DNA from: a virus
IMG/VR virus record: IMGVR_UViG_3300025789_000038
Location: 1 to 62,743 of that record
DNA length: 62,743 nucleotides
Direction: 5' to 3' (one strand)
Shown here: piece after piece, positions 1-62,743 of the stretch
Layout of the letters: every line of letters begins with the position of its first letter
Position numbering within the stretch: position 1 is the first letter of the stretch
Translations under genes and position numbers: made by a program
Notes under the pieces: generated by a model
What the model was told of the DNA's origin: nothing
What the model saw: only the letters and a program-made list of their open reading frames with translations
Database searches by the model: none

Positions 1-8
1 TAATAGCA

Positions 9-16
9 TACATTTG
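9..16 (+). promoter_or_regulatory. -7 promoter box at left edge
   Basis: TACATTTG matches the Bacteroidota -7 consensus TAnnTTTG and lies 20 bases before the ATG at 37. The matching -33 box would fall outside the window. Its position argues against the upstream GTG at 16 as a start, because that codon overlaps the box. Confidence 0.4.
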
Positions 17-36
17 TGCATATAAATATAACAACA

Positions 37-504
37 ATGAATAAATACAGCATTGCAGAAAGGGTAGAAGTAGATATAGCCTATCCTGTACTCTATAAAA
101 TAGAGATTGGCAAGAAGTATTATCTACACAAGGGTAAGAGGCTAGAGGATAGCTTAAATAAGTTTTTAGACGACCTATTTAGGGGTGTAAGAGCAAATGA
201 ATACAAAGGTGTATTGCATAAAGCAGTTGACTACTGCAAGAAGTATCCAGCTATACATAAGGTATCAGTAAACGTTGTTTTTAATGGCAATGCAGAGGAG
301 TTGTTGGCATTGGAAGATAAAATATACTTAGAAATGGCAACCGATGATAATAGCCTTAATGACACTAATATACCGCCTTATAAACCCGAATGGATGCTAA
401 AAACCTTCATTAAGAGGTGTGCTAAATGTCCTTCTGTTGGAATTGTTTATGGGGAAGAAATGGTATTTAATTATTGCCCAAAGTGTTCACATAAAATAAA
501 GTAA
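37..504 (+). CDS. Hypothetical protein with C-terminal zinc ribbon
   Basis: A 155-residue protein of unknown function. The last 30 residues carry two CxxC pairs (CAKC and CPKC) about 17 residues apart, the spacing of a zinc ribbon, which suggests nucleic-acid or protein binding. The N-terminal part has a YKIEIGKKYYLHKG stretch that faintly recalls a GIY-YIG-like strand pair, but no catalytic set is visible. I chose the ATG at 37 because the in-frame GTG at 16 overlaps a promoter box. The stop codon abuts the ATG of the RusA gene, so the two are probably co-transcribed and work in recombination or replication. Confidence 0.7.
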   Translation: MNKYSIAERVEVDIAYPVLYKIEIGKKYYLHKGKRLEDSLNKFLDDLFRGVRANEYKGVLHKAVDYCKKYPAIHKVSVNVVFNGNAEELLALEDKIYLEMATDDNSLNDTNIPPYKPEWMLKTFIKRCAKCPSVGIVYGEEMVFNYCPKCSHKIK

Positions 505-1095
505 ATGAAACTGATTGCATTTGTAGAAGGTAAGCCGAAAGCACAACCAAGAATTACTCAAAAGAGTAAGTTTTTATTTGGTCATAGTGTAGAACATTGG
601 ACTAAGATAGATGCTGAAAATAAACGTAAGGGTGAATTAGGGTTACTCAATAAGAAGGGCAATGCTTACAAGCCTACTAGATACGCATATACGCTTCAAA
701 GGCTAACTAATAGCAATAAATATAGGGCGAAAGTATATGAAACAGTTTGTAAGGCTGTAAATGGCGGGGAATACGTTGTCGGGGCTACTAATATACCCAA
801 ACAGAACCTTTTTATATTCTATCTATTCCACGCACCTAAGAGTTGGAGTAAAAAGAAAAGGCTTGCAAATGAATGGAAGTTTCACTTGTTCAAGCCTGAT
901 TATAAAAACATTCTTACGGGGGTTGAGGACGCTTTATATGTAGAAGATAGCGACTGTAATGCTGTTGCTAATTACAAACTATATGTTCCTTGGGAATGCA
1001 AAGAAGGTTTATTAATACTTCAAGACGAAGAAATACATCAGTTTGTAATTAACACAGCAATAGAGGATTATATTAAGGGGGATGCTTGTAAATAA
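505..1095 (+). CDS. rusA: RusA-family Holliday junction resolvase
   Basis: A 196-residue RusA-like endodeoxyribonuclease, expected to cut four-way junctions during phage recombination or before packaging. It has the family's N-terminal G-K-P-x-A-x-P-R signature (residues 9-16). The catalytic acidic cluster is visible as KPDYKN (D132), EDAL (D142) and EDSD (D148, D150), followed by K158. It is longer than E. coli RusA (about 120 residues) because of an insertion at residues 25-95, a common feature in phage members. It starts directly after the preceding stop codon and ends at a strong terminator. Together with the exonuclease/annealase pair on the other side of that terminator it forms a recombination block. 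Confidence 0.88.
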   Translation: MKLIAFVEGKPKAQPRITQKSKFLFGHSVEHWTKIDAENKRKGELGLLNKKGNAYKPTRYAYTLQRLTNSNKYRAKVYETVCKAVNGGEYVVGATNIPKQNLFIFYLFHAPKSWSKKKRLANEWKFHLFKPDYKNILTGVEDALYVEDSDCNAVANYKLYVPWECKEGLLILQDEEIHQFVINTAIEDYIKGDACK

Positions 1096-1130
1096 AAAAG
1101 CCCCGCATTAGTCTTACGGGGCGATTTTAA
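1096..1130. terminator. Bidirectional intrinsic terminator
   Basis: A perfect six-base stem GCCCCG (1100-1105) / CGGGGC (1117-1122) encloses an 11-base loop, with an A run on the left and TTTT on the right. It lies between the convergent RusA and exonuclease genes and can serve both strands. Confidence 0.85.
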
Positions 1131-1146
1131 CTAAAACTAGAACCAA

Positions 1147-2001
1147 CTACTTTTTATTTATCATCATAAACTTTTCGTCAAATTCTGCAAGCCAAGTCCT
1201 GCACATTTCTATACGCTTATACATTGGGTACATATCCCTTTTTATAATAGGTACTTTGTATATTCTTTGTGCTGCGGGGATATTGTCAAATGTCATATTG
1301 TTAATCAACTTCTCTGCCGCTTTTTTGTATTCGGGGTTTTCATCCGTAGCAACATCCATTTCGTATAATAACTTCCTTAATTCGTTCTGAATTATACTGT
1401 CGGGAGTATTTACTAGGGTATGTGCTATTTCGCCTTCTTTTGCCCCTGTTATATCCATATAGCAGTTAATTTGCCAATCATAAACAGGGGGAGTTGGTTG
1501 GTCTATAACATTTAAGAATGTTAATAAATCCCATTTCGACTTGACATCTATGATGTGACTAGCTTCCATTATTGAATTACCTAAGTATATATCGGGAGTG
1601 CCTTTTAAGTATTTATTGCTAACGTGTTCTTCATTTTTCAAGTAAAATTGTCGGTCTGTTAGCGAAAGTAATGTAATACTATCCTGTTCACAGGCATTTC
1701 CCTTGATAGTGTAGCGGTTCTTTTGGCTTGCACTTGTGGGGTCTTTCCCAAACTTAACGTATCCATATACTTCAAGAAGGTGTGTAGTGCAGGTATCAGA
1801 TAGTTTTGGGGGCGCATCCCGTTTCATTATTAGTGATGCCAATTCCTCTGCTTGTTTTTCTGTTAGCTTTGACTTTGCTTCGTAGTCCTCAATTAGTTTT
1901 AATTGGTTGGGGGTTAGGCTACGAGCGTCTTTTGGCTCGGTCATAACTTTGTATGCACTACTGCACCTTATCTTTACTTCATCCCACTTAATTTGTTGCA
2001 T
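1147..2001 (-). CDS. YqaJ/lambda-exo-like recombination exonuclease
   Basis: A 284-residue PD-(D/E)xK nuclease of the YqaJ viral recombinase type, expected to resect double-strand DNA ends and hand single strands to the annealing protein. The motif set is in order: E105 in NACEQDS, D137 in GTPDIY, D152-x-K154 in IDVKSKW, and Q177 in DWQINCYM. The length fits the family. Its start overlaps the end of the upstream Rad52-like gene by 14 bases, indicating translational coupling of an exonuclease/annealase pair (SynExo). The main alternative is a Cas4-like nuclease, but no iron-sulfur cysteine set is present. Confidence 0.85.
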   Translation of the reverse strand: MQQIKWDEVKIRCSSAYKVMTEPKDARSLTPNQLKLIEDYEAKSKLTEKQAEELASLIMKRDAPPKLSDTCTTHLLEVYGYVKFGKDPTSASQKNRYTIKGNACEQDSITLLSLTDRQFYLKNEEHVSNKYLKGTPDIYLGNSIMEASHIIDVKSKWDLLTFLNVIDQPTPPVYDWQINCYMDITGAKEGEIAHTLVNTPDSIIQNELRKLLYEMDVATDENPEYKKAAEKLINNMTFDNIPAAQRIYKVPIIKRDMYPMYKRIEMCRTWLAEFDEKFMMINKK

Positions 2002-2566
2002 CTGTAAGTTCTTTTAGTTTGCTTTCATATTGTTTTTTTAACCCTTTACTGTTGGCTAATAGCTTGTATGTAGATAGTTCATCTAAGTTGGTGCAAGTGC
2101 TTATCATTTGGGATAACCTTTCTTTCTCTTTATCCACATTGATTACCTTTTCTTCCTTTATTACGGGGAGAAATTCAGCCTTTTCTTCCTCTGTTTCGGG
2201 GTTCAAACCCCATCCAAACTGTTTGCCAAGTACTTTAACTGCGTTCATTACGGCAAGGCTTTTACTTGTCGCCGATGGATGTGGGTTGGAAGCTTTGTTG
2301 AGAATAAAGTTAGATGCACCTGATAGTGTTCTTGTTACCTTCTCACCGTTGATGACATAAGAAACAGTAACATCTATTGTACCTGTTACCAATAGCTTAC
2401 GTCCTAGTATTATGTATTGGGGATTGAAGTTAGACGTACTCCATTCATTAGGGGAAAGCTGATTTAGTTTATCCACAATTATCTTGTAAGGGATATACTT
2501 AGCACCGTCTTTAAGTTTAATTTCTTCGGGGGCGGGAGATTGTTGCAACCATTCTTCTACATTCAT
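1988..2566 (-). CDS. Rad52-like single-strand annealing protein
   Basis: A 192-residue phage recombinase of the Rad52/Rad22 superfamily. Residues 20-125 carry the annealing core: YIPYKIIVDKLN, a LLVTGTIDVTVSY strand, and an NPHPSATSKSLAVMNAVK-type helix ending in FGWGLN. The C-terminal third is charged and helical and may contact the partner exonuclease or SSB. The role is annealing of complementary single strands in recombination-dependent replication. The downstream exonuclease start lies inside its last codons, which supports a functional pair. Confidence 0.82.
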   Translation of the reverse strand: MNVEEWLQQSPAPEEIKLKDGAKYIPYKIIVDKLNQLSPNEWSTSNFNPQYIILGRKLLVTGTIDVTVSYVINGEKVTRTLSGASNFILNKASNPHPSATSKSLAVMNAVKVLGKQFGWGLNPETEEEKAEFLPVIKEEKVINVDKEKERLSQMISTCTNLDELSTYKLLANSKGLKKQYESKLKELTDATN

Positions 2567-2577
2567 TTATTTTTAGT

Positions 2578-2889
2578 TTAATCTTGTTCAATTAATTTAG
2601 TTTGTTCCATTACTTCATCAAGGGAGAAGTTTGCATCTGTACAGTCTTTTAGTAACTGCATTAGCTTTTGTAATTCTTCTTGGGTAAAACCAAATCTTCT
2701 AAGGGAATAAAATTGGTACGGGGCGCACGATTCATCTAAGTCTATTTCAGCTATATCACAAGCTATCTCTCTACTAGGTAGTACTGTTAATGTGTAGAGG
2801 ATTGTGTATTCTTGCCCCAACTTTAAACGCTTGTTTAGTGGTATTTCTTTGGGGAAATTAGTGTCGTCAATGCAGATTGCTTTAACCAT
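2578..2889 (-). CDS. Hypothetical early protein
   Basis: A 103-residue acidic protein, function not recognised. The N-terminal half reads as a small beta domain (VKAICIDDTN, LKLGQEYTI) that looks like a short SH3-like fold; the C-terminal half is helical (QEELQKLMQLLKD). It is the first gene of the leftward recombination operon, 27 bases from a well-formed minus-strand promoter. Confidence 0.72.
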   Translation of the reverse strand: MVKAICIDDTNFPKEIPLNKRLKLGQEYTILYTLTVLPSREIACDIAEIDLDESCAPYQFYSLRRFGFTQEELQKLMQLLKDCTDANFSLDEVMEQTKLIEQD

Positions 2890-2915
2890 TTTATTTTTCT
2901 TTTTTTAGTAGGCAA

Positions 2916-2947
2916 CAAAGATATGTTATTGGGGTTTACTTGGCAAA
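2916..2947 (-). promoter_or_regulatory. Leftward Bacteroidota-type promoter
   Basis: On the minus strand TTTG (2947-2944), a 20-base spacer and TATCTTTG (2923-2916) match the TTTG/TAnnTTTG consensus perfectly. It drives the recombination operon. The bases directly upstream of the -33 box carry a TTCACCGATT element shared with promoters on the other side of the non-coding region. Confidence 0.75.
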
Positions 2948-2967
2948 ATAAAATCGGTGAATAGCCC
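2944..2967 (+). repeat. Inverted repeat arm, left
   Basis: Its reverse complement contains GGCTATTCACCGATTT and ends in TTTTG. It pairs imperfectly with the arm at 3855-3877 (shared core TATTCACCGATTT). It overlaps the -33 box of the leftward promoter. Confidence 0.7.
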
Positions 2968-3102
2968 AAAAATAAAAACGCCCCAAGTGAAAACAAGGGA
3001 GCGTACTTACTAAAAAAATCCAAAAAAAATGAATGAAAAAGCAAAGATAAGGTATTATCAAACCCCACCACTAAACGTGCCAATTAGTCACCTCAAAAAC
3101 AA

Positions 3103-3116
3103 TAAAACCCCCTTGC
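3103..3116 (+). repeat. 14-base direct repeat, copy 1
   Basis: TAAAACCCCCTTGC recurs exactly at 3955-3968, where it sits between the -33 and -7 boxes of the rightward promoter. Confidence 0.6.
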
Positions 3117-3854
3117 CAAAATAAACCCATACGCTAACTTCAAAAAAAAAAAAACAAACAAACACTTCCCACAAAAAATACCCAAACTATTAAATCTAAA
3201 AAAAATAACTACCAAAAAAAATATTTCAGCCCACAAATTTTTTTCATCCACACCAACCCCAACTACCCCTACGTCAAAAATGAACGTTCCCCTTTTCAAT
3301 GGGCTTTTTACTTCAAATTTGCCCTCAACTTTTTTTTGGCAGAAAAACAGATACCTTAGTTTTAAAATCTTGCGACTAAGTTGGGGATGCCCGTTACGGT
3401 TGTGACGTTGCGACCTGCCTATGGGTTTTCAGTTTCAGTTTTACTTTGTTGCCGTTTAGATTTTAAGCTATCATTTAGTTATCCATTTTTTACCCTGATG
3501 CCTTGCGTTTGTTTTGTTGCCTTTATTCGTTGGGGAGTGCTTGCGGTTGTTCTTTCCCCTTACCTGCTTGCATCCTTTCCCGTTGGCTTTTAGTTTATGT
3601 GTTGGGGTTAATTGGCTTGTTCTGTTGTGGTTTACTTATCAATAGGGGTTTAGTTGCTTACTTGTTGCCTTAGTGTTGGGGTTTAACTGTTTATTAACTT
3701 ATTGGGGTTATGTCGTTTACTGCCTTTATTGTATATGCCTTTATTTGTGCATTAGACAGGTCAAATTTCGATTTTAAAGGCTTTTGTGTGCATTCTATTG
3801 GCTCGGGTGCTTATCTGCCAAATTTGAGGGTTTTAAACGCTTGCCGATTTTAAC

Positions 3855-3877
3855 GGGTTATTCACCGATTTGTTTTG
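3855..3877 (+). repeat. Inverted repeat arm, right
   Basis: GGGTTATTCACCGATTTG followed by TTTTG; partner of the arm at 2944-2967. Twenty bases after its final TTTG comes TACTCGTG, a degenerate -7 box, so it may mark a second, weak rightward promoter. Confidence 0.6.
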
Positions 3878-3943
3878 ATTAGGTGGGTTTATTCCCTTAC
3901 TCGTGTGCTTATGTGTTGGGGGGTTGGGTGTTTACCGATTAGA

Positions 3944-3975
3944 TTTGGTAGTATTAAAACCCCCTTGCACCTTTG
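3944..3975 (+). promoter_or_regulatory. Rightward promoter for early genes
   Basis: TTTG (3944-3947), a 20-base spacer and CACCTTTG (3968-3975), a one-mismatch -7 box. The preceding bases TTTACCGATT (3931-3940) repeat the element upstream of the leftward promoter. It lies 18 bases before the ATG at 3994. Confidence 0.6.
3955..3968 (+). repeat. 14-base direct repeat, copy 2
   Basis: Exact second copy of TAAAACCCCCTTGC (first copy 3103-3116); here it forms the spacer of the rightward promoter. Confidence 0.6.
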
Positions 3976-3993
3976 TAAAAACATATAAATATT

Positions 3994-4269
3994 ATGGCAG
4001 CAATAGAACATTTAAGAAGGGTTATGAGGGATAATAACCTTGACTATGAACAAGTTTCAGTAGGTCTAAATTGGGGTATTGGGGAAGTCGTAACCCTACT
4101 TCACGGGTATCAAAACCCCACCGAAAAACAAAAAATAGACATCGAAAATTGGATAACCGAAAGCGGTTTAGATGTCATAAAAGTAAGAAAATGGGGAGGT
4201 CAATTCGTTACTTCAAACCCCGAATTATCGAAAATATTGGAAGATTATTACGCCAATTTGAAAAAATAA
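3994..4269 (+). CDS. Probable XRE-type DNA-binding protein
   Basis: A 91-residue protein with a predicted helix-turn-helix in residues 16-50 (LDYEQVSVGL, then GEVVTLLHGYQ, then KQKIDIENWI), the usual spacing of a Cro/CI-like domain. The C-terminal part (WGGQFVTSNPELSKIL) has no recognised role. It is the first gene rightward of the composition-switch region and has its own promoter, so a role in early transcription control is likely but inferred. Confidence 0.65.
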   Translation: MAAIEHLRRVMRDNNLDYEQVSVGLNWGIGEVVTLLHGYQNPTEKQKIDIENWITESGLDVIKVRKWGGQFVTSNPELSKILEDYYANLKK

Positions 4270-4270
4270 G

Positions 4271-4302
4271 TTTGTTTATTCAAAGATAGTGTGCTACCTT
4301 TG
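4271..4302 (+). promoter_or_regulatory. Consensus promoter for the gene at 4320
   Basis: TTTG (4271-4274), a 20-base spacer and TACCTTTG (4295-4302): an exact match to the TTTG/TAnnTTTG consensus. The predicted start of transcription near 4309 leaves a leader of only about 11 bases. Confidence 0.75.
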
Positions 4303-4319
4303 ACGCACATTTGTAGCAC

Positions 4320-4688
4320 ATGGCAAAAAGTAAACCTACGGGAATAAGATTTAGTGAAAGAGCGGCTTTTGCAAAAGAAAAGTTAGGAATAACGGGTAAT
4401 CAAAAATTAGTAGATTACTTCGTAGATAACTTTTGGTTTTCACACAACCCTATTCCTTTGGGAGAAATAAACCCCATAAAAGAAATTTCAGTTGCCAAAA
4501 AGGCAGAAGAAAAAAGAGCAGAGCCTAAAGTAGAGTTGGGTAGTGATGATTTAATTTGGGAAAAGATTGACGAAATAGAAAATGAGAAACGCCCCTCACA
4601 CATAACTGCAACTTGGGCAATAGATATTTATAAAAAAGGCAAAGCGAAAAGAATTTCAGATTTAAAAAAACAATTAAAACAAAAGTAA
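4320..4688 (+). CDS. Hypothetical early protein, possibly ribbon-helix-helix
   Basis: A 122-residue basic protein. The N-terminus (KPTGIRFSERAAFAKEKLG then NQKLVDYFVDNF) has the strand-helix-helix pattern of ribbon-helix-helix DNA-binding proteins; the rest is a charged helical tail rich in E and K. It has its own consensus promoter. A DNA-binding role is inference from pattern only. Confidence 0.65.
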   Translation: MAKSKPTGIRFSERAAFAKEKLGITGNQKLVDYFVDNFWFSHNPIPLGEINPIKEISVAKKAEEKRAEPKVELGSDDLIWEKIDEIENEKRPSHITATWAIDIYKKGKAKRISDLKKQLKQK

Positions 4689-4689
4689 A

Positions 4690-4854
4690 ATGACAAGTCT
4701 ATTTTTTTGTGGTGCAATAATTCCCCTTTTTATAATTCTACTTTTAACATTGGAGATTTCATTTGACTATCTACCAAAAGCAGGGTTATTAGTACTTTAT
4801 TACAATTGGAAGGGGAAACGTTACTCTATTATTTTAATTGATAATTTATTCTAA
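4690..4854 (+). CDS. Small membrane protein
   Basis: A 54-residue frame, one base after the preceding stop. Residues 4-22 form one hydrophobic helix (LFFCGAIIPLFIILLLTL) followed by a short basic, aromatic tail. It fits between its neighbours with no waste, which supports a real gene. A role in the host envelope (for example superinfection exclusion) is possible but unsupported. Confidence 0.5.
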   Translation: MTSLFFCGAIIPLFIILLLTLEISFDYLPKAGLLVLYYNWKGKRYSIILIDNLF

Positions 4855-4855
4855 A

Positions 4856-5047
4856 ATGATTGAAGAAGAAGTTTGGGAACATAACATTACTACTTTGTTA
4901 CATCACCCCCGTTACAAAAGAATAAGTAAACTTGTATCATCTAATAATGATTGGGTAAGACTTAATTATAAGGGGCAAGAACACTTCCTAAAGCCTACTG
5001 ATAGTTGGGATGATATTGTTTCTGTTTGTGATAAAATGTTGAAGTGA
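4856..5047 (+). CDS. Hypothetical protein
   Basis: A 63-residue protein, unrecognised. I chose the ATG at 4856, just after the upstream stop, over an in-frame TTG at 4838 lying inside the previous gene. It is basic in the middle (HPRYKRISKLVSS) and ends in an amphipathic helix. It precedes a tandem terminator. Confidence 0.6.
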   Translation: MIEEEVWEHNITTLLHHPRYKRISKLVSSNNDWVRLNYKGQEHFLKPTDSWDDIVSVCDKMLK

Positions 5048-5060
5048 TTTTTTTTTCTTT

Positions 5061-5106
5061 CCCTACGGGGTTTTATTTTTTTTGTTTTACCCTGCGGGGC
5101 TTTTTT
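5061..5106 (+). terminator. Two short tandem terminators
   Basis: CCCTACGGGG (5061-5070) followed by TTTTATTTTTTTT, then CCCTGCGGGGC (5090-5100) followed by TTTTTT. Both are small stems with U tracts; together they close the 3994-5047 transcript. Confidence 0.65.
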
Positions 5107-5126
5107 AGTTTAAATAACTTTTTTCT

Positions 5127-5648
5127 ATGGTTATATATCGAATAGTAAATGTAAAAAACAGTAGGGTCTATATTGGCTCTACTGTTTGTTTTATTAATAG
5201 GAAGTCCCAACACATAAAGGATTTAATAGAAAAGAAGCATCACAACTTTAGATTACAAAAAGACTTTAATAAACAAGGTATTGATTCTTTTGTATTTGAA
5301 ATATTAGAAACGGGTTATAGAACAAAAAAAGACTTACTACTTAGAGAATACGAATTAATTGCAAAGCTAAAACCTAATGATTATAATATAGATAGAGTAT
5401 TGTCTTTAGAACAAATAGAGCCAACAGAAAAAGAAGATAGAGTTAAACTAGGAAAGACGGGTACTTATATATTCCCGAATAAAAATAAAAAGCCAAATTA
5501 CTTGAAGCTAAAAAAGAATAAAAAGAAAATCAAATTTAAAAAATACAATACGATTATAGAACCACCTAAGAAAGAAATTAAATCAGGAAGATTAAATAAT
5601 CTAAGTGATACTGCGAAAGAATACTACAAACAAAAAATCCCCACTTAA
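5127..5648 (+). CDS. GIY-YIG endonuclease
   Basis: A 173-residue free-standing GIY-YIG nuclease, likely a homing endonuclease. The motif pair is VIYRIVN (residues 2-8) and VYIGST (14-19). The catalytic set follows: the arginine in FINRKSQH (R25, H29), then REYELI (the metal-binding glutamate), and a final YNI asparagine. The C-terminal 70 residues are lysine-rich and probably bind DNA. It sits alone after a double terminator and before convergent genes, as mobile endonuclease genes often do. Confidence 0.85.
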   Translation: MVIYRIVNVKNSRVYIGSTVCFINRKSQHIKDLIEKKHHNFRLQKDFNKQGIDSFVFEILETGYRTKKDLLLREYELIAKLKPNDYNIDRVLSLEQIEPTEKEDRVKLGKTGTYIFPNKNKKPNYLKLKKNKKKIKFKKYNTIIEPPKKEIKSGRLNNLSDTAKEYYKQKIPT

Positions 5649-5690
5649 AAAAGCAGGGATGTAATCTAACCAAAACCAAAATGAAAACAC

Positions 5691-6035
5691 TTAAACCTTT
5701 TCTTCAAAAGTAATTTCTTCCCCTCGATATAAAGCATCAACAAGTTCTTCTACTAAGGCTCTTTTATCGGGAGTTAGTAACGAAATCTTATTCATTATTT
5801 CGGGGATTGCTAACACATCACTACTCCATTCTAACCTAACCCCTTCTCTTACTGCATCGGGGAATGCAGGGATTGTAATAAAATCCCCATAGCACCAATC
5901 TATCTTTTTGATATAACGGGTTGCTAACTTTTCTGCATCTGTTTCGGGCAACTCCCTTTTTAAATCTTCCCAATACTCCCTAGATACTTTAAGGTGGTGA
6001 AAGGCACTTATGATGTTACTTCTTTGTTCGCTCAT
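5691..6035 (-). CDS. Hypothetical protein
   Basis: A 114-residue acidic, mainly helical protein with no motif I recognise (YWEDLKRELPETDAEKLATR and KRALVEELVDALYRG are amphipathic helices). Its start overlaps the stop of the 300-residue upstream gene by 4 bases, so the two are translationally coupled. It is the last gene of the leftward replication operon. Confidence 0.7.
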   Translation of the reverse strand: MSEQRSNIISAFHHLKVSREYWEDLKRELPETDAEKLATRYIKKIDWCYGDFITIPAFPDAVREGVRLEWSSDVLAIPEIMNKISLLTPDKRALVEELVDALYRGEEITFEEKV

Positions 6036-6934
6036 TTTTTTTTAAATTTTTGTTTTATAACATATTCTAACGTCTCATCTCCCCAAATATATTCTATTAC
6101 ATCAACCCAACTTAAACATTCTACTCGTTTCCAATCATCCCCCTCTATATTAAGATTTTTTTTAGTTGGTTGGGGTTTTAATAAATGTTGTACTCCCTCT
6201 AAAGTTTCATCCCACTTATATGACATTTTCTGATACTTTTCATTTTGTAATTCTAACGCATCTAGCCTACTAAAAATATTACTTTGAAAAGTAAACAATT
6301 CTTTTCTACTTTTCTCTAAAGATTCAATCCTTTGTGTTGGTTCAGGCTTCGGTTGTTCGATGTGGATGGATTTAGAAGCAGGACGTATATTAATACACCC
6401 AATGACATCTTTCCCCTTAATGTAATGATACCCATCTTTTGTAGTATAACTGTATTCGCCTCTGAAAACCCCGTCCGATTCATTGTCACCGTATATCTCT
6501 ACTAATTCCCCCTCTTTGGGCTTCCATTCTTGCATTTCATTCGGTCTCGTAATCGCCATATACTCGGAACGGGTGATGAAAGTCTCGCCGTCGCTAAATT
6601 TACTATTATCAGCAGCATAAATACTATTACTAGGGCTATTATCTTTACCCCAATATTTGATACCATCGGTAAAACAATAAGCATCTTCACCTACACGACT
6701 TCTTATATCGTCTTTTACTTCTTGAAATTCTTCGCAATACCACCCATTAGGGTACTTTTCATTTACCAACTCGATAGGGTGTTTACTACGGGGCATTTCT
6801 ACTATTGGTTCGGGAATGGGGGGATTAGACCTAACATAATCATCCCAAACTTTAAACCAATCATTATCTAATTGTTCTGCCAAAAACCCCCTTACATAAT
6901 CATCACTAAATAATTGTTCTTTACTGTTACTCAT
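6032..6934 (-). CDS. Hypothetical protein with C-terminal coiled coil
   Basis: A 300-residue protein without a recognised family. Residues 60-190 form an aromatic-rich domain with NGWYCEEFQE, KYWGKDN and a repeat-like EWKPKEGELVEIYG stretch, which looks like a small beta domain. Residues 200-255 form a likely coiled coil, followed by a short C-terminal domain. A 4-base overlap links it to the downstream gene. It follows SSB, separated by a 125-base gap that contains an inverted repeat. Confidence 0.65.
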   Translation of the reverse strand: MSNSKEQLFSDDYVRGFLAEQLDNDWFKVWDDYVRSNPPIPEPIVEMPRSKHPIELVNEKYPNGWYCEEFQEVKDDIRSRVGEDAYCFTDGIKYWGKDNSPSNSIYAADNSKFSDGETFITRSEYMAITRPNEMQEWKPKEGELVEIYGDNESDGVFRGEYSYTTKDGYHYIKGKDVIGCINIRPASKSIHIEQPKPEPTQRIESLEKSRKELFTFQSNIFSRLDALELQNEKYQKMSYKWDETLEGVQHLLKPQPTKKNLNIEGDDWKRVECLSWVDVIEYIWGDETLEYVIKQKFKKK

Positions 6935-6974
6935 TTTTTTTATTTTTTAGTTTGTTATTAAAAACGCTTTAAGT

Positions 6975-7046
6975 GGCTCAAATTTCAACGATAATTTAAT
7001 TTTGGATACATTGTACACAAAATACATTAAGATTAAAATTTGAGCC
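6975..7046. repeat. 11-base inverted repeat in the SSB downstream gap
   Basis: GGCTCAAATTT (6975-6985) and AAATTTGAGCC (7036-7046) are perfect inverted copies 50 bases apart. They lie between the SSB stop and the next leftward gene. They may be an operator pair or a large hairpin controlling read-through from SSB. Confidence 0.55.
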
Positions 7047-7059
7047 GTGTAGTTAAATT

Positions 7060-7491
7060 TTATAATGGTAAATCATCAGTTGGTTCTACATTATTATTAC
7101 CATAATCTATTTTTGCTCCGTTACCTTGTGGTGTTGTGGTTTGTGTAGATTGTTGCGGTTGTGATATTTCTTTTGATGCAGAAAGTAACCTTACTTCAAA
7201 AACCCTTAATATCAACTGTGCTACCCACTTACCTTGCTTGTTTTGATAGGTTGTTGCTTCGGGCTTGCCTTTTACATAAACCAATGTCCCTTTTTTTAGA
7301 TAGGGGGATATGGCTGTATTCTCAACCCAATAAGCACAACTAATCCAAGTTGATTTTTCTACTTTAACACCATTTGCATCTTTATAACTTTCCCCGTGTG
7401 CTACGTTGAAATTAATGCAATTTTTACCTTGTACGTTTGAGATAGTGCAATCATTCCCAATGTTGCCCACTACTGTCATTTCTAGTACCAT
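7060..7491 (-). CDS. ssb: Single-stranded DNA-binding protein
   Basis: A 143-residue SSB. Residues 1-105 form the OB fold with the family landmarks VVGNIGND, NFNVAHGESY, WISCAYW and KKGTLVYVKGKPE. A Q/T-rich linker follows, and the acidic tip ends in DDLPL, the bacterial SSB tail that recruits partner proteins. It coats single strands at the phage fork and should work with the primase-helicase immediately upstream and with the Rad52-like annealase. Confidence 0.93.
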   Translation of the reverse strand: MVLEMTVVGNIGNDCTISNVQGKNCINFNVAHGESYKDANGVKVEKSTWISCAYWVENTAISPYLKKGTLVYVKGKPEATTYQNKQGKWVAQLILRVFEVRLLSASKEISQPQQSTQTTTPQGNGAKIDYGNNNVEPTDDLPL

Positions 7492-7514
7492 AACTGTTTG
7501 TATTTATTGTTTGA

Positions 7515-9599
7515 TTAAAAAATTACGTCTTTAATATTCTCTACTCCATCGTTATCCCAATTTTTTATTGGGGGTTGTTCGTGAGTGAATAATGGTTGTT
7601 GTTGCTGTTCTTCTTTCATACTATGCCACCTTTCTATTGGGTCTATTGGGTTTCTTCCTGTACCTTCTTCAAGTTTTTCAATAAAGGCACACTCCCCCTT
7701 GTATCTTTCAAATTTAACAGGGTGGTCTATTGATGTGGGGCGACCACCCGTTTCCGTTTCTTTTATCTTCCTAACGTGAACTTCTGTTACCATCCATTCG
7801 GTTGGGTGTTGTGTTATACGGTGGATAGTTAAAAAATCATCTGCCTTATTAGCAACCTTTTGTCCGCCTTCGGTATCTGCTTTATTTGGGGCAAGTGGAT
7901 ATTTTTTTTCGCCATCCTTTGCCCTTGCAGCAGCCGTTACTGCGTGGTGGTTAATATACCAACCATAGTCTGTTTGTTGCCCATAAGCCTTCATTTCACT
8001 TAAAGCCTCATAATGATATTCGTGGGTATTTAATTTACTAAAACCGCTTAAATCAATTTTTAAACTATTGTATGGGTCAATCATAGTATAGGTTAAATCG
8101 GGGTATTTAATTCTAGCTTTTTTAGTCATATTGATAATGTCCTTGTAATTATACAAGTCCTCTTGAGCCTTTATTAACTTAAAATGTTCTTGAACAAAAT
8201 TGTACGCTATATCATATTCCTTGTCATTCATTGCGTATTTTCCGTGAAGTGGCTTACCCCAATAAAATTGCATTAAAGCCCTCATACAAGACCCTAGTGT
8301 GTTTTCACTAGCAAAAATTACCCCTTTCCACCCGTGATACATTGCTGCAATTAAAAGAAGCCACCAAATGAACTTAGTTTTACCAACGTTATCTACTCCG
8401 TTATTCATCACAAAAGAAGCCCTTTTGAATAAAAAATGTTCATCTAAAGAAGGGCATCCCGTAGTCAAACCTTGTGGTAAAGTGCCATCCCTAACTTGTT
8501 TTAAATAAGGGTCATAATCTGCCCCCGTAGCTAAAAAAGAGAAATCATTATCTTCTAAATCTACCCTAGATGATATTTTTCTAGTGCTTTGTGGCTTTTC
8601 TGCGGGTTTCTTTTCTTCTTTTCTTTCTCCGTACCCCATATCCAAAAGTCTTTTTGCTGCTTCTGAAAAATTATCCTTACATTCTAGCTTTGCAAATACA
8701 GCATAAGGCAGGTATGCGGTCTGTGGATTAAACTCTGTGCTAGTAGTAAAAACAGTAAACCACCTTCTAGTATAATCATAATTACCGCTAGTTAAAGCGG
8801 TTGTTTGTCCGGGTCTTAAAAAATGTACCTTCTGTCCTTTTTGACTAACTATCTTCCACCCGTAATTCTGTAATAAACCAACAACATCACCTCTTTCATT
8901 GTAATCATCAAATGGGCTTAACCCTTCTGTTTTCTTTTGGTATCCCTTACGTTCTATTGCAACTTCTTCTAAAACCTCATTAAACATTCTAGCGATGCCA
9001 AATAGACTATCTCTTTCTTCGGGAGTTATCTCTGAAATACTCATCAAGTCCCCAAAAATCATTTCATACCCTTCTGTCGGGGAAATTACAATCTGCCCCC
9101 CTATACCTCTTGTTTCAATTAAAACCCTAACCTTGTCGTTTTCAGAACTACGCTTTGCCACATTGGTTGCTTCATCGTGTGTTTTACCCTTAGCACATTC
9201 TGCTGTATAAGTTTCACTGTATGTCTTTCCCCTTTCTTCTTCTGTCGTTGGTCTATTGGCGAGTTTTAAATTACCTTCATTCTTAGAACAACGAAATATC
9301 AAATGGTATCCCCCATTTTTTGTTTTCTGTACAACAAGTTTTTTAAGCAATCCATTGTCATAATTTTGAACCAAATTCTTGTATCTAGTAAATAAATCAC
9401 CGCTAATGTCATATTTCAAATCGAAGTCAAGGGCTTCCACGCCCCCCGAAGGTTCACCACAAACAAGACCTACACCGTAACAGTTTGAAATATTATGTTT
9501 AGCCTTTACCGTTTGCCAATTTTTTACTATTGGGCGTTTTTTATCGTCAACAGGAATAAATTGTAACCCCTCTATTTCATTCATCGAAGAAAAATCCAT
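7515..9599 (-). CDS. Primase-polymerase/replicative helicase fusion
   Basis: A 694-residue replication protein. Residues 1-215 resemble a bifunctional primase-polymerase (PrimPol/AEP) domain, with the active-site DxD in VEALDFD (D58, D60), a later GGYHLIF strand and RGIGGQIVISP. Residues 370-650 form a RecA-fold helicase of the DnaB/RepA kind. Its Walker A is the variant GVDNVGKT near 400, Walker B is MIDPYN near 505, and a sensor-like INHHAV follows. The C-terminus is Q/E-rich. It probably primes and unwinds at the phage fork; no replicative polymerase of family A or B was seen, so host polymerase is probably used. Confidence 0.85.
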   Translation of the reverse strand: MDFSSMNEIEGLQFIPVDDKKRPIVKNWQTVKAKHNISNCYGVGLVCGEPSGGVEALDFDLKYDISGDLFTRYKNLVQNYDNGLLKKLVVQKTKNGGYHLIFRCSKNEGNLKLANRPTTEEERGKTYSETYTAECAKGKTHDEATNVAKRSSENDKVRVLIETRGIGGQIVISPTEGYEMIFGDLMSISEITPEERDSLFGIARMFNEVLEEVAIERKGYQKKTEGLSPFDDYNERGDVVGLLQNYGWKIVSQKGQKVHFLRPGQTTALTSGNYDYTRRWFTVFTTSTEFNPQTAYLPYAVFAKLECKDNFSEAAKRLLDMGYGERKEEKKPAEKPQSTRKISSRVDLEDNDFSFLATGADYDPYLKQVRDGTLPQGLTTGCPSLDEHFLFKRASFVMNNGVDNVGKTKFIWWLLLIAAMYHGWKGVIFASENTLGSCMRALMQFYWGKPLHGKYAMNDKEYDIAYNFVQEHFKLIKAQEDLYNYKDIINMTKKARIKYPDLTYTMIDPYNSLKIDLSGFSKLNTHEYHYEALSEMKAYGQQTDYGWYINHHAVTAAARAKDGEKKYPLAPNKADTEGGQKVANKADDFLTIHRITQHPTEWMVTEVHVRKIKETETGGRPTSIDHPVKFERYKGECAFIEKLEEGTGRNPIDPIERWHSMKEEQQQQPLFTHEQPPIKNWDNDGVENIKDVIF

Positions 9600-9612
9600 A
9601 CCTTATTTTTTT

Positions 9613-10101
9613 TTAGTAGCCATCAATCGTGTTACCTATCAAATTTTCAACACCTATTCTTAGTTGGTAGTAGTGGTACAAAACTTTTGAAATATAACCA
9701 ATGTTTATATTTTCACTATCTAAAAAAACTGTTTCTACATATTCCCCACTTTGGTAACGGTAAGTACTATCTATACTCATTCTAAAAGCAAATATTAATT
9801 CGTCAAAAGAAAGGGTAATATACTTCGGTTGGGAAACAAATACTTTTAATTCAGATAGAAAAGCATCATACATAGGCTTAGTCTTAGGATAACTACCGCC
9901 ACTTATAACGCAAATCCTTAAAATTAAATCATTAAACTTACCGTCTAAATATTTTTCTTCTACTTGTGTCCAAGAACAAACACTATTAGTCCTTAACCGT
10001 ATCAAACTGCTTGTCTGAAAGTTCCAATTTAGTTTCTCGTAATCTTTCAAGAAAATAATCTTCCCCCTGTGGTTGAATTGTGCTGCTAAATTCTGTTGCA
10101 T
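9613..10101 (-). CDS. Hypothetical protein overlapping the replication-initiator-like gene
   Basis: A 162-residue frame between the primase-helicase and the replication-initiator-like gene, with no recognised domain. From residue 40 onward it looks like a normal helical protein (WTQVEEKYLDGKFNDLI, LSFDELIFAFRMSI). Its first 38 residues are read from the same DNA as the end of the upstream gene in another frame (116-base overlap), and no other start codon exists near the upstream stop. Either the overlap is real or the two frames are joined by a frameshift. Confidence 0.6.
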   Translation of the reverse strand: MQQNLAAQFNHRGKIIFLKDYEKLNWNFQTSSLIRLRTNSVCSWTQVEEKYLDGKFNDLILRICVISGGSYPKTKPMYDAFLSELKVFVSQPKYITLSFDELIFAFRMSIDSTYRYQSGEYVETVFLDSENINIGYISKVLYHYYQLRIGVENLIGNTIDGY

Positions 10102-10597
10102 CTATTTTTGTTTTTAAAATTGAAAAAAAATTTAAAATTTCTTCATTAGTTATACTATTATATATATTCTTATCATTCTTATCATTCTTGTTAGTGTCCG
10201 TTTGTTGTCTTTCTGTTGTACTATCTGTTGTCTCAAACCCTGTATCGTTTGCTGTATCTTTTGTTGTACTGTTGTGTTGATATTTTTCGTAGTTAAGTAT
10301 TGATATTAAAGTAGTTACGTTATTTTTTTGTTGTACTATCTGCCCACTCTTTTGTAGTTCCGTCAAGTATCTTAAAACTTTGCCTCGTGACCACTTCCAC
10401 CTTTCAGCGAGGTTTTCAGAAGTATAACCTATCTGCCCTCTTTTAACTTTTACTAAAATACCCCTACACCTAAATGAGTTTTCATCGTGATTAGCTAATA
10501 ATATTAAATCTATCCAAGCCATATTTCTACAAAAAGGCTCACTTAGATAATTAACGTTATCCATAATCTGTCTGTGTATCTTTACCCAACCTTCCAT
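9986..10597 (-). CDS. Replication-initiator-like winged-helix protein
   Basis: A 203-residue protein resembling phage replication-initiation proteins that carry an N-terminal winged helix (lambda O or DnaD-associated type). MEGWVKIHRQIMDN, RNMAWIDLILLANHD, RGQIGYTSENLAERW and SRGKVLRYLTELQKSG follow the usual order, with GKVLRYLTELQ as recognition helix. A low-complexity T/N/D linker (residues 105-145) leads to a short helical end that may instead be continued by the overlapping downstream frame. It probably binds the origin or loads the helicase encoded just downstream. Confidence 0.75.
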   Translation of the reverse strand: MEGWVKIHRQIMDNVNYLSEPFCRNMAWIDLILLANHDENSFRCRGILVKVKRGQIGYTSENLAERWKWSRGKVLRYLTELQKSGQIVQQKNNVTTLISILNYEKYQHNSTTKDTANDTGFETTDSTTERQQTDTNKNDKNDKNIYNSITNEEILNFFSILKTKIDATEFSSTIQPQGEDYFLERLRETKLELSDKQFDTVKD

Positions 10598-10607
10598 TAT
10601 CGTTTTT

Positions 10608-10979
10608 TTATTTCTGAAAGTCCCTTAAAATATTCAATAGTGATTTAGTAAATTTAAAGTCATTATCCAATTTACTAGATAAAGCCAATAAGTCCCCCAT
10701 AAGAAAACCTTTCATTTTTAAAGTATTAATAACGTGCTTTTCTTCTTTAGGTCTTTCTTGTTCTTTTTGATGGCATGGATTACATAATGTAATAAGCATA
10801 TCGTTTGGATAGTCCCACGGTTCTATGTCGGGGATATAATCTAAATGATGAACTTCTAAAGAAGCGTTTTCGGGTGACTTACAATAATGGCTTTGGCATT
10901 TAAACTTATCCCTTGATAATATTTCTGTTTTTTTAATCTGCCATCGCTTGTCACGAAGTTTTTCTTGGTATGTAGGCAT
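10608..10979 (-). CDS. HNH endonuclease
   Basis: A 123-residue HNH nuclease. The beta-beta-alpha metal site reads LEVHHLDYIP (H44, H45), N60 in YPND, and CNPCHQKE (C66, C69, H70); with the early pair C28 and C33 this also forms a structural zinc site. Its position in the replication operon, rather than beside the terminase, suggests a homing or selfish endonuclease, although a role in DNA processing is possible. Confidence 0.85.
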   Translation of the reverse strand: MPTYQEKLRDKRWQIKKTEILSRDKFKCQSHYCKSPENASLEVHHLDYIPDIEPWDYPNDMLITLCNPCHQKEQERPKEEKHVINTLKMKGFLMGDLLALSSKLDNDFKFTKSLLNILRDFQK

Positions 10980-10982
10980 AGT

Positions 10983-11174
10983 TTAAAAGTTAGTTCCTAG
11001 TATTTCGTTTATCTTTTTTAAGTTTTCATCTGTAAGGTCACGGTTCTTACTTAATACTAATGAAAGGTGACTGTCGGATAAATTTAACTTATCTCTTAAC
11101 CAAGTTTGTTTAATACCCCTATCCTTTAGATATTCTACTATTAAGTCGCGAGGGTCTTTTTTTTGTTCTGCCAT
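10983..11174 (-). CDS. Small HTH regulator
   Basis: A 63-residue helix-turn-helix protein. KQTWLRDKLNLSDSHLSLVL is the HTH, and the end reads NLKKINEILGTNF. I chose the ATG at 11174 because the in-frame ATG at 11228 lies within the operator and promoter. It is the first gene of the leftward operon, facing the rightward operon at 11314 across a palindrome, the classic position of an autoregulating repressor. A second small protein with a similar ending is encoded at 15634-15834. Confidence 0.75.
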   Translation of the reverse strand: MAEQKKDPRDLIVEYLKDRGIKQTWLRDKLNLSDSHLSLVLSKNRDLTDENLKKINEILGTNF

Positions 11175-11201
11175 TTTTTTATTTTTATTGTTTTGAAAAT
11201 G

Positions 11202-11229
11202 CAAACATAGGGAAAATAAAGTTTCCAAA
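11202..11229 (-). promoter_or_regulatory. Leftward promoter of the replication operon
   Basis: Minus-strand TATGTTTG (11209-11202) matches the -7 consensus; a TTTG lies 16 bases upstream (11229-11226), shorter than the usual spacing. The TTTG falls inside the palindrome at 11218-11253, so a bound repressor would block it. Confidence 0.5.
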
Positions 11230-11253
11230 GAAATATTTTTTTCTTGAAACTTT
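11218..11253. promoter_or_regulatory. Candidate operator palindrome between divergent operons
   Basis: AAAGTTTCCAAAGAAA (11218-11233) and TTTCTTGAAACTTT (11240-11253) are inverted copies around a 6-base centre, with a 2-base difference in one arm. The palindrome overlaps the -33 regions of both divergent promoters, so one bound protein could control both directions. The small HTH protein at 10983-11174 is the likely ligand, by inference. Confidence 0.65.
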
Positions 11254-11286
11254 TTGTTCTTTATTACGAATTAATTATTACTTTTG
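11253..11286 (+). promoter_or_regulatory. Rightward promoter for 11314 operon
   Basis: TTTG (11253-11256) and TACTTTTG (11279-11286), 22-base spacer; the -7 box matches TAnnTTTG exactly. It leads into the rightward operon, and its -33 box abuts the palindromic operator. Confidence 0.6.
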
Positions 11287-11313
11287 TCCCGTACTAAAAA
11301 AAAGTAAAAAATT

Positions 11314-11613
11314 ATGAGTAAAAAAAATGACAATAAAGAACCTTATGTTTACGAGGGGGGATTATCGGAAACAGGGGGCGAAGAAACCCTGCTAGATACC
11401 TTTAGAAGATTATTCTACAAAAAGAAAAACCTAATGGTATATGATGATTGTTTAGTTTATGGTAAGATTGCTAAGGGGGTTGGTAACGAAGCAAGGATAG
11501 AAGCAATGAAAGTAATTTCAGACAATAATCTCCCACTAGAATTATTAGATGATAGTAATGGGTTTTGGGATTCTATTACAATCCAAGAAAAAGGAGTTAA
11601 GACAAATGTTTAA
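11314..11613 (+). CDS. Hypothetical protein
   Basis: A 99-residue protein with no recognised family. It has a disordered, acidic N-terminus and a compact C-terminal part (LMVYDDCLVYGKIAKG, EARIEAMKVISDNNLPLELL). It is the first gene of the rightward operon; its end overlaps the start of the NinG-like gene by 8 bases, so it is probably coupled to recombination functions. Confidence 0.7.
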   Translation: MSKKNDNKEPYVYEGGLSETGGEETLLDTFRRLFYKKKNLMVYDDCLVYGKIAKGVGNEARIEAMKVISDNNLPLELLDDSNGFWDSITIQEKGVKTNV

Positions 11614-12181
11614 TAGTACTATCATACCCCGAAATAAAAAATGCAAATGCGGTTGTAACCGAGAAGGCAGGGTATGGGCAAAGGGGATGTTAAAGGAATG
11701 CTATATGCGTGAAAATCCCCCTAAACCTATTTCTAAATTCTCAAAGAAAAGAGAAAGTGAAGTGTTAGGAGTACAAGGGGAAAGTATGCAAAACATAATT
11801 GCAGATTTAGATGTACTAACAAGTAAGATAGTAAGGATTAGGCATAGTGATGTTTCGGGGTTTGTTGATTGTATAGTTTGCAAGGGGAAAGGTCGTAATC
11901 ATTGGACAAAAATGCACAACTCCCACTATATAGATAGAAGGCACTTAGGATTAAGGTTTGACCTTAATAACTGCAATGAAAGTTGCCCACGTTGCAATGA
12001 AATACACAATACCGACAAAGCCCCCTACACTAATGCGTTAGAATCAATACACAAGGGTATCACAACACATTTAATTGAACAATCACATCTTGTACATAAA
12101 TTTACTTTAAACGAATTAATTGAATTAAGAAAAGAGTACACGCATAAATTAAATTATTTACAGCTTAAATTTATTAAATAA
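11606..12181 (+). CDS. ninG: NinG/Rap-like recombination protein
   Basis: A 191-residue protein of the NinG (lambda Rap) type, a structure-specific nuclease for branched DNA. The N-terminus has the cysteine cluster KCKCGC and later WAKGMLKECYMRE. The core has VDCIVCKGKG, HNSHYIDRRHLGLRFDLNN and ESCPRCNEIH, an HNH-like zinc site expected for the family, followed by the LESIHKGI end. The ATG at 11606 is chosen over an upstream in-frame codon inside the previous gene. A genome carrying both RusA and NinG types has two potential junction nucleases. Confidence 0.85.
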   Translation: MFNSTIIPRNKKCKCGCNREGRVWAKGMLKECYMRENPPKPISKFSKKRESEVLGVQGESMQNIIADLDVLTSKIVRIRHSDVSGFVDCIVCKGKGRNHWTKMHNSHYIDRRHLGLRFDLNNCNESCPRCNEIHNTDKAPYTNALESIHKGITTHLIEQSHLVHKFTLNELIELRKEYTHKLNYLQLKFIK

Positions 12182-12183
12182 TG
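12166..12183 (+). repeat. Start-codon leader repeat, copy 1
   Basis: TAAATTTATTAAATAATG ends exactly on the ATG of the gene at 12181 and overlaps the last codons of the NinG-like gene. Identical 18-base copies precede the next two genes. Confidence 0.75.
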
Positions 12184-12384
12184 GTATATAATGGTAACAT
12201 ACAAGGAATATCGTTCAAGGCTGCAATGGTGTCAAATGTATTAATAAAAGTAAAATTTGATTATTTAGGTATTATTGAGGCTGCAAGGATAATAGAAGCT
12301 ATTTTTGAGGATAAATCACCCCCTCCAAATATAAATTACGAAGAAGGTAAGTGGGTTAAAAATTTAAAATATCCTGAAATTTAA
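12181..12384 (+). CDS. Hypothetical small protein
   Basis: A 67-residue protein, unrecognised: a beta-rich N-terminus (NIQGISFKAAMVSNVLIKVKF), one helix (IIEAARIIEAIFED) and a proline-rich end. The start overlaps the previous stop by one base (TAATG). Confidence 0.6.
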   Translation: MVYNGNIQGISFKAAMVSNVLIKVKFDYLGIIEAARIIEAIFEDKSPPPNINYEEGKWVKNLKYPEI

Positions 12385-12401
12385 AATTAATAAATAATAA
12401 C

Positions 12402-12419
12402 TAAATTTATTAAATAATG
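12402..12419 (+). repeat. Start-codon leader repeat, copy 2
   Basis: Second exact copy of the 18-base leader, ending on the ATG at 12417. Confidence 0.75.
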
Positions 12420-12620
12420 GCTACATACACTTTAAAAAAAGATATAATTTGCCCATTAGGGTGCGTTGATAAAGGAACTATTGCAACACAAGGAACACCC
12501 AATTATGAGTATATTTACTTTCCGTATAAGGGATGTGAAAATATGCCTATTGCAATGGGTAACGGTATATTATTCCATAAAGAATATTTGGAAAATGAAT
12601 GGGTAGAAGTAACCGACTAA
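12417..12620 (+). CDS. Hypothetical small protein
   Basis: A 67-residue protein without a known family, beta-rich (YTLKKDIICPLG, NGILFHKEYL) and with two cysteines (C12, C16) in an ICPLGCVDKG turn. It looks like a small sandwich fold. It is preceded by an exact copy of the repeated 18-base leader. Confidence 0.6.
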   Translation: MATYTLKKDIICPLGCVDKGTIATQGTPNYEYIYFPYKGCENMPIAMGNGILFHKEYLENEWVEVTD

Positions 12621-12635
12621 ATTTATTAAATAATG
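12618..12635 (+). repeat. Start-codon leader repeat, copy 3
   Basis: Third exact copy of the 18-base leader, overlapping the previous stop and ending on the ATG at 12633. Confidence 0.75.
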
Positions 12636-12794
12636 TCACAACACGGGTTTAACGAAAAGCAAGAAAAAATACACGACATACTTTTACAAGTTTGTTTTCA
12701 AACTATGTTCCCTTGCGATGCAGTTAAAGAAATAGAAGCAATTTTTAAAGAAGAAGAAAACAATATTCCCCCATTAACTAACCAACTAAATTGA
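12633..12794 (+). CDS. Hypothetical small protein
   Basis: A 53-residue frame supported by the repeated leader at its ATG and by tight packing between neighbours. Mostly helical (EKIHDILLQVCFQ and AVKEIEAIFKEEE). Function unknown. Confidence 0.55.
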   Translation: MSQHGFNEKQEKIHDILLQVCFQTMFPCDAVKEIEAIFKEEENNIPPLTNQLN

Positions 12795-12804
12795 AACTAA
12801 TTAA

Positions 12805-13455
12805 ATGACAGAACAAACATCACTAGATACACTTGCAATAAAATATGAAACAGATAAGTCTAGTTTACACCATGACTATTGTAGTATTTATGAAAAACTT
12901 TTCTCTAATTTAAGACAAAACAATTTTGTTTTTATTGAATGTGGGATTGGGGGGTATGAGTACATTGATAGAGGTGGACAAAGCGCAAAAATGTGGCGTG
13001 AATATTTCCCATTAGCAGATATTATAACTTTTGATATTAATGAAAAGAATATACCAAATTTTGAAGGGATAACAGTATTTAAAGGGTCTCAAATAGACCG
13101 TGAATTTATAGTAGATATGTTTACTAAAGTAGGCAATCCAAATGTATTTTTAGATGATGGTAGTCACGTTAATTCACACGTTATAGAAACATTTGAAATA
13201 GTATTCCCATTATTAAAACCACAAGGTATATATGTAGTAGAGGATTTTGAGACAAGTTTTTACGAAAGAGACGGTTTTGGTGGTACATTAGACATTTCTG
13301 ATTATACTGCTAACACTAGCTTAAACTATTTTAGAAAGTTAGTAGACGAAGTGAACTATAAATATATAGAAGGATTTACTCCAAATGAAATTTTTAAAGA
13401 CCAAATAGAATCAATATCTTTTTACCGTAATTTAATTGTAATAACTAAAAAATAA
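12805..13455 (+). CDS. Sugar O-methyltransferase (macrocin/TylE-type)
   Basis: A 216-residue class I SAM-dependent methyltransferase that resembles macrocin-type O-methyltransferases acting on deoxysugars. Signatures in order: DTLAIKYETDKSS at the N-terminus, the SAM-binding ECGIGGYEY (near 46), YFPLADIITFDIN, the metal-site LDDGSH (near 117) and YVVEDFETSFYE (near 146). It heads a three-gene cassette with two glycosyltransferase genes, 5 bases before the fucosyltransferase, so it probably caps a sugar made or transferred by them. Substrate unknown. Confidence 0.8.
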   Translation: MTEQTSLDTLAIKYETDKSSLHHDYCSIYEKLFSNLRQNNFVFIECGIGGYEYIDRGGQSAKMWREYFPLADIITFDINEKNIPNFEGITVFKGSQIDREFIVDMFTKVGNPNVFLDDGSHVNSHVIETFEIVFPLLKPQGIYVVEDFETSFYERDGFGGTLDISDYTANTSLNYFRKLVDEVNYKYIEGFTPNEIFKDQIESISFYRNLIVITKK

Positions 13456-13460
13456 AAAAC

Positions 13461-15038
13461 ATGATAGTAGGGACACACGTTGGTAAAGTTGGTGGGGGCA
13501 GATTAGGGAACTCTTTATGGCAATGGAGTTTCTTAGAAAGTTTAAGATTGAAGCATGGTATTGAATATGCCATACCCACTTGGCATTATTCAAAGTTTTT
13601 TATGTCCCCGCCGCCGCAAATAGATAACACTCCTCTATTAGTCAAGCAAATAGAAGAACCTCACTTTCATTATACTCCCGAATATTGGGAAAGTTTAATA
13701 GATGATTTTAAAACACAAACAGTCGGTCTTAGAGGATGGTTTCAATCAAGTAAATATTTAGAAGAACATTCATCGCAAATAAAAGAACGGCTATCATTTA
13801 CTCACGAATTTCAAAATAGCCTAAAAGAAAAGTTTAAACACATATTTACAAAGCCCACAATAGCAATAAGTATAAGGCGTGGGGATTATGTTGGGAATAG
13901 TAATTATCATTTATTAAGCATCGAATATTATATTGGTGCATTGTACTATAATTTCTCAAACTTTAAAGATTACAATATTGTTATTTTTTCGGATGATTTA
14001 GCCTATTGTAGAACCCATTTTGAGTGTTTAGATAATTCTTTTTTTGCAGAAGGGTTAAGCGATATAGAACAACTTTGCTTAGGTACTATGATGGATAATT
14101 TCATAGTTTCAAATTCAACATTTGCCTTTTGGATGGCTTATTTAGGCAAAAAGTCTTACTCAAAAATAGTTCGCCCTAACTATCACTTTGCAGGAAAATT
14201 ATTAGAAGAAAGTGATTGGAGTACATACTATCCTAATGATTGGATTATTTACGACCACAATGATGTGGAACTTAATAGGATAGACCTTCACGATGTTACT
14301 TTTTGCATCCCTGTATTTTACGACCACCCCGATAGAAATTCAAACCTATTGCTGAATATATGTATGCTACAAAGGTTATTTAATGCAGATATATTAGTAG
14401 GGGAAATGGGCGGTGAACAATGGAAAGATATACAGGGGATTAATTATGTCAATTTCCCTGAAATAAAAAACTTCCACCGTACAAAGATGCTGAATGAAAT
14501 GTTCTATTCGGTACAAACGAATATTATTTTTAATTGGGATGCAGATGTTGTCGTACCACCTTTACAAGTATTAAAGTGCATAGAAGAACTAAGAAGCAAA
14601 CGTGCTGATATGTGCTATCCTTACGATGGTCGTTTTGCTAGAGTTCCTAGAAATAGATTTTCGACAATAGAAAGTTTTTTAGATATTGGCATTTTAGGTG
14701 GGGAAGTTTTCAAAGGGATGAGACAAGGAGACGGAATGAGTGTAGGTGGTGCAATGGCTTGGCGAAAAGATGTATTTATAGAAGGTGGTGGGGAAAATGA
14801 AAATATGATTTCCTATGCACCAGAGGATACGGAAAGAAGGGAAAGGTTTGAAAGGCTTGGGTATAAAGTAGGTAGAGTTAAAGGTGTTCTTTATCATTTA
14901 GACCATTTCATAAGTATTGATAGTTCTGAAAAAAATCCATTTTTTAATGATAATTGGAACGAACTATATAAAATAAGGAATATGAGCAACAAAGAATTAA
15001 AAGAATATGTAAAATCTTGGGTATGGATGAAAAAATAA
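13461..15038 (+). CDS. Two-domain glycosyltransferase: GT11 fucosyltransferase plus GT-A domain
   Basis: A 525-residue fusion. Residues 1-265 form a GT11 alpha-1,2-fucosyltransferase: GGRLGNSLWQWSFL at the N-terminus, the GDP-fucose motif SIRRGDYVGNS (near 137) and SNSTFAFWMAYLG (near 217). Residues 275-525 form a GT-A fold transferase with NWDADVVVPP (DxD, near 358) and GGAMAWRKDVF plus YAPEDTERRERFERLG, typical of galactosyltransferase-like C-terminal regions (GT7C/GT2). The fusion would add two sugars in succession. Targets could be a virion protein, host surface glycan or phage DNA; none can be decided here. Its stop overlaps the next start (TAATG). Confidence 0.85.
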   Translation: MIVGTHVGKVGGGRLGNSLWQWSFLESLRLKHGIEYAIPTWHYSKFFMSPPPQIDNTPLLVKQIEEPHFHYTPEYWESLIDDFKTQTVGLRGWFQSSKYLEEHSSQIKERLSFTHEFQNSLKEKFKHIFTKPTIAISIRRGDYVGNSNYHLLSIEYYIGALYYNFSNFKDYNIVIFSDDLAYCRTHFECLDNSFFAEGLSDIEQLCLGTMMDNFIVSNSTFAFWMAYLGKKSYSKIVRPNYHFAGKLLEESDWSTYYPNDWIIYDHNDVELNRIDLHDVTFCIPVFYDHPDRNSNLLLNICMLQRLFNADILVGEMGGEQWKDIQGINYVNFPEIKNFHRTKMLNEMFYSVQTNIIFNWDADVVVPPLQVLKCIEELRSKRADMCYPYDGRFARVPRNRFSTIESFLDIGILGGEVFKGMRQGDGMSVGGAMAWRKDVFIEGGGENENMISYAPEDTERRERFERLGYKVGRVKGVLYHLDHFISIDSSEKNPFFNDNWNELYKIRNMSNKELKEYVKSWVWMKK

Positions 15039-15637
15039 TGTTGAATATAGTACACTTAGCAAAAGAACAATTCCAAATAGATAGCCCCCAATACAAAGAA
15101 TCAGTAAGGCGTGAAAAGTCTTTTATTTGGGAAATGGCAGAACAGGGGATTGCCTACAAAGTTTGGGATGCTAAGTATATACCAGATGTAATTGGGCTTG
15201 GATGTTGTTTAAGCCATAAAGCAATAGTAAGGGATGCAAAAGAGAAAGGTTTAAAGCAAGTGGCAATAGCAGAAGATGATATAGTGTTTTCATCAAAGGG
15301 GGCTTGGTCGTACTTTTTAGAGAAAATGCCAACCGACTTCGATTTTTATATGGGGGTTTCTTATTCAACATTAACTTACCCCACCAACGTAGTTCAACAC
15401 GCATTTTATAGTACTACCCTTTATATTATCAAAGAATCACTTTATGATATATTACTTGCAGCCCCCGAAGGTGAACTTAAAAACATAGATGTCTACTTAA
15501 ATGAATTTATAGATACACATAAGTTTAGGATATGCCAACCTTATGTATGTAAACAACTAGAGGGATATTCTTTCAATTATAGTCAAGATAGGCTATTAGA
15601 CCACTTTCTTGCAGGGAAAATATTATATGGGACTTAG
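15038..15637 (+). CDS. Family 25 glycosyltransferase
   Basis: A 199-residue LPS-type GT25 enzyme. It has the family's N-terminal LNIVHLAKE, SVRREKSF, GCCLSHKAIVRDAKEKG and AIAEDDIVFS (EDD metal site near 77-79), then DFDFYMGVSY. It is at the short end for the family. The start at 15038 overlaps the previous stop by one base and is preferred over upstream in-frame codons inside the fucosyltransferase gene. GT25 members usually add galactose to lipooligosaccharide. With its two neighbours it forms a glycan-modification cassette. Confidence 0.82.
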   Translation: MLNIVHLAKEQFQIDSPQYKESVRREKSFIWEMAEQGIAYKVWDAKYIPDVIGLGCCLSHKAIVRDAKEKGLKQVAIAEDDIVFSSKGAWSYFLEKMPTDFDFYMGVSYSTLTYPTNVVQHAFYSTTLYIIKESLYDILLAAPEGELKNIDVYLNEFIDTHKFRICQPYVCKQLEGYSFNYSQDRLLDHFLAGKILYGT

Positions 15638-15834
15638 AAATCAGTCCCCCACAATTCATTTATTTTTTTACGCAAATTTTCTGAAAGTATATTCTTTTTA
15701 AGTAGGCATCTTCTAACATAAGATGGGGCGTAATTGGTTCTATTGGCTATAAAAGTGTAAGATACCCCGTGTTCTTTCCTATATACCTCCATTTTTTCGG
15801 CAGATTTTTCATTTATTTTTTCTAATTCAATCAT
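15634..15834 (-). CDS. Small HTH-like regulator
   Basis: A 66-residue protein with a helix-turn-helix pattern (VSYTFIANRTNYAPSYVRRCLL) and an ending (NLRKKINELWGTDF) that matches the ending of the protein at 10983-11174 (NLKKINEILGTNF). It is transcribed against its neighbours, overlaps the GT25 stop by 4 bases, and shares a divergent promoter gap with the gene at 15878. It probably regulates the start of the late transcript or itself; this is inference. Confidence 0.65.
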   Translation of the reverse strand: MIELEKINEKSAEKMEVYRKEHGVSYTFIANRTNYAPSYVRRCLLKKNILSENLRKKINELWGTDF

Positions 15835-15840
15835 AAGTCA

Positions 15841-15860
15841 TATCTTTGACAGCAAAAGTA
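15841..15860. promoter_or_regulatory. Facing -7 boxes of divergent genes
   Basis: TATCTTTG (15841-15848, plus) and TACTTTTG (15860-15853, minus) both match the -7 consensus and lie 4 bases apart in the gap between the HTH gene and the rightward gene at 15878. Clear -33 boxes are missing, as might be expected for promoters that need an activator. Confidence 0.4.
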
Positions 15861-15877
15861 ACAAAAAAACTTCTCAT

Positions 15878-16702
15878 TTGGCTAAACACGACACTATAAG
15901 GCTACCAATTTTAAACGCAATCACTTATGATTTTATCTATAACCTAAAAAAAGAGGTTAAGGATAACTTACCAATTAAGTATAGGCGTATGGTACAATCA
16001 GAAGTTAAGACTAAAAACTTTTGTGACCGTGCTAGTATGGATGAAAGGATGTCTTTTTTAGCTATGATAGGGGTAAGGTTCAGCATTTCTTTTTTCCCTT
16101 CTGAATTGTATAACGGTGTTCAGATACACGACTTTATAAAAAGTTACAACAAGGGGGAAATACACGAAGCTAAGAAAAAACAAATATCCCTTAATGTATA
16201 TGCAACAACAGATAAAGAAATAATCCACCTTTACAATATAATGGGTAACGCAAGTAATCAAGAAAGCGTTTTAAGGCAGTTGGACTTTAATAAAGTTGGG
16301 AATGTCACTAAAGAATGGAGTAAAAGGTTAGATAGCCCCGAACAGTTAGAATTACTTGATTCAATAGAGAATGCAGACTTAGTGGCAGAAACAATAACAA
16401 ATGCTAGTATTGGCACAATGTTTATAAAGGACGTTGTTGGGTTAAGGCAGATAGATTTACAATTGCTTTTAAAATTATATGTCAATAGGACAAAGTTTTT
16501 TACTAAAGAAGGTATTTACGGGTTGCTTTATGGGGTTTGGCAAAAACAAAAAATATCCAACTCTATAAGGTACTTAATGAATAATGGATACCTAAATGAA
16601 TATGCTTATGCAACCGTTCCTAAATTTACAATAAACGGGAAAGGGATAGCAAAAGTTCAAGAATTTATAAATTACGTTATCAAATCAAAAAATTTTAGTT
16701 AA
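15878..16702 (+). CDS. Hypothetical protein with possible C-terminal winged helix
   Basis: A 274-residue basic protein. The last 90 residues (RQIDLQLLLKLYVNRT, TKEGIYGLLYGVWQKQKIS, SIRYLMNNGYLNEYAY) follow a winged-helix pattern like MarR-type domains. The N-terminal part is unrecognised. The start appears to be TTG at 15878, 30 bases after a -7 box; no ATG is found before residue 38. The end overlaps the GroES start (TAATGAG), so it leads the chaperonin operon and may regulate it. Confidence 0.65.
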   Translation: MAKHDTIRLPILNAITYDFIYNLKKEVKDNLPIKYRRMVQSEVKTKNFCDRASMDERMSFLAMIGVRFSISFFPSELYNGVQIHDFIKSYNKGEIHEAKKKQISLNVYATTDKEIIHLYNIMGNASNQESVLRQLDFNKVGNVTKEWSKRLDSPEQLELLDSIENADLVAETITNASIGTMFIKDVVGLRQIDLQLLLKLYVNRTKFFTKEGIYGLLYGVWQKQKISNSIRYLMNNGYLNEYAYATVPKFTINGKGIAKVQEFINYVIKSKNFS

Positions 16703-17001
16703 TGAGTTTACCAAAAATGTTACATGACAGGGTATTAATAAAGCCCGATGAAGTAGAAAGCAGTAACGATGATATGATTGGGTTAGAAAAGAAAAAAGCC
16801 AATACGGGGGAAGTAGTTTCAGTGGGGGATGGCATCTATGCTTTTTCGGGAGATGATGGCAGACCTTTTGTACTTAAAATAGATATGACTTTAAAAGTCG
16901 GTGATAGAGTAAAGTATAATGAAAGGGTAGTAAGTAATTTCTCTATTGATGGAGTTGATTACGTAGATTGTTTTGAGAGAGATGTAATTTGTGTATTATG
17001 A
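16702..17001 (+). CDS. groES: Co-chaperonin GroES
   Basis: A 99-residue GroES (Cpn10). It has the N-terminal LHDRVLIKPDEVE strand, a mobile-loop region (residues 19-34), then NTGEVVSVGDG, LKVGDRVKYNE and a closing VDYVDCFERDVICVL. The mobile loop lacks the usual I-V-L tripeptide and reads DMIGLEKKK, so binding to host GroEL may be altered in favour of the phage GroEL encoded at 17352. It probably forms the heptameric lid for the phage chaperonin that folds virion proteins such as the capsid protein. Confidence 0.9.
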   Translation: MSLPKMLHDRVLIKPDEVESSNDDMIGLEKKKANTGEVVSVGDGIYAFSGDDGRPFVLKIDMTLKVGDRVKYNERVVSNFSIDGVDYVDCFERDVICVL

Positions 17002-17321
17002 TAACAGAACAACAAGATATTTTAATTTCAAAATTTTTATCAGATAAGATTAATGGTAATTCTGACGGAAGTTATTCTTTTTTAGTTGATAATTTTTCAG
17101 ACTGCTTTATTATAGATTTATCAGGTATAAAGAAAAGCAAAGAAGGTGATTTTTATGCTACTTTAACAGTTATTGACAAAGATAATAACCCAATATTTAC
17201 GTCAAGACTAGATTGGTCTAAAAATTATGAAAGACCAGAACAAAAAAGAAACGACCACCTTGCCTATATTGCGCTTTATTATAGGTTTGATTTTGATAGG
17301 GATTTTAAGGAGTTTCGTTAA
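16998..17321 (+). CDS. Hypothetical protein within chaperonin operon
   Basis: A 107-residue acidic protein, start overlapping the GroES stop (ATGA). The N-terminal helix (QQDILISKFLSDKI) is followed by beta strands (SYSFLVDNFSDCFIIDLSG, ATLTVIDKDNNPIF) and an aromatic end. No family recognised. Its position between GroES and GroEL suggests a role with the chaperonin or simply co-expression. Confidence 0.65.
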   Translation: MITEQQDILISKFLSDKINGNSDGSYSFLVDNFSDCFIIDLSGIKKSKEGDFYATLTVIDKDNNPIFTSRLDWSKNYERPEQKRNDHLAYIALYYRFDFDRDFKEFR

Positions 17322-17351
17322 TTATTTAAAAATTATTTAATAGGCAATGTT

Positions 17352-19028
17352 ATGAAAACAAAAGAGATTTTATTTGGGGAAGATGCAACAAACGCAATCC
17401 TAACAGGGGTAAACAAAATTTGTGATGCAGTAAAGGTAAGTTTAGGTGTAAAAGGTAACACCGTTGCAATGGGAACTAATAGTTACCACGACCTAACAAA
17501 AGATGGCTATACTATTTCAAAGTATGTAAACCTTAGTGACCCAAGAGAGGCGTGGGCAGCAAATGTTATTAAAGAAGTAGCCCGTAATACGGTTGATGAA
17601 GCAGGTGACAATACCACTACTGCAATGGTTTTGGCACAAGCTATTATAAACGAAGGGTTTAGGCTTATCAAAAATGGTTCAAACCCCGTATCTATAACCA
17701 AAGGTATAAACAAAGCAGTAGATGCCGTAGTAGCAAGGATTAAAGACATTGCACTACCAATAAAGCCCAATAGCGAACAACTACTACAAATAGCTACTAT
17801 TTCAGCAAATAATGACTTAGAAATAGGCAAGCACGTTGCAAAGTTGATTAGTCAAACAGGGGCTAACGGTGCAGCAAGAATAGATGAAAGCCAAAACGGG
17901 GAAACATACATTAAGTTAGTAGAGGGGCTTGAATTAAATACGGGTTGGACTAACAAATTATATATCACAAACCAAGATACTTTTTCGGTTCAATATGAAA
18001 CCCCATTGATACTTCTTTCTACTGAAAAGATAAGTACTTTGGAAGAAGCCAAAAAGATACTTAGTGTAAGGTTGGATATTGCCAATAAGACACAAACAAA
18101 TCCCCCTATCATATTGATTACACCAATGATAGAAGATGAACCATTAATGTTCTTCTTGGCTAATCGTACCCAAAGGGGGTTGCCTATTTGTATTATTAAA
18201 GCAGATGGATATGGCGAAACACAAAAAGACATCCTTGAAGATTTACAAGCAGTACTTGGGGGTAAGTTGATTAGCGATGTAAATAGCATAAGGGCTATTG
18301 ATACTAAAGTAGATTACTTTGGTACTTGCGATAAAATACTTGTTACTTCAACCAACACAACTATACTCGGTGGCGGTGGGGATAAGAAAGCAGTTGCAGA
18401 CAGAATCGAATTTGTAAGGAAAGACTTGGCTAATTCAACAAACGACTTTGATAAAAAAGCCAAAGAACAAAGACTTGCAAGGCTTGAAGGTAAGGTTGGT
18501 GTTATCTATGTAGGGGCAACGTCCGAAAGCGAACTTAAAGAAAAGAAAGACCGTGTTGATGATTCTATACGTTCTTCACAAGCAGCACTATTGGAAGGCA
18601 TAGTAGCAGGGGGGGGTGTTACGGGTATTAGGTGTATTTCTACATTAGAAAAAATCCCCTACGACAACAAAGATGAAAAATTAGGCATATCAATCATTGC
18701 AAAAGCATTGGAAGCACCGTACCTTCAAATGAGGGCAAATGCAGGGTTTGAAGATAAAAAAGGGTTGTCTAAGTTATTCCAAACAAATGATTCATTGGTT
18801 AAGAATGCCGACATATCTGCTATCAAGAAACTACCATTAAACGGTGGTTATAATTTTAAGACAGATAAGTATGAGGATTTAGTACAAGGTGGGGTTATTG
18901 ATGCTGCAAAAGCCTTTAGGTGTGCATTACAAAATGCAGCTAGTGTAGCTAGTACTTTACTTACTTGTAAGTGTGTAGTAGTACAAGAGGATGAGCAATT
19001 AATTTATAGTAATCAATTAGGAAGATAA
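17352..19028 (+). CDS. groEL: Chaperonin GroEL
   Basis: A full-length 558-residue group I chaperonin, ATP-driven folding cage. Landmarks: ILFGEDATNAILTGVN, SLGVKGNTV (usually TLGPKGRNV), TKDGYTIS, AGDNTTTAMVLAQAI (usually GDGTTT) near 85, VGATSESELKEKKDRVDDS holding the catalytic aspartate, and EGIVAGGGV near 418. The three nucleotide-site aspartates are kept, while the proline, arginine and glycine of two nucleotide loops are substituted. There is no C-terminal GGM tail. Phage GroEL is uncommon and occurs mainly in large phages; here it is paired with GroES in one operon. Confidence 0.95.
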   Translation: MKTKEILFGEDATNAILTGVNKICDAVKVSLGVKGNTVAMGTNSYHDLTKDGYTISKYVNLSDPREAWAANVIKEVARNTVDEAGDNTTTAMVLAQAIINEGFRLIKNGSNPVSITKGINKAVDAVVARIKDIALPIKPNSEQLLQIATISANNDLEIGKHVAKLISQTGANGAARIDESQNGETYIKLVEGLELNTGWTNKLYITNQDTFSVQYETPLILLSTEKISTLEEAKKILSVRLDIANKTQTNPPIILITPMIEDEPLMFFLANRTQRGLPICIIKADGYGETQKDILEDLQAVLGGKLISDVNSIRAIDTKVDYFGTCDKILVTSTNTTILGGGGDKKAVADRIEFVRKDLANSTNDFDKKAKEQRLARLEGKVGVIYVGATSESELKEKKDRVDDSIRSSQAALLEGIVAGGGVTGIRCISTLEKIPYDNKDEKLGISIIAKALEAPYLQMRANAGFEDKKGLSKLFQTNDSLVKNADISAIKKLPLNGGYNFKTDKYEDLVQGGVIDAAKAFRCALQNAASVASTLLTCKCVVVQEDEQLIYSNQLGR

Positions 19029-19577
19029 ATGACTTTTTTAGAATTTATATTAAGCTACTCGATACTTTTAGTTTTGGGTAGCTTTTTAGTTTATCAATGG
19101 CATTATTTGACTAGACATAGTTTAGAAGTACAACCAAACGGGAAAGTAAAGCGTATAGGTTTTATAGTAAGTGGGTGGTCTGCTTATTGGCAAAAACAAA
19201 TAGGGATTGAAAAAGTTTATTACGAGGGGGATGCAGAGAAAGCATTAGTAGAAGCAATAAAACCCATTTGGGATATTAATAAAATCCCCGAAATAGAACA
19301 ACAAATAGGGTGCAAAATAGAGGTTACAGATGATGAGATATTTTTCTATTTAGAAGAACCTATTTATCGTTTCCCCGAATGGATTAGAAACCCAATTTCA
19401 GAGTGTCCTACTTGTATGTCTAGTGTATATGGTAGTGTTATTTATTTTTTTTATTGCTTATTGATAAAAGACCTATTTTTGTGGGCAAATTACCCTATTA
19501 TCGGGATTTTGTTTTTTTGGTGTATATTTGTCGTAGTTTTGTCGTTCTTAATAAATTTAATAGTTAAATATTTTTAG
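19029..19577 (+). CDS. Membrane protein with CxxC motif
   Basis: A 182-residue protein that starts directly after the GroEL stop. One N-terminal membrane helix (residues 5-23) precedes a soluble segment of about 90 residues, then ISECPTCMSSVYG and two membrane helices at the C-terminus. The P-x-S-x-C-x-x-C-M-S-S pattern lies just before the second helix. Function unknown; a role in the host envelope at late times or in lysis is possible. Confidence 0.7.
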   Translation: MTFLEFILSYSILLVLGSFLVYQWHYLTRHSLEVQPNGKVKRIGFIVSGWSAYWQKQIGIEKVYYEGDAEKALVEAIKPIWDINKIPEIEQQIGCKIEVTDDEIFFYLEEPIYRFPEWIRNPISECPTCMSSVYGSVIYFFYCLLIKDLFLWANYPIIGILFFWCIFVVVLSFLINLIVKYF

Positions 19578-19579
19578 TT

Positions 19580-19759
19580 ATGGCGTGTCCTCCGAGTGTT
19601 AAAAATTGCCCTGATAGGCAAAAAAACGCATTTAATACAACCCCACAGCAAACAGTAGGCAATGCTAATACATACGAGCAAGCAAAAGCAAAATTGATTA
19701 ATGCTAATCAGATGCCAATTAATGTAGGGGGAATAACAATAAAAACAAGACGTATCTAA
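19580..19759 (+). CDS. Small hypothetical protein
   Basis: A 59-residue frame with an ATG two bases after the previous stop; its own stop abuts the TTG start of the next gene. It starts MACPPSVKNCPDRQ and has a polar, N/Q-rich remainder. It fills the gap between two genes exactly, which supports coding. It may be a minor virion part. Confidence 0.55.
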   Translation: MACPPSVKNCPDRQKNAFNTTPQQTVGNANTYEQAKAKLINANQMPINVGGITIKTRRI

Positions 19760-20434
19760 TTGAGTAAGCCACTACGTTATATTGCCCAACAATCAATGGA
19801 CTTGTTCTTTCAAGAATATAAGTCTATGACAGACTTCTTTGAAATAGAGGACTTTGTTAGAAATGCAGGGGATGCAGTAACTCAAATATACGAACAAACG
19901 TATAGGCAGGTTTATGCAGAATTAAAGAAAGAGGGTAAAGATGAAATAGTTGGGTTTGAGGATGGAATTTTAGCAAGTGCCGACTTAGAAGTTAAAGATG
20001 AAAAGTTAGGGGATAAGTTTGTTTTATTTGGTGATGATGTAATGCACTTTATGTATTCAAACCAAGATGTAGGGATACAAGATATTGCGATACTTTCCCC
20101 CAAATGCGATGCAGGAATAGAAAGGATAACTTTCTCTAAACGCTTGAACAAAAAATATATGCCAAAGGTGAATAAGATTTTATTCTACACCGACAACACG
20201 GGAATATATTTTCAATGTTTGGGCGATTTTTCTTTAAATAAGATTAGGGTTTATTACGTTCCTAAAGCAAGCCCCACAATGGAAGTACCTGATGGGATAG
20301 TAGCAGATGTAATAACAAAGACCGTAATGATGTTTAAAGAAATGGCTAAAGGGGTTGTTATCAAAGAAAGCATAGATAATAATAAGAATAAAATACCCGA
20401 AGGGGAAATTAACAAACAAAGTTTAAAACAATAG
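19760..20434 (+). CDS. Probable neck/connector virion protein
   Basis: A 224-residue protein with a TTG start placed directly after a TAA. The layout is a helical N-terminal half (LRYIAQQSMDLFFQEY, DFVRNAGDAVTQIYEQTYRQVY), then a central beta part and RVYYVPKASPTMEVPDGIVADVITKTVMMF. This resembles head-tail connector or ring proteins of Bacteroidota podoviruses as I remember them, but no catalytic or diagnostic motif exists. Its position before the internal virion genes fits a neck role. Confidence 0.6.
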   Translation: MSKPLRYIAQQSMDLFFQEYKSMTDFFEIEDFVRNAGDAVTQIYEQTYRQVYAELKKEGKDEIVGFEDGILASADLEVKDEKLGDKFVLFGDDVMHFMYSNQDVGIQDIAILSPKCDAGIERITFSKRLNKKYMPKVNKILFYTDNTGIYFQCLGDFSLNKIRVYYVPKASPTMEVPDGIVADVITKTVMMFKEMAKGVVIKESIDNNKNKIPEGEINKQSLKQ

Positions 20435-20436
20435 CA

Positions 20437-20628
20437 ATGGCAATACCTAAAATTAGTGCTAGAGCGATTCAAGCACAACAAGAAAAGAAATGGCAAGTTG
20501 AAAATGCTGTAAACACATTGAAACGTGCAGACGAAATAAGGAACGACAAAAGCCTTATGCGTGACGTTACAAAGCACGTTCAGCAAACACACAAAGCAAT
20601 AGTAGGCACACCAAACAAACGCAAATAA
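20437..20628 (+). CDS. Small hypothetical virion-region protein
   Basis: A 63-residue basic helical protein (AIPKISARAIQAQQEKKWQV, DEIRNDKSLMRDVTKH). It lies 2 bases after the previous stop and directly before a TTG-started gene. Possibly a minor structural or scaffold-like peptide. Confidence 0.6.
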   Translation: MAIPKISARAIQAQQEKKWQVENAVNTLKRADEIRNDKSLMRDVTKHVQQTHKAIVGTPNKRK

Positions 20629-21693
20629 TTGGCAGCAGCACAAACATATTCACTCGATGAAGTTGTAGACCAACTTTTTATCATAAAACAAGTTGATAAG
20701 AAGAAGTACTATGATGCTTATTTATTGGCAGCAGAATGGACTTGGAAAGATATTTTCAAGAACACAATAATGTCCCAACAAAGCGTATGGCAACCTGTTT
20801 CACAAGATAATGATGGATTGTTTGTGAATATCCCAAAAGATGCACAAAGGGTTTTCGGGGCGGCGGTTGTAAACAAACACGGTGAAATAGAACCGATATT
20901 CTACAACCAAAGATTAAATGTAACCCCTAAACCAAATACTAAATGTGGTGGTGTTTGCGGTGGTTTGCCAAGTACTGAAACGGATTGGGTAAAGACTTCT
21001 GAATATGTTTTTACTTATGGTGGTGTTGATTACTATTCCTATACTTGGATAAGGATGTTACCTAATGGGGATATTCAACAATGGGTTCAACTACCTTATA
21101 AAAAATACAATACACTAAATGGGGATAATACGGGGGATTATACGGATGATTATAACGATGATTACTTATTGGTAAACGACACTTCCGACTTAGAAATAGC
21201 AATCAAAGAAACTAATACTATTCTTTGTAATCTTACATTAAAGCCTTGTGGATGCCCCGACAATACCCCACAAAACATTGAATTACTAAACAATCATTGT
21301 GGTTGTTATAAAAGATATTGGGATAGACAAATAAACGAAAATCAAGTTTATTCAGATATAGATGGTAATGACAAGGGTGGTGTTAAGTTATCGCAATGTG
21401 GTACACAACTTAGATACAAACCCCATCATAAAGATTGCAGAGGCGGTAAAATACCAGACAAACTATTGGTTAATTATCAAACAAACGGTGTTGGTTGCGG
21501 CAAAATAGTAGAAGTCCCCGAATATTCAGTAGAAGCTATTTGGGCAGGAATAGAATATAGGCTTTCAGATATTAAAATGAAGCAAGCGACTAAACCAAAC
21601 TATTTAGAAGAATGTAAGAAAATAATACAATATTTAAACCCATTAAGTATAACTTCTATTGGGAAGATACAAGATACAAAGAACTATTGGTAA
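20629..21693 (+). CDS. Probable head-tail adaptor/neck protein
   Basis: A 354-residue protein with a TTG start immediately after a TAA. The N-terminal SLDEVVDQLFIIKQVDKKKYYDAYLLAAEWTWKDIF helices, then VNIPKDAQRVFGAAVVNKHGEIEPI, follow the pattern of adaptor proteins that bind under the portal. The central and C-terminal parts are cysteine-rich (TKCGGVCGG, PCGCPDN, HCGCYKRYW, GVGCGK), odd for a cytoplasmically assembled particle and suggesting metal binding or late disulfides. Structural assignment is by pattern and context. Confidence 0.6.
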   Translation: MAAAQTYSLDEVVDQLFIIKQVDKKKYYDAYLLAAEWTWKDIFKNTIMSQQSVWQPVSQDNDGLFVNIPKDAQRVFGAAVVNKHGEIEPIFYNQRLNVTPKPNTKCGGVCGGLPSTETDWVKTSEYVFTYGGVDYYSYTWIRMLPNGDIQQWVQLPYKKYNTLNGDNTGDYTDDYNDDYLLVNDTSDLEIAIKETNTILCNLTLKPCGCPDNTPQNIELLNNHCGCYKRYWDRQINENQVYSDIDGNDKGGVKLSQCGTQLRYKPHHKDCRGGKIPDKLLVNYQTNGVGCGKIVEVPEYSVEAIWAGIEYRLSDIKMKQATKPNYLEECKKIIQYLNPLSITSIGKIQDTKNYW

Positions 21694-21696
21694 GAT

Positions 21697-22485
21697 ATGA
21701 AAAGTAATTTTTTACCTATATTACAATACGATGCAATGCCTTACGATGCAATAGGCAAAGCGGCAGGTGCAGGAGTGCAACAAATAGTTGGTGCAGGGGA
21801 AGCTATTTATGGATTAATAAATGCAAAAAAGCTAAAGAAACAAGCAGCAGCTATTGATGCAAGGAGACCTATGTATAACATTTCCCCTTATGCAGGTCAA
21901 GACGTATCATTGGCAGAAAGTAACCTATCTAACGGTATGGGTGCAGAAGCTAATCAAGCATATAAAGAGGGGGTTGATAAGAATTTTGCAGCATCACTTT
22001 CAGCAATACTAAAAGGTGGCGGAACACCTAATACTGTTTCAAGTGTATTTGGTAATGCAGAAGAAGGGTTAAAAAACTTGGCTATGCTAAAGGAAAGCAA
22101 TCGTATGGCTAAGATAAATAATTTAGTACAATCCCACCAATATTACAACGACCAATTAGACAAGCAATGGGCTATCAATAAAGAAAATTCTTGGAAAGAC
22201 GAAAAGGCGGCAAATACGGGTGCAAGGGAAAAGAATAGTGCATTAATAATGAGTGGGATAGATACTTATGGTGGTGCATTATCAAATGCGTTTGGGGGCA
22301 AATCAATAAGTGATTCTTACAATAAGTATTTACAACCTGCACAAGCCCCTGCAACACCCGTAGCCTCTAGCAGACCATTAGTTTCAGATTCTATGGATTT
22401 AAAAAGTCAAGGTGGTGGTGACGTTTATGCCCCAAACAATTTTAATTTTGACCCTGTACAAGTGGCAGGGTTTGGAGGTCAATAA
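21697..22485 (+). CDS. Internal virion (ejection) protein, small
   Basis: A 262-residue protein with an N-terminal glycine/alanine-rich hydrophobic segment (IGKAAGAGVQQIVGAGEAIYGLI) and a helical, Q/N/A-rich remainder, the layout of T7 gp14 and P22 gp7-like ejection proteins. It is followed at once by two more genes of the same type with rising size (635 and 3050 residues), the usual trio of podoviral ejection proteins that line the portal and cross the envelope during DNA entry. Confidence 0.65.
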   Translation: MKSNFLPILQYDAMPYDAIGKAAGAGVQQIVGAGEAIYGLINAKKLKKQAAAIDARRPMYNISPYAGQDVSLAESNLSNGMGAEANQAYKEGVDKNFAASLSAILKGGGTPNTVSSVFGNAEEGLKNLAMLKESNRMAKINNLVQSHQYYNDQLDKQWAINKENSWKDEKAANTGAREKNSALIMSGIDTYGGALSNAFGGKSISDSYNKYLQPAQAPATPVASSRPLVSDSMDLKSQGGGDVYAPNNFNFDPVQVAGFGGQ

Positions 22486-22496
22486 TATAATAAACA

Positions 22497-24404
22497 ATGG
22501 CTTCATTAGCTGAATTACAATCATATCAAGGTAATGCTGCATTAGGTGCAGGGGGGAGTGGGAATGTATTGCCCCAAAAGTCTGATTTTGAAAATATAAA
22601 TCGTGCAGGTGAGTTGTGGGCTTTACAACAAGTAAACGCCAATAAAAATATTTTCGACCAAAAAATAAAGGATAGGGATTATAAAAGAAAATTATTTGAA
22701 GAAGGGCAAATAAAAGTAGGCACTCATTTAGATAGCGATAACCCTATAATAACAAAGGCTCAAAAAGAAGTAAATGATGCTTATGAGAAATTTGTAAACG
22801 CCCCGCCTAGCGATACTAAGGCTTTACAAGAATATCAAAATGCACATACTAAATATTCGGACATAGTAACAGAAGCACAAAGTAGATACAGTACAATACA
22901 CGAACAAAAAGATGCAATAGCAAACGAACCCAATGCCGCAAAGAAAGCAGAAATGCAAGCACACTTAGATAAACAAATGTCTAAGGGGTTTGGTTATAAT
23001 ATTGACCCTTATCAAAAAGCATTAGATTTTAACCCTAATTATGCAGAAGATAAATTAGGTGGTAGCGAGGCTTCTTTTTGGACTAGCCCTACAATAACAG
23101 CTAAAGCACAAGGAACTACTACTACACCGACAGGTGAAGTAGCCCCAACGGCAACACCACAAGGCAAACAAACCCAAACAGTAACCGTTGATAATAAAGG
23201 CAAAAAAACTATTTCAACAAAAACTCAATCAGGGGTAGGACAACCCGTAGTTTCAACAGAAAGCGATTACAAGACAGACCCAAAAACAGGAAGGGTTTTC
23301 AGAAAAGAACCCGAAAAAATCTTTGATTATAATTCTGTTATAGATAAGGCAGCACAAATATATTCAGACCCTAAAAGTAACGACCACGAACAATTTGATG
23401 ATGGGGTAAGAATGTTTGAAAACATACCCCCACACTTACAAGAAGGGGTAATATCAGACTTATATAGTGCAATAAATAGGTATAATCAACAAACAGAAGG
23501 ACTTGATGGGGCAAGAAAATTAGATTACGACATTTACGATGTAAACAATCCTCCACCATCATTGACTAAAGAACAAATGGCAGCGGGTGTTAAACCTAAA
23601 CCTATACTTGCTACCAAAGATGCAAACGGTAAATATCATCTTAATGTATCTGCACCCGAATATGCTGCACTTCAAGTTTTAGCAAAACAAAAAGCCTTTA
23701 AAACAGGTGGTTATGTATTTGATGAAAAAGCAACAGAATTAGAAGAAAAACGTAGAGAGGGTAAAGCAAAAATAGATGCTTCCGAAGCATTAGCAAGGGA
23801 AAGGCGTGAACGTGCTTCATTACTAGGCAAAAAAGCTAGTGCAGTTGATAAACAATTTAATCCAGCACAAACATTTGATGAATTGTTTAAGGGTAAAATG
23901 GAAACATATAGGACAGAAAAAGGGCAAGTCCCCGTAACAAGGGTCAATGTTAAAAATATGTCTAAGGCGTTTGTTGATAATTTAGGGATAGCCCCAATAA
24001 ATTCAGATGGGGATTACAATGTTGTCCCCGAAAACATAATTTTCAAAGGCAAAGAAATACCCGAAGCAGAAATATACGGAATGTATAATAGGTGGTTATC
24101 TACTGATGCAGCAAAAGAATTGCAAGAAAAAACTAAAAAAGCCCCAGATGTATTTGATTTTATATACAAATACGGTGGCAACTTTGATGTTGCAGTAGAA
24201 GGTAAAATTGCCCCTAAATATGGGATAGATAAAACAACAGGTAGACCGATAGTATTAAACCCTGATGAGGCAGGGAAATTTTTGAGAAGCAATAAGCTAC
24301 AATCTTGGATAAATCAAAGTAAGGGGGCTAAAAACAAATCCCTACTTATGAGTGAAGAACAAGAAACAACAGAAGAAAGTTCAGACGAAGCAGTAACACA
24401 ATAA
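22497..24404 (+). CDS. Internal virion (ejection) protein, medium
   Basis: A 635-residue hydrophilic, helical protein without enzymatic motifs. Residues 200-255 are a low-complexity T/Q/P/K-rich linker, and residues 420-470 a highly charged helix (EEKRREGKAKIDASEALARER). Its neighbours and composition fit the second member of an ejection-protein set, packaged inside the capsid. No muramidase or peptidase motif is visible. Confidence 0.6.
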   Translation: MASLAELQSYQGNAALGAGGSGNVLPQKSDFENINRAGELWALQQVNANKNIFDQKIKDRDYKRKLFEEGQIKVGTHLDSDNPIITKAQKEVNDAYEKFVNAPPSDTKALQEYQNAHTKYSDIVTEAQSRYSTIHEQKDAIANEPNAAKKAEMQAHLDKQMSKGFGYNIDPYQKALDFNPNYAEDKLGGSEASFWTSPTITAKAQGTTTTPTGEVAPTATPQGKQTQTVTVDNKGKKTISTKTQSGVGQPVVSTESDYKTDPKTGRVFRKEPEKIFDYNSVIDKAAQIYSDPKSNDHEQFDDGVRMFENIPPHLQEGVISDLYSAINRYNQQTEGLDGARKLDYDIYDVNNPPPSLTKEQMAAGVKPKPILATKDANGKYHLNVSAPEYAALQVLAKQKAFKTGGYVFDEKATELEEKRREGKAKIDASEALARERRERASLLGKKASAVDKQFNPAQTFDELFKGKMETYRTEKGQVPVTRVNVKNMSKAFVDNLGIAPINSDGDYNVVPENIIFKGKEIPEAEIYGMYNRWLSTDAAKELQEKTKKAPDVFDFIYKYGGNFDVAVEGKIAPKYGIDKTTGRPIVLNPDEAGKFLRSNKLQSWINQSKGAKNKSLLMSEEQETTEESSDEAVTQ

Positions 24405-24412
24405 ATTATTAA

Positions 24413-27400
24413 ATGGCAACATCAATAAGACAAGATACTAACCCATTAGAAGAATGGGCTGAAAGAAAAAAAGAATCGGTAGCGGAAACGAAACCTATTA
24501 AAAAGTCTATTGTTAAAAGTCAAGATAAATCACAGCCAACAGTTAGTGAAGAAAACCCACTTGAAGATTATTTTAAAAAAAAAGATGGTACTACAAACTA
24601 TACAAGTGGGTCAGAAGTTTCAAATTTACAAAGCAATCAACCCCCTACGGATGGTCAATCACAATTACCTACGAGCGAACCTAAGCTAAGTTTTGACCAA
24701 AACAAACAAAAGTCAATAAAGACAGTTGAAGAAAACTTAGGCGGTATTTCTGAATATTTTAAAAAACAAGGGTCTTACGATAAAGACTTTCAGCCTTTTT
24801 TACAAGGGATAAAATCAGGCAACCCCGAAACATTAAAAAAGGCTTGTGATATTATAAATACAGAACTTTCAAATAAAATAGATGAATTAAGTAAACCACA
24901 AGAAAGTTATGCAGGTTTAGCTAGTATGGGTGGTGGATTAGCAGGATTAGGTACTCCCGAAGTTAGGAATGAAATATCATCAGAATCAAAATCACAAATA
25001 GAAAAACTAAAGAAGGCTAAAATAGAAAACTATAACAGCCTACTTAGATATGCAGCAGGTAATCCAAAAGATGCAACAGGGAAATACTTGTCACCCAAAA
25101 ATATAGGCGATAGGCTTAATGCAGCAGGATTTGGCGTTTCTAAAGACCAACTTGAATTAGAAGCAAAAGCAGATAAATCAAAGACAAATTGGGCAACAAT
25201 AGCAAAACAGCATACCGATTTTAGAAAAGAAACTTTAGGGTATCAGACAATATTGGATGATTTACAAAGCCGTTATGATGATGCTAAAAAGATATATGAA
25301 GATAATCAAACAGAAGAAAATCTAAAAAAGGTTAATGGGATAGCAGATGAATTAAATAATACAAAATCTAACTATAATAATTTAGATTTAAAATACCCCG
25401 AAGTTGCAAAGAAAAATTTAGCTTCGTTGATTTCAGATAATGTTTCTACCAATAGAAGTAGGGCTGATTTTAATTTCTTTAAACCTTCAATAGAAGAAAT
25501 TAAACAAGGATTTGAGGATATTCGTAAAGAATCCCCCGAAACGGCAGCTAAATACCAACAAGTATTTAATAGTATTATACAAGACAAGCAATTTGTAGAT
25601 GTGATGGGCGGTTCTACTCCTAGTAGTTATGGGCAACCAATAGTACAAGGGGGATTGGGCGGTGCTTTTTCAAGGGGATTGGATGATGTTGTTAATTTAT
25701 GGGGAGTTGGTGACATTTTAACAATGAAACCAGAAGATATAGCGGCAGAAAAATTGGCTACATCTTATTCCCCACAAAAGACCTCTTATCAAAAAGGTTC
25801 TGACGAAGGTAGGATAGTGGTAGACAAAGAAGGTAATACATTAGTTAAGAAGCAAAATAATCTATCTAATACTTGGGACAATATTGTTAATCTAGTAGGT
25901 GAACAAGCCCCTACACTTATTGCATTTGGGGGTATAGAAAGTGCTGCAAGTAAGACAATAGGCAAAGGGGTTGTAGGTACACTAAAAGGTGCAACGGGAT
26001 TAGCAGGTGAATTTGTAGAGGGGGCAGCAGGAATAGAAGGTGGTACTGCAAGGGAAACGACAAGAAATGCCTTTAAATTTGCGAAGGGTGGAATTGCCGA
26101 AGGTTTACAACACGCAATAGGGACACAAGCGGGTATTTTTGCTACTTCTTATGGTAAAAATTATGATGAAAGTATAGATAAATTCCCCGACACCCCCGAA
26201 GGGCATAATCAAGCACACGCAGCAGCAGCATTAAAAACATTCGCAGAGGGGACAGCATTTTCTTTAATGGGGATAAGTCCTTCTAAATTAATTGGGGGGA
26301 CTATTGAAAAAAGTATAAATGCAGATATTGATAAGTTTATAACAGAGAATGATTTTAGCAAGATAGGTAAAGAAGAATTTGCGGCAAAATTCGCAGATAT
26401 GTATGCCCCTAAGATAGAAAAGCTAGTTTCTTCTACTGTTAAAGAATCTCTTAAAATGGGCGGTATCGGCAATGTCAATGAGTATATAAAAGGCAAGATA
26501 GACCAATATTTGACAGGTAAACAACCCGAAGAAAGCACTAATGATGAAGAATTTAAGAAGCAAGTAGACATTTTTAAAAGTGGGGCTTTGATGGGGGCTG
26601 TATTTTCAGCGTTGCCTAATATGTTAAACTTTGCAACAAATGGCAAAGAATACGCACCTAGCCACACGGAAACACTAATGCACCTTTCCCAAAACCCCGA
26701 AGAAAGCAAATGGAGAGCGCAGCAGCTTTTTGAAAATGGCACAATAACAGATGCTAGGAGAAATGAATTTATTAAAACAATAAATACATCTGTAAATTCA
26801 TTAAACGATGCTATTGAATTTGCAAGGGGAGAAGGGAAAGACTTTAACGACTTAAAGACCCAATCCCAACAAAAACTATTGGCTAATCAATTTAGACAAA
26901 GGTACTTTAAGGATATGGCTGATAATAACCCTGACTTAAAAGAAAAGGCTATTGAAGAACAAGAAAGATTAAGAAAAGAAGCGTTAGGACTTTTGGAAGA
27001 TAAAGAAGCAATGCCTATTAGTGATGCCTTTGTTAAGGGATTAGATATTAAGATGGTTGTGCCTAAAACAGACGAAAGTAATGGGGGTGAAGTTAAATTA
27101 GGCAGCATAAACGAAATAGGGCAAAACACAGACAAAACTTTTATTATTGATGGTAAAGAAGTAAATGCAGAAGAAGCCCACCAACACATTTTAGATAAAG
27201 CAACAGAATTAGTTGATGCCCCACGCATAACAGAAACAGAACAAGAAATATTAAAAGGATACGAAAAAAGGATTAAAGAGGGGGAAACTTTGCCTGCCAA
27301 GTCCCAAAAAGAATACGAATCCCTTTCTAAGAAAAAAGAACTTTACGACAAACAACAATCATTCATTAATCAAACAGAAGATGAGAAAAGCAAAAGTGCC

Positions 27401-30400
27401 GAACCCCAAACAACCGAAACTACACAAGCCAAAAGTGAAGATACCGAAGGTACGCAAACCGAAGATTTAAAGTTCCCCAAAAGGAATGATGATTTTGCTT
27501 TCAAGTACTTTAGTGACGAAGAAAAAAATAAATATGCACAACTAGAAAAAGATGGAGATACCGAAGGTATTTCTAAAATGATTGAAGATAAAAAAGCAGA
27601 GTTAATAAGACAATCAGAACATAAGGTTACACCTACGATAGTAGTTGATGGAAAAGAATATTACGGTGCTAATCACGGGGAAGCAATGGAAGCTGCTATT
27701 GCAGACGGGAAAGATATACCTAGTCCAGATACAGAAGAAGGAGAAGCGTGGAGAACTGAACACGGACAATTTAAAACAGCAGACGGGGATTTATTAACTA
27801 GAGAGCAAGCTGAAAATGACCCTAATTATGGGTTTAATCAATCAAAGGATATTCCTCCCATTCAATTATTAGTCCCTACATTAGAACCTGTTACTAAAAC
27901 AGAACAATCCCCTATTGACAACGAACCTTTAAAAGAAGGTGATATATTGGCAGATGGTCGTGAAGTATTAGGCGTAAATGAAGAAAAAGGGCTAATCACA
28001 TTAAGAAAAGATATTGGTGAAGGTAATTTTGAAACACAAACTATCCCACTTAAAGAAGCTACCGATATTGGTAGAAAAACAAAAACAACAACAGATGAAA
28101 GCATCAGCAAAGAAAGAGGTAAAGAAGGTCGCCAAAAAGGCGGTAGAAAAGAAGGTCGCCAAGAAAGCGATAAAAAAGGCAATGTAATTGGTGGGGACGG
28201 TACATCATCTAGTGAAGGTGGTGTACCTCCTACTAATCCTCCTACAAGTAAAGAAAATACCCCCGAAGAAAATAGACAAGTTTGGATAGGGATACAAAAA
28301 GCTATGTTAGGGGACACCGTATTAAAAGTAATGGGAACTTTAGATAGTGTTACAAATAAAGAAACCATACAAAAGGCTATTGATATGCTTTCTGATATGG
28401 CTTCTAATGGCAGTAAGACTATTATTGATGCAGCAAAAGATTATACTGACAAATGGCATGATATATTATTCAAAAAGACATCTAAAGGCGACCCAATATT
28501 AGATAGTCAAGGCAGACCCGAAATTAATAGAGGTGTTGGTATTCCCACTGAATTATTAGGGGCTATGGGTGTTAGACAGGCTTATTTGGCAGATATGCTT
28601 AATAATACTACCGACCTAGAAGAACAAGGTAAAATTGCAGTAGAGATGCAAAGGGTTGACGAAGTTTTAAGGGTAGCACAAAATGAGTTGGGACGTAACT
28701 TTCAGTTTTTACAATCACTATTCAAGTTGGGTAGCGATGGTGAAATATTGTATAGGAGAAATGTTTTATCCAAAGCTATTGACGAAGAAATCCCCGATAA
28801 TAAAGAAGCATTAGATAAGCGTATCGGCGAATTAAAAGAAGGGGATAAGGAAGATATAGAAAAGGCTAAAATGCTAAAAGAAGCCTATGATGAATTAGAA
28901 AAATTAAAGAACAAAACAAAGGCAGCCGAAGAATCTACTCAAAAAGAAGTTGATAGGATTACAAAAGAAGATTTTGACAAGGCTATTGCCGAAGCAGAAA
29001 AAAGAGGTCGTGAACAAGCCGCAGCCGAAAAGAAAAAAGGCAAAACCCCTCAATCTGAAATATTAAAGAAAACAGGGAAAGATTGGGCAAACAAAATTCG
29101 TTCATTAAAGATAGATAATAATAATACTTTAAGTGCAGATATAACATTAGGATTAGGCAGACCAACTTGGAATCTATTAGTAGAATCTGTTGCAAAATTA
29201 GTAGAAGCAGGTAGTGAAATAGGTGCAGCTATATCTAAGGTTTTAGAAGATAAAGAATTTTCTTCATTGAAGAAAGAAGATGTAGAAAAGTCATTAATAG
29301 GGGGTGTTGATGCTAAAACTAAAGAACAAATTGATGCTAACAGGCGAAATGCAAAAGAGTATAAGGCACTTGAAACAGAACGTAACAGGCAAATAAGGGT
29401 TTATAATGACTTAAAAGAAAAGTTAGCTAAATTAGTAGATACAGGCAAAAAAGAGGTAAAAGAGAAAGGTGAAACAAAAAAAGACACGCCCGAAATAGAA
29501 GATTTAAAAAGTAGGATAGAGCAAGTAAAAAAAGATATTTCCGAAAGAGATGCGCACGAAAAGAAAATGCAAGGGCTACAAGATGAATTAACCCGTTTGC
29601 AAAACAGAACCCCAAAAGAGAAAAAAGAAGCAGGAGATAAAGTAGTTAGTGCAGAAGAACAAAAGCTAAAGGATGCTATTGATTTAGAAAGGAAACAATG
29701 GGCTTTAGAAAAGTCGGCTGAAAATAGGATTAAAAATGCCGAAACTGAATTAAAAAGGGTACAGGATAGGATTGAAAACCCAAAAACAGAACCTTCTGAA
29801 AAGAAATATCTTACTGAAAGGGAAGCTGAATTGGCTAAAGAAATTGAAAAAGAAAAGAAAGATTGGGCGCACGAAAAGAAAATGCAAGGGCTACAAGATG
29901 AATTGACCCGTTTGCAAAATAGAACCCCAAAAGAAAAAAAAGAAGCAGGAGATAAAGTAGTTAGTGCAGAAGAACAAAAGCTAAAGGATGCTATTGATTT
30001 AGAAAGGAAACAATGGGCTTTAGAAAAGTCGGCTGAAAATAGGATTAAAAATGCCGAAACTGAATTAAAAAGGGTACAGGATAGGATTGAAAACCCAAAA
30101 ACAGAACCTTCTGAAAATAAATATCTTACTGAAAGGGAAGCTGAATTGGCTAAAGAAATTGAAAAAGAAAAGAAAGATTGGGCGCACGAAAAGAAAATGC
30201 AAGAGCTTGAAAGTAAGTTGGATGATATTAAAAACAGGCGTGAAAAAGCAGAAACCCAAAAAGAAAAGCAAGTTATTAGTGCAGAGGAACAAGCTAAACG
30301 TGATGAAATAGATGAGGCTCAAAAAGAATGGGATAAAGAAAAAAGGGTAGAACGTTTACAAGAAAAACTAGAAAAGGTAAAGCAGCGTATTGTTGAAGAA

Positions 30401-33400
30401 AAATCCCCTACTGAAAAGAAGAAACTTAGTGAAGAAGAAAAGTCTTTATTGCAACAGATAAAAGACGAAAATGCAATTTGGGCAACAGAAAACAAATATG
30501 ATACACATCAAAAATTAGAAGACATATCAAGTGTAGCCAAAGAACAAGGGGTTACTACATTATCCCCTAAAATAGTTGAAGATGGATTAGTTCAAAATCT
30601 TATGGATTCTTATTTAGGGAAAGGCTTAAATAGTTCAGAAATTTTAGAAAGTGCTTTGTCTGACTTAAAAAAAGTATTACCAGATGTAAGCGAAAGACAG
30701 CTATTAGATGCTTTTCTTCGTAAAGGGGATTTTGAACAAAAAACAAAAGAACAAGCTAACAAAGAATTAAAGCAACAAAAAGATGATTTAAGGCAGACCG
30801 CTAATTTGCAATTAGAGAATGATATGATTGCAAAAGGGGAGGAAATATTGAAGGACAAGAGTAAAAAAGATGAAATTAGCGGTTCTGTTGTAAAGATGCT
30901 AAAAGATAAAAAAGCAATGCTTTTACAACAAAAGAGAAATGCAGAAGTTGACCAACAAGTATCAGATATAAACAACCATTTAAAGACTTGGGAAAAGATA
31001 TTAAAAAGCGTTCAATACGAAGGGAACGTATTAGCCAAAATGAAAGCAGATAATAGAGCTAAGATTGACGAAGCCCTTATTAAGAATGGGATTAAGTTAG
31101 ATAGAAGTAGCCAAGATGTTATTCAAAAGAATAGAACTATTGCTAATACTCATAACAATAAGGTTGATGAATTATTGTCTAATCCTAACTTGACAAACGA
31201 GCAAATCAGACTATTAAAAGGGCTTAAAATAAAAGACGTAAATAATGTAGAGGAGTTAGGTGAAAAAATAGACAAGGCAGCTAGAAGTATTCAAACACAA
31301 ATAAATTTAGCTAACCCAACAGACCCGATTTCAAAAGAATTAAAGTCTTTGAAAAATGATTTATTGGAAGGTTTAAGTAAGAGGGACGAGTTTACTAAAC
31401 TTGAAGCAGCAAAACAAAAAATGAGAGGGGATATTAATAGAATGACTAGAGATATTGCAGGCAATAGATTTGCTGATTCAAAAAGTCCTACACAATTAAA
31501 AATAGATAGAGAGTATATTAAGCTACAACACGAAAGAAATATGCTTCGTGCAGAATATGACAAAGCAGAAGAAAAGTTCATATATCAAAATAAGAATAAC
31601 ATAGGGAAAGGGTTGGATTTATTTTTAAGGGCAAGGCGTGGTAATTTGATTTCTTCATTAAGTTCTACTGTATTCAAATTGCCGTTAAGTTCTTTTGTTA
31701 AAATAGGGGGGGATATTCTTTCTACTAATATATCAGGATTGTCTCCTTTAACGGGGGGGATTAGTTATTTAACAGGATTAGAAAAGGCAGTAAGCGCACA
31801 AAAAATATCTTGGAAAGCAGACTATGAAGGGTTGAAAACAACAGCAGGGTTAAGCCTATCAAATGTAAGAGTTGACGAAGCTATTTTGAAAGAAACAAAA
31901 GAGCAAATGGCTAATACTAAAAAGATATTAACAGACCAAAAGCAAGTTTTATTAGATAGAAACAAGGAATTAAAAAAATCTGATGACGAGAAAAGTATTG
32001 ATGAGATTTCAGATAATGAATCTAAAATAAAAGAGTTAGATAGACAGATAGAAAAAAACTCAAACAAGGTTCGTGATATGAAAGTGGAAACACTTTTAAA
32101 AAGTACGGACGAATTATTAAAGTCAACAGCAGATAATTTTTTTAAAGTAAAGGCTGAATTAGAAAAAAATGGAGTTGACTTAAATAAAAGTAAAGAATAT
32201 AAGGTAGCTAAAAAGGCTTTTGATGATGCGGAATACAATAGTGGGCTAGCTTTTATGTATCAATTTATTGGTCACGTTTGGAAGAATAGGGGTGAACAAA
32301 TAATGGAAGGGGCGTACTCTTTTGAAGAGGCTATGGGCGACTTTAAAAGAATGTCTTATGAAGATAGAATGGCTATACATTCTACTAAGTTTGGCAAAGG
32401 AGTAGAAACATTAATATACGGGGTTGATACAATAGGAAGGATACACGCAGCTACTAAAGATATTTCAGCAATGAAGCAGTTTGTTACTGAATACGCAAAA
32501 GCATTAGAAAGGGCAAGTAGGAAAATGGATGCAGGTCAACGTTTGCAAGAGAGTGACAAGTATATCATTATGCAAAAGGCTTTTGAACACGGGTTCAAGG
32601 GGGGTAAGTTTTCAGAAAAAAACGCTACTGTTAGATTTGTTCAAGATGCTTTTAAAAATATAGATAGGTCAATAGAAGAAAAAATGTTGAAGCGTGGTGG
32701 TACTAAAGACTTAAATTACAAGGCTTCAAGATTTGGTAGTGGGGTTGCACAATCTATATTGTTACCCGTTCTTAAAATACCTGCTAATATTGAAAATTCA
32801 GGGTTGTTTAAATATACATTAGGATACGGATTAGCTTTAAAAAGGATAGGTTCAGAAGCGATACGTGCTTCAAAAAATATGGACTATTCGGCACAACAAA
32901 GCATTACCGAAAATATAAAAAGGTTTGGTGAAGCATTTACTAAGCACATGAGTGAATTAGACCCTGACTATGCAGATAAAATAAAAGAAGGATTAAATAA
33001 GGGGCAAGTTGGCTTAGTTACTATGGGGATTGCTGCACACATGATAGCAACGGGGGCTTTAGCTTTTGGAGGCGTTTATTATCCGGGGGCAAGAAAGAAA
33101 AAAGATGCTTATGGTAATGAATTGAATTTTGGTGCTATATCATTAAATGGTAAAGTTTTCGACAACTATACTACTGCTATTTTAGGTCACTTAGATATAA
33201 TGATGCCTTTCTTTATGGCAGCAAATTACATGACTGCAAAAGAAAATCAAGAAAGAATAAATCTTAATGAAGAAAACAGGGGGTTAGAGAAATACACTAA
33301 GAACCCCGAAGCGGTTGGGCTTGCAAATGACATTTTCATGGCAATAGAAGAAAGCCCCGTAAGAAATGTATTATCTTTGGCAGGCACACCCGAAAATGTA

Positions 33401-33565
33401 TATCAAGGTAGTAGTGGAGTAATGGAAAGTTTCTTTTCAGTTGGGATTGCAAAAAGTATAGGAAAAGGTATAGATGACTACAACGGCGACCAAAGAGATA
33501 TTCAAGATTGGAAAGATAGGCTTATGGTAAATAATGGATTAAATTTCTTAGTAAATAAAAAATAA
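24413..33565 (+). CDS. Giant internal virion / large polyvalent-type protein
   Basis: A 3050-residue protein, the largest gene here. Residues 1-110 are disordered and hold two copies of an NPLExxxxKK motif. Residues 500-620 carry hydrophobic, glycine-rich segments. Residues 870-1290 are acidic, ending in a K/G/R-rich stretch. Residues 1600-2060 form a long coiled coil with a 105-residue tandem duplication. Residues 2405-2480 (ARRGNLISSLSSTVFKL) resemble domains found in phage large polyvalent proteins. Near residue 2867 there is a membrane-like helix (GLVTMGIAAHMIATGALAFG). I saw no DxDGD motif, which argues against a virion RNA polymerase. It is probably packaged in the head and ejected with DNA. 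Confidence 0.65.
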   Translation: MATSIRQDTNPLEEWAERKKESVAETKPIKKSIVKSQDKSQPTVSEENPLEDYFKKKDGTTNYTSGSEVSNLQSNQPPTDGQSQLPTSEPKLSFDQNKQKSIKTVEENLGGISEYFKKQGSYDKDFQPFLQGIKSGNPETLKKACDIINTELSNKIDELSKPQESYAGLASMGGGLAGLGTPEVRNEISSESKSQIEKLKKAKIENYNSLLRYAAGNPKDATGKYLSPKNIGDRLNAAGFGVSKDQLELEAKADKSKTNWATIAKQHTDFRKETLGYQTILDDLQSRYDDAKKIYEDNQTEENLKKVNGIADELNNTKSNYNNLDLKYPEVAKKNLASLISDNVSTNRSRADFNFFKPSIEEIKQGFEDIRKESPETAAKYQQVFNSIIQDKQFVDVMGGSTPSSYGQPIVQGGLGGAFSRGLDDVVNLWGVGDILTMKPEDIAAEKLATSYSPQKTSYQKGSDEGRIVVDKEGNTLVKKQNNLSNTWDNIVNLVGEQAPTLIAFGGIESAASKTIGKGVVGTLKGATGLAGEFVEGAAGIEGGTARETTRNAFKFAKGGIAEGLQHAIGTQAGIFATSYGKNYDESIDKFPDTPEGHNQAHAAAALKTFAEGTAFSLMGISPSKLIGGTIEKSINADIDKFITENDFSKIGKEEFAAKFADMYAPKIEKLVSSTVKESLKMGGIGNVNEYIKGKIDQYLTGKQPEESTNDEEFKKQVDIFKSGALMGAVFSALPNMLNFATNGKEYAPSHTETLMHLSQNPEESKWRAQQLFENGTITDARRNEFIKTINTSVNSLNDAIEFARGEGKDFNDLKTQSQQKLLANQFRQRYFKDMADNNPDLKEKAIEEQERLRKEALGLLEDKEAMPISDAFVKGLDIKMVVPKTDESNGGEVKLGSINEIGQNTDKTFIIDGKEVNAEEAHQHILDKATELVDAPRITETEQEILKGYEKRIKEGETLPAKSQKEYESLSKKKELYDKQQSFINQTEDEKSKSAEPQTTETTQAKSEDTEGTQTEDLKFPKRNDDFAFKYFSDEEKNKYAQLEKDGDTEGISKMIEDKKAELIRQSEHKVTPTIVVDGKEYYGANHGEAMEAAIADGKDIPSPDTEEGEAWRTEHGQFKTADGDLLTREQAENDPNYGFNQSKDIPPIQLLVPTLEPVTKTEQSPIDNEPLKEGDILADGREVLGVNEEKGLITLRKDIGEGNFETQTIPLKEATDIGRKTKTTTDESISKERGKEGRQKGGRKEGRQESDKKGNVIGGDGTSSSEGGVPPTNPPTSKENTPEENRQVWIGIQKAMLGDTVLKVMGTLDSVTNKETIQKAIDMLSDMASNGSKTIIDAAKDYTDKWHDILFKKTSKGDPILDSQGRPEINRGVGIPTELLGAMGVRQAYLADMLNNTTDLEEQGKIAVEMQRVDEVLRVAQNELGRNFQFLQSLFKLGSDGEILYRRNVLSKAIDEEIPDNKEALDKRIGELKEGDKEDIEKAKMLKEAYDELEKLKNKTKAAEESTQKEVDRITKEDFDKAIAEAEKRGREQAAAEKKKGKTPQSEILKKTGKDWANKIRSLKIDNNNTLSADITLGLGRPTWNLLVESVAKLVEAGSEIGAAISKVLEDKEFSSLKKEDVEKSLIGGVDAKTKEQIDANRRNAKEYKALETERNRQIRVYNDLKEKLAKLVDTGKKEVKEKGETKKDTPEIEDLKSRIEQVKKDISERDAHEKKMQGLQDELTRLQNRTPKEKKEAGDKVVSAEEQKLKDAIDLERKQWALEKSAENRIKNAETELKRVQDRIENPKTEPSEKKYLTEREAELAKEIEKEKKDWAHEKKMQGLQDELTRLQNRTPKEKKEAGDKVVSAEEQKLKDAIDLERKQWALEKSAENRIKNAETELKRVQDRIENPKTEPSENKYLTEREAELAKEIEKEKKDWAHEKKMQELESKLDDIKNRREKAETQKEKQVISAEEQAKRDEIDEAQKEWDKEKRVERLQEKLEKVKQRIVEEKSPTEKKKLSEEEKSLLQQIKDENAIWATENKYDTHQKLEDISSVAKEQGVTTLSPKIVEDGLVQNLMDSYLGKGLNSSEILESALSDLKKVLPDVSERQLLDAFLRKGDFEQKTKEQANKELKQQKDDLRQTANLQLENDMIAKGEEILKDKSKKDEISGSVVKMLKDKKAMLLQQKRNAEVDQQVSDINNHLKTWEKILKSVQYEGNVLAKMKADNRAKIDEALIKNGIKLDRSSQDVIQKNRTIANTHNNKVDELLSNPNLTNEQIRLLKGLKIKDVNNVEELGEKIDKAARSIQTQINLANPTDPISKELKSLKNDLLEGLSKRDEFTKLEAAKQKMRGDINRMTRDIAGNRFADSKSPTQLKIDREYIKLQHERNMLRAEYDKAEEKFIYQNKNNIGKGLDLFLRARRGNLISSLSSTVFKLPLSSFVKIGGDILSTNISGLSPLTGGISYLTGLEKAVSAQKISWKADYEGLKTTAGLSLSNVRVDEAILKETKEQMANTKKILTDQKQVLLDRNKELKKSDDEKSIDEISDNESKIKELDRQIEKNSNKVRDMKVETLLKSTDELLKSTADNFFKVKAELEKNGVDLNKSKEYKVAKKAFDDAEYNSGLAFMYQFIGHVWKNRGEQIMEGAYSFEEAMGDFKRMSYEDRMAIHSTKFGKGVETLIYGVDTIGRIHAATKDISAMKQFVTEYAKALERASRKMDAGQRLQESDKYIIMQKAFEHGFKGGKFSEKNATVRFVQDAFKNIDRSIEEKMLKRGGTKDLNYKASRFGSGVAQSILLPVLKIPANIENSGLFKYTLGYGLALKRIGSEAIRASKNMDYSAQQSITENIKRFGEAFTKHMSELDPDYADKIKEGLNKGQVGLVTMGIAAHMIATGALAFGGVYYPGARKKKDAYGNELNFGAISLNGKVFDNYTTAILGHLDIMMPFFMAANYMTAKENQERINLNEENRGLEKYTKNPEAVGLANDIFMAIEESPVRNVLSLAGTPENVYQGSSGVMESFFSVGIAKSIGKGIDDYNGDQRDIQDWKDRLMVNNGLNFLVNKK
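29552..30181 (+). repeat. Two tandem 315-base repeats inside the giant gene
   Basis: Copies 29552-29866 and 29867-30181 are nearly identical (a few silent and one K-to-N change). A third copy begins at 30182 but diverges after 22 bases. Each unit is 105 codons, so the frame is kept. Confidence 0.92.
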
Positions 33566-33571
33566 ACAATT

Positions 33572-33709
33572 ATGCCATTAAAGAAATCATCAAGTAAGAA
33601 AGCATTTTCTGAAAATGTAAGGAAGGAAGTTAAAGCAGGGAAACCCCAAAAGCAAGCAGTAGCAATAGCTTATAGTGTTCAAAGAAAAGCAAAAGGTAAA
33701 AAGAAATAA
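33572..33709 (+). CDS. Small DUF6496-like phage protein
   Basis: A 45-residue lysine-rich peptide (SKKAFSENVRKEVKAGKPQ, then KQAVAIAYSVQRKAKGKKK). The pattern KAFSxNVxxEVKAGKPQKQAVAIAYS is common in small phage proteins (DUF6496 as I recall). Function unknown; the strong positive charge suggests DNA or capsid binding. It sits between the giant virion gene and the gene at 33711. Confidence 0.72.
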   Translation: MPLKKSSSKKAFSENVRKEVKAGKPQKQAVAIAYSVQRKAKGKKK

Positions 33710-33710
33710 A

Positions 33711-34019
33711 ATGTCATTAAAAATAGAAGTTATAAAACAATTTAAGGCTAGTTACAATATTGATATAGTTCCTTTTGATGGGAAAATATATGGATACTTT
33801 ACCACTAGAAAAATGGTTGGATTGGGCGGGACTTCTTTTAATAAATTCGGTTATCATTGGGTTGAATTACTAAGTGATGAAGATAATGTAAAAGAAGTAA
33901 AGAGGCATTTACCACATTCCCGTATTTGTAAGATGTACGATGCAAAACTAAGGAAAGATATTTACAAGGAAGTTGAACGAGTTAATAATGAACTGTTTAA
34001 AACAAGCGAATGTCATTAG
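33711..34019 (+). CDS. Hypothetical protein
   Basis: A 102-residue protein, unrecognised. I chose the ATG at 33711, one base after the previous stop; the in-frame codon at 33675 lies inside the upstream gene. It is beta-rich first (KIEVIKQFKASYNIDIVPFDGKIYGYF), with a C-terminal helix (RKDIYKEVERVNNELF). The next start, at 34010, lies inside its end. Confidence 0.65.
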   Translation: MSLKIEVIKQFKASYNIDIVPFDGKIYGYFTTRKMVGLGGTSFNKFGYHWVELLSDEDNVKEVKRHLPHSRICKMYDAKLRKDIYKEVERVNNELFKTSECH

Positions 34020-34054
34020 AGATACATATAAAGGAAATACCACACGAAAAGTAA
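34010..34054 (+). pseudogene. Interrupted 5' end of the HELIEE-family gene
   Basis: An ATG overlaps the previous stop and opens a 14-codon frame, SLEIHIKEIPHE then K and stop. The last ten of these codons resemble FILIKVIPHE encoded at 34694-34723, just before the rest of a conserved phage protein. Removal of 675 bases (34049-34723) would join the two in frame. This looks like the original start of that gene, cut off by the HNH insertion. Confidence 0.65.
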
Positions 34055-34723
34055 TACAAAATGAGCATAATAAAACAATGTACAGTTTGCAATAAAGACT
34101 ATGAAGTCAAACTAAAAGAACGATACGAATCTTCAAAGTATTGCTCTAGGACTTGCATGGGTAACGGACAAAAAGGTAGGCTTAATCCACATTCAGAAGA
34201 ATGGGAGGCGAAGAGAATTATTGCAATACAAGAGGCTTCAAAGAATAGGATTTATCCTAAAGGTTACAAAAGAGTTAAAGAACATTATGAGCCAATGCTA
34301 GAAGCGGTTAAGAAAGCAAGAGAAAAAGACCCTGATATATTTAGAGAAAGAAGTATAAAAAACTTACCAAAAGATGTATCTGGCGAAAAAAATGGCAATT
34401 TTAGAGATTGGGCTACAAAAAAAAGTAATAACTTTAGGGTTCAGAACAGCTCAAACTTTAAAAAGTGGAGAAATTTAGTAATGGAAAAGAGTGGGCATAA
34501 ATGTGTTTTATGTGGATGCGGTGGGAAGTTGGACGCACATCATATAATATCGTTGTCGGAATCGGTAACTCCTGCATTTGAAGTATGGAATGGAGTTGCC
34601 TTATGTAGAAGTTGTCATGTAAAAACAGATAGCTTTGGAAGTAAAGGAGTATTGAAAAGTATAAAAAAACAAAGCGAAAAAAAGGAAGGTTTGTTTATTT
34701 TAATCAAAGTAATACCACATGAA
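34049..34723 (+). mobile_element. Candidate HNH mobile insertion with target-like duplication
   Basis: The DNA ending ATACCACACGAA at 34048 resembles ATACCACATGAA at 34723. The 675 bases after the first copy, up to and including the second, hold an HNH endonuclease frame and are a multiple of three. This suggests a homing-type insertion that supplied a new 5' part for the interrupted gene. An intron is less likely because the insert is almost wholly coding. Confidence 0.55.
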
Positions 34724-35071
34724 TTTCAAGAATACAATACGGTGGGAAATTATAAATCTATGGGAGACGAAACGTTTATATTAGTATCAGAACAAGGAGA
34801 TGAATTTTACAATAAATTAATAGCAATACACGAGTTAATAGAAGAAGCGTTAACGAAAAGACGTGGACTATCGGAAAGTGAAATATTAGACTTCGATTTA
34901 TATTTTGAAAAAAGACGAGAACAAGGCTTAGTAGAAAAAGATGCAGAAGCGGGTTTTTGTAGCGAAGCACCTTACCTAGCAGAACATACATTCGCCACTT
35001 CGGTAGAAATGCAAATGTGCGCATTAGCAAAAGTTTCTTGGAATGATTATATGAATAACGAACATAAATAA
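34061..35071 (+). CDS. HNH endonuclease fused to a HELIEE-motif phage protein
   Basis: A 336-residue frame with two parts. Residues 1-205 are an HNH homing-type nuclease: N-terminal zinc finger (CTVC, CSRTC), a DNA-binding middle rich in K/R, and the HNH core HKCVLCGCGGKLDAHHIISLS (near 146-166) with ALCRSCH (near 180). Residues 210-336 match a common phage protein: ILIKVIPHEFQEYNTVGNY, LIAIHELIEEALTKRRG (near 253) and YLAEHTFATSVEMQMC. This second protein usually stands alone. It could still be made separately from the TTG at 34691. Its original start seems to survive at 34010. The HELIEE motif hints at a metal site. Confidence 0.8.
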   Translation: MSIIKQCTVCNKDYEVKLKERYESSKYCSRTCMGNGQKGRLNPHSEEWEAKRIIAIQEASKNRIYPKGYKRVKEHYEPMLEAVKKAREKDPDIFRERSIKNLPKDVSGEKNGNFRDWATKKSNNFRVQNSSNFKKWRNLVMEKSGHKCVLCGCGGKLDAHHIISLSESVTPAFEVWNGVALCRSCHVKTDSFGSKGVLKSIKKQSEKKEGLFILIKVIPHEFQEYNTVGNYKSMGDETFILVSEQGDEFYNKLIAIHELIEEALTKRRGLSESEILDFDLYFEKRREQGLVEKDAEAGFCSEAPYLAEHTFATSVEMQMCALAKVSWNDYMNNEHK

Positions 35072-35078
35072 AGCAATA

Positions 35079-36341
35079 ATGACAAACCTAAAGGATAAGA
35101 CAGTTTTGGTGTACGATTTTGGCAATTTTATAGAAGTAGCCCAAAGGTTAAGTCGTGACTTTGGCAGGGTTCTTTATTTTATGCCAACTGTAATAAACGG
35201 GTGGGTGGAACACAATCCCTATGATATAGGTAGGGGAGTTGAAGGTATAGAACGTATCTATGATATTTGGGATTACTATGAAGAAGTTGATTTATGGGTA
35301 TTCACTCATATTCACGAAGGGGGATTGCAAAACTTCCTAAAAGCACAAGGTAAACGTGTTTTCGGTTCGGCTAAGGCAGGTTTATTAGAAACAGATAGAC
35401 TTGGGTTCAAGCAACTATTAAAACAGCTAGAATTACCCGTAAATGGATATGATACGGCTAAGGGGGTTAATGAGTTAGAGGAAAAGTTATCTAAAGTAGA
35501 ACATAAGTATATAAAATCTAGTTTGCGTGGAGACATGGAAACTTGGGAACACAAAAATTCAGTTACTTCTAAAATAGAAATAAACGATTTAAAGCACAAT
35601 TTAGGCATATTCGATACCGAAGAAGTTTATATAATCGAAGATGCAATAGAAGCTGTTGGAGAAATAGGTTGTGACCCGTATGTGGTAAATGGCAAGTTTG
35701 TGGATAATACTTGTACGGGGGTAGAGGTTAAAGATGCTGCTTATGTAGGTAGGATTATGAGTTTAAAAGATTTGCCAAAACAAGTTACAGAAGTAAATAA
35801 GAAATTTGCACCCGTTTTAGAATCTTATGGGTATTGTGGGGCTTTTAGTACTGAAATAAGAGTAGATAAAAAAGGGGTTGGTTATTTTATTGACCCGACA
35901 ATGCGTTTCCCCGAACCTAATACTGCTTTGACATTAGAAATGTACGATAACTATTCTGAAATAATTTGGATGATTGGTGGTGGGGAAATTCCAACAGTAG
36001 AGGCATCTGAAAAGTGGGGTGTTCAACTTATTATAAAATCAGAATCAGCAAAAAAACTTCCCGTTGCAGTTCAATTCCCTAAAAAGTATGCTAAATTTAT
36101 AAAGATAAAAAACCTTGTCGTGGATGATGAAGGTACACATTGGTTTACGCCAAACGGTGAAGGGATGATTGAGATTGGGGCAGTAGTAGCAACAGGTAAA
36201 ACATTGAAAGAAGCAAAAGAAAAGGCTACCGAAATAGCTAAATCGGTTGTAGGTTTTGATATTAAAATAAAGTACGAAGCACTAGACGAAGCGCAATCGG
36301 TAATTGACAATTTGACTAAAAACGGTATTAAGTTTATATGA
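35079..36341 (+). CDS. PurD-like ATP-grasp enzyme
   Basis: A 420-residue protein resembling phosphoribosylamine-glycine ligase and other ATP-grasp enzymes. The N-terminal part (TVLVYDFGNFIEVAQRLSRDFGRVLYF) is a Rossmann-like preATP-grasp domain. The ATP-grasp core holds KRVFGSAKAGLLETDRLGFK, KYIKSS, VYIIEDAIEAVGEIGCDPYV and GYFIDPTMRFPEPNTALT; the last parallels the metal-binding NxRFGDPE of PurD. The C-terminus (VVATGKTLKEAKEKATEIAKSV) parallels the PurD C domain. Such enzymes join a carboxylate to an amine using ATP. Substrate unknown: purine synthesis, nucleobase or protein modification are options. It sits 3 bases before the terminase genes in sense of operon overlap (next start overlaps its stop). 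Confidence 0.75.
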   Translation: MTNLKDKTVLVYDFGNFIEVAQRLSRDFGRVLYFMPTVINGWVEHNPYDIGRGVEGIERIYDIWDYYEEVDLWVFTHIHEGGLQNFLKAQGKRVFGSAKAGLLETDRLGFKQLLKQLELPVNGYDTAKGVNELEEKLSKVEHKYIKSSLRGDMETWEHKNSVTSKIEINDLKHNLGIFDTEEVYIIEDAIEAVGEIGCDPYVVNGKFVDNTCTGVEVKDAAYVGRIMSLKDLPKQVTEVNKKFAPVLESYGYCGAFSTEIRVDKKGVGYFIDPTMRFPEPNTALTLEMYDNYSEIIWMIGGGEIPTVEASEKWGVQLIIKSESAKKLPVAVQFPKKYAKFIKIKNLVVDDEGTHWFTPNGEGMIEIGAVVATGKTLKEAKEKATEIAKSVVGFDIKIKYEALDEAQSVIDNLTKNGIKFI

Positions 36342-36985
36342 TAAACAATTATAGTGAAATTATATCTTACAATGAGGGGTATGATTACTTCGAGCAATTT
36401 CTTAGAAATAGGTATTTGTGGGAAATATTTAAACCGTTATCAGAAGATTTCCCCGTTGCAGAAGTTTTTGTAGGGGTAGTTAAGTTTATCTTATACGGGT
36501 TTTCTTTGGAAAGTGAAATGCTTAATACAGGGGGGATTTCTTGGGATAACTTAGCTAGGAGGATATTTACAAAAGTAGGATTGCCCGAAGTATATTATGA
36601 TGAAGTTGCAAAGCTAAGAAATGATAATTTAAGGCTAAGTATTGATAGGTGGATTAAGTTACAGAATGATGATAACTTTGCCCAATATGTTGCATACAGG
36701 GGGTTAAGGTCACAATTCCTTTCAATAATGTCTTTGCCCGAACCTAAGATTAAAAATGATGATGGCACTACCGATTTGGATGCTTATGCTAAGATAAAAT
36801 CAATAGTAGATGGCAAAATGGCAGCAGCAGAAAACGCAAGGGAATTAATGAATATGATGAATGAAGCTAAGTCGTCTTTTATTCAAAACCACGCAAAACT
36901 AAAAGTAAGTGTTGGGGCTGCAAACGAAATGTCAATGCAAAAAAACACGGCTTCGATAGAGGACTTTATAAATAGTAAGAGATAA
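36338..36985 (+). CDS. Putative terminase small subunit
   Basis: A 215-residue protein whose start overlaps the ATP-grasp stop and whose stop overlaps the TerL start. It has an N-terminal helical part (YDYFEQFLRNRYLWEIF), a middle with RWIKLQNDDNFAQYVAYRGLRSQFL and a long C-terminal helix (DGKMAAAENARELMNMMNEAKSSF). The position directly before TerL supports a small-subunit role, but no helix-turn-helix is obvious, so the call rests on context. Confidence 0.5.
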   Translation: MINNYSEIISYNEGYDYFEQFLRNRYLWEIFKPLSEDFPVAEVFVGVVKFILYGFSLESEMLNTGGISWDNLARRIFTKVGLPEVYYDEVAKLRNDNLRLSIDRWIKLQNDDNFAQYVAYRGLRSQFLSIMSLPEPKIKNDDGTTDLDAYAKIKSIVDGKMAAAENARELMNMMNEAKSSFIQNHAKLKVSVGAANEMSMQKNTASIEDFINSKR

Positions 36986-39321
36986 TGTTAAAAAAGGGGG
37001 TTACATATAATATTCAGCGTAGAATAGGGGAACACGATTATACCAAACCCCCATTGCCTAAAAACACGGATGAAATACTATGGTACAATGAAAAGCCCGA
37101 AAACGCCTATTGGAGAAGATTAGAGTTACCTAGTGTTTTTTATAATTTCGTTCCTAACTATACAGAACTAGATGCAGATGCTACACTACAAGATGAAAGT
37201 GGGCTTTATAAGTCTTTTAATTCAGCAGATAGCCAACTATTCATAGAAACAGTATCGAAAGAATTATATAGGCGTGAACACGGGGTTTTCTTCCGTAACA
37301 AAAATGAAATAGAGTACATTACGGGGCATCATTACTTCACTATGCAGCATTGCCGTTGTTATGGTAAAAGTGCTAGGTATGAAAAGTATGTGTCCACATT
37401 TGGGGATAGTGTGCCAAAAGATTATTTTCTTAGGGTTTATGCAGAATATGGTTATTTCTATAAATACCAACAAGATATTTTCTATTTGATAGACTTGGTT
37501 AATAAGGATGAAAATATACTTGGTGCTTTCATTTCTAAGGCTAAAAAAACAGGGGTTACTTTCCTTTTTTCTTGTTACCTACTAAACAAAACAACCCTTT
37601 ACAAAGGGCAACAAGTAGGTGTAATGAGTATGAGTAAAGATGTTGCCATAACAAGTAACATGATGTACTTTTATCATGCTTTTGATGGATTGCCAAACAT
37701 ATTCAAACCCTCTACTAAAACAGATGCAAGAAGTGAAGGTCATACAATATTTGGGGCAAAATCATTTAGTGGTACTTCTTCACATAAGTCGGCATTAAAC
37801 ACAATGATGCAAGAAAAGGCACTTAATTCAAGAATATTCGTAGCCCCAACCGACCCGAAAGGATTTGATAGCCCTAAAATGACAGACGTTGTTTTAGATG
37901 AGTTTAATAAAACCCTTGCCAAAAGTAACCAACACCCAAAAGAAATATTTGAAACAAACAATGCCACCGTTAAGATGCAAAATGACATCGAAGGCAAAAT
38001 GTGGTTATTTGGATACGTTTCAGAACAAAATGACGTGGGGGTTACAGAAGCAAGGGATATTTTCTTTGGCAGTAAATTACACACAAAAAGAGGCAGTAAA
38101 AGAACCCTTAGTGAATTGATATGCTACCACGTTTCTTCTCTTTATTCATTCCTTAGTTTGATTGATAAGTACGGGGAATGTGACGAAGTGGCGGCGAATG
38201 ACAGTATCGAGGAAGCCTTAGAAAAAGTTAAGACCGACCCTAAAAGATACCTTTCAGTAAAAAGGCAGTTAGCCCGTACTGAAAAAGAGGCTTGGGAAAT
38301 AGGTGGAGAAAGTTCTACATTCAATCCCCTACCAATAATAGCCCAAATAGATAGTGAATTAGAAGATAATGCAAACGGGGTACACGGGATGATACCTGCA
38401 CGTTTGATATGGGATAATGCCGCTTGGGAAATGGGTAAAAAAGACAAACGCCCCAAAGGTAAGTTTACTAAAGTAAGATGTATTCCCCTTTCAGAAGAAG
38501 ATGTACAAAATGGGTTTGAACCCGAATTTTGGATAGATAAGGAAGAATTTTATAGAGGCACTTTCAACGAAAGTTTATTAAGGGGGTACGATACAAACGG
38601 TTCTTTATTGCCCCCAAAAAGATTTAACAACGTAGGCGGTGCAGATACCGTTAAATGGGCAGAAGCAATAAACGAAGGTTCTAAATGTGCTTATGGGACT
38701 ATGAGTATTTACGACCCAATTAGGGATAGTCGTGAAAGAAAGATAGCATCTAAGCGTTTGATTTCAGTTTACTTTGCACGTCCCGACAACCCCCGTGAAT
38801 CTTACGAACAATTAGTAAAGGAAACAATATTCTTTTCTAAGATTAGTATAGTAGAAGCAAACGAACCCACTTATGCAAATATGATGTTGCAAGAGGGGTT
38901 AGGTTACTATATGATATTTAAGGATATGAAAGCCCCTACATTTACCCTTATAACATACGAACCGTGGATGCAATTAGGGGCTGATTTTAACTTTATAGTA
39001 AGGACAAGAAACGCCCACCAAAACGTACTATTAGAAACAATAATAAGAAGTGCTAAAGACTACCTTTATGTAGGTAAAGATGAACCTAATTATGTAGAAA
39101 CAATACACTTTATTCCATTACTTAGACAGTTCTTGGATTTTGACCCCGAAATGACAAAACCTTCGGATTTGGTAATGATGTTTGGGTATTTAGTATTGGC
39201 GCACGATATTTATATGGCTACCATTTTGGGGCGACAAAACTATGTGGAAGATAGTCAGTTTTTCGGTAATTTCTTATGTGCTTTAAATGGTAAATATTCA
39301 AAACCCAATAAAGCCGCATAA
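36985..39321 (+). CDS. terL: Terminase large subunit
   Basis: A 778-residue packaging motor. The ATPase part shows YEKYQQ-type adenine-region sequence (YFYKYQQDIFYLI), a degenerate Walker A SKAKKTGVT near 185, and Walker B VVLDEF near 302. The C-terminal nuclease part has SVYFARPDNPRESYEQLVKETIFFS, ISIVEANEP and a later aspartate-containing FDPEMTKPSD, in line with an RNase H fold. It is longer than most TerL proteins (450-650) owing to an N-terminal extension, as seen in crAss-like and related Bacteroidota phages. It cuts and pumps DNA through the portal encoded at 44661. Confidence 0.8.
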   Translation: MLKKGVTYNIQRRIGEHDYTKPPLPKNTDEILWYNEKPENAYWRRLELPSVFYNFVPNYTELDADATLQDESGLYKSFNSADSQLFIETVSKELYRREHGVFFRNKNEIEYITGHHYFTMQHCRCYGKSARYEKYVSTFGDSVPKDYFLRVYAEYGYFYKYQQDIFYLIDLVNKDENILGAFISKAKKTGVTFLFSCYLLNKTTLYKGQQVGVMSMSKDVAITSNMMYFYHAFDGLPNIFKPSTKTDARSEGHTIFGAKSFSGTSSHKSALNTMMQEKALNSRIFVAPTDPKGFDSPKMTDVVLDEFNKTLAKSNQHPKEIFETNNATVKMQNDIEGKMWLFGYVSEQNDVGVTEARDIFFGSKLHTKRGSKRTLSELICYHVSSLYSFLSLIDKYGECDEVAANDSIEEALEKVKTDPKRYLSVKRQLARTEKEAWEIGGESSTFNPLPIIAQIDSELEDNANGVHGMIPARLIWDNAAWEMGKKDKRPKGKFTKVRCIPLSEEDVQNGFEPEFWIDKEEFYRGTFNESLLRGYDTNGSLLPPKRFNNVGGADTVKWAEAINEGSKCAYGTMSIYDPIRDSRERKIASKRLISVYFARPDNPRESYEQLVKETIFFSKISIVEANEPTYANMMLQEGLGYYMIFKDMKAPTFTLITYEPWMQLGADFNFIVRTRNAHQNVLLETIIRSAKDYLYVGKDEPNYVETIHFIPLLRQFLDFDPEMTKPSDLVMMFGYLVLAHDIYMATILGRQNYVEDSQFFGNFLCALNGKYSKPNKAA

Positions 39322-39338
39322 ATCATTAATTTTGCCGT

Positions 39339-42300
39339 ATGCAACATACAAATAAACTTATCCCCTTAAAAGTAAACGCAGACCTTAGTGCCGCTTACTT
39401 TGATGCTTATACGGCTCGTTATCTAAAAAATGTTACTTCATACGAAAGTGCTACTAATGAGTACGGCGATATAAAAGAGGGAAACAATGCAGCATCATTA
39501 AAGAAGTTGCAAAGCAACGAATTGTATGTGCCTTTCGCTTTGCCAAGTGGAGATAATTATTGCATAGGTGCTAAAGGATTTGCAGTTACAAATGAAGTTT
39601 ATTGTTTTATATACAACAGTAACGGCAATCATTCAATTTATAGAGTAAGTGCAAGCAATAGAACGGCTGATTTAGTTTATCAAAATGCTTGTTTAAATTT
39701 TCAACTACAACCACAATACTTCATTGCTTCAATAGTTTTATTACCCATTAAATTAACAGACCCCGACACGGGAATAACCGTTATAAAAAGAGATTTGTAT
39801 TGGGCTGATGGCTTTAATGATGCAGGGTATCTAAGGGTAGATGATGCAATAGGCTCACAAGGTTTTAATAGTACAATCTATCCTTATTTTAATGGGAATT
39901 ATGACCCTTGCTCTTTGATTAGGATGGGATTTGAAACCCCTGACAAAGAAATACAAATAGCAGAAATACCCGTTACGAGTGCAGATGTAGGCATACCCAA
40001 TAATGTATTGTATCAAGGATTTCAATTTAGGATAAGGAACACAAACGTATTTGGCGTACCGTCCGAACACGGCATTATAAGTGATTTATATTTTAGTGGG
40101 GTAAATGATTGCATGGTATCAAGCAGTACATCCCCCCGTTGCCTATCATTGACCTTTGATGCGGGTAATCCATTTAACAATTCAATAGATGTAGAGTATA
40201 GGATAGGGAATAGCGACCAATGGTATAAAGACACTACACTATTTCTTTATCAAGGGAGTACAGTTGGTAGTTGGTGGACTAGAAGCAGAAATTCAAATGT
40301 AACATACAATGCTTCTACTAATCAAATAACATATACTTTTTGTAATAACGGCGAACAAACCCCCGTTTCCCAAGACGAAACAAATAGGACAGAAAACCCT
40401 ATACCTAAGTCGCCACAAGTATTATTTGAATTAAATCAAAAATTGGCTTTAGCAAACTTTAAACAAGGCTTTTCACCTTTAAGCAGCAATATACTCAATA
40501 ATTGTAAACTTACATTATCCGAAACCCCCGTTACTGTTACAGCAACTAGGACTATAACCATATTGGTAGCAATAATAAATGAAGTTACGGGCAATGTAAA
40601 CGGGGTTTTTAAAAACGGCACACGAGGTTATGTATGGGGCGACCCCAATGAAGCACTAGCATATAAGCAGTATTTTACCAATATCTATCAAAGTGGGTTT
40701 ATAGGGTACTTGAATGATGGCAGCGTAGCTATAAGTGAACAAGTTTATTGGAATGGTGGCAGTTATTCTTTAGACGAAACTTTTGCCAATCAGAATATAG
40801 TATTCCAACGGTTTACATTTACGGGGGTATCAGCAGGGGTTAAAGTTTTTAGGCTTGCGTCGCACTTATACGACCCGACAAGTGGGACTGATTTCCAATC
40901 CACAAGCACAACCGTAAGGGGGGTGTATCAAATAAATAATAATTATTTAAATATAGGTCAATACCCTTTTTTGACAGCCCCACAGAATGATTATGGTAGT
41001 GGCATATTGACTAAAGAATTAGTTATAGATGTAAGTAACGGGGATTATACTACATTTAATGATACTAAAATGATGGTTATTGCCGACTTTGCGGCAAATA
41101 GTGATTTATTAAGGGTTATTAGTGGGTATGTTTATGAAACATCGCAAAACGGATTCCCCCAAAGCCCTATGGAGTTAATAAGGCTAACAAACGGTCACGG
41201 GGCGACATCGGTTATTACAGACCATAATGGGTTTTATTGGTTTAGGTCGCAACAGGCAGGGTCTGTTTCTTGTGGGTTTAATTTTTATTATAATTGCGTT
41301 CAAGTTGCCGTAAGTTCATCTCTACAAGGGCACGGAATGACAACATCAGACATTACTATCAATACAAAGGATAAGGCTTACGAGCAAATGTTTGATTTAC
41401 CATGCAATAGGGCTATAATACAAGGTAAGATTATATTGAACAATAGCAATGGCGAAGGAATACCAAATGTACCAATAGTATTAACTAGAGGTGGACACAC
41501 TACAAGTAATGATGATGGGACATTCTCATTAGTGTGCCACGATGATGCTCAAAATGGTGGAGTAAGAATAGATGAATTAATTATAAGCGGTGGTTCTTGT
41601 GCTTTTACGGGGATAAATGGAACGACTATACCAACCATACCTATTACTATAAATGCTTGTACGGGCGGTTGTACCGAAAGGGTTTATGATATAGGTACTG
41701 TTTACTTGGAATACAAATCCTTCAAATCATTGCTTACGGGGGGAAAATATGCGTATGCGTTAATCCCTAAAGATGGGTTACGGGCGGGGTATGCTCAACC
41801 CATTGGCGTTTTGCAAGTCCCTTCTATTCCACAATCACAAGCGATAAACGCATATCAAACTAATTTACAGATAACAAATAATCCTACATTCCCTTTGGAT
41901 ATAACGGAGTGTACGGTAGCTGTTAGTAAAGAATTGTCATTATCTGATTATGTCACTTGGATAGTAGATAAAGTTGATTTTGTTGATAATACGGGTGCTG
42001 TAAACATTTATTCCCCTTCTCAAATTAGGATATGGTATGCTAGTTTAAATAAATTCAATGCCAATAATAATTACAATACAACTTGTAATTGGCAATTTAT
42101 ACCACAAGGGCAATCAACCCCAACAGTAGGGGACAAGGTATCATTTATATTAAATGGGGATAATTCATTTTTTAGTAAGAATATTTCAGCAGTAGTAAAA
42201 TATGATACAACGGGGCAATATTTTTTGATAGACTACAATAGCGAATTAAAAGGGTTGTTAGCAAATGCTATTATAAGGATTACTAGACCTAATGCAATAA

Positions 42301-43859
42301 ACAATGCAGAACAAATTTCGTATTATGAAATACCAAATAGTAGGATAGAAATAAAGAACGGTCAAGCACAAACGACAAACATTTTACTAAATCATTATGA
42401 CACATATTTTTTAAGCCGACAAATCCCCGTCCCTACATTACTTACTACAACCCCACTTGTTACTACTATAACAAATACCACCACAACGGGGACGATAGTT
42501 GCATCCCAAGTTCAAACTTTTGACAGTAGCAATTCAATAATTTCTTTAAAAAATTTTGGGGTAAGATTTGAAAGCAAATCCCCTAGCAATACTTGGGGGC
42601 TTAATATTTATAATCAAGGGCGACCATTTACAAGCAATCTCTACGAGCAAGTAATACATAAAATAAATTCAGTAGCCCTAACAGGCACTTTATCTATCAA
42701 CGGTGCTTTGAATTATTTGCAATATTTTTCAGATACATTGATACAAGATTTTGATGTAAAAAATACATTGGGTATTTCGGGGGCTGTATTTGATACGGGG
42801 GTTGTTTGGTTCTTGACACAATTCAGCAACTTTAAAGTAGGGTACAACGACAACCTGTTAAGAGTAGATTCAACAGGAACGGTAAGTGTTGCTTCCGCAA
42901 GTAATGTGTGGGGAAACCCTGAAAGAGAAATAGGGGATGTTTACGGATGCCAACTAATAGACAAGTGTAGCATACAGACTTTAGGTAAATTGACTATGTT
43001 TGTTGATAGGCAGCAATGTGATGTTTTGCAGTTTAATTTTTCTTCTTTCAAATCAATGATTAGTGATGAAAATGAGATACTGCCTAATGTGATAAAAGGC
43101 AAAATAGATAGTTCTTTTAGGGCTAAATTAAAGGCTATTGCAGCAGATGGCACTAAGTTTTTTGTAGGGGGAATAGACCCGCTTGAAAACAAATATCTAT
43201 TGACCGACTTCTCTTTAAATAATATCAGTTACATAAACCAAAGCAGGAATTATACCCCACTAGACAACAATACAACAACATTTGATATTAATACTACCAA
43301 TGTTACGGGGGATGTATCTTTTACGCCCGAAATGTATGCAAGTATTGATGGTGACTTATTGAATAAGCAGTTGTTCACATTTAACAACGGTGCAATATAT
43401 TCCCACCATAACATAAATACGAATAACTCATTCAATGTGTTTTATGGGGTACAATGCGAAAGTATTATTGAAATAGTTTGTGCCACACAAGCATTGTCAC
43501 AAGTGTTCTTCCAAGCACTATCAAATTACTGTAAGCAAAATCTTTTATTTGCAGATAGGATAATAACACAAACGGGTCAAAAGTCTTATTTGTTATTAAA
43601 CAACTTTCAATGGGGTCAATTCTTTAGTTCGGCAGGATTCTTACGGGATATGAATACCCCTACTGATTCCAACACAACCCCAACAGTACTTGGCAATATC
43701 GTTCAAGAGGGTAACCCATTATACGGGCAATGGATACAAATAAGGTTAATAACAGACAGCAGTACTGCCAATAATTATATGGAGTACTTTGGTAGCGAAG
43801 TAACGATGTTTGATTCAAAGCGTGACCCTATATTAGAGAAGGGGCAACTTCGGGAATAA
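39339..43859 (+). CDS. Tail stabilisation-type protein with carboxypeptidase-regulatory-like domains
   Basis: A 1506-residue virion protein. The N-terminal 250 residues (NVTSYESATNEYGD, LYVPFALPSGDNYCIGAKGF, CFIYNSNGNHSIYR) follow the repeat pattern of stabilisation/nozzle proteins of short-tailed phages, which fold as beta-propellers below the portal. Two carboxypeptidase-regulatory-like beta domains appear at about 592-640 (GYVYETSQNGFPQSP, TDHNGFYWF) and 690-735 (GKIILNNSNGEGIPNVPIVL, NDDGTFSL). The rest is beta-rich. It probably plugs or extends the tail. The end overlaps the converging gene by 32 bases. Confidence 0.6.
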   Translation: MQHTNKLIPLKVNADLSAAYFDAYTARYLKNVTSYESATNEYGDIKEGNNAASLKKLQSNELYVPFALPSGDNYCIGAKGFAVTNEVYCFIYNSNGNHSIYRVSASNRTADLVYQNACLNFQLQPQYFIASIVLLPIKLTDPDTGITVIKRDLYWADGFNDAGYLRVDDAIGSQGFNSTIYPYFNGNYDPCSLIRMGFETPDKEIQIAEIPVTSADVGIPNNVLYQGFQFRIRNTNVFGVPSEHGIISDLYFSGVNDCMVSSSTSPRCLSLTFDAGNPFNNSIDVEYRIGNSDQWYKDTTLFLYQGSTVGSWWTRSRNSNVTYNASTNQITYTFCNNGEQTPVSQDETNRTENPIPKSPQVLFELNQKLALANFKQGFSPLSSNILNNCKLTLSETPVTVTATRTITILVAIINEVTGNVNGVFKNGTRGYVWGDPNEALAYKQYFTNIYQSGFIGYLNDGSVAISEQVYWNGGSYSLDETFANQNIVFQRFTFTGVSAGVKVFRLASHLYDPTSGTDFQSTSTTVRGVYQINNNYLNIGQYPFLTAPQNDYGSGILTKELVIDVSNGDYTTFNDTKMMVIADFAANSDLLRVISGYVYETSQNGFPQSPMELIRLTNGHGATSVITDHNGFYWFRSQQAGSVSCGFNFYYNCVQVAVSSSLQGHGMTTSDITINTKDKAYEQMFDLPCNRAIIQGKIILNNSNGEGIPNVPIVLTRGGHTTSNDDGTFSLVCHDDAQNGGVRIDELIISGGSCAFTGINGTTIPTIPITINACTGGCTERVYDIGTVYLEYKSFKSLLTGGKYAYALIPKDGLRAGYAQPIGVLQVPSIPQSQAINAYQTNLQITNNPTFPLDITECTVAVSKELSLSDYVTWIVDKVDFVDNTGAVNIYSPSQIRIWYASLNKFNANNNYNTTCNWQFIPQGQSTPTVGDKVSFILNGDNSFFSKNISAVVKYDTTGQYFLIDYNSELKGLLANAIIRITRPNAINNAEQISYYEIPNSRIEIKNGQAQTTNILLNHYDTYFLSRQIPVPTLLTTTPLVTTITNTTTTGTIVASQVQTFDSSNSIISLKNFGVRFESKSPSNTWGLNIYNQGRPFTSNLYEQVIHKINSVALTGTLSINGALNYLQYFSDTLIQDFDVKNTLGISGAVFDTGVVWFLTQFSNFKVGYNDNLLRVDSTGTVSVASASNVWGNPEREIGDVYGCQLIDKCSIQTLGKLTMFVDRQQCDVLQFNFSSFKSMISDENEILPNVIKGKIDSSFRAKLKAIAADGTKFFVGGIDPLENKYLLTDFSLNNISYINQSRNYTPLDNNTTTFDINTTNVTGDVSFTPEMYASIDGDLLNKQLFTFNNGAIYSHHNINTNNSFNVFYGVQCESIIEIVCATQALSQVFFQALSNYCKQNLLFADRIITQTGQKSYLLLNNFQWGQFFSSAGFLRDMNTPTDSNTTPTVLGNIVQEGNPLYGQWIQIRLITDSSTANNYMEYFGSEVTMFDSKRDPILEKGQLRE

Positions 43860-44601
43860 CAGATGATATATATTTTGATTCCACCACACGGTAATCATTC
43901 CCATTAACGGAAACTATTGTGTTAGAAGCATAGCTAGGGATAGAAATAATATCTTCTTTTTTATATAGCTTTTCATTTGTAACGTAAGCTACTTTAAAAG
44001 CAATGGTTTTTCTTTTACTTAGTTCTTTGGTAGTTTCAAGGCTTTCTTTTTCTTTACGCCTTATTTCTGTACGCAAATCCCAATTAGCAGGGGAGTTGTG
44101 CATCTTGTAGAGGTTATCTTGTTTTGCTTGGTTTAGCTTCCTTATCTTTTCGTCACGACTTAAACGATAAGCAGCCAAACTATCTTCATTCAAGCATATT
44201 TCTTCTTGGTGTAAAAAAGTATAGAAGGGGTGTGGGATTATTTCATTGTCTTTTAAGATGCCGTAGGTTTGGATAAATTCCCCTGCAACTTCTTTAGCCA
44301 ATACATTGAAATAAAAATCTGTTTCTGTTTCATCTACTAAGTAGTGGCTTTTAGTTTCACTTAATGAAGCAGATGATTCTATAAAATGATGGTAAATAAG
44401 TAAATCCCCTATTTCAGCAAGTGGCAGTTGTTTTTTAGCAATATCAGAAATAGATACTATCTCACCACATTGAAGGTTACGGGTGTACCATACAAAAGAT
44501 TGGTGGTGGTATATTTCTTCACCTTCACGGTTTTTAACTAAGGATTCCTTTGAAACTCTAACTATTATATTAGGGGATATGGCGATGTATTTATTGCTCA
44601 T
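43828..44601 (-). CDS. GroES-like protein with a large insertion
   Basis: A 257-residue leftward gene in a rightward structural region. The N-terminal part (IAISPNIIVRVSK, GEIVSISDIAKK, LAEIGDLLIYHHFIE) and the end (KKEDIISIPSYASNTIVSVNGNDYRVVESKYI) parallel the first and last strands of Cpn10, including the GDxVxxP..AGTEVxxxGxxYxxVxxxxI closing pattern. A helical insert of about 90 residues (SLAAYRLSRDEKIRKLNQAK) lies between. It may be a specialised co-chaperonin like T4 gp31. I chose the ATG at 44601. Cpn10 homology is by pattern and needs structural proof. Confidence 0.6.
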   Translation of the reverse strand: MSNKYIAISPNIIVRVSKESLVKNREGEEIYHHQSFVWYTRNLQCGEIVSISDIAKKQLPLAEIGDLLIYHHFIESSASLSETKSHYLVDETETDFYFNVLAKEVAGEFIQTYGILKDNEIIPHPFYTFLHQEEICLNEDSLAAYRLSRDEKIRKLNQAKQDNLYKMHNSPANWDLRTEIRRKEKESLETTKELSKRKTIAFKVAYVTNEKLYKKEDIISIPSYASNTIVSVNGNDYRVVESKYISSVIPEVAPSLI

Positions 44602-44660
44602 TTTTTCTAGTTTAATTAATTCGTGCAAATTTATGTACTTTTACACAATAATTATAATTT

Positions 44661-47141
44661 ATGGACTTATTTGCTTCGGAGTGTTACAAACAGCTTAATC
44701 CAAATAAAAAAGATGCAAAATGGTTTAACGATGTAATAACTATATTCAGACGAGATTGGGTACAGTTAGTCAATCGTGAACGTGCTATTGAAAATAGACA
44801 GATACTATTTTCACAGCAACCAATGGACAATGTAAAGGCTTTTTTTAGCGATAAAGAGTTTTTAGAAAATACCGATTTCGTTCCTTTGGGAATTTGGGGG
44901 CGTATATTCAATATCATCTTGGAAGAATTGCGAAGCGACCCCCCCGAAATAACAGTAAGGGCAAATGATGAATCAGCAATGATGGATAAGCAAGCAGATA
45001 TTAAAAGATTGTCTACTTTTACCCAACATCAAAAAGCAGTATCTGAATTAAATTCAAGGGTAGGATTACCCCCTTTGCCAGCAGACGATACAAAGTTTAA
45101 GACCAACATAAAAGAAATGCTTTTATACGGGTTAGACCCCAATGACAAAGAAGATATAGACTTCTTTCATAGGAATGACTTTATCCGATTAAAGCAAGAA
45201 ATCGCCGCTAACAAAGTAATAAGTGCCGTACTAAATGTAAACAACTACGACAAAGAAATATTAGAGGACAACGTTATAGACATTCTTAGCACAAATACTT
45301 GTACAGTACATAAATATGTTAGCCAAACAACAGGGGAACAAAAGATACAAAGGATATTCCCCGAAGAAGTATATGGCATATTTGGCAATAAACGTGATGG
45401 CTCTAGGGATATTTGTAACGGGTGGGTACAGAATGTCCCATTAAGGGATTTTATCGCAATGGCAGGTCAGGATTTCGACTTTGAAAGGGATTGGTATCAA
45501 TTACTATGGGCTTTAAATTTCAGCAACAACAGCACCTACACTGGTTTTACACAGGGGAATAGGGAATACAACGGGAAACATCACCCAAATTACGAAAGCG
45601 ATAAAGACTATTTCTCACAAGCGCAAGGTTATAGTGGGGAGTTTGGGGGCAAATTCCTTTCTTGGGAACAAGCCTATACTTATAATGTCCAAGTGGGGTA
45701 TATAGAGTTTTGCTCGATAGATGCCACAAAGTCATACCTATCAAAAAAAGATAAGAACGGGAAAGAAATAGAAGTAGGCAAGATTGTCCCTTATGGTTAT
45801 GACTTAGACGACAAAGAAGTTACAGAAGGGTATGTAGTAGAAAATATCACTAACGAGCAATTTTATTATAGTTACTTTTTACCGACTACAAGCATCTCCC
45901 AATGGATATATAATTTCGGCAAAGTAATCTATCAAGATACACAAGGGGTAAACGATGAATATTCTTGTGGGAATATGATAGTTTACCGTAAAGAAGGTGC
46001 AAGCGCAGTAGATATATCCAAGACGGATATTTTCAAGGCAAACCAAGCGGCTTATAGGATATTATGGTTGCTATCAAAAGTACAGCCTAACAAAGAAGAT
46101 TACGATTGGGATGAAGTAATGGAGTTGGCGCAATTATTCAAAAGGGAATACCAACAAGACAATGAAGATTCCCCTATCTTTTCAGTAGGGAATATCTTAG
46201 AGGATATAGTAAAGGTTCAAAAGCAATCACACGTTAGGATTAGGGTAAGACCTAGAATAGATGGCAGAAAAACCCAAGACTATCATAGAATAGAAGTACA
46301 GCAACCCCGTGACCTACAATCAATGTGGATAGAATCAATAGAAAAAACAGCCATTGAAAACATTGCCCAAATGGTAGGGCTTAATGATGTAAGATTAGGA
46401 CAAGTACAAAATGCAAGAAAAGGCTTTAAGGCTTCCGAAATGGAAACAACCCAAAGCGAAAAAAGCACAGGGTATATATTTAGGATAATACAGTATGTAA
46501 AAGAACGTATATGTACTAGGATACTAAACACAACCCAAGATGCAATAGCTTTTGAAGATAGTTTGGCTTGTGATTGGATTAGGTCAATAATAGGGGAATT
46601 ACAGTTCAACAACTTGAAAAACCTAAAAGACTATGCAGATAAAAACAAGGCAGCACATAGATTAGGGTTATATGTAGGTAACTACATTACAGCTATGGAT
46701 AGACAAAAGGTTATCCAAGCAGCAGATATGGCATTGGCTAATCAAGACGGCAAAGGTGGAATAGAATTAAACGAATGGGGAATTATTACCCGTGAAAAAG
46801 ACCCAAGACAAGGGTTAGCATTATTAGAGCAATATCGTGAGAAAGCAAGAAAGCGTACAAGAAAAGAAAAGTTGGAAGAAATAAAAATGCAGCAAGACCA
46901 CCAAAAAGAAATGCAAGCAAACGAAGCTAAAATGCAACAAGCAAAAGATGCAGCAGATATTCAAAAGGCTCAAATCCCTGCACAAGCTATGGTACAAGTT
47001 GCACAACTTAACAATAAGACTAAAGAAGATATTACAGATAAGAAGATAGAAAACGAACCTGCAAAACAACAGACAAGAACGGCTAACCAAAAAGACTTAG
47101 CTACACACAAATCAGATTTGCAGCAACAAGAAAGTTACTAA
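44661..47141 (+). CDS. Portal protein
   Basis: An 826-residue portal, the ring through which DNA enters and leaves. Support: position upstream of scaffold and capsid genes, size typical of crAss-like and related portals, and a layout of N-terminal helices (RAIENRQILFSQQPM), mixed wing region, a long stem-like segment (RVRPRIDGRKTQDYHRIEVQQPRDLQSMW), GLNDVRLGQVQNARKGFKASEM, and a C-terminal coiled, Q/A/K-rich barrel (residues 720-826). It ends at a terminator. No other gene here fits a portal better. Confidence 0.75.
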   Translation: MDLFASECYKQLNPNKKDAKWFNDVITIFRRDWVQLVNRERAIENRQILFSQQPMDNVKAFFSDKEFLENTDFVPLGIWGRIFNIILEELRSDPPEITVRANDESAMMDKQADIKRLSTFTQHQKAVSELNSRVGLPPLPADDTKFKTNIKEMLLYGLDPNDKEDIDFFHRNDFIRLKQEIAANKVISAVLNVNNYDKEILEDNVIDILSTNTCTVHKYVSQTTGEQKIQRIFPEEVYGIFGNKRDGSRDICNGWVQNVPLRDFIAMAGQDFDFERDWYQLLWALNFSNNSTYTGFTQGNREYNGKHHPNYESDKDYFSQAQGYSGEFGGKFLSWEQAYTYNVQVGYIEFCSIDATKSYLSKKDKNGKEIEVGKIVPYGYDLDDKEVTEGYVVENITNEQFYYSYFLPTTSISQWIYNFGKVIYQDTQGVNDEYSCGNMIVYRKEGASAVDISKTDIFKANQAAYRILWLLSKVQPNKEDYDWDEVMELAQLFKREYQQDNEDSPIFSVGNILEDIVKVQKQSHVRIRVRPRIDGRKTQDYHRIEVQQPRDLQSMWIESIEKTAIENIAQMVGLNDVRLGQVQNARKGFKASEMETTQSEKSTGYIFRIIQYVKERICTRILNTTQDAIAFEDSLACDWIRSIIGELQFNNLKNLKDYADKNKAAHRLGLYVGNYITAMDRQKVIQAADMALANQDGKGGIELNEWGIITREKDPRQGLALLEQYREKARKRTRKEKLEEIKMQQDHQKEMQANEAKMQQAKDAADIQKAQIPAQAMVQVAQLNNKTKEDITDKKIENEPAKQQTRTANQKDLATHKSDLQQQESY

Positions 47142-47175
47142 ATAAAAAAGCCCCTAAATAACTAGGGGCTTACCT
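47142..47175. terminator. Intrinsic terminator after portal gene
   Basis: AGCCCCTA (47149-47156) and TAGGGGCT (47163-47170) form a perfect 8-base stem with a 6-base loop, with an A run on the left and T-rich sequence on both strands. It separates the portal gene from the convergent gene at 47154 and overlaps the latter's stop region. Confidence 0.85.
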
Positions 47176-47597
47176 TCTTTTACGAGTTTTTCTTTTACAG
47201 TTTTTAGTATAGCCGAAAGTGTTGATTTTGCTAAACCAATATCTCCATTAAATAGATATTGAAATATCATTTCTCTACTTTCTTCGTATCCTCCATTAGC
47301 CCTTTTTGGTTGTTCTAAACAATCATAAAACTTTTTAAGGTAGTCAAAATCTAATTTAAGAGAGTTGTCTATATCTTCGTACATTTCGCCCCTTAATTTC
47401 ATTTCTATTGTTTTCCAAGACCAACCATTGTCCCAAAATTCTTCTATTAAATGTAGCATAGAAACTTCAACCCCTGTTTTTTTAAAATTGGCAACAGCGA
47501 TAGATATGGGAACCCCATCTTGGTAAAATAGTTTACCAACACCCTTTAAGCACACAAACCTTCCTCCAATATATTCTACTAAAAATTCACTATTCAT
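47154..47597 (-). CDS. Hypothetical protein, partner of RHH regulator
   Basis: A 147-residue protein without a recognised family. An N-terminal beta part (FLVEYIGGRFVCLKGVGKLFYQDG) is followed by helices (VSMLHLIEEFWDNGWSWKTIEM, YLKKFYDCLEQPKR, GLAKSTLSAILKTVKEKL). It starts 3 bases after the RHH gene and shares its promoter. The arrangement of a small regulator gene followed by an unknown partner resembles toxin-antitoxin or accessory (moron) modules, but no toxin fold was identified. Confidence 0.65.
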   Translation of the reverse strand: MNSEFLVEYIGGRFVCLKGVGKLFYQDGVPISIAVANFKKTGVEVSMLHLIEEFWDNGWSWKTIEMKLRGEMYEDIDNSLKLDFDYLKKFYDCLEQPKRANGGYEESREMIFQYLFNGDIGLAKSTLSAILKTVKEKLVKEGKPLVI

Positions 47598-47600
47598 AAT

Positions 47601-47924
47601 TTATATTTTTTCAATTAAAACGGGTTGAATAATACCCCTATCAATAATTGTGTTGATAGGGGTATTTGTTTTTTGGGATATTATCTTTAATGCCTCGTGT
47701 TCGTCAGTAGATATATAAGTACTACTCCAAACCCTTTTTTGACTAACCATTTCAGTTATACATTCGGGACATTCATTGAAATCCCTTATCAAAGTTATTA
47801 TTTTCTTTCTAAGATAGGAACGTATAGTAACCTTTGGGTTATCCCTTTTAATTTTTTCTTCAAATGCTTTCCACTCGTTTTCAGTCCTAGTGGGTTTTAA
47901 TTGAACAACGTTCCTTTTTGCCAT
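47601..47924 (-). CDS. Ribbon-helix-helix-like regulator
   Basis: A 107-residue protein. The C-terminal half reads WSSTYISTDEHEALKIIS then KTNTPINTIIDRGIIQPVL, the strand-helix-helix pattern of ribbon-helix-helix DNA-binding proteins. A CPEC motif in the middle could bind metal. The N-terminal half is basic. It is the first gene of a leftward pair with its own consensus promoter inside the rightward structural block, so it may control that promoter. Confidence 0.65.
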   Translation of the reverse strand: MAKRNVVQLKPTRTENEWKAFEEKIKRDNPKVTIRSYLRKKIITLIRDFNECPECITEMVSQKRVWSSTYISTDEHEALKIISQKTNTPINTIIDRGIIQPVLIEKI

Positions 47925-47944
47925 ATAATCACTTTGAAAGATTA

Positions 47945-47975
47945 CAAAGGTAATGGAATGTTATTTAAGAACAAA
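47945..47975 (-). promoter_or_regulatory. Consensus promoter of the leftward RHH pair
   Basis: Minus-strand TTTG (47975-47972), a 19-base spacer and TACCTTTG (47952-47945). It matches the host-type consensus fully, so the pair can be transcribed by unmodified host polymerase, independent of the late transcript. Confidence 0.72.
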
Positions 47976-48009
47976 ATCGGTTGCAATTTTACATCGTAAT
48001 TAATTATTT

Positions 48010-49128
48010 ATGATTCGCACCCACAGCAAATTCATTTTCAACACGGATACAGAAATAACAGGAGGAGGCGGTGATGATGCCGCAGTCCTAGAGGCTAGGA
48101 AGAAAAGAGACGAATATTATAGTTCTTTGGAAACCCCTGCAAATAAAGTTGATAACGTAGATGATAAGTCAGAAGAAGTTATTGACGAAACCCCTTTAAA
48201 GATTGGCGCAAAACAAAGAGAAGAAGTTACCCCAATAGTTGAAGAAAAAAAAGACGATGCCCCTGCTAAAATCGAATTGACAGACGAAGCAGTCGCAGAA
48301 TACCTTAAAAAGAAAACGGGTCGTGATGATGTTTCTGATTTATTTAAACCCGTAGTTGATGAAAAGGCAGAAAAATCAAGACGTAAATCAGAATCCCTTG
48401 CTTGGGGGTTACAAAACAAGCTGATTGATGCAGAAAGTTTTGAATTGTTTACAAAAGTAAATGCAAACCCACACCAAGCAGTTTATGAACAACAACTTGA
48501 AGAAGCAAGACAAGAAGAAGGATTTGACGAAGATGATTTCAAGGCGGAATATGACGAAAAGTTTGGATTAAACGAAGATAAAGAAAGCGCAAAGTATAAG
48601 AGAGGGCAAAAACTTCTTAATGCACTTGCAAAAAACATTATCGAAAGTACATTCCCCGAAATAGTAAGCCTAGAAAGCAAATACAGTTCTTTTGAAGAAG
48701 AAAAGTCAAAAGAAGAAAAGATAAACAAAGAAGTTCTTTCAAAAGCCCCAACATACAAGGCTATTATAGAAGAAGTAAAGACCGAATTGAAAAGTTTGGA
48801 ATTGCCAATAGCAGGAGTTGATTGGACTTTAAAAGTAGATGCTAGTGAAGCGATAGAAGGATATATTGAACACTTCTTATCTGAATCAGAAGCTAGAAAG
48901 CAAATACTAAACGGTGCTACAAAAGAGCAAATATCTACAATAGTAAAAAATGCCATCATAGTAGAAAACTTGCCAAGCATATTGTCAGATGCGGTAAACA
49001 AGGGGGTTATCAGACACAAGGGGGGATTGAAAGGTATATTGAAAGACAGGGTTGCATTAAGCAATGGGACAGAAGTAAAGACGGGGATAGAAAAAAGAAA
49101 CGCTTATTATAGTGCGGAAAATAATTAA
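48010..49128 (+). CDS. Scaffold / capsid assembly protein
   Basis: A 372-residue very acidic, lysine-rich, helical protein directly upstream of the capsid gene. It has a disordered N-terminus with GGGG, a long charged region (TDEAVAEYLKKKTG, YEQQLEEARQEEGFDEDDF), and a small basic C-terminal helix region typical of scaffolding proteins that contact the capsid protein. Position between portal and major capsid is the classic scaffold site. No protease motif was seen. Confidence 0.68.
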   Translation: MIRTHSKFIFNTDTEITGGGGDDAAVLEARKKRDEYYSSLETPANKVDNVDDKSEEVIDETPLKIGAKQREEVTPIVEEKKDDAPAKIELTDEAVAEYLKKKTGRDDVSDLFKPVVDEKAEKSRRKSESLAWGLQNKLIDAESFELFTKVNANPHQAVYEQQLEEARQEEGFDEDDFKAEYDEKFGLNEDKESAKYKRGQKLLNALAKNIIESTFPEIVSLESKYSSFEEEKSKEEKINKEVLSKAPTYKAIIEEVKTELKSLELPIAGVDWTLKVDASEAIEGYIEHFLSESEARKQILNGATKEQISTIVKNAIIVENLPSILSDAVNKGVIRHKGGLKGILKDRVALSNGTEVKTGIEKRNAYYSAENN

Positions 49129-49155
49129 AACAAACAAACAATAAAATAAAACAAT

Positions 49156-50721
49156 ATGGCAATACCTTCATTTAGCAACTCGCCTAGATTCCAACAAAAA
49201 CCTTTTACGGTTGATGGGTTATTGACAATGGCAAATTTAAACCAAGCGATAGGGGCTATCACTTGGACAGGTTCAGCGCAGAATGCGTTAGGTTTGAATA
49301 AGAATGACCTGCAAGGGACTACATTCCAGAAGAACATCATTCACGAATTGATTAACCTAAAAGGGGAAAACATAGATTACAACTTTATGTTTGACTTGTT
49401 CAATACAGGGGAAACAATGGTGAACACTAAGCGTTTCTACAACAGGTATGCAGGTGAGCCAAACTTTAATATTTACTTTGGTGCTACTGTAACAAGTACT
49501 GCAACAACTGTAAACGGTATTACTACCCAAATTGCAACAGGTACTATCATACCTTCAAACCACAGCCAAAACGGGGTTTACTCTTTGCCATCAGCAGGGT
49601 ATCGTATCTTGGATAAAGAAACGAACACAATGTATGAAGTAGTTGCAAAGGATTCAAGTATCCCTAATGCACATAAAATCCAAGTGCGTTCTTTGGCTTC
49701 AAACACAACCCCTATTACTTTGTATGCCAACAAGCCTTACTTAGTATTGGAGGCGGTTGCGGTAGGTGGTTATTCTTGTGCTATCCCTAAAGAAAGTTTT
49801 GAAACTTTAGGTTGGGCTAGAGAAAACTATTTCCTAAGAGCAAGAAAAGATGCTTCTTATCAAATTGATACTTTGCGTGGTTTGTTAGACCAAGCACGTT
49901 ATGCAGTATTCATTGATGCAGAAGGTAAAGAGTTTGATGCTTTCGATACTTATGAAATGCAACAACTTAGAAAGAAACTAAGATATTTCTTGAATATCCA
50001 CTGCTTTAGCGGTAGTCCCGATTTCAACTCTGTATATCAAAATACAGGCGGTTTGACAAATCAAGGTCTTGATAGTTGGACTATTGGTTTCTACGGTATG
50101 AACCCTTCATTGTTTTATGGTGGTGCTTCATTGATTCCTTTCTCTGCATCTATTGGATTTGATTGGGAAAGTGATTACGAACCATTCTTGCTTTACAATG
50201 ATGGCTTTAAGAGAACAAAAGAATTTACTGCTTTGGGAGGCTTAGGGTTCAACCTTAAAACAGTTGACCGTACAAATAAATTGGTTGCCCGTACAGTAGT
50301 AGGTACACTTGCTTTCGATGCTTTCAAAAGAAGTGCAAATGAAAGAGGTGAAAAAGATGCCGAAACAGCAATCAACAAAATCGGTCTTTCTGCATACTCT
50401 TATAAGGGTCGTGTAGTGACATTGAAAGAACTTGGTGCTTTAAGTGATGAACGTTCAATAGGTTCTGATAACAACCGTTACATATCTTACTTTATGCCTC
50501 ACGGCGGTTTGACAGACGGTAACGGTAAAGAATTGAAAGCTATGGAGTTCTATCAAATCCAAAGCAATCAATGGGGTGGTGCTTACACAGAACACTACCG
50601 TGACTTGCGTAACCTTGCAGGTGGTTGTGAAGCAATCGAAATTGATTGTGAAGAATCAATGTGTATGATTTTGCATAACGCAGAGTTCTGGGCAGTTGCA
50701 CAAGGTTATCAAAACAACTAA
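49156..50721 (+). CDS. Major capsid protein
   Basis: A 521-residue protein called as the HK97-fold major capsid protein on position (after scaffold), size, and composition. FSNSPRFQQKPFTVDGLLTMANLNQAIG starts the N-terminal arm, ETLGWARENYFLRARKDASYQIDTLRGLLDQARYAVF resembles a spine helix, and the centre is beta-rich. Codon usage is more uniform and C-richer than neighbours (for example AAC, TTC and GGT codons), as in highly expressed genes. It is the probable chief client of the phage chaperonin. Confidence 0.75.
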   Translation: MAIPSFSNSPRFQQKPFTVDGLLTMANLNQAIGAITWTGSAQNALGLNKNDLQGTTFQKNIIHELINLKGENIDYNFMFDLFNTGETMVNTKRFYNRYAGEPNFNIYFGATVTSTATTVNGITTQIATGTIIPSNHSQNGVYSLPSAGYRILDKETNTMYEVVAKDSSIPNAHKIQVRSLASNTTPITLYANKPYLVLEAVAVGGYSCAIPKESFETLGWARENYFLRARKDASYQIDTLRGLLDQARYAVFIDAEGKEFDAFDTYEMQQLRKKLRYFLNIHCFSGSPDFNSVYQNTGGLTNQGLDSWTIGFYGMNPSLFYGGASLIPFSASIGFDWESDYEPFLLYNDGFKRTKEFTALGGLGFNLKTVDRTNKLVARTVVGTLAFDAFKRSANERGEKDAETAINKIGLSAYSYKGRVVTLKELGALSDERSIGSDNNRYISYFMPHGGLTDGNGKELKAMEFYQIQSNQWGGAYTEHYRDLRNLAGGCEAIEIDCEESMCMILHNAEFWAVAQGYQNN

Positions 50722-50743
50722 TTAAACAATAAAACGTAGATAA

Positions 50744-51691
50744 ATGACAGAAGTAGCCACAGCTAAACCTTCTAGCAAAAAGAAAGAAGTACAGGTATTA
50801 ATCTTTGAAAGTACTATTAAGGGGGATAGCGGATTTAGGAGAGAAATCGCCCCCAATGTAATGTCACAAAAGACAGAAGATGTAAAGTCTTTCCCTAGTG
50901 TGATTTACCTTCCTACAATTAGTTACAAGTGGGATGAAGAAGGGAATCAAATCCCAATTAGGTATGTAAAAGGAATCTATGAAAACGAGATTACCAAATT
51001 ACAAGCCAAAGGCATCCAAACTAGAACCAATGAAAACGGGGAGTATATCCCTAGTGGGGAGAAAATAAAGATACCAAACGGTATCCTAGTTCTTAAAGAC
51101 GAAGGTGACAGGGGGATGTTTTCTTTTATGAGGGATTGCGCCTTTAACGAGAATGCAACAAACAGACCTGATGGGGATACATCAAAGAAGTTCTTTAAAG
51201 TAATTGAGCCTTTGAAAGACGAGGAACAATTTAACGACAGGTGGATAGTAAGTAACAAGGCTATTGGGTATGTTGCTAACTTAGTCAAGAAAGAAGGGGG
51301 CAAAAACGTTTACCAAACAACTAAGATTGATACATTGTTATCATTGTTCAATGCTTACGGTGGCGATACATACTCACAAAAATTAACAGTATTGGCAGGT
51401 ATGGCAAGTGCAGACCCCGAAACGTTCCTTAATACTATTACCACTTTGGATGATAATGTAACAACATTGATTGTCCACGCAAAAGAGTTGCAAGTTATAA
51501 ACATAGGGGCAAATACAGCCTCATTTGTTGACGACAATAAGGTATTGGCTAATTACGAAGGTAAAAATTTAAGCGAAAAGACTAAGATTAAACAAATCGC
51601 AGAATTGCTTAAAACACCTGAATATGCAGCTAAATATCAAGAGTTGATTGCAAAGGTTGACTTAAAAGAAAAACAAGTTTCAGAAAATTAA
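50744..51691 (+). CDS. Hypothetical virion protein
   Basis: A 315-residue protein 22 bases after the capsid gene. Beta-rich N-terminal domain (EVQVLIFESTIKGD, KIPNGILVLKDEGDRG) and a helical C-terminal half (QVINIGANTASFVDDNK, EKTKIKQIAELLKTPEYAAKYQELI). No family recognised. Position suggests a capsid accessory or head-completion protein; the disordered N-terminus (ATAKPSSKKKE) may bind the capsid. Confidence 0.6.
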   Translation: MTEVATAKPSSKKKEVQVLIFESTIKGDSGFRREIAPNVMSQKTEDVKSFPSVIYLPTISYKWDEEGNQIPIRYVKGIYENEITKLQAKGIQTRTNENGEYIPSGEKIKIPNGILVLKDEGDRGMFSFMRDCAFNENATNRPDGDTSKKFFKVIEPLKDEEQFNDRWIVSNKAIGYVANLVKKEGGKNVYQTTKIDTLLSLFNAYGGDTYSQKLTVLAGMASADPETFLNTITTLDDNVTTLIVHAKELQVINIGANTASFVDDNKVLANYEGKNLSEKTKIKQIAELLKTPEYAAKYQELIAKVDLKEKQVSEN

Positions 51692-51703
51692 ACAATATAA
51701 ATT

Positions 51704-52435
51704 ATGATACAAGCGTTAGTATTAAGAAAAGGGAATCAGATTGATTTCGTGAAATCCCAACTAATAGGTTCTTTACAAGAAATTGCTACCCCTTTAGAGG
51801 GCGGTCACTTAGACGGCGATTATTATGCAGTTCCTGTTAATGAGGGGTTTGTTTCCGATTACGACTATATCCCTTATAACCTTGCAGACAGCCCTAATCA
51901 GCCATTACCATTGTGGGGTATCCCTGTATTCAAATTGTCTATGACTAATAGTTCAGACAGTTGGATAGTAGTAGGTACTTCTGCACAATATGTAACTGCT
52001 TCCAATGGGGGTACTGCATTGCCAACTACAACTGCATACTTGAATGGTTCAGCCAACCCTTACAATTCTGTTTATTACATTCACGGGGCTGCAACGCTTT
52101 ATGGGGTACAAACAGTATATGGTGCAGATGTAAACGGTAACACAACAGTTAATCTAGCATTGCCTACCTTGTCAGGTAGCTTGCAACTATTCCCTTTTGC
52201 AAACGTGAATGGTACAGAAGCATATCCTACTGCATCAATAGCAGGTACAACTTATACAACCCCTGCAAACCTATTGACATTTGCAAATGCACATTGGACT
52301 ACAATCGGTTCTACTACTTTCACTTGGGCTTTAAGTTCTGATAACCTTACCTTGATTGGTACGATTACAAACTTTAGTGCTACCACTCCAATAGTATTTG
52401 GTGGTGGTGTGATTGCGGTGAACCCTGCACTTTAA
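51704..52435 (+). CDS. Capsid decoration/structural protein, paralogue A
   Basis: A 243-residue beta-rich, serine/threonine-rich protein. Its C-terminal half shares the order N-T-T-V-x-L-x-L-P-T-L-S-x-S-L-x-x-F-P, TTYTTPANLLTFANAHWT and a final W/L-S-x-N-x-T-L strand with the next gene, so the two are paralogues from a tandem duplication. Abundant T/G/A content and position after the capsid gene suggest a decoration or head-fibre protein. Function not proven. Confidence 0.55.
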   Translation: MIQALVLRKGNQIDFVKSQLIGSLQEIATPLEGGHLDGDYYAVPVNEGFVSDYDYIPYNLADSPNQPLPLWGIPVFKLSMTNSSDSWIVVGTSAQYVTASNGGTALPTTTAYLNGSANPYNSVYYIHGAATLYGVQTVYGADVNGNTTVNLALPTLSGSLQLFPFANVNGTEAYPTASIAGTTYTTPANLLTFANAHWTTIGSTTFTWALSSDNLTLIGTITNFSATTPIVFGGGVIAVNPAL

Positions 52436-52454
52436 TAGTAAATAAAAGTAATTA

Positions 52455-53234
52455 ATGTCAACACCTGCTCCTTATATTTTTGGTAATACCGTTGCGGCGT
52501 GTGTCTTAAACGAAAACGGGATAGACTTCCTTGATAGGGTAAACGGTCTATCCTGTTCTCCAAAGGCATTGTATGTTCCAACAAAGGCATCTGATTTAAA
52601 GTTTGATAACTACGATAGATGGGCTGTACCTATTTCAGATAATGGTGTTTTTACGGGGTTTGATTACAATACATTAAGGACGGGGCAATATTACTTAACC
52701 CCACCTACCGTAGATAGCCTTCCTTGTTTCTTAATTAAAGAACCTAGAACATCTAAGTATTGGTACATATTTGGGGAATTGACAGATTTGATGGCAGCAG
52801 CTAGTGTCCAAAGTGGGGGTACGGTTATATTGATGCAAGGTATTGTACAAATAACAGACCCATTTAATTCACCTAGACAAATTTTTGCAGTTGACCCTAC
52901 ATTGTTCCCTAAAGTAATTATACCACAAGTAAGTATCAATCAAACAAATGATGGGACTATTACTTACTTTGCGGCAGGGGTTAATTACACAACCGTAGCG
53001 TTGCCAACACTAAGTGATTCTTTAAAATATTTCCCACAAGGGATTATCAATAACGTGTTTCTTCCAACAGCACCAACTACATATTCTACACCCGCAGCAT
53101 TGTTGACATACTTAAACGCAAATTATACAAACGGGGGTGAAATTACTTGGTATCTTGATTCGACTAATTCAACATTATTCGCAACAGGATTTACTTTGGG
53201 GGATAACTTTGGTACAGTAATAACAGCCGTGTAA
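52455..53234 (+). CDS. Capsid decoration/structural protein, paralogue B
   Basis: A 259-residue paralogue of the preceding product. Matching segments: YTTVALPTLSDSLKYFPQG, TTYSTPAALLTYLNANYT and WYLDSTNSTLFATGF. N-terminal halves are more divergent but both have the DFVxxxxG/DFLDRVNGL and YDYIPYN/FDYNTLR pattern. It is followed by a strong terminator, so this is the end of the capsid transcript. Confidence 0.55.
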   Translation: MSTPAPYIFGNTVAACVLNENGIDFLDRVNGLSCSPKALYVPTKASDLKFDNYDRWAVPISDNGVFTGFDYNTLRTGQYYLTPPTVDSLPCFLIKEPRTSKYWYIFGELTDLMAAASVQSGGTVILMQGIVQITDPFNSPRQIFAVDPTLFPKVIIPQVSINQTNDGTITYFAAGVNYTTVALPTLSDSLKYFPQGIINNVFLPTAPTTYSTPAALLTYLNANYTNGGEITWYLDSTNSTLFATGFTLGDNFGTVITAV

Positions 53235-53268
53235 ATAGTTGCCCATTGCGCTGTGGGTGGTGGGTAAT

Positions 53269-53298
53269 AGGGCGGCTGATTTTCGGTTCGCCCTTTTT
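53269..53298 (+). terminator. Intrinsic terminator after capsid block
   Basis: AGGGCG (53269-53274) and CGCCCT (53289-53294) form a 6-base stem with a 14-base loop, followed by TTTTTGTTTTT. It may reduce expression of downstream tail genes relative to capsid. Confidence 0.82.
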
Positions 53299-53317
53299 GT
53301 TTTTAAAAATTTAGAAT

Positions 53318-55912
53318 ATGTCATTAGTAATAACAAATTCTCCCGATATAGGTCTTTTAAGGGTAGCCGTAACTTTTGATTTGACACAAAATGTTGATTC
53401 AAATGGCAACGTACAGCCAACCCCTAAAGTAAAACTACAAAATCTTAGTACGGGAACAAACCTACAAAATGTATCATACGCATTTTTGGTAATATCACCT
53501 TCACAAACAATCATACATAACGGGGATATTAGTAATCCTGATATTGTGGGGGTTTGGTATAATACGGTATTGGACGATAGATTCCCTATGCCCGCAGGTA
53601 ATATAGAATTTTCCCCTGTACCTTTTACATTTCAAGTAACTTGTCAGGATAGTGTAGGGAATATATATACCGCCCCTGTACAAAATGCTACAATAATAAG
53701 ACCAAATGGGAATACTACTGCTTCGCAGGATATGACAGGTTTGGCATCTACAATAGCAACGGTACAATGTAGCCAACAAAGCGTTTTATTCCAAGACCAA
53801 ACAAATTATGGTTACAATGGTTTGATAGGCACACAAATATCATCTACACTAAGCCTTAAATATCCTTTGGATGGGACAGGGACAAGCCCAATCCCTTTTG
53901 TGGCTAATAATTATGCCGTATGTTCTGCCCCACTTACAGTAAGTTCAGATGCTTATGAATTTGTACAAAACTCTATTTACAATTACGCATACGGTAATGA
54001 TACTTATGTAACCATACTTTACTTCCAAAGAAAGACATTTGCTGCATTATGTAATATTGACCTTTCCCCTTTAGTATGTGAAATAACTAAATTAGAGGAT
54101 ACTATCAGATATGGTACTTGTGTGGATATATCTGCCGCAAGAGACCAATTAATGCAAATTAATAGCCTTTTTATACAAGTAGTAATTGGCTTATGGCAGC
54201 CACTTACGGGCGTGGATGTCCCTGCAACTATTGAAAAGATAAAACGTATTGGTAAATTTTCTTGTAATTGTTATGGCATTGGGTCAGGGATAGTTACGGG
54301 TAAAAATGCAATATCAAACGGAATAAACTACATACTTAATCCTAGTGGGGATATAACAGGGTCTTATTCTGCAACAGGGAATAACGTAACCCTTACAATA
54401 GGAGATATTACTTATCTAGTGGCAGTTGACCCTTCAAATGAAGATGCTTATTCTTGGAGTACTTCTGTTTCGGGAGACCAAAAGACATACACTCTAAAAG
54501 TAAACGAAGCAGTACTTGCACAAGATTTGGTTAATGCTATTTTGGCTAACCCCAATTTGATAAACCAATTAAACCAAAGCAGCAACTTTGATATAATAGT
54601 AGACGGGAAATGCGTATTCAATAGTAGTGTAGCAAATAACTACACTTTCACATTGTCCAATATCCCAACAGGGGTAGGTGTGTATGCAATATTGACTTCT
54701 TTCCAACTACAAAGCGAAAGTATCCTTACTAACTTTACTTTCAATACTAATAACTTACCTGCACTACAAACATATCTTAACACTTTAGGGATAGGTACTT
54801 TTTCAGTAAGTGGGGATTCCCCCGCAGATGGCACTATTCATATAGTATCTAACACTAATCCTAATGTAATCATAGGGCTTAACTATTCAGTTGCTAGTTC
54901 TAATTATGCGGCTACATTTACTAAGACAAGTGGGGGGTATGTTCCTATCCCTGCACAAACAGTAATACAGAATATAATCAATAAAATCTGTACACTAGAT
55001 ACTAGCGAAGTATTCACATCCCAATCTTATACCGTTCCTGCTTTAAATAATTCAACAGGATTAGAGCAAGATATAGTAGTAGCACAAGGGGGTGAATTAG
55101 ATATTTACATACAAGCGGTAAATACTGCTTTAGGTAGTTTAGTTTCTTATTCTTTAGGGAATAAAGGAACAAATTGTAATGTAGTCAAGGGGGTTTTTGG
55201 TACACCTGCAAGTTCTGTTTTATCTACTGATATATTGTTAGGTGTTTTTGCTAATGCGTGCGGGTTCGCAACTCCCCTACAATTAGCAAGGGCTATAATG
55301 GCAATAGGTATCACAGATACACAATTCTTGAATAATTTTTGCATAGCATCGACTATTTGTGCAAATACAACAAGTTGTCCACTTATACTTTCTTTCTTAT
55401 ATAATATTTCGGGGACACATTTGAATATTACCAAGTTGGCTTTTGACACAATACCTACATCAGCACAAACAGTAACAGTCCTTTATCGTGTTAGTGGACA
55501 TTCCCCTGCATATCCTTATACAACATATTCTACCGCAATAACAGTAGGTAGCAATGGGTATTTAGTTACACCTGTAAGTATTCCTGTTACGGTGGGGGTT
55601 ACTTACGATATTCAAGTATTGCAAAATTGTTCAAGTCCTGCAAGCGGAGTAGAACAAACAATATTAGTTACGCCACCATCAATAGCGACAGTAGTACAAT
55701 TAGGTACAGTACTTACAACGGCGGTTTGTAGCCAACCTTATACCACCATTTATACGACTTCTTCTTTTGCTAGTGGGGTTACACTATATACAGATAGTGG
55801 CACATCAATACCTATTTCAAACACTATTACAGCAGTTGCATTAGGGGATGGTACTATATGGGCAGTAACAAATGCGGTAGTAGGTGCATTACAATCAATA
55901 AATTGCCCTTAA
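53318..55912 (+). CDS. Large beta-rich virion protein
   Basis: An 864-residue threonine/serine/asparagine-rich protein of mostly beta structure. N-terminal Ig-like start (VITNSPDIGLLRVAVTFDLTQN), a helical segment in the middle (LEDTIRYGTCVDISAARDQLMQINSLFIQVVIGLW), and Ig/fibronectin-like C-terminal repeats (QTVTVLYRVSGHSP). It is the first gene after the capsid-block terminator. It may be a head fibre, tail spike scaffold or tail-tip protein; the exact role is not determined. Confidence 0.5.
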   Translation: MSLVITNSPDIGLLRVAVTFDLTQNVDSNGNVQPTPKVKLQNLSTGTNLQNVSYAFLVISPSQTIIHNGDISNPDIVGVWYNTVLDDRFPMPAGNIEFSPVPFTFQVTCQDSVGNIYTAPVQNATIIRPNGNTTASQDMTGLASTIATVQCSQQSVLFQDQTNYGYNGLIGTQISSTLSLKYPLDGTGTSPIPFVANNYAVCSAPLTVSSDAYEFVQNSIYNYAYGNDTYVTILYFQRKTFAALCNIDLSPLVCEITKLEDTIRYGTCVDISAARDQLMQINSLFIQVVIGLWQPLTGVDVPATIEKIKRIGKFSCNCYGIGSGIVTGKNAISNGINYILNPSGDITGSYSATGNNVTLTIGDITYLVAVDPSNEDAYSWSTSVSGDQKTYTLKVNEAVLAQDLVNAILANPNLINQLNQSSNFDIIVDGKCVFNSSVANNYTFTLSNIPTGVGVYAILTSFQLQSESILTNFTFNTNNLPALQTYLNTLGIGTFSVSGDSPADGTIHIVSNTNPNVIIGLNYSVASSNYAATFTKTSGGYVPIPAQTVIQNIINKICTLDTSEVFTSQSYTVPALNNSTGLEQDIVVAQGGELDIYIQAVNTALGSLVSYSLGNKGTNCNVVKGVFGTPASSVLSTDILLGVFANACGFATPLQLARAIMAIGITDTQFLNNFCIASTICANTTSCPLILSFLYNISGTHLNITKLAFDTIPTSAQTVTVLYRVSGHSPAYPYTTYSTAITVGSNGYLVTPVSIPVTVGVTYDIQVLQNCSSPASGVEQTILVTPPSIATVVQLGTVLTTAVCSQPYTTIYTTSSFASGVTLYTDSGTSIPISNTITAVALGDGTIWAVTNAVVGALQSINCP

Positions 55913-55915
55913 TAG

Positions 55916-56713
55916 ATGATAGATTCATACGACTTATATCAAGATTTATGTTCGGAAGCCAATACGTTTCAAGGGGGGTTTATCCCCCCTGCTACGGTAT
56001 TCATAAGGCATCTTAATCTTATTAACTATGAGTTATGGGAAATGGGATGCCGTGAATCAGAAAAAAGCCAAGAATGGAGGGATAATATGCGCCCGTTTTT
56101 AGTTTCTCAAAATATCATAACAAACCCCGCTACATCATACTACACTACTGCTAATATACCTAAAGACTACGGAAGGTTATTCAAAGCAGGGATGATAACA
56201 GTAAAGACAGATGATAGTGTAATAACAATCCCCAACGATAAAGTAAACAAAGGATTGTGTTACAAAGATGAAGATAATCAAGAAGTAACTCCGCCTGCAC
56301 AAAGCATTAATGACTACTTAAATAGCATAAGAGAAGTAGATATTACAGAGGTAGACTTACAACGTTGGGATGCTTGTTTAAACCACGAATTTGAAGATAA
56401 AAGACCTTCAATGAGTAAACCTAAAATGGTACAGGTAAACGGGGGATTCAACGTAGCCCCTAGAGATGTAAGCGTTGTTGTCCTATATTATTTTAGATTG
56501 CCAAAACAAGCTACATTTGCATACACAACAACAACCCCCAATTTAAACACGGGTGCAGGGGGGCAAATAGTTTATGATTCAAAAAATAGCCAACAATTAG
56601 AGTGGGGGGTAAACCTTAAAAACGAATTTGTTGGAAGATTATTAGAGAAGTTTGGAATAGTTACTAGAGACCAATTTATAGAACAATACTCATTGCATAG
56701 AAATAAAGGATAA
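55916..56713 (+). CDS. Probable tail tubular/neck protein
   Basis: A 265-residue protein. An N-terminal part (IDSYDLYQDLCSEANTFQGGF, ATVFIRHLNLINYELWE) and a central TANIPKDYGRLFKAGMITVK followed by late VVVLYYFRLPKQATFAYTT recall adaptor/tail tubular proteins of short-tailed phages, with the LPKQATFAYT segment resembling a common adaptor strand. Assignment is by pattern and position, next to tail and fibre genes. Confidence 0.5.
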   Translation: MIDSYDLYQDLCSEANTFQGGFIPPATVFIRHLNLINYELWEMGCRESEKSQEWRDNMRPFLVSQNIITNPATSYYTTANIPKDYGRLFKAGMITVKTDDSVITIPNDKVNKGLCYKDEDNQEVTPPAQSINDYLNSIREVDITEVDLQRWDACLNHEFEDKRPSMSKPKMVQVNGGFNVAPRDVSVVVLYYFRLPKQATFAYTTTTPNLNTGAGGQIVYDSKNSQQLEWGVNLKNEFVGRLLEKFGIVTRDQFIEQYSLHRNKG

Positions 56714-57511
56714 ATGATTTACCCAAATGTTACATATCAAACCTTAGCGGCTCTATTACAAGACACGAATACTATTTGGATACCAAATGGGGTTGGGGAT
56801 ATAACGGGTATTTTTGGTAATGCACAGATAAATGGGTTGGCTAAATTTATCCAACAATCCCCCCTTAATTGGAACGGGGCTAAAACTATAACAACAGGGG
56901 GGGATATAACATTATCAAACGGGGTAACGGTAATAAGTGGCATAACCCCTACTTCTATCACTTTTGGGGACAATGTATATAACGAATGGATTATAATAAA
57001 CCTAACAGGGGATGATGTGAACCTTGCAAGCGGTAAAGTCTACTATACTTCTTTTGGTGAACAACTTAATTATATCCCTGCAAATCAGGCTTTAAGGATA
57101 AGCAAAGGGATAAACTCACTATGGTATCAATCCAATAACTTTACATCAACTAGCGGCAGCGGAAATACCGTATTCAATGAGATAGATGCAATAGTAGGAG
57201 TGGATTCCCCCATTATAATTCCTGCAAACGCCACTACATATACTATAAATTCTGCTAATATAGCAACTAAATCAGTAAAGGTATATATAGACGGCACAAG
57301 AATATTTCCAAATATTGTAGGGCAACTTAGCGTAGATATAGTTTATACCCCTACCTTTGTCACAATTACATTCTTTAACTATTCCATAGATAACCCAACA
57401 GAGAACTTAGGATTACAATATGGGATGAAAGTAATAATAGATTATGCGATTAGTAGTGGGGGGAGTTCGGTAGATACATTTGATAATACATTTGACAATA
57501 CGTTTAGTTAA
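56714..57511 (+). CDS. Structural protein, likely tail or fibre attachment
   Basis: A 265-residue beta-rich protein whose ATG directly follows the previous stop. It contains repeated hydrophobic strands (GGDITLSNGVTVISGI, NEWIIINLTGDDVNL, VYIDGTRIFPNIVGQ) and ends in a duplicated FDNTFDNTFS tail. It lies between the adaptor-like gene and the secreted fibre-like genes, so a tail-tip or fibre-anchor role is likely. Confidence 0.5.
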   Translation: MIYPNVTYQTLAALLQDTNTIWIPNGVGDITGIFGNAQINGLAKFIQQSPLNWNGAKTITTGGDITLSNGVTVISGITPTSITFGDNVYNEWIIINLTGDDVNLASGKVYYTSFGEQLNYIPANQALRISKGINSLWYQSNNFTSTSGSGNTVFNEIDAIVGVDSPIIIPANATTYTINSANIATKSVKVYIDGTRIFPNIVGQLSVDIVYTPTFVTITFFNYSIDNPTENLGLQYGMKVIIDYAISSGGSSVDTFDNTFDNTFS

Positions 57512-57527
57512 AAATTAAAATAGATAT

Positions 57528-58586
57528 ATGAAGAAAGTTATTTTATTAGTTTTGTTGGGGCTTGTTTACTTTGAGGGGAAATCCCAATTAACGGATGCTC
57601 AATTAATAGCACAAGCAGATACAATAAAAAATGAAACAAGGGCAGGGGCAAATACTGCGACAAGGGTTGGAAGGATGTTTGAAAACATTATCTACAACAA
57701 GATAAATAATTCAAAATTTATTGATAGTACTAAAATACCTTATTTGGCTAAGAATAATAATTTTACAGGCAATAATACTTTCCCCAATATAAACGTAAGT
57801 AACAATAACGATGCAAGTGGGTTATCAGTAAATGGGGACATTACTACAATAGGAGATATTAATAATAATGATGCAGGAACTGCCCTATCAATAGACGGGC
57901 ATTATAATACATTGACAATAAATGGTCTTTTGGGGTTTACTAGCGGTCAATTAATATCATCAATATCTACCGATACCGCAATGACAAGTTATTCAAATGC
58001 AATATTGCCCACACAAAACGCAGTAAAGTCTTATGTTACAAATCACACGCCTAATGTTAGTGGTTTTCAAACTGTTTCTAATTTATCAAATTCATTAATT
58101 AGCGATAGTTCTAGTACAACTAAATATCCAACAGTTCAATCGGTAGGTAGATATGCACAATCTTTAAGCAACCTTTCAAATAACGTCACATCAGACAGTG
58201 CAAGTACAACCAAATATCCTAGTGTAAATGCAGTAAAAAGATATGTTCAAGCAAATTCATCATCATTGCCATATACAGAGTATGCTTGCTTGATAACACA
58301 AACATCTACTTCTGCACCTACATTAACAGTGTTGTCTAATAACACGGGGGGGACTTTTACAGCAACAAGGGTTGCAAGCGGTTATTATACAATAACATTT
58401 TCAGGCGTAACTACTACAACATCAAAGATGTTCCCTATAATTTCATGCACCAATGCGCAAGGGTTGATAGTTAGTGCTTATTCTCAAACAAGTACTACTA
58501 TAACTATTCAATCTCTTAATTTAAGCGGGATACCTACTGATGGTATAATGACAAATACTCCATTTTTTATTAGATTTTACCCTTAA
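57528..58586 (+). CDS. Fibre-like protein with Sec signal peptide
   Basis: A 352-residue protein with a clear export signal: KK, a VILLVLLGLVYF core and a KSQ end. The body is T/S/N-rich. It holds two adjacent copies of a motif, SNLSNxxxSDSxSTTKYPTV followed by xxVxRYxQ, plus a diverged earlier copy ending in AVKSYV, as in trimeric fibre shafts. The C-terminal 90 residues form a beta domain (TFTATRVASGYYTITFSG). It is the first of four consecutive genes with similar signals. Confidence 0.65.
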   Translation: MKKVILLVLLGLVYFEGKSQLTDAQLIAQADTIKNETRAGANTATRVGRMFENIIYNKINNSKFIDSTKIPYLAKNNNFTGNNTFPNINVSNNNDASGLSVNGDITTIGDINNNDAGTALSIDGHYNTLTINGLLGFTSGQLISSISTDTAMTSYSNAILPTQNAVKSYVTNHTPNVSGFQTVSNLSNSLISDSSSTTKYPTVQSVGRYAQSLSNLSNNVTSDSASTTKYPSVNAVKRYVQANSSSLPYTEYACLITQTSTSAPTLTVLSNNTGGTFTATRVASGYYTITFSGVTTTTSKMFPIISCTNAQGLIVSAYSQTSTTITIQSLNLSGIPTDGIMTNTPFFIRFYP

Positions 58587-58604
58587 TAAATAACAATTAA
58601 ATAA

Positions 58605-59786
58605 ATGAAGATACTATTAACTATATTATTAAGTTTGTTTTTGGTAGGGGGATTTTCGCAATCACTTCCTAATTGGCAACCCGTACAGAATGCCCCAATG
58701 AATTATTATCTATGGTATGGACAAAAAGATAGTGTTTATATGTTTTCCCCTAAAGACACTTTTAACGCACGTTATCCAAGTATGGTAATGAGAAGTGACG
58801 GTACTATGTGGAAAACATTAGGAGGTAGTGCTAGTTGGACTTCTTTAGGTGGCGGGGGTGCTAATGATAGTTCTTCTAATTTTTATTTGAAAGATACTCT
58901 TTACGCACACTACGATACCCTTTTTTGGATGAAGGGGACTAACACTTATTATACTAGGATAGATACTTTTTCGGCAAACCCAACTTTGTATGGGGCTTCT
59001 TTTGGAAAGTATGTGGCAGGGAATACCCCTATTTGGAAAGGGTTAACAGCTAGAGAAGCTATACTAGATGCGATAACACAATGTAATCACCCAAATTACG
59101 TTTCTCCAAATGCTACTATATCAGCAAGCCCTTCATTTGGACAATATGAATATGGGACTAATTTAGGGACTATTACGTTAAGTAGCGGTTTTAGTCAAAA
59201 TAACGGTGGTACACTTTCAAGTACTACTTACACAGCAAACGGCACTCCACTAGGGGGGAATACATTTACTATATCATCCCTTACAACAACTAATACTGCC
59301 TTTGTAAATAAGGCATACGGGCAAGGTGCTTGTATAAATAATAACTGTGGTCAATTAGACTGTACGGGTAGAATAAATGCAGGTAGTGTAAATAGCGGGA
59401 CAAGTAATTATACTACAGGGTATAGACGTTATTATGGTTGGATTTTAGATACAACGGGAATAACAACTGGCGGGCAAGATTTAGCAATAAGGTCAGTTAT
59501 AGATATTACTCAATTTAATACATCTGCCGTTTTCGGTAGTTCTATATCCCCAATAAGTACGGGGAATCCTCCAAGTGGGTCTGCTTATTACATATTTGGG
59601 TATGTTAGTTCAAGCCCTACAATGAGCGATATAGTAATAAACGGTACACCATTAGGGATAAACGCCTTTAATGTTAATGTAAGGTCTAATTTTACTAATT
59701 CACAAGGCGCAACAGTATCAATAAGGATATATTACAATAAGAATAAGCAGTTTGGCTCTTTTTCAGTTTATACAACATCTAATTAA
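58605..59786 (+). CDS. Fibre-like protein with Sec signal peptide
   Basis: A 393-residue protein with a signal peptide ([17 protein letters not shown]). The N-terminal part holds [23 protein letters not shown] and a glycine-rich [15 protein letters not shown] linker. The rest is beta-rich and N/T/S-rich, with a cysteine pair in [13 protein letters not shown]. It looks like a fibre or an exported adhesin. Located between two other exported fibre-like genes. Confidence 0.6.
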
Positions 59787-59788
59787 AA

Positions 59789-62047
59789 ATGAAGAAACTA
59801 ATATTTATAATAATTTTATTTATAGGCTTTTTATGTAAAGGTCAAGTTGTATATAATGGTCTAGGAGGATATGTCCCCAATGGTAACTATGCAGGGTATT
59901 ATGCTACATATATGCAAGGTGCAACTAAAGTGTACTATAACCAAACTGCAATGTTTAATGATTCTGTAAAGGCTTATTTACGAGATACATTGACATATAT
60001 GGCTTATACCAAAGCAGATAGTTCTTATTGGATTTTAAGTGGTGGGATTGCAAATAGTAACTTTAAAAAAATATCCCAATTTAGCAGCGTGCCACCAACT
60101 GCAACAATTAAAGGGGTGGGTAGTATAGGTAATATAGCGTACTTTAATGGGACAACACAATTAGGCTCTACAAACAATCTTTCAATAGATACCCCTAGTG
60201 CGACGACATATTATTACATAGGTAAAACAACCAAAAACAATTATATCCCACTAAGCACAGACCCTTCTAATCCTAGTGTCGGAATATCGGTTTATTCAAA
60301 GACTAATAATGGCTTTACAGAACCCTACTACATAGATAGTCTTGGCAATTCAAGTAGGTTAAGTACAGTAGGTGGAAGTAGTAAAAATACGGGGACGGGG
60401 ATTTCCCCACTAACGCCCGTTTGCCTTGATTCAACATCTAGCATAGCAAAAGCAAAAGGTAGTAACCCTAGATACCCCCCTTTTGCAATATCTTTAGATT
60501 CAATACCTAATAATGGATATGGAAGAATAGTTTATAACGGGGGGATAGTAACGGGGCTTAATTTAAGCATATACAATGCAGGACAAAACGTTTATCTAGG
60601 CGATAACGGGGGAATATCACCAAATCCCTCTACATTATACCCTGCAATAAAATTAGGGGTAGTTACTTCTAATACTTTAGGTTCAATGCTAGTAGCAATA
60701 GGTAACGTTCCTAAAGATAGTTTAAACACACAAACTTACGTTCCTTACACAGGGGCTGTCTCTAATGTCAATCTCGGCACGAATAATTTGACAGCAAATA
60801 ATTTAACTACTACCGCTGTCGTATCCTCAATACTTAAAACAAACAGTTCTGGTACATTAGTAGCGGCAACGGCAGGTGCATCAAACGACTATTTAGCAGG
60901 AAGTAGCCTATCTGCAACTCGCAACGTTTCAACAGGGTCGATATTCACTTACAACAGTTCAACGGGGGCTTATAATTTGGATACGACTAAATTGAATAAT
61001 AGTGTAAGTTCATTTTTGAGTGGTTCTATTTTATTTGCTCAAAATGGGAATATACAACAGGATAAAATAAATTTTTTTTATGATTCTACTAACTCAAGGT
61101 TGGGAATAGGTCATATTTATTCAAACTATACTAATCTTATTCCATTTATGACTACTAACACTGCACCAAGCCCGTTTGTAGCTAGTGCAACTAATTTATC
61201 CAGTACAAGTGCATATCAAGCATTTCAAGGTACTCTTTCTTCTGCTCACCTTTCATATCCTGCATATCTTACTATATATATGGGTGGTAGTCAACCTATA
61301 TCTGCTTATTCTTATACACCAGCAAGCTCTTGTAATACGTGTGCTCAATCTACATGGTCATTCCAAGGGTCGAATGATGGCACTACTTGGAATGTGCTTG
61401 ATACTCAAACTAATCAAACTAATCAAACGGCTGGTGTATCTTATATATATAATTTGTCCTCAGTGGCAACCTATTCGTATTATCGTTGGTATGTAACGAA
61501 TACCGTTTCTCATGGCGGACAGGCACAAATGGCGGGAATGTCATTGTATTACAATTCTGTTATTCATATTGCCCCTTTAGCAAAGTTGCATATAAATACG
61601 TCTGTTGCCACAGAAAAAGGGCAGATAATACAAGGCGTTGCTTCACAATCAGCCAACCTTCAAGAATGGCAGAATAGCGCAGGTTCTGTATTAGCTAATA
61701 TTGATGCAAGTGGCAATATTAGTAATACAGGGACAATAACTTCAACAGCAGCAATCACGGGGGCATCGTTTAATGCAACTGCAACAAAAACAACCGTCTC
61801 CGCCTCAACAAGCGGCACAGTAGTATTTAGTCAGCCATTTGCAGGAAGTAGCTACAAGAAAGTAATTATCTACTGTAATGCTGCATTGGGTACGGCTTCT
61901 TACACTTATCCGACAGCATTCACAAATACACCAACGGTAGTATCTACCAATGGATTAGCAACAAGTTTAGTCACAAGTATAAGCACCACAGCGGTGACAG
62001 TGACGGGGAGTTCGAGTAGCGGTTTTTTAATCATAGAAGGCTATTAA
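59789..62047 (+). CDS. Large exported fibre with discoidin-like domain
   Basis: A 752-residue protein with signal peptide ([18 protein letters not shown]). It has repeats with [19 protein letters not shown], a motif common in phage tail fibres. Residues about 454-590 resemble an F5/8 type C (discoidin) carbohydrate-binding domain ([36 protein letters not shown]). A short C-terminal domain follows, with [17 protein letters not shown] and a beta end (GFLIIEGY). The coding strand for the discoidin part is T- and C-richer than the rest, which hints at separate acquisition. Probably a receptor-binding protein. Confidence 0.65.
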
Positions 62048-62056
62048 AATAATATT

Positions 62057-62434
62057 ATGAAAAAGTTATTTATTGCAATCAGTTTATTTTTAGTTATTGG
62101 CGCAAAAGCGCAATTGGTACCCGTAGTGGATACGAGTTTTCACCCACATATAGACACCACTATTACGGGCATTACAGCGTGTCAGATAGTGCCTATCAAA
62201 GCATCGTTAAGCAATGATACTGCTACATTGGTAAGCATTTCAGTAATCAGTGACAATCTATCTAATTTGGCGAATATCAACTTCTCTTTTTTGAAGTCCG
62301 AACTTACCCCAATGAAAACAATCACTTTCACAGTACAAGGTCAAAACTATATAGATTGGAACAACAACGAGTATCTATTCAAGTTGGTAGCGACTTATCT
62401 CTCCCGTAGCGGCATTCAATTAACATTCAAATAA
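62057..62434 (+). CDS. Small exported protein
   Basis: A 125-residue protein with signal peptide KKLFIAISLFLVIGAKAQ. The mature part is a small beta domain (ACQIVPIKASLSNDTATLVSISVISD, MKTITFTVQGQNYIDW). It is the fourth of the run of exported proteins and may be a chaperone or cap for the fibre, or a periplasmic factor. Confidence 0.6.
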   Translation: MKKLFIAISLFLVIGAKAQLVPVVDTSFHPHIDTTITGITACQIVPIKASLSNDTATLVSISVISDNLSNLANINFSFLKSELTPMKTITFTVQGQNYIDWNNNEYLFKLVATYLSRSGIQLTFK

Positions 62435-62453
62435 TAAAATCACAGATTAGACT

Positions 62454-62645
62454 ATGTTACACCACATTAAACAGACAGCAGACGGATTTGCAACACTAAT
62501 AGGGGGATTAGGTTTTTTTGCAGTATCGGCAAATGTAGCCGATTGGACTATGAAAATTATCTCATTTGTATTAGGGTGTGTTGTATCCGTTTTTGCCATA
62601 ATTTACTACTACCAAGCTATCCGTAAAGACGCTAGTAAAAAATAA
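62454..62645 (+). CDS. Holin candidate
   Basis: A 63-residue protein with two membrane helices (residues 11-26 and 33-53), a short turn at DWTMK and a basic tail (RKDASKK). Size, topology and location at the end of the late region fit a small holin that opens the inner membrane for lysis. No endolysin was recognised in the window. Other small membrane roles cannot be ruled out. Confidence 0.6.
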   Translation: MLHHIKQTADGFATLIGGLGFFAVSANVADWTMKIISFVLGCVVSVFAIIYYYQAIRKDASKK

Positions 62646-62743
62646 TGTGTATAATTAAACTTATTTATGTAGTTTTGTCTATGTATATAGGTTATTTAGT
62701 AATAGAAAATAAAAAACAAATGAGCAAATTATTCAGCGTTGGA
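62645..62743 (+). CDS. Partial gene at right edge
   Basis: An open frame whose ATG overlaps the holin stop (TAATG). It reads one hydrophobic stretch (IIKLIYVVLSMYIGYLVI) and then KKQMSKLFSVG to the window end without a stop. A second in-frame ATG at 62720 could be the real start of the next gene. It may be a membrane-anchored lysis protein, but only 33 codons are visible. Confidence 0.45.
   Translation, partial: MCIIKLIYVVLSMYIGYLVIENKKQMSKLFSVG

Follow-up and report, generated by a model that had tools for sequence, protein, structure and literature searches.

Does a phage that carries both a chaperonin and its co-chaperonin build a folding chamber with a lid of its own, or are the two proteins put to some other use alongside those of the host? 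The question is raised by a tailed-phage contig of 62,743 bases, the full length of its virus record and referred to here as the window, which has terminase and portal genes. The preliminary description of this DNA noted an intact GroES-GroEL pair, and open reading frame calls, Pfam, PHROGs, and predicted folds bear this out, with both genes on the same strand of a phage contig (Table 1).

Table 1. Features of the window and the basis of their assignment
Feature	Position	Strand	Evidence
Primase/polymerase-type protein	7515-9599		
groES (co-chaperonin, 99 aa)	16702..17001	+	Pfam Cpn10 1.3e-12; PDB GroES sequence match 4.7e-08
GroES mobile loop, ESSNDDMIGLEKKKANTG; I-G-L at 16777-16785	16756..16809	+	Alignment with cellular and viral GroES
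Exchanged block versus sibling contig L002: groES codons 57-99 and orf107	16870..17351	+	Against L002 4860-5000
orf107, orphan between groES and groEL (107 aa)	16998..17321	+	ATGA overlap with groES stop
groEL (group I chaperonin, 558 aa)	17352..19028	+	Pfam Cpn60_TCP1 3.1e-55; phrog_5725 1e-127
Nucleotide-binding loop 1, SLGVKGNTV (T30S, P33V, R36N, N37T)	17439..17465	+	Alignment
Nucleotide-binding loop 2, DNTTTA; catalytic D87 kept, G88N	17607..17624	+	Alignment
Lengthened apical helix H, model residues 230-247, lid/substrate-binding face; L234K, L237 kept	18039..18092	+	Alignment, model
Disordered insertion, residues 469-485, inter-ring face, adjoining E461-V464 positions	18756..18806	+	Alignment; pLDDT <50
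Terminase	36985-39321		phrog_6681 1.4e-25
Portal	44661-47141		phrog_6547 8.2e-17
Putative tail protein	59789-62047		PHROGs; sub-threshold F5/8 type C (sugar-binding) domain

By terminase score, Flavobacterium elemo phages come closest, then a Manatee Spring podovirus and Cellulophaga phages, at 20-25% identity; judging by these relatives, the host is probably a member of the Bacteroidota. The groES start coincides with the end of an upstream gene of 274 aa, and the gene that follows groEL begins right at the groEL stop. This tight packing, from the 274-aa gene through groEL's follower, gives groES, orf107, groEL, and the flanking genes what looks like the arrangement of one transcription unit. 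No relatives of the downstream 182-aa gene were found in the phage collection. Upstream of groES (12805-15637) lie genes for a methyltransferase (phrog_21658), a protein in which a GT11 (fucosyltransferase-like) and a second glycosyltransferase are fused, and a GT25-like glycosyltransferase. Elsewhere in the window, positions 24413-33565 encode a protein of 3,050 aa, a length that makes it far oversized for a GroEL chamber, the sole family signal of which is a sub-threshold thioredoxin-like stretch (residues 943-1097). An HNH endonuclease gene, possibly for a homing endonuclease, is found at 34061-35071, two genes 5′ of the one that precedes the terminase gene.

The gene reported between groES and groEL most likely starts at the ATG at 16998, overlapping the groES stop as ATGA. 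It has no match in Pfam, PHROGs, or the phage collection, and in IMG/VR it matches only a 100% identical contig. The sibling contig L002 is without it, groEL beginning there nine bases after groES. Between this phage and L002, identity is 98% over groES codons 1 to 56, which take in the entire mobile loop, and 96% over groEL, as opposed to 60% for groES codons 57 to 99, i.e., 51 mismatches in the 129 bases of the block against a background of ~4% (2e-35). As judged from the alignment, the locus is a recombination-like mosaic in which the second half of the lid has been swapped and orf107 is present or absent between phages otherwise ~96% identical there. An intervening gene is not peculiar to this phage: of 42 viral loci in which groES lies upstream of groEL, 5 have at least 250 bases between them, including Cellulophaga phage phi38:1. 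Homology of orf107 to the middle open reading frame of phi38:1 (gp006) was considered and rejected, the two having no similarity.

The Cpn60 domain spans the whole length of GroEL and scores 188.2 bits against a curated Pfam cutoff of 34.3. The AlphaFold2 model (pLDDT 89.4) matches PDB GroEL in Foldseek at 4.9e-50 with TM scores of 0.78 to 0.82, the best matches are all group I, and the predicted fold has three domains without a built-in lid. The Cpn10 domain of GroES scores 48 bits (cutoff, 21.1) and its AlphaFold2 model (pLDDT 86.3) matches GroES 4pkn_X in Foldseek at 1.3e-06, the mobile loop having the low pLDDT expected of such a loop.

In E. coli numbering, used throughout with Salmonella GroEL as the ruler, the catalytic aspartates D52, D87, and D398, noted at first reading as conserved, are indeed kept in the alignment, and K51, G53, T89-T91, and G414-G416 are also unchanged. 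The two departures read from the sequence are likewise correct by alignment: SLGVKGNTV stands in place of TLGPKGRNV, and GDNTTT in place of GDGTTT. The phage GroEL does not have the canonical phosphate loops, and we read this as sequence divergence because the catalytic residues are kept and elemo phage also departs. P33 and G88 are found in all 83 cellular GroELs compared, although counts in sets fetched with the scan motif AGD[GN]TTTA are biased at position 88. Since the motif contains position 88, both sites were recounted in Bacteroidota GroELs retrieved with the whole protein and no motif, and were again invariant (31/31). Of 17 phage-collection loci recovered by tblastn, two depart at P33 (A in phi38:1, Y in elemo) and one at G88 (S in elemo); across the cellular sets and these loci, both sites are altered elsewhere only in the Flavobacterium elemo phage. 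Lying in the phosphate-binding loops, P33V and G88N could slow ATP turnover. At the 164 positions that are at least 97% conserved within the cellular set, the GroEL studied here has 69 departures, which ranks it with elemo (71), the Manatee Spring phage (73), and the crAss-like phage cr108 (66); EL and PBS1 have 102 to 106, and the viral-set median is 16.

On the lid, the preliminary description needs correcting. It had the mobile loop lacking an I-V-L type motif, but I25-V26-L27 of E. coli corresponds to I26-G27-L28 in the phage GroES when the two are counted without gaps from their common LHDRV anchor. Both residues found to be essential in GroES mutants, I25 and L27, are kept, whereas at V26 even the V26D substitution is tolerated (PMC5575113). 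The loop has 18 residues between markers, three fewer than typical, compared to 19 to 22 in other complete loops. The HMMER alignment sets the gap before the hydrophobic residues, and the register is therefore not certain; under either alignment, M-I-G-L is the sole hydrophobic stretch of the loop. On the chamber side, L234, L237, and V264 are the GroEL residues seen in contact with the GroES loop in the crystal structure (PMC3514286). Positions 234/237/263/264 read K-L-L-A in the phage GroEL versus L-L-V-V, with K234 uncertainly aligned because helix H, which has gained ~6 residues, holds an insertion. The shorter GroES loop, the changed GroEL contacts, and the longer helix H lend indirect support to what may be an altered lid pairing.

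The stretch of GroEL that matches E. coli residues 445 to 480 has 52 residues, compared to 36 or 37 in nearly all cellular GroELs, and carries a 16-residue insertion at the ring-ring face that is predicted to be disordered (AlphaFold2 model). In the alignment of inter-ring positions, R452 is L, and P462, S463, and V464 are all replaced; alteration of R452 together with 461, 463, and 464 yields the single-ring E. coli GroEL, SR1. R197, a residue of an intra-ring salt bridge, is T, and altogether the changed intra-ring or inter-ring contact residues comprise R13T, R197T, K327S, and R452L.

Given that I25 and L27 of GroES and L237 of GroEL are kept and that the two genes are adjacent, on the same strand, and tightly packed, we think it likely that the phage makes a self-sufficient folding chamber closed by its own lid. 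That the chaperonin is active and lid-dependent seems quite likely to us, even though the slower ATP turnover that P33V and G88N could cause, and K in place of L234 and A in place of V264 at the lid contacts (where the alignment is uncertain), weaken this reading. After infection, phage GroEL rings would capture unfolded phage proteins on their hydrophobic apical face, bind ATP, and then be capped by the phage's heptameric GroES via the I-G-L loop, with release timed by D398-dependent hydrolysis. The pair would in this way allow phage proteins to fold independently of host GroE capacity. We infer ring assembly, ATPase activity, the use of this lid by this chamber, and phage proteins as clients. 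The initial proposal had gone further, to a chamber that excludes the host partner and is specialized for virion proteins. Rejection of the host lid as well is plausible but less likely than not. Virion proteins are plausible as preferred clients; the open reading frame at 49156, put forward as the capsid protein, found no confirmation as such by Pfam, PHROGs, or tblastn.

The evidence from the ring-ring face and the lid contacts could also be accommodated by split roles, phage GroES acting as a replacement lid for host GroEL, as T4 gp31 does, and phage GroEL working as a lid-free single ring or as a holdase. Lid-free phage chaperonins do exist (EL, OBP, and AR9; PMC7185714, PMC9598537), the inter-ring face carries both the insertion and the substitutions at R452 and P462/S463/V464, and the GroEL lid contacts have changed although the GroES loop retains its I and L. 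Because of these two altered surfaces we allow such a division of labor a small probability. It sits poorly with the fact that groES and groEL are neighbors here and in the sibling alike, and with the far greater divergence of EL and the other lid-free chaperonins (102 to 106 departures per 164 sites versus 69). Furthermore, 13 of the 17 phage loci with full neighborhoods either pair groEL with a lid gene or cleanly lack one, and pairing would usually imply joint use. We regard as similarly improbable a scheme in which P33V/G88N re-engineer the ATP cycle by altering how phosphate is handled and the disordered insertion blocks stable double rings, leaving single rings with a private lid that serve phage clients only.

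Less probable again is that phage and host chaperonin proteins can stand in for one another, so that the phage pair simply enlarges the host pool and mixed rings or mixed lid-chamber pairs form. E. coli GroEL is stated to accept co-chaperonins from any source (PMC3514286), and the retained I25 and L27 would fit such promiscuity; however, identity to Bacteroidota GroEL is only ~40%, and the R13T, R197T, K327S, and R452L changes speak against mixed rings.

GroEL is under strong purifying selection: of the changes that separate the gene from that of sibling L002, ~100 are synonymous and 25 nonsynonymous (dN/dS, 0.059). The odd residues are common to both, except one (S79R), and on these two grounds we regard them as maintained by selection and not as products of decay. 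The best cellular matches to GroEL are from Bacteroidota, at 39 to 42% identity (42% for the best of 396 Bacteroidota genomes), and among proteins of solved structure the nearest in sequence is an ancestral Fibrobacteres-Chlorobi-Bacteroidetes chaperonin obtained by reconstruction. In GroEL trees, both phages fall outside all sampled host clades on a branch of ~3 to 5 changes per site, the length of which makes the exact position unreliable. The trees were checked for a position inside a host GroEL clade and showed none, in keeping with the original view of a phage-owned GroEL with its own lid, divergent at the ATP loop, and acquisition from a host was rejected given these trees and the 42% ceiling. 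That the gene is a host copy in decay or carried neutrally, as the several altered near-invariant residues might suggest, is scarcely credible and already contradicted by the dN/dS value, by both frames being open in two phages, and by the distance of GroEL from all 396 Bacteroidota genomes. A Flavobacterium metagenome-assembled genome (G005) contains, besides its own GroEL, a second GroEL match of 30% identity on a different contig (C204:16-1272), which may be a phage sequence binned with the bacterium.

The rarity first ascribed to phage GroEL, and still more to GroEL with GroES, did not hold. A total of 255 phage-collection records match this GroEL, some of them mislabeled bacterial contigs, and GroES is present in the fetched flank of 46 of 98 GroEL loci in the viral set, which may hold some bacterial contamination. 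Three phage-collection GroEL records (L010, L022, and L025) resemble bacterial contigs by their metabolic neighbors or a Salmonella title; entries named “Acinetobacter phage MD-2021a,” “Enterococcus phage,” and “Listeria phage” and Salmonella contigs were either counted as cellular (these three records) or omitted. The GroES-GroEL pair is also found in Cellulophaga, Flavobacterium (elemo and immuto), and other phages. In the literature, 36 genomes of marine Bacteroidetes phages that are relatives of phi38:1 are reported to carry GroEL (PMC5332604), cpn10 is listed in the core gene set of the Pervagoviridae (PMC8776804), both GroEL and GroES are found in some phages (PMC7185714), and phi38:1 GroEL has been detected in the proteomes of infected cells (PMC13288928). 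With 255 records and published pairs, the kind is therefore already known, and the pair in the window is a divergent member of the known phage chaperonins, unusual at the ATP pocket, the ring-ring face, and the lid contact.

The interest of the locus lies in residues 33 and 88, near-invariant in cells and changed in two separate Bacteroidota podovirus lineages (V/N here, Y/S in elemo) with the catalytic aspartates retained. With purifying selection demonstrable here, this provides a natural test of the role of both residues in the ATP cycle, and also of whether phages build chambers which host lids cannot close.

Compared with known systems, the pair shares fold, catalytic residues, and operon order with Bacteroidota GroEL-GroES, from which it differs in the replacement of P33, G88, R197, R452, and L234, in the inter-ring insertion, and in the shorter lid loop. 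Like the jumbo-phage chaperonins of EL, OBP, and AR9, it is phage encoded with changed ring-ring contacts; however, EL aligns at 22% identity and retains P33 and G88, and no lid gene was found next to the chaperonin of EL or of the AR9-like PBS1. Membership in this lid-independent class would call for groEL without a neighboring co-chaperonin gene, whereas here groES precedes groEL. In Flavobacterium phage immuto, groES also lies directly before groEL, but its GroEL is far nearer to the bacterial proteins (18 departures from the 164 conserved sites versus 69). Cellulophaga phi38:1 (Pervagoviridae) has the same unidirectional order of Cpn10, small open reading frame, and GroEL, the latter with P33A, but its GroEL is 35% identical and its middle frame (90 aa) is unrelated to orf107. 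Elemo (Elemovirus) has, directly before its terminase, a further gene whose product (180 aa; 33133-33675 in record L006) carries the annotation co-chaperonin GroES, and no counterpart of it ahead of the terminase was detected in this contig. The elemo GroEL is ~31% identical and its gene order is reversed, its lid loop keeps G-L-Y-L at normal length, and its inter-ring segment is of normal length. Elemo is nonetheless like this phage in being a podovirus, the top terminase relative by score (24.8% identity), with neighboring GroEL and GroES genes and changes at the same two GroEL sites, P33Y and G88S.

Follow-up and report, generated by a model that had tools for sequence, protein, structure and literature searches.

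Homing nucleases that belong to neither an intron nor an intein usually lie beside genes or split them. The locus analyzed here raises the question of how an HNH endonuclease came to be read in one frame with a conserved phage gene, directly behind a 14-codon scrap that resembles the start of that gene. The window, i.e., the whole stretch of DNA that was analyzed, covers a virus record of 62,743 bases, a contig that was derived from a metagenome and read a single time. An earlier interpretation made from the letters (the sequence-only reading) had held that the HNH interrupts a conserved gene, that removing 675 bases would restore this gene in frame, and that an internal TTG at 34691 may still start the old protein. 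The conserved gene is called HELIEE, a name given here after a motif in the protein family. The features on which the argument draws are as follows (positions in the window, strand).

33711..34019, + strand: upstream gene, L003-type backbone (DNA identical to the related record L003 from 33715 to 34033)
34010..34054, + strand: stub, MSLEIHIKEIPHEK followed by a stop codon, what remains of the 5' end of one target gene copy (top profile match in the window, 24.1 bits)
34033..34034, no strand: left boundary of the recombination, falling between stub codons 8 and 9, where the identity with L003 stops
34037..34048, + strand: upstream IPHE codons, ATACCACACGAA
34061..35071, + strand: open reading frame of 336 aa, an HNH endonuclease and a complete HELIEE-family protein fused in frame
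34061..34690, + strand: HNH part (PF13391, E=7.5e-5, above the cut-off; phrog_1271, E=1e-13; phrog_119, E=1.2e-13)
34691..35071, + strand: HELIEE-family gene, complete from TTG 34691 (M-F-I-L-I-K-V-I-P, compared with M-E-I-H-I-K-T-I-P in L011)
34712..34723, + strand: downstream IPHE codons, ATACCACATGAA, exactly 675 bases after ATACCACACGAA
35079..36341, + strand: neighbour gene, a conserved gene present as a diverged allele in the replaced block (44% identical to the L003 copy, 51% to that of L008)
36338..36985, + strand: resumed L003-like backbone, DNA nearly identical to L003, preceding a terminase-like gene

The stub (ATG TCA TTA GAG ATA CAT ATA AAG GAA ATA CCA CAC GAA AAG TAA; 14 codons and a stop), the near-duplicate repeats with their 675-base spacing, and the single open frame that carries the HNH into the conserved protein all lie where the sequence-only reading had placed them. 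The 336-aa frame starts 6 bases past the stop of the stub, and its first two thirds belong to the HNH endonuclease superfamily, the last third being the HELIEE protein: PF13391 scored 23 bits where 21 were required (PF01844 came slightly below its own cut-off), the HH, N and H are in place in a core at residues 148-188 (34502-34624), and the N-terminal portion carries cysteine pairs (C-x2-C / C-x3-C). A second HNH gene of the window, short and free-standing (10608-10979, - strand, 123 aa), also matches phrog_119. For the HELIEE gene, no known family was found in Pfam, PHROGs or PDB sequences. An alignment of viral, bacterial and archaeal loci showed that HExxE and an H further along are invariant in the family. 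A structure search with the HELIEE model returned weak matches only, small zinc metallopeptidases first (best Z 4.8, not significant), and given this weakness a zinc-metallopeptidase function was not assigned.

The fused gene is complete and not a 3' half, since TTG 34691 stands in register with the ATG of L011, the closest intact homologue (55-58% identical), and the first strand of the domain is modelled from there. The AlphaFold2 model of the domain from TTG 34691 had a mean pLDDT of 95.9, with the first strand at residues 2-8, and when the entire fusion was modelled, the HELIEE domain was still of high confidence and this strand was kept (residues 212-218). The TTG singled out by the sequence-only reading does align with the start codons of intact homologues, but what begins there is a complete gene and not the remnant of one. 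The idea of an interrupted gene holds in a similar part: the HNH is linked to a duplicated 5' end and relatives without the HNH exist, but the downstream portion is not a truncated 3' half.

The duplication of the 5' end was examined with an N-terminal profile of the first 11 residues of 46 homologues without an HNH in front, which was scored against all 65,855 11-residue peptides of the window in six frames. The stub (34016) ranked first (24.1 bits), the start of the fused domain (34691) second (21.9) and the next peptide third at 11.3; because the stub and the fused-domain start take ranks 1 and 2, the 5' end of the HELIEE gene is present twice, and these two copies flank the HNH reading frame with its intact HNH motif. 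The stub shares 8 of 13 residues with the fused stretch, and the 8-residue match around residue 209 was reached by one of 20,000 shuffles of the stub. At the protein level, the case for a duplicated gene start is a strong one. By itself, the 12-base repeat is weak evidence of duplication (with one mismatch allowed, 0.51 matches were expected, and two were reached in 6 of 100 shuffles).

The two copies do not look like a fresh duplication, because different codons are used at 5 of the 8 residues common to both. In addition, IPHE is followed by K in the stub, the commonest residue there among the unfused homologues, whereas the fused copy has F, which occurs in none of the 46. Given the synonymous changes and the K vs. 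F difference, the stub and the fused copy look like two different alleles, and the same differences speak against a recent target-site duplication. The 675 bases are the spacing of the two 5' end copies rather than an established length of an inserted unit.

Comparison with related phages that lack the element, which the sequence-only reading had called for, found the HELIEE gene uninterrupted and free of an HNH in L002, L003, L008, L009 and L011. In L002 and L003 the gene is whole (130 aa, MSLEIHIKSVDRSKIRNN...) and at the same position, and the gene preceding it is nearly identical to the upstream gene of the window; a similar HNH was looked for in the records L002, L003, L008 and L009, and none was found. 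By these comparisons, the HNH shows the pattern by which a free-standing homing endonuclease gene is recognized, presence and absence at the same site among close relatives. The end of the upstream gene and the start of the stub overlap, as the TAG of the former lies inside the first codons of the latter (ATGTCATTAG). From 33715 to 34033, i.e., through the eighth codon of the stub, the DNA of the window and that of L003 are identical and then differ, and a separate DNA search ended the identity at the same base. The first 24 bases of the stub are identical to the intact gene of L003, while the remainder belongs to another allele, and the stub, as judged from this alignment, is a mosaic of two alleles.

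The diverged block from 34034 to about 36337 consists of the HNH, the HELIEE gene and the neighbour gene, and the HELIEE and neighbour proteins in it are 39% and 44% identical to those of L003, respectively (no named family was found for the neighbour gene by Pfam/PHROGs domain search). The terminase-like gene behind the resumed backbone (36985-39321) encodes a protein 98% identical to that of L002 and L003. Since the identity with L003 stops at 34033 and resumes at about 36338, the HNH marks the left end of a segment that was exchanged between phages. The claim that removing 675 bases restores the gene has to be revised in view of this comparison: some 1.6 kb of diverged DNA downstream of the HNH came along with it, which argues for block replacement rather than a clean 675-base insertion. 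In L008, the HELIEE protein is L003-like, yet the neighbour protein is closer to that of the window (51%), a mixture which indicates that alleles at the HELIEE locus are shuffled in this group. Further upstream, a large protein differs strongly between the window (3050 aa, 24413-33565) and L003 (1637 aa, 128-5041, in the available stretch), and the small genes after it are nearly identical in the two, pointing to another exchange boundary near 33570.

We consider it probable that a homing-type HNH gene entered by recombination together with its own complete copy of the target gene, replacing a segment of an L003-like phage. In the donor, the HNH gene would have stood directly before, and in frame with, a complete HELIEE copy, and the HNH, this copy and the next gene would then have replaced the homologous segment. 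Phage homing enzymes are known to cut relatives lacking them, and the repair that follows transfers the gene, along with its flank, to the genome that was cut (PMC2988022). At this locus, the predicted nuclease would have cut near the start of a resident HELIEE gene without an HNH, and repair from the donor would have copied the block in, its left edge falling within the first codons of the target and its right edge about 1.3 kb past the target's end. Such edges fit a cut near the resident gene start followed by repair from a donor with HNH and target in one frame. As the left junction fell in its first codons, all that would be left of the resident-type gene start is the 14-codon stub, and this stub may still pass ribosomes coming from the upstream gene on to the start of the HNH. 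Because no stop interrupts the HNH frame ahead of the gene, the HELIEE product would be made as a 336-aa HNH fusion, and a 126-aa protein from TTG 34691 is possibly made too. The nuclease is presumably active and would cut near the gene start in HNH-less phages; alternatively, the HNH may simply have travelled along in an ordinary homologous exchange. When viral contigs and phage records were searched at the protein level with HELIEE, its neighbour and the HNH, neither a donor phage nor an empty version of the window's allele was found.

It is unlikely, by comparison with this recombinational entry, that an element of about 675 bases with first codons of its own entered a single gene after codon 13, in which case its deletion would give back the original gene. 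The in-frame spacing is exactly 675 bases, 13 of 15 bases match to the right of the junction (GAAATACCACACGAA vs. GTAATACCACATGAA) and joining would give a protein that conforms to the IPHxxQxY pattern of the family, but the different codons at the shared residues, the K of the stub against the F of the fused copy, and the different ancestry of the flanks of the left junction speak against it. A degenerate search at the DNA level for HEFQEYNT, the peptide that joining would create, gave one match, inside an unrelated gene and in another frame.

The 44 further viral records with a HELIEE homologue include one more such fusion. L029, a distant phage contig, has HNH and HELIEE in one open frame of 292 codons from a GTG; its HNH is 41% identical to that of the window (E=1.5e-38), the two HNHs are the mutually closest relatives found, and the gene after the fusion reads as a relative of the window's neighbour gene. 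All nine invariant family residues are kept in both fused copies. In L029, the position corresponding to the usual start does not hold a start codon, although a TTG in frame follows four codons later, and no stub was found upstream of the fusion with the N-terminal profile. Long open frames, of up to 267 codons, occur in a few more homologues, and the HNH search found no HNH in these. According to the sequence-only reading, homologues in which the HNH and HELIEE parts are always fused and the stub is absent would have contradicted an interruption; among the homologues examined, L029 alone is fused to a window-type HNH, although it does lack a stub.

The second fusion, with its related HNH, is what would be expected if HNH and HELIEE were one old fusion spreading as a unit, the HNH serving the gene's function and the stub being a mere recombination scar, and an AU test did not reject a single origin of the fusions (p = 0.155). 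We nevertheless hold this to be quite improbable: a tree of 48 HELIEE sequences (200 bootstrap trees) placed the copies apart, the window pairing with the unfused L011 (98/96) and L029, on a long branch, falling in another group (95/84), the two formed one clade in none of the 200 bootstrap trees (log-likelihood difference 23.6), and the window-type HNH stands in the frame of no homologue examined besides these two. Two separate fusion events are favoured by these sequence data, and the similar fusion in a distant phage implies that this class of selfish nuclease may have joined the HELIEE gene more than once. In the same tree, the branches of the fused genes are much longer than those of their nearest unfused relatives (0.9 vs. 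0.24 and 1.78 vs. 0.28), and the genes may have changed faster after fusion. The F after IPHE in both fused copies at first seemed to be a carried, recoded site, but it was given no weight, because arbitrarily chosen homologue pairs often have a single private residue in common.

An intein was ruled out by the stop codon of the stub (TAA, 34052-34054), after which the HNH begins afresh at 34061, and an intron by the missing conserved intron RNA structure at permissive Rfam thresholds: Rfam gave nothing at all on 30000-40000 up to E=1, and on 33900-34900 up to E=10 two chance matches of 13-15 bases were the only ones. Splicing across the site, for which the sequence-only reading had proposed RNA reads, is accordingly not supported. 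Although the matching codons on both sides, the stop soon after the first copy and the frame-keeping spacing would suit RNA splicing or ribosome bypassing that joins the stub to the downstream gene and removes the HNH from the product, this is very improbable, as no intron or other RNA family was found, the HNH has its own ATG and a frame open into the gene, the start region at TTG 34691 is intact, and 675 bases far exceed the 50-base ribosome bypass of T4 gene 60.

Among known systems, the nearest published design appears to be that of mobile endonuclease ORFs in fungal mitochondria, which bring a foreign C-terminal end to their target and leave the native end behind (atp6 of Allomyces; atp6, atp9, cox2 and nad3 of Glomus; PMC3630166). 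There too, a mobile endonuclease carries a foreign end of its target, the native end stays as a remnant and some hybrids are in frame; in the window, correspondingly, a foreign gene end adjoins the endonuclease and a native one remains (two 5' ends, the stub being partly backbone). The fungal elements, however, are LAGLIDADG or GIY-YIG and duplicate the C-terminal end, whereas the window has an HNH in a phage, duplicates the N-terminal end, and its whole downstream gene is a foreign allele; it may be seen as an N-terminal counterpart. The ShiLan element, an HNH endonuclease hidden in a phage DNA methylase (PMC11855218), is likewise an HNH insertion into a phage gene that involves neither an intron nor an intein, is in frame as far as the protein is concerned and has a short repeated peptide at its border, but its HNH lies inside the host gene and out of frame with it, unlike the N-terminal HNH of the window, which shares the frame. 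MobE and MobA are HNH homing genes lodged in conserved genes of T4-type phages (nrdA of Aeh1, gene 60 of T4; PMC2988022), where the gene is split into two working parts and not into a 14-codon scrap and a complete fused gene. ICP1 and other phages provide documented cases of nuclease genes that border exchanged segments (PMC10448857), and the HNH of the window resembles them in standing at the left margin of a block that related phages have exchanged; no HNH fused N-terminally to a protein whose 5' end is duplicated was found among the cases consulted there. A search of the open-licence literature yielded no direct precedent for an HNH joined to the N-terminus of a protein whose gene start is present twice, and within this literature the arrangement would be new, while the element as a whole may be regarded as a variation on known arrangements of homing nucleases and gene ends.

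A more far-reaching proposal, which we put forward tentatively and consider rather doubtful, is that a family of HNH homing genes is specialized for the 5' end of HELIEE. Each member would carry its own cut-resistant gene start, and each arrival would replace the start of the target, leaving an obligate N-terminal fusion in which the upkeep of the selfish gene is tied to that of its target, independently in at least two distant phage lineages. If so, the family would mirror the fungal elements at the N-terminal end. By arriving with a target copy of its own and being read with it as one protein, a nuclease would have a further way of inhabiting a conserved gene without a splicing device. The main interest lies in the recurrence: two distant phages each have the HELIEE gene in frame with a nuclease of one class, and these two examples with one target make it a testable question whether fusion guards the selfish gene against loss.

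The neighbour gene of the closest HELIEE relative (L011:3405-5732) contains an apparent intein, from about CFSSDTEVLTDKGW... to ...KPFWSGN before CRMPQPP, and is uninterrupted in the window and in L003. With this apparent intein in L011 and the HNH in the window, the two-gene HELIEE locus seems to attract two kinds of homing element.

Follow-up and report, generated by a model that had tools for sequence, protein, structure and literature searches.

Results

A leftward gene under purifying selection beside the portal gene

The window analyzed here, which is the whole 62,743-nt stretch of phage DNA in IMG/VR record IMGVR_UViG_3300025789_000038, encodes on its minus strand a 257-residue protein (P0001; 43828-44601) whose reading frame runs intact from an ATG at 44601 to a stop at 43828, just as the sequence-only reading had described it. 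Copies of this gene are present in two IMG/VR contigs (L002 and L003; 98% protein identity), and scans for close relatives of P0001, the portal protein or the terminase yielded only two contigs, ~98-99% identical, while alignment-based terminase scans recovered diverse relatives with no intermediates. Since L002 and L003 carry identical changes, they amount to one comparison with the window rather than two, and in this comparison we counted 12 synonymous and 5 non-synonymous differences in the P0001 gene, where neutral change would give 3.8 non-synonymous for every synonymous one (binomial p = 1.3e-5). Given this balance of changes between ~98% identical relatives, the P0001 frame is a real gene under purifying selection.

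The P0001 gene overlaps the 3' end of a gene for a 1506-aa protein by 32 bases, and is transcribed divergently from the portal gene (44661-47141, plus strand; PHROG 6547, 8e-17), with a 59-base intergenic stretch that is unchanged in L002 and L003. The consensus of the Bacteroidota -7 promoter box is TAnnTTTG, and a promoter-like match to it, TAAATTTG (44626-44633, minus strand), lies 24 bases before the P0001 start codon and is identical in L002 and L003; the window holds 102 such matches, and this one is a weak call that amounts to a consensus match. The large terminase gene is at 36985-39321 (plus strand; PHROG 6681, 1.4e-25). Two more leftward genes are found among the structural genes at 47154-47924, one of which has an Arc-like repressor match (PHROG 3180, 3.7e-5) and is preceded by a TAnnTTTG box at 47952.

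A family of putative tandem co-chaperonins in related Bacteroidota phages

By terminase (PHROG 6681) and portal protein (PHROG 6547), the window phage has distant relatives in Cellulophaga phage phi46:3, the Flavobacterium elemoviruses and MW202828, and phi38:1 shares the same gene order. Related Bacteroidota phages encode a 'co-chaperonin GroES' of about 176-226 aa (PHROG 13932), whose carriers include phi46:3, phi38:1, the elemoviruses and hundreds of IMG/VR contigs. Such genes lie at or near the terminase start in phi46:3 (gp092, 200 aa), elemoA (gp33, 180 aa), phi38:1 (gp089) and MW202828 (unnamed); they are annotated as 'co-chaperonin GroES' or 'chaperonin cpn10', and those that we tested match PHROG 13932.

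The Pfam Cpn10 match of phi46:3 gp092 falls in its second half (116-198, 5e-8), and the first half of elemoA gp33 (14-64) matches the single-domain GroES family PHROG 3188 (3e-4), together suggesting that the family is a tandem double Cpn10. Among 73 aligned family members, 70 match PHROG 13932 and 46 match Pfam Cpn10. Searched as a family profile against PDB sequences, the second domain matches GroES (3.2e-8) and Cpn20 (5.5e-5), and the first domain finds no match there. When aligned with hhalign against a small set of single-domain GroES that included E. coli GroES as one row, the first domain scores 35.9, compared with 11.4 for the reversed alignment and a maximum of 17.2 in 100 column shuffles. 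Relatives often carry GroES-like loops in both domains (SGLEL in domain 1, SGLFL or SSLIII in domain 2), and the family shares a signature, GDxxxxHH, in which the residues at P0001 positions G65, D66 and H72 are each kept in 72 of 73 members and H71 in 67.

A family scan of IMG/VR yielded at least 579 confirmed stretches. Of the 244 loci with a terminase, 210 carry the gene (hereafter the tandem gene) upstream and on the terminase strand, 2 carry it elsewhere (the window and L097), and in 32 it was not detected. Most of these 32 loci have little sequence ahead of the terminase gene, or are copies of the window's relatives that were cut before the tandem gene or fell below the score threshold, and L120 holds a shorter match that was removed by the length filter. 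A few loci (L203, L141, L179 and L140) extend 1-4 kb upstream of the terminase with no tandem gene found, so its universality is not established. The window's gene departs from the usual context, being inverted and downstream of the terminase. A family member in L097 (14070-14615) is likewise downstream and on the opposite strand, apparently through a separate relocation.

Placement of P0001 in the family and its domain layout

Searched alone, P0001 has no significant match in Pfam, PHROGs or PDB sequences and no relative in the phage collection, and the stored PHROG 13932 model does not find it. An earlier proposal was to search residues 1-90 joined to 195-257; we instead searched the pieces one by one, with no significant match in Pfam, PHROGs or PDB sequences, and also compared the two parts on either side of the domain border with the family separately, as described below. 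From 4947 ORFs, an iterated family profile (94 non-redundant members) does pick out P0001 with 18.5 bits (E = 3.7e-4), a score that none of 5000 shuffled versions reached (maximum 13.2), and the only other window ORF that it finds is GroES. The profile alignment consists of two collinear segments, one over the first domain and the other over those parts of the second that surround the helices; single-sequence hhalign of P0001 against the family gives weak, short matches that are also collinear, and four MAFFT modes place P0001 alike. Identity to relatives is 12-21%. The signature is present as GDLLIYHH (residues 65-72; 44386-44409, minus strand), while P0001 departs from the family at two conserved positions, having S in place of a proline (column of residue 52) and K in place of a domain 2 glycine (column of residue 215). 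On this sequence evidence, P0001 is a divergent member of the phage tandem co-chaperonin family.

Domain 1 (residues 1-118; 44248-44601, minus strand) matches the N-terminal domain profile at 16.6 bits, a score reached by none of ~1950 shuffles, and its assignment as Cpn10-like from sequence is firm. A predicted mobile loop (residues 17-43, containing NREGEEIYHHQS; 44473-44553, minus strand) has a length of 28, compared with 26-31 in relatives, and pLDDT below 50 at residues 21-25 and 27-41 of the alignment-based model described below. Domain 2 (residues 119-250; 43852-44247, minus strand) has a collinear profile match that is weak on its own (6.2 bits, reached by 9 of ~1890 shuffles, p about 0.005), and this match and the predicted fold are suggestive of a second Cpn10-like domain. 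P0001 does not have a mobile loop in each domain: that of domain 1 is present, and the alignment places a helical hairpin of 57 residues (139-195; 44017-44187, minus strand) at the mobile-loop position of domain 2, where the loop spans 66 residues in P0001 versus 6-32 in 71 relatives. The alignment-based model has its two helices at 139-168 and 171-195, and the single-sequence model places them almost identically.

An AlphaFold2 model of P0001 built with the 73 aligned members (pLDDT 67.6, pTM 0.64) contains two sets of strands, although it was steered by the family alignment and so is not independent proof of it; the single-sequence model (pLDDT 37) is unusable for the fold. The best PDB match of the alignment-based model is Chlamydomonas Cpn20 (7ekq_R; Z 10.1, 157 residues, rmsd 4.1), which covers both domains and spans residues 1-250, followed by Cpn10/GroES structures and T4 gp31 (Z 6-7.6) over residues 118-255 only. 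The best viral match is a phi18:3 'Chaperonin cpn10' (8e-6).

These results bear out the sequence-only reading in its view of P0001 as a second GroES-like protein, given the family profile match, the annotation of relatives as 'co-chaperonin GroES' and the resemblance of the model to Cpn20, Cpn10/GroES and T4 gp31. That reading had also suggested structure prediction of the monomer and a fold search, which returned these folds but with two domains where it had expected one. The Cpn10-like pattern that it recognized is real, but combines elements of two Cpn10 domains, the first strand with its GD turn coming from one and IPSYASNTIVSVNGNDY with the final strand from the other; similarly, its ~90 extra residues do include a helical insertion, but also hold the rest of domain 1 and the start of domain 2, the 57-residue hairpin itself lying within domain 2. 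Most likely, P0001 comprises two Cpn10 domains in tandem, with the hairpin in place of the second GroEL-gripping loop.

Chaperonin genes that accompany the tandem gene

The window also encodes a single-domain GroES (16702-17001, plus strand; Pfam Cpn10, 1.3e-12), a possible ring partner of P0001, and a GroEL (17352-19028, plus strand; PHROG 5725, 1e-127; Pfam Cpn60_TCP1, 3e-55), a possible chaperonin partner. We searched 23 records and obtained a Cpn60 match in 17, all of which encode a single-domain Cpn10 as well. Neither a Cpn60 nor a single-domain Cpn10 was detected in five contigs of 55-71 kb, which may be fragments (G014, G015, G016, G018 and G019, the records of L194, L188, L199, L235 and L236, respectively). 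Four of these five contain one Cpn10 match, in frames of 193-203 aa that are the tandem gene itself; G014 has no Cpn10 match, though the tandem gene is present in L194. The complete phi46:3 genome encodes a single-domain GroES together with the tandem protein and has no Cpn60 match. A phage GroEL thus seems not to be required for the tandem protein, and where the tandem gene is kept with no phage GroEL detected, host GroEL would be its natural partner. The earlier suggestion of two lids for one chaperonin fits the window, which encodes both GroES and GroEL; relatives carry the tandem lid also where no phage GroEL was detected, so the partner can be that of the host. As that suggestion had it, the two lids might serve different clients, for example capsid protein.

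Proposed role and alternative explanations

We consider it fairly probable that P0001 is a divergent tandem Cpn10 co-chaperonin in which the grip of domain 2 is replaced by the hairpin, and that it serves as a lid on GroEL. In this mechanism, two GroES-like domains joined head to tail would form the co-chaperonin; domain 1 would keep its flexible loop at the GroEL-binding position, and domain 2 would present the helical hairpin where its own GroEL-binding loop would be. P0001 would then sit as a lid on GroEL, either the phage's own or the host's, probably in one ring with the phage single-domain GroES, and the ring would close the cage over phage proteins, probably making P0001 a second lid for their folding. 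There are precedents for such a ring and such a client: chloroplast Cpn20 and Cpn10 form functional mixed rings, functional lids can likewise have six or eight domains (PMC4242682, PMC5780408), and capsid protein folding in T4 needs gp31 (PMC3012670).

The single Cpn10 fold of the sequence-only reading, in which ~90 helical residues are inserted between the first and last strands and the protein forms a homo-heptameric lid, agrees with the single-sequence secondary structure (strands, two helices, strands) and has a precedent in T4 gp31 as a modified single-domain phage lid (PMC3012670). We nonetheless judge it very unlikely, as residues 1-119 alone match a complete first family domain, the C-terminal ~60 residues correspond in the alignment to the second domain rather than to the end of the first, and the model has two strand sets with a Cpn20 match across its length; the evidence instead favours a tandem double Cpn10 with the hairpin replacing the domain 2 mobile loop. 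An even more basic objection would be that P0001 is no Cpn10 relative, with a chance profile match and a model that follows a wrong alignment. The profile match is indeed only 18.5 bits with a weak domain 2, and single-sequence searches found no match, yet the shuffles never reached this score, the GDxxxxHH signature is kept, the four MAFFT modes agree, the terminase and portal put the phage in a lineage that carries the family, and GroES is the only other window ORF that the profile picks out, all of which make such a coincidence very unlikely.

Two further alternatives accept the fold but not the function. A tandem Cpn10 protein could have left chaperonin work and now act in packaging or head assembly, with the fold as its scaffold, as might be expected from a gene that lies near the terminase throughout the lineage, that is kept in the 55-71 kb contigs with no GroEL or single-domain GroES detected, and whose GDxxxxHH signature is, to our knowledge, not a feature of canonical GroES. 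Against this, GroES-like loops are kept in both domains of relatives (SGLEL, SGLFL), the presence of a single-domain GroES beside the tandem protein in phi46:3 makes host GroEL a possible partner, and a terminase neighbourhood would equally suit a folding factor for late proteins; we regard this explanation as unlikely. P0001 could also cap the host Clp protease and so protect phage proteins, in the manner of Chlamydomonas Cpn11/20/23 on ClpP, a complex that has been described (PMC8889267) and whose Cpn20 chain is the best structural match (7ekq_R). This match may simply reflect 7ekq being the sole solved tandem Cpn10, and we consider a protease cap very unlikely. A lid on GroEL is the simplest reading.

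Relation to known co-chaperonins

P0001 resembles the PHROG 13932 proteins (phi46:3 gp092, phi38:1 gp089 and elemovirus gp33) in its collinear domain order and GDxxxxHH signature, and their phages belong to the same lineage as the window phage by terminase and portal. It differs from them in its low identity (12-21%), its length (257 versus about 176-226 aa), its domain 2 hairpin, and the displacement of its gene to the opposite strand. Like the Cpn20 of chloroplasts and apicoplasts (7ekq chain R), P0001 is predicted to be a tandem Cpn10 pair and coexists with a single-domain Cpn10; unlike Cpn20, it is a phage gene product with a hairpin for the second mobile loop and an activity that is predicted, and the likeness observed is one of layout. 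With T4 gp31 and RB49 CocO it would share the role of a phage-coded GroES-like lid, likely for phage proteins, and the model matches gp31 at Z 6.0-6.3, but gp31 is a one-domain protein that forms a heptamer, whereas P0001 most likely has two domains. The phage's canonical GroES (16702) has the Cpn10 fold that is predicted for each domain of P0001, but is a single domain encoded by a separate gene beside the phage GroEL.

That these phages carry a family of co-chaperonins already annotated as GroES is the known part of our findings; what is new is the tandem layout of the phage proteins, described in none of the papers that we searched, and its hairpin variant in the window phage. GroEL of phi38:1 has been detected by mass spectrometry, in a paper that makes no mention of GroES (PMC13288928). 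Tandem Cpn10 lids have been discussed as a plastid speciality, and the puzzle that they pose is how a lid with an even number of domains can sit on a chaperonin of seven-fold symmetry. With a widespread phage family of this layout, found together with a phage GroEL and single GroES in some cases and with neither in others, mixed lid rings could be tested independently and in a genetically tractable system. The family suggests that this lineage relies on a lid dedicated to its own proteins, and the hairpin variant hints that a tandem lid may do without one of its two grips. More speculatively, and rather doubtfully, Bacteroidota phages may have evolved a two-part lid independently of plastids, with tandem Cpn10 and single-domain GroES together filling the seven positions, and with one arm here having given up its hold on GroEL and gained a helical hairpin to touch the client or adjust the cage.

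Judged by eye, three consecutive window genes at 12805-15637 appear to encode a methyltransferase and glycosyltransferases (one fucosyltransferase-like), and a gene at 35079-36341, two genes upstream of the terminase, appears to encode an ATP-grasp ligase-like protein. The region 24413-33565 encodes a protein of 3050 aa in which charged, coiled-coil-like segments recur.
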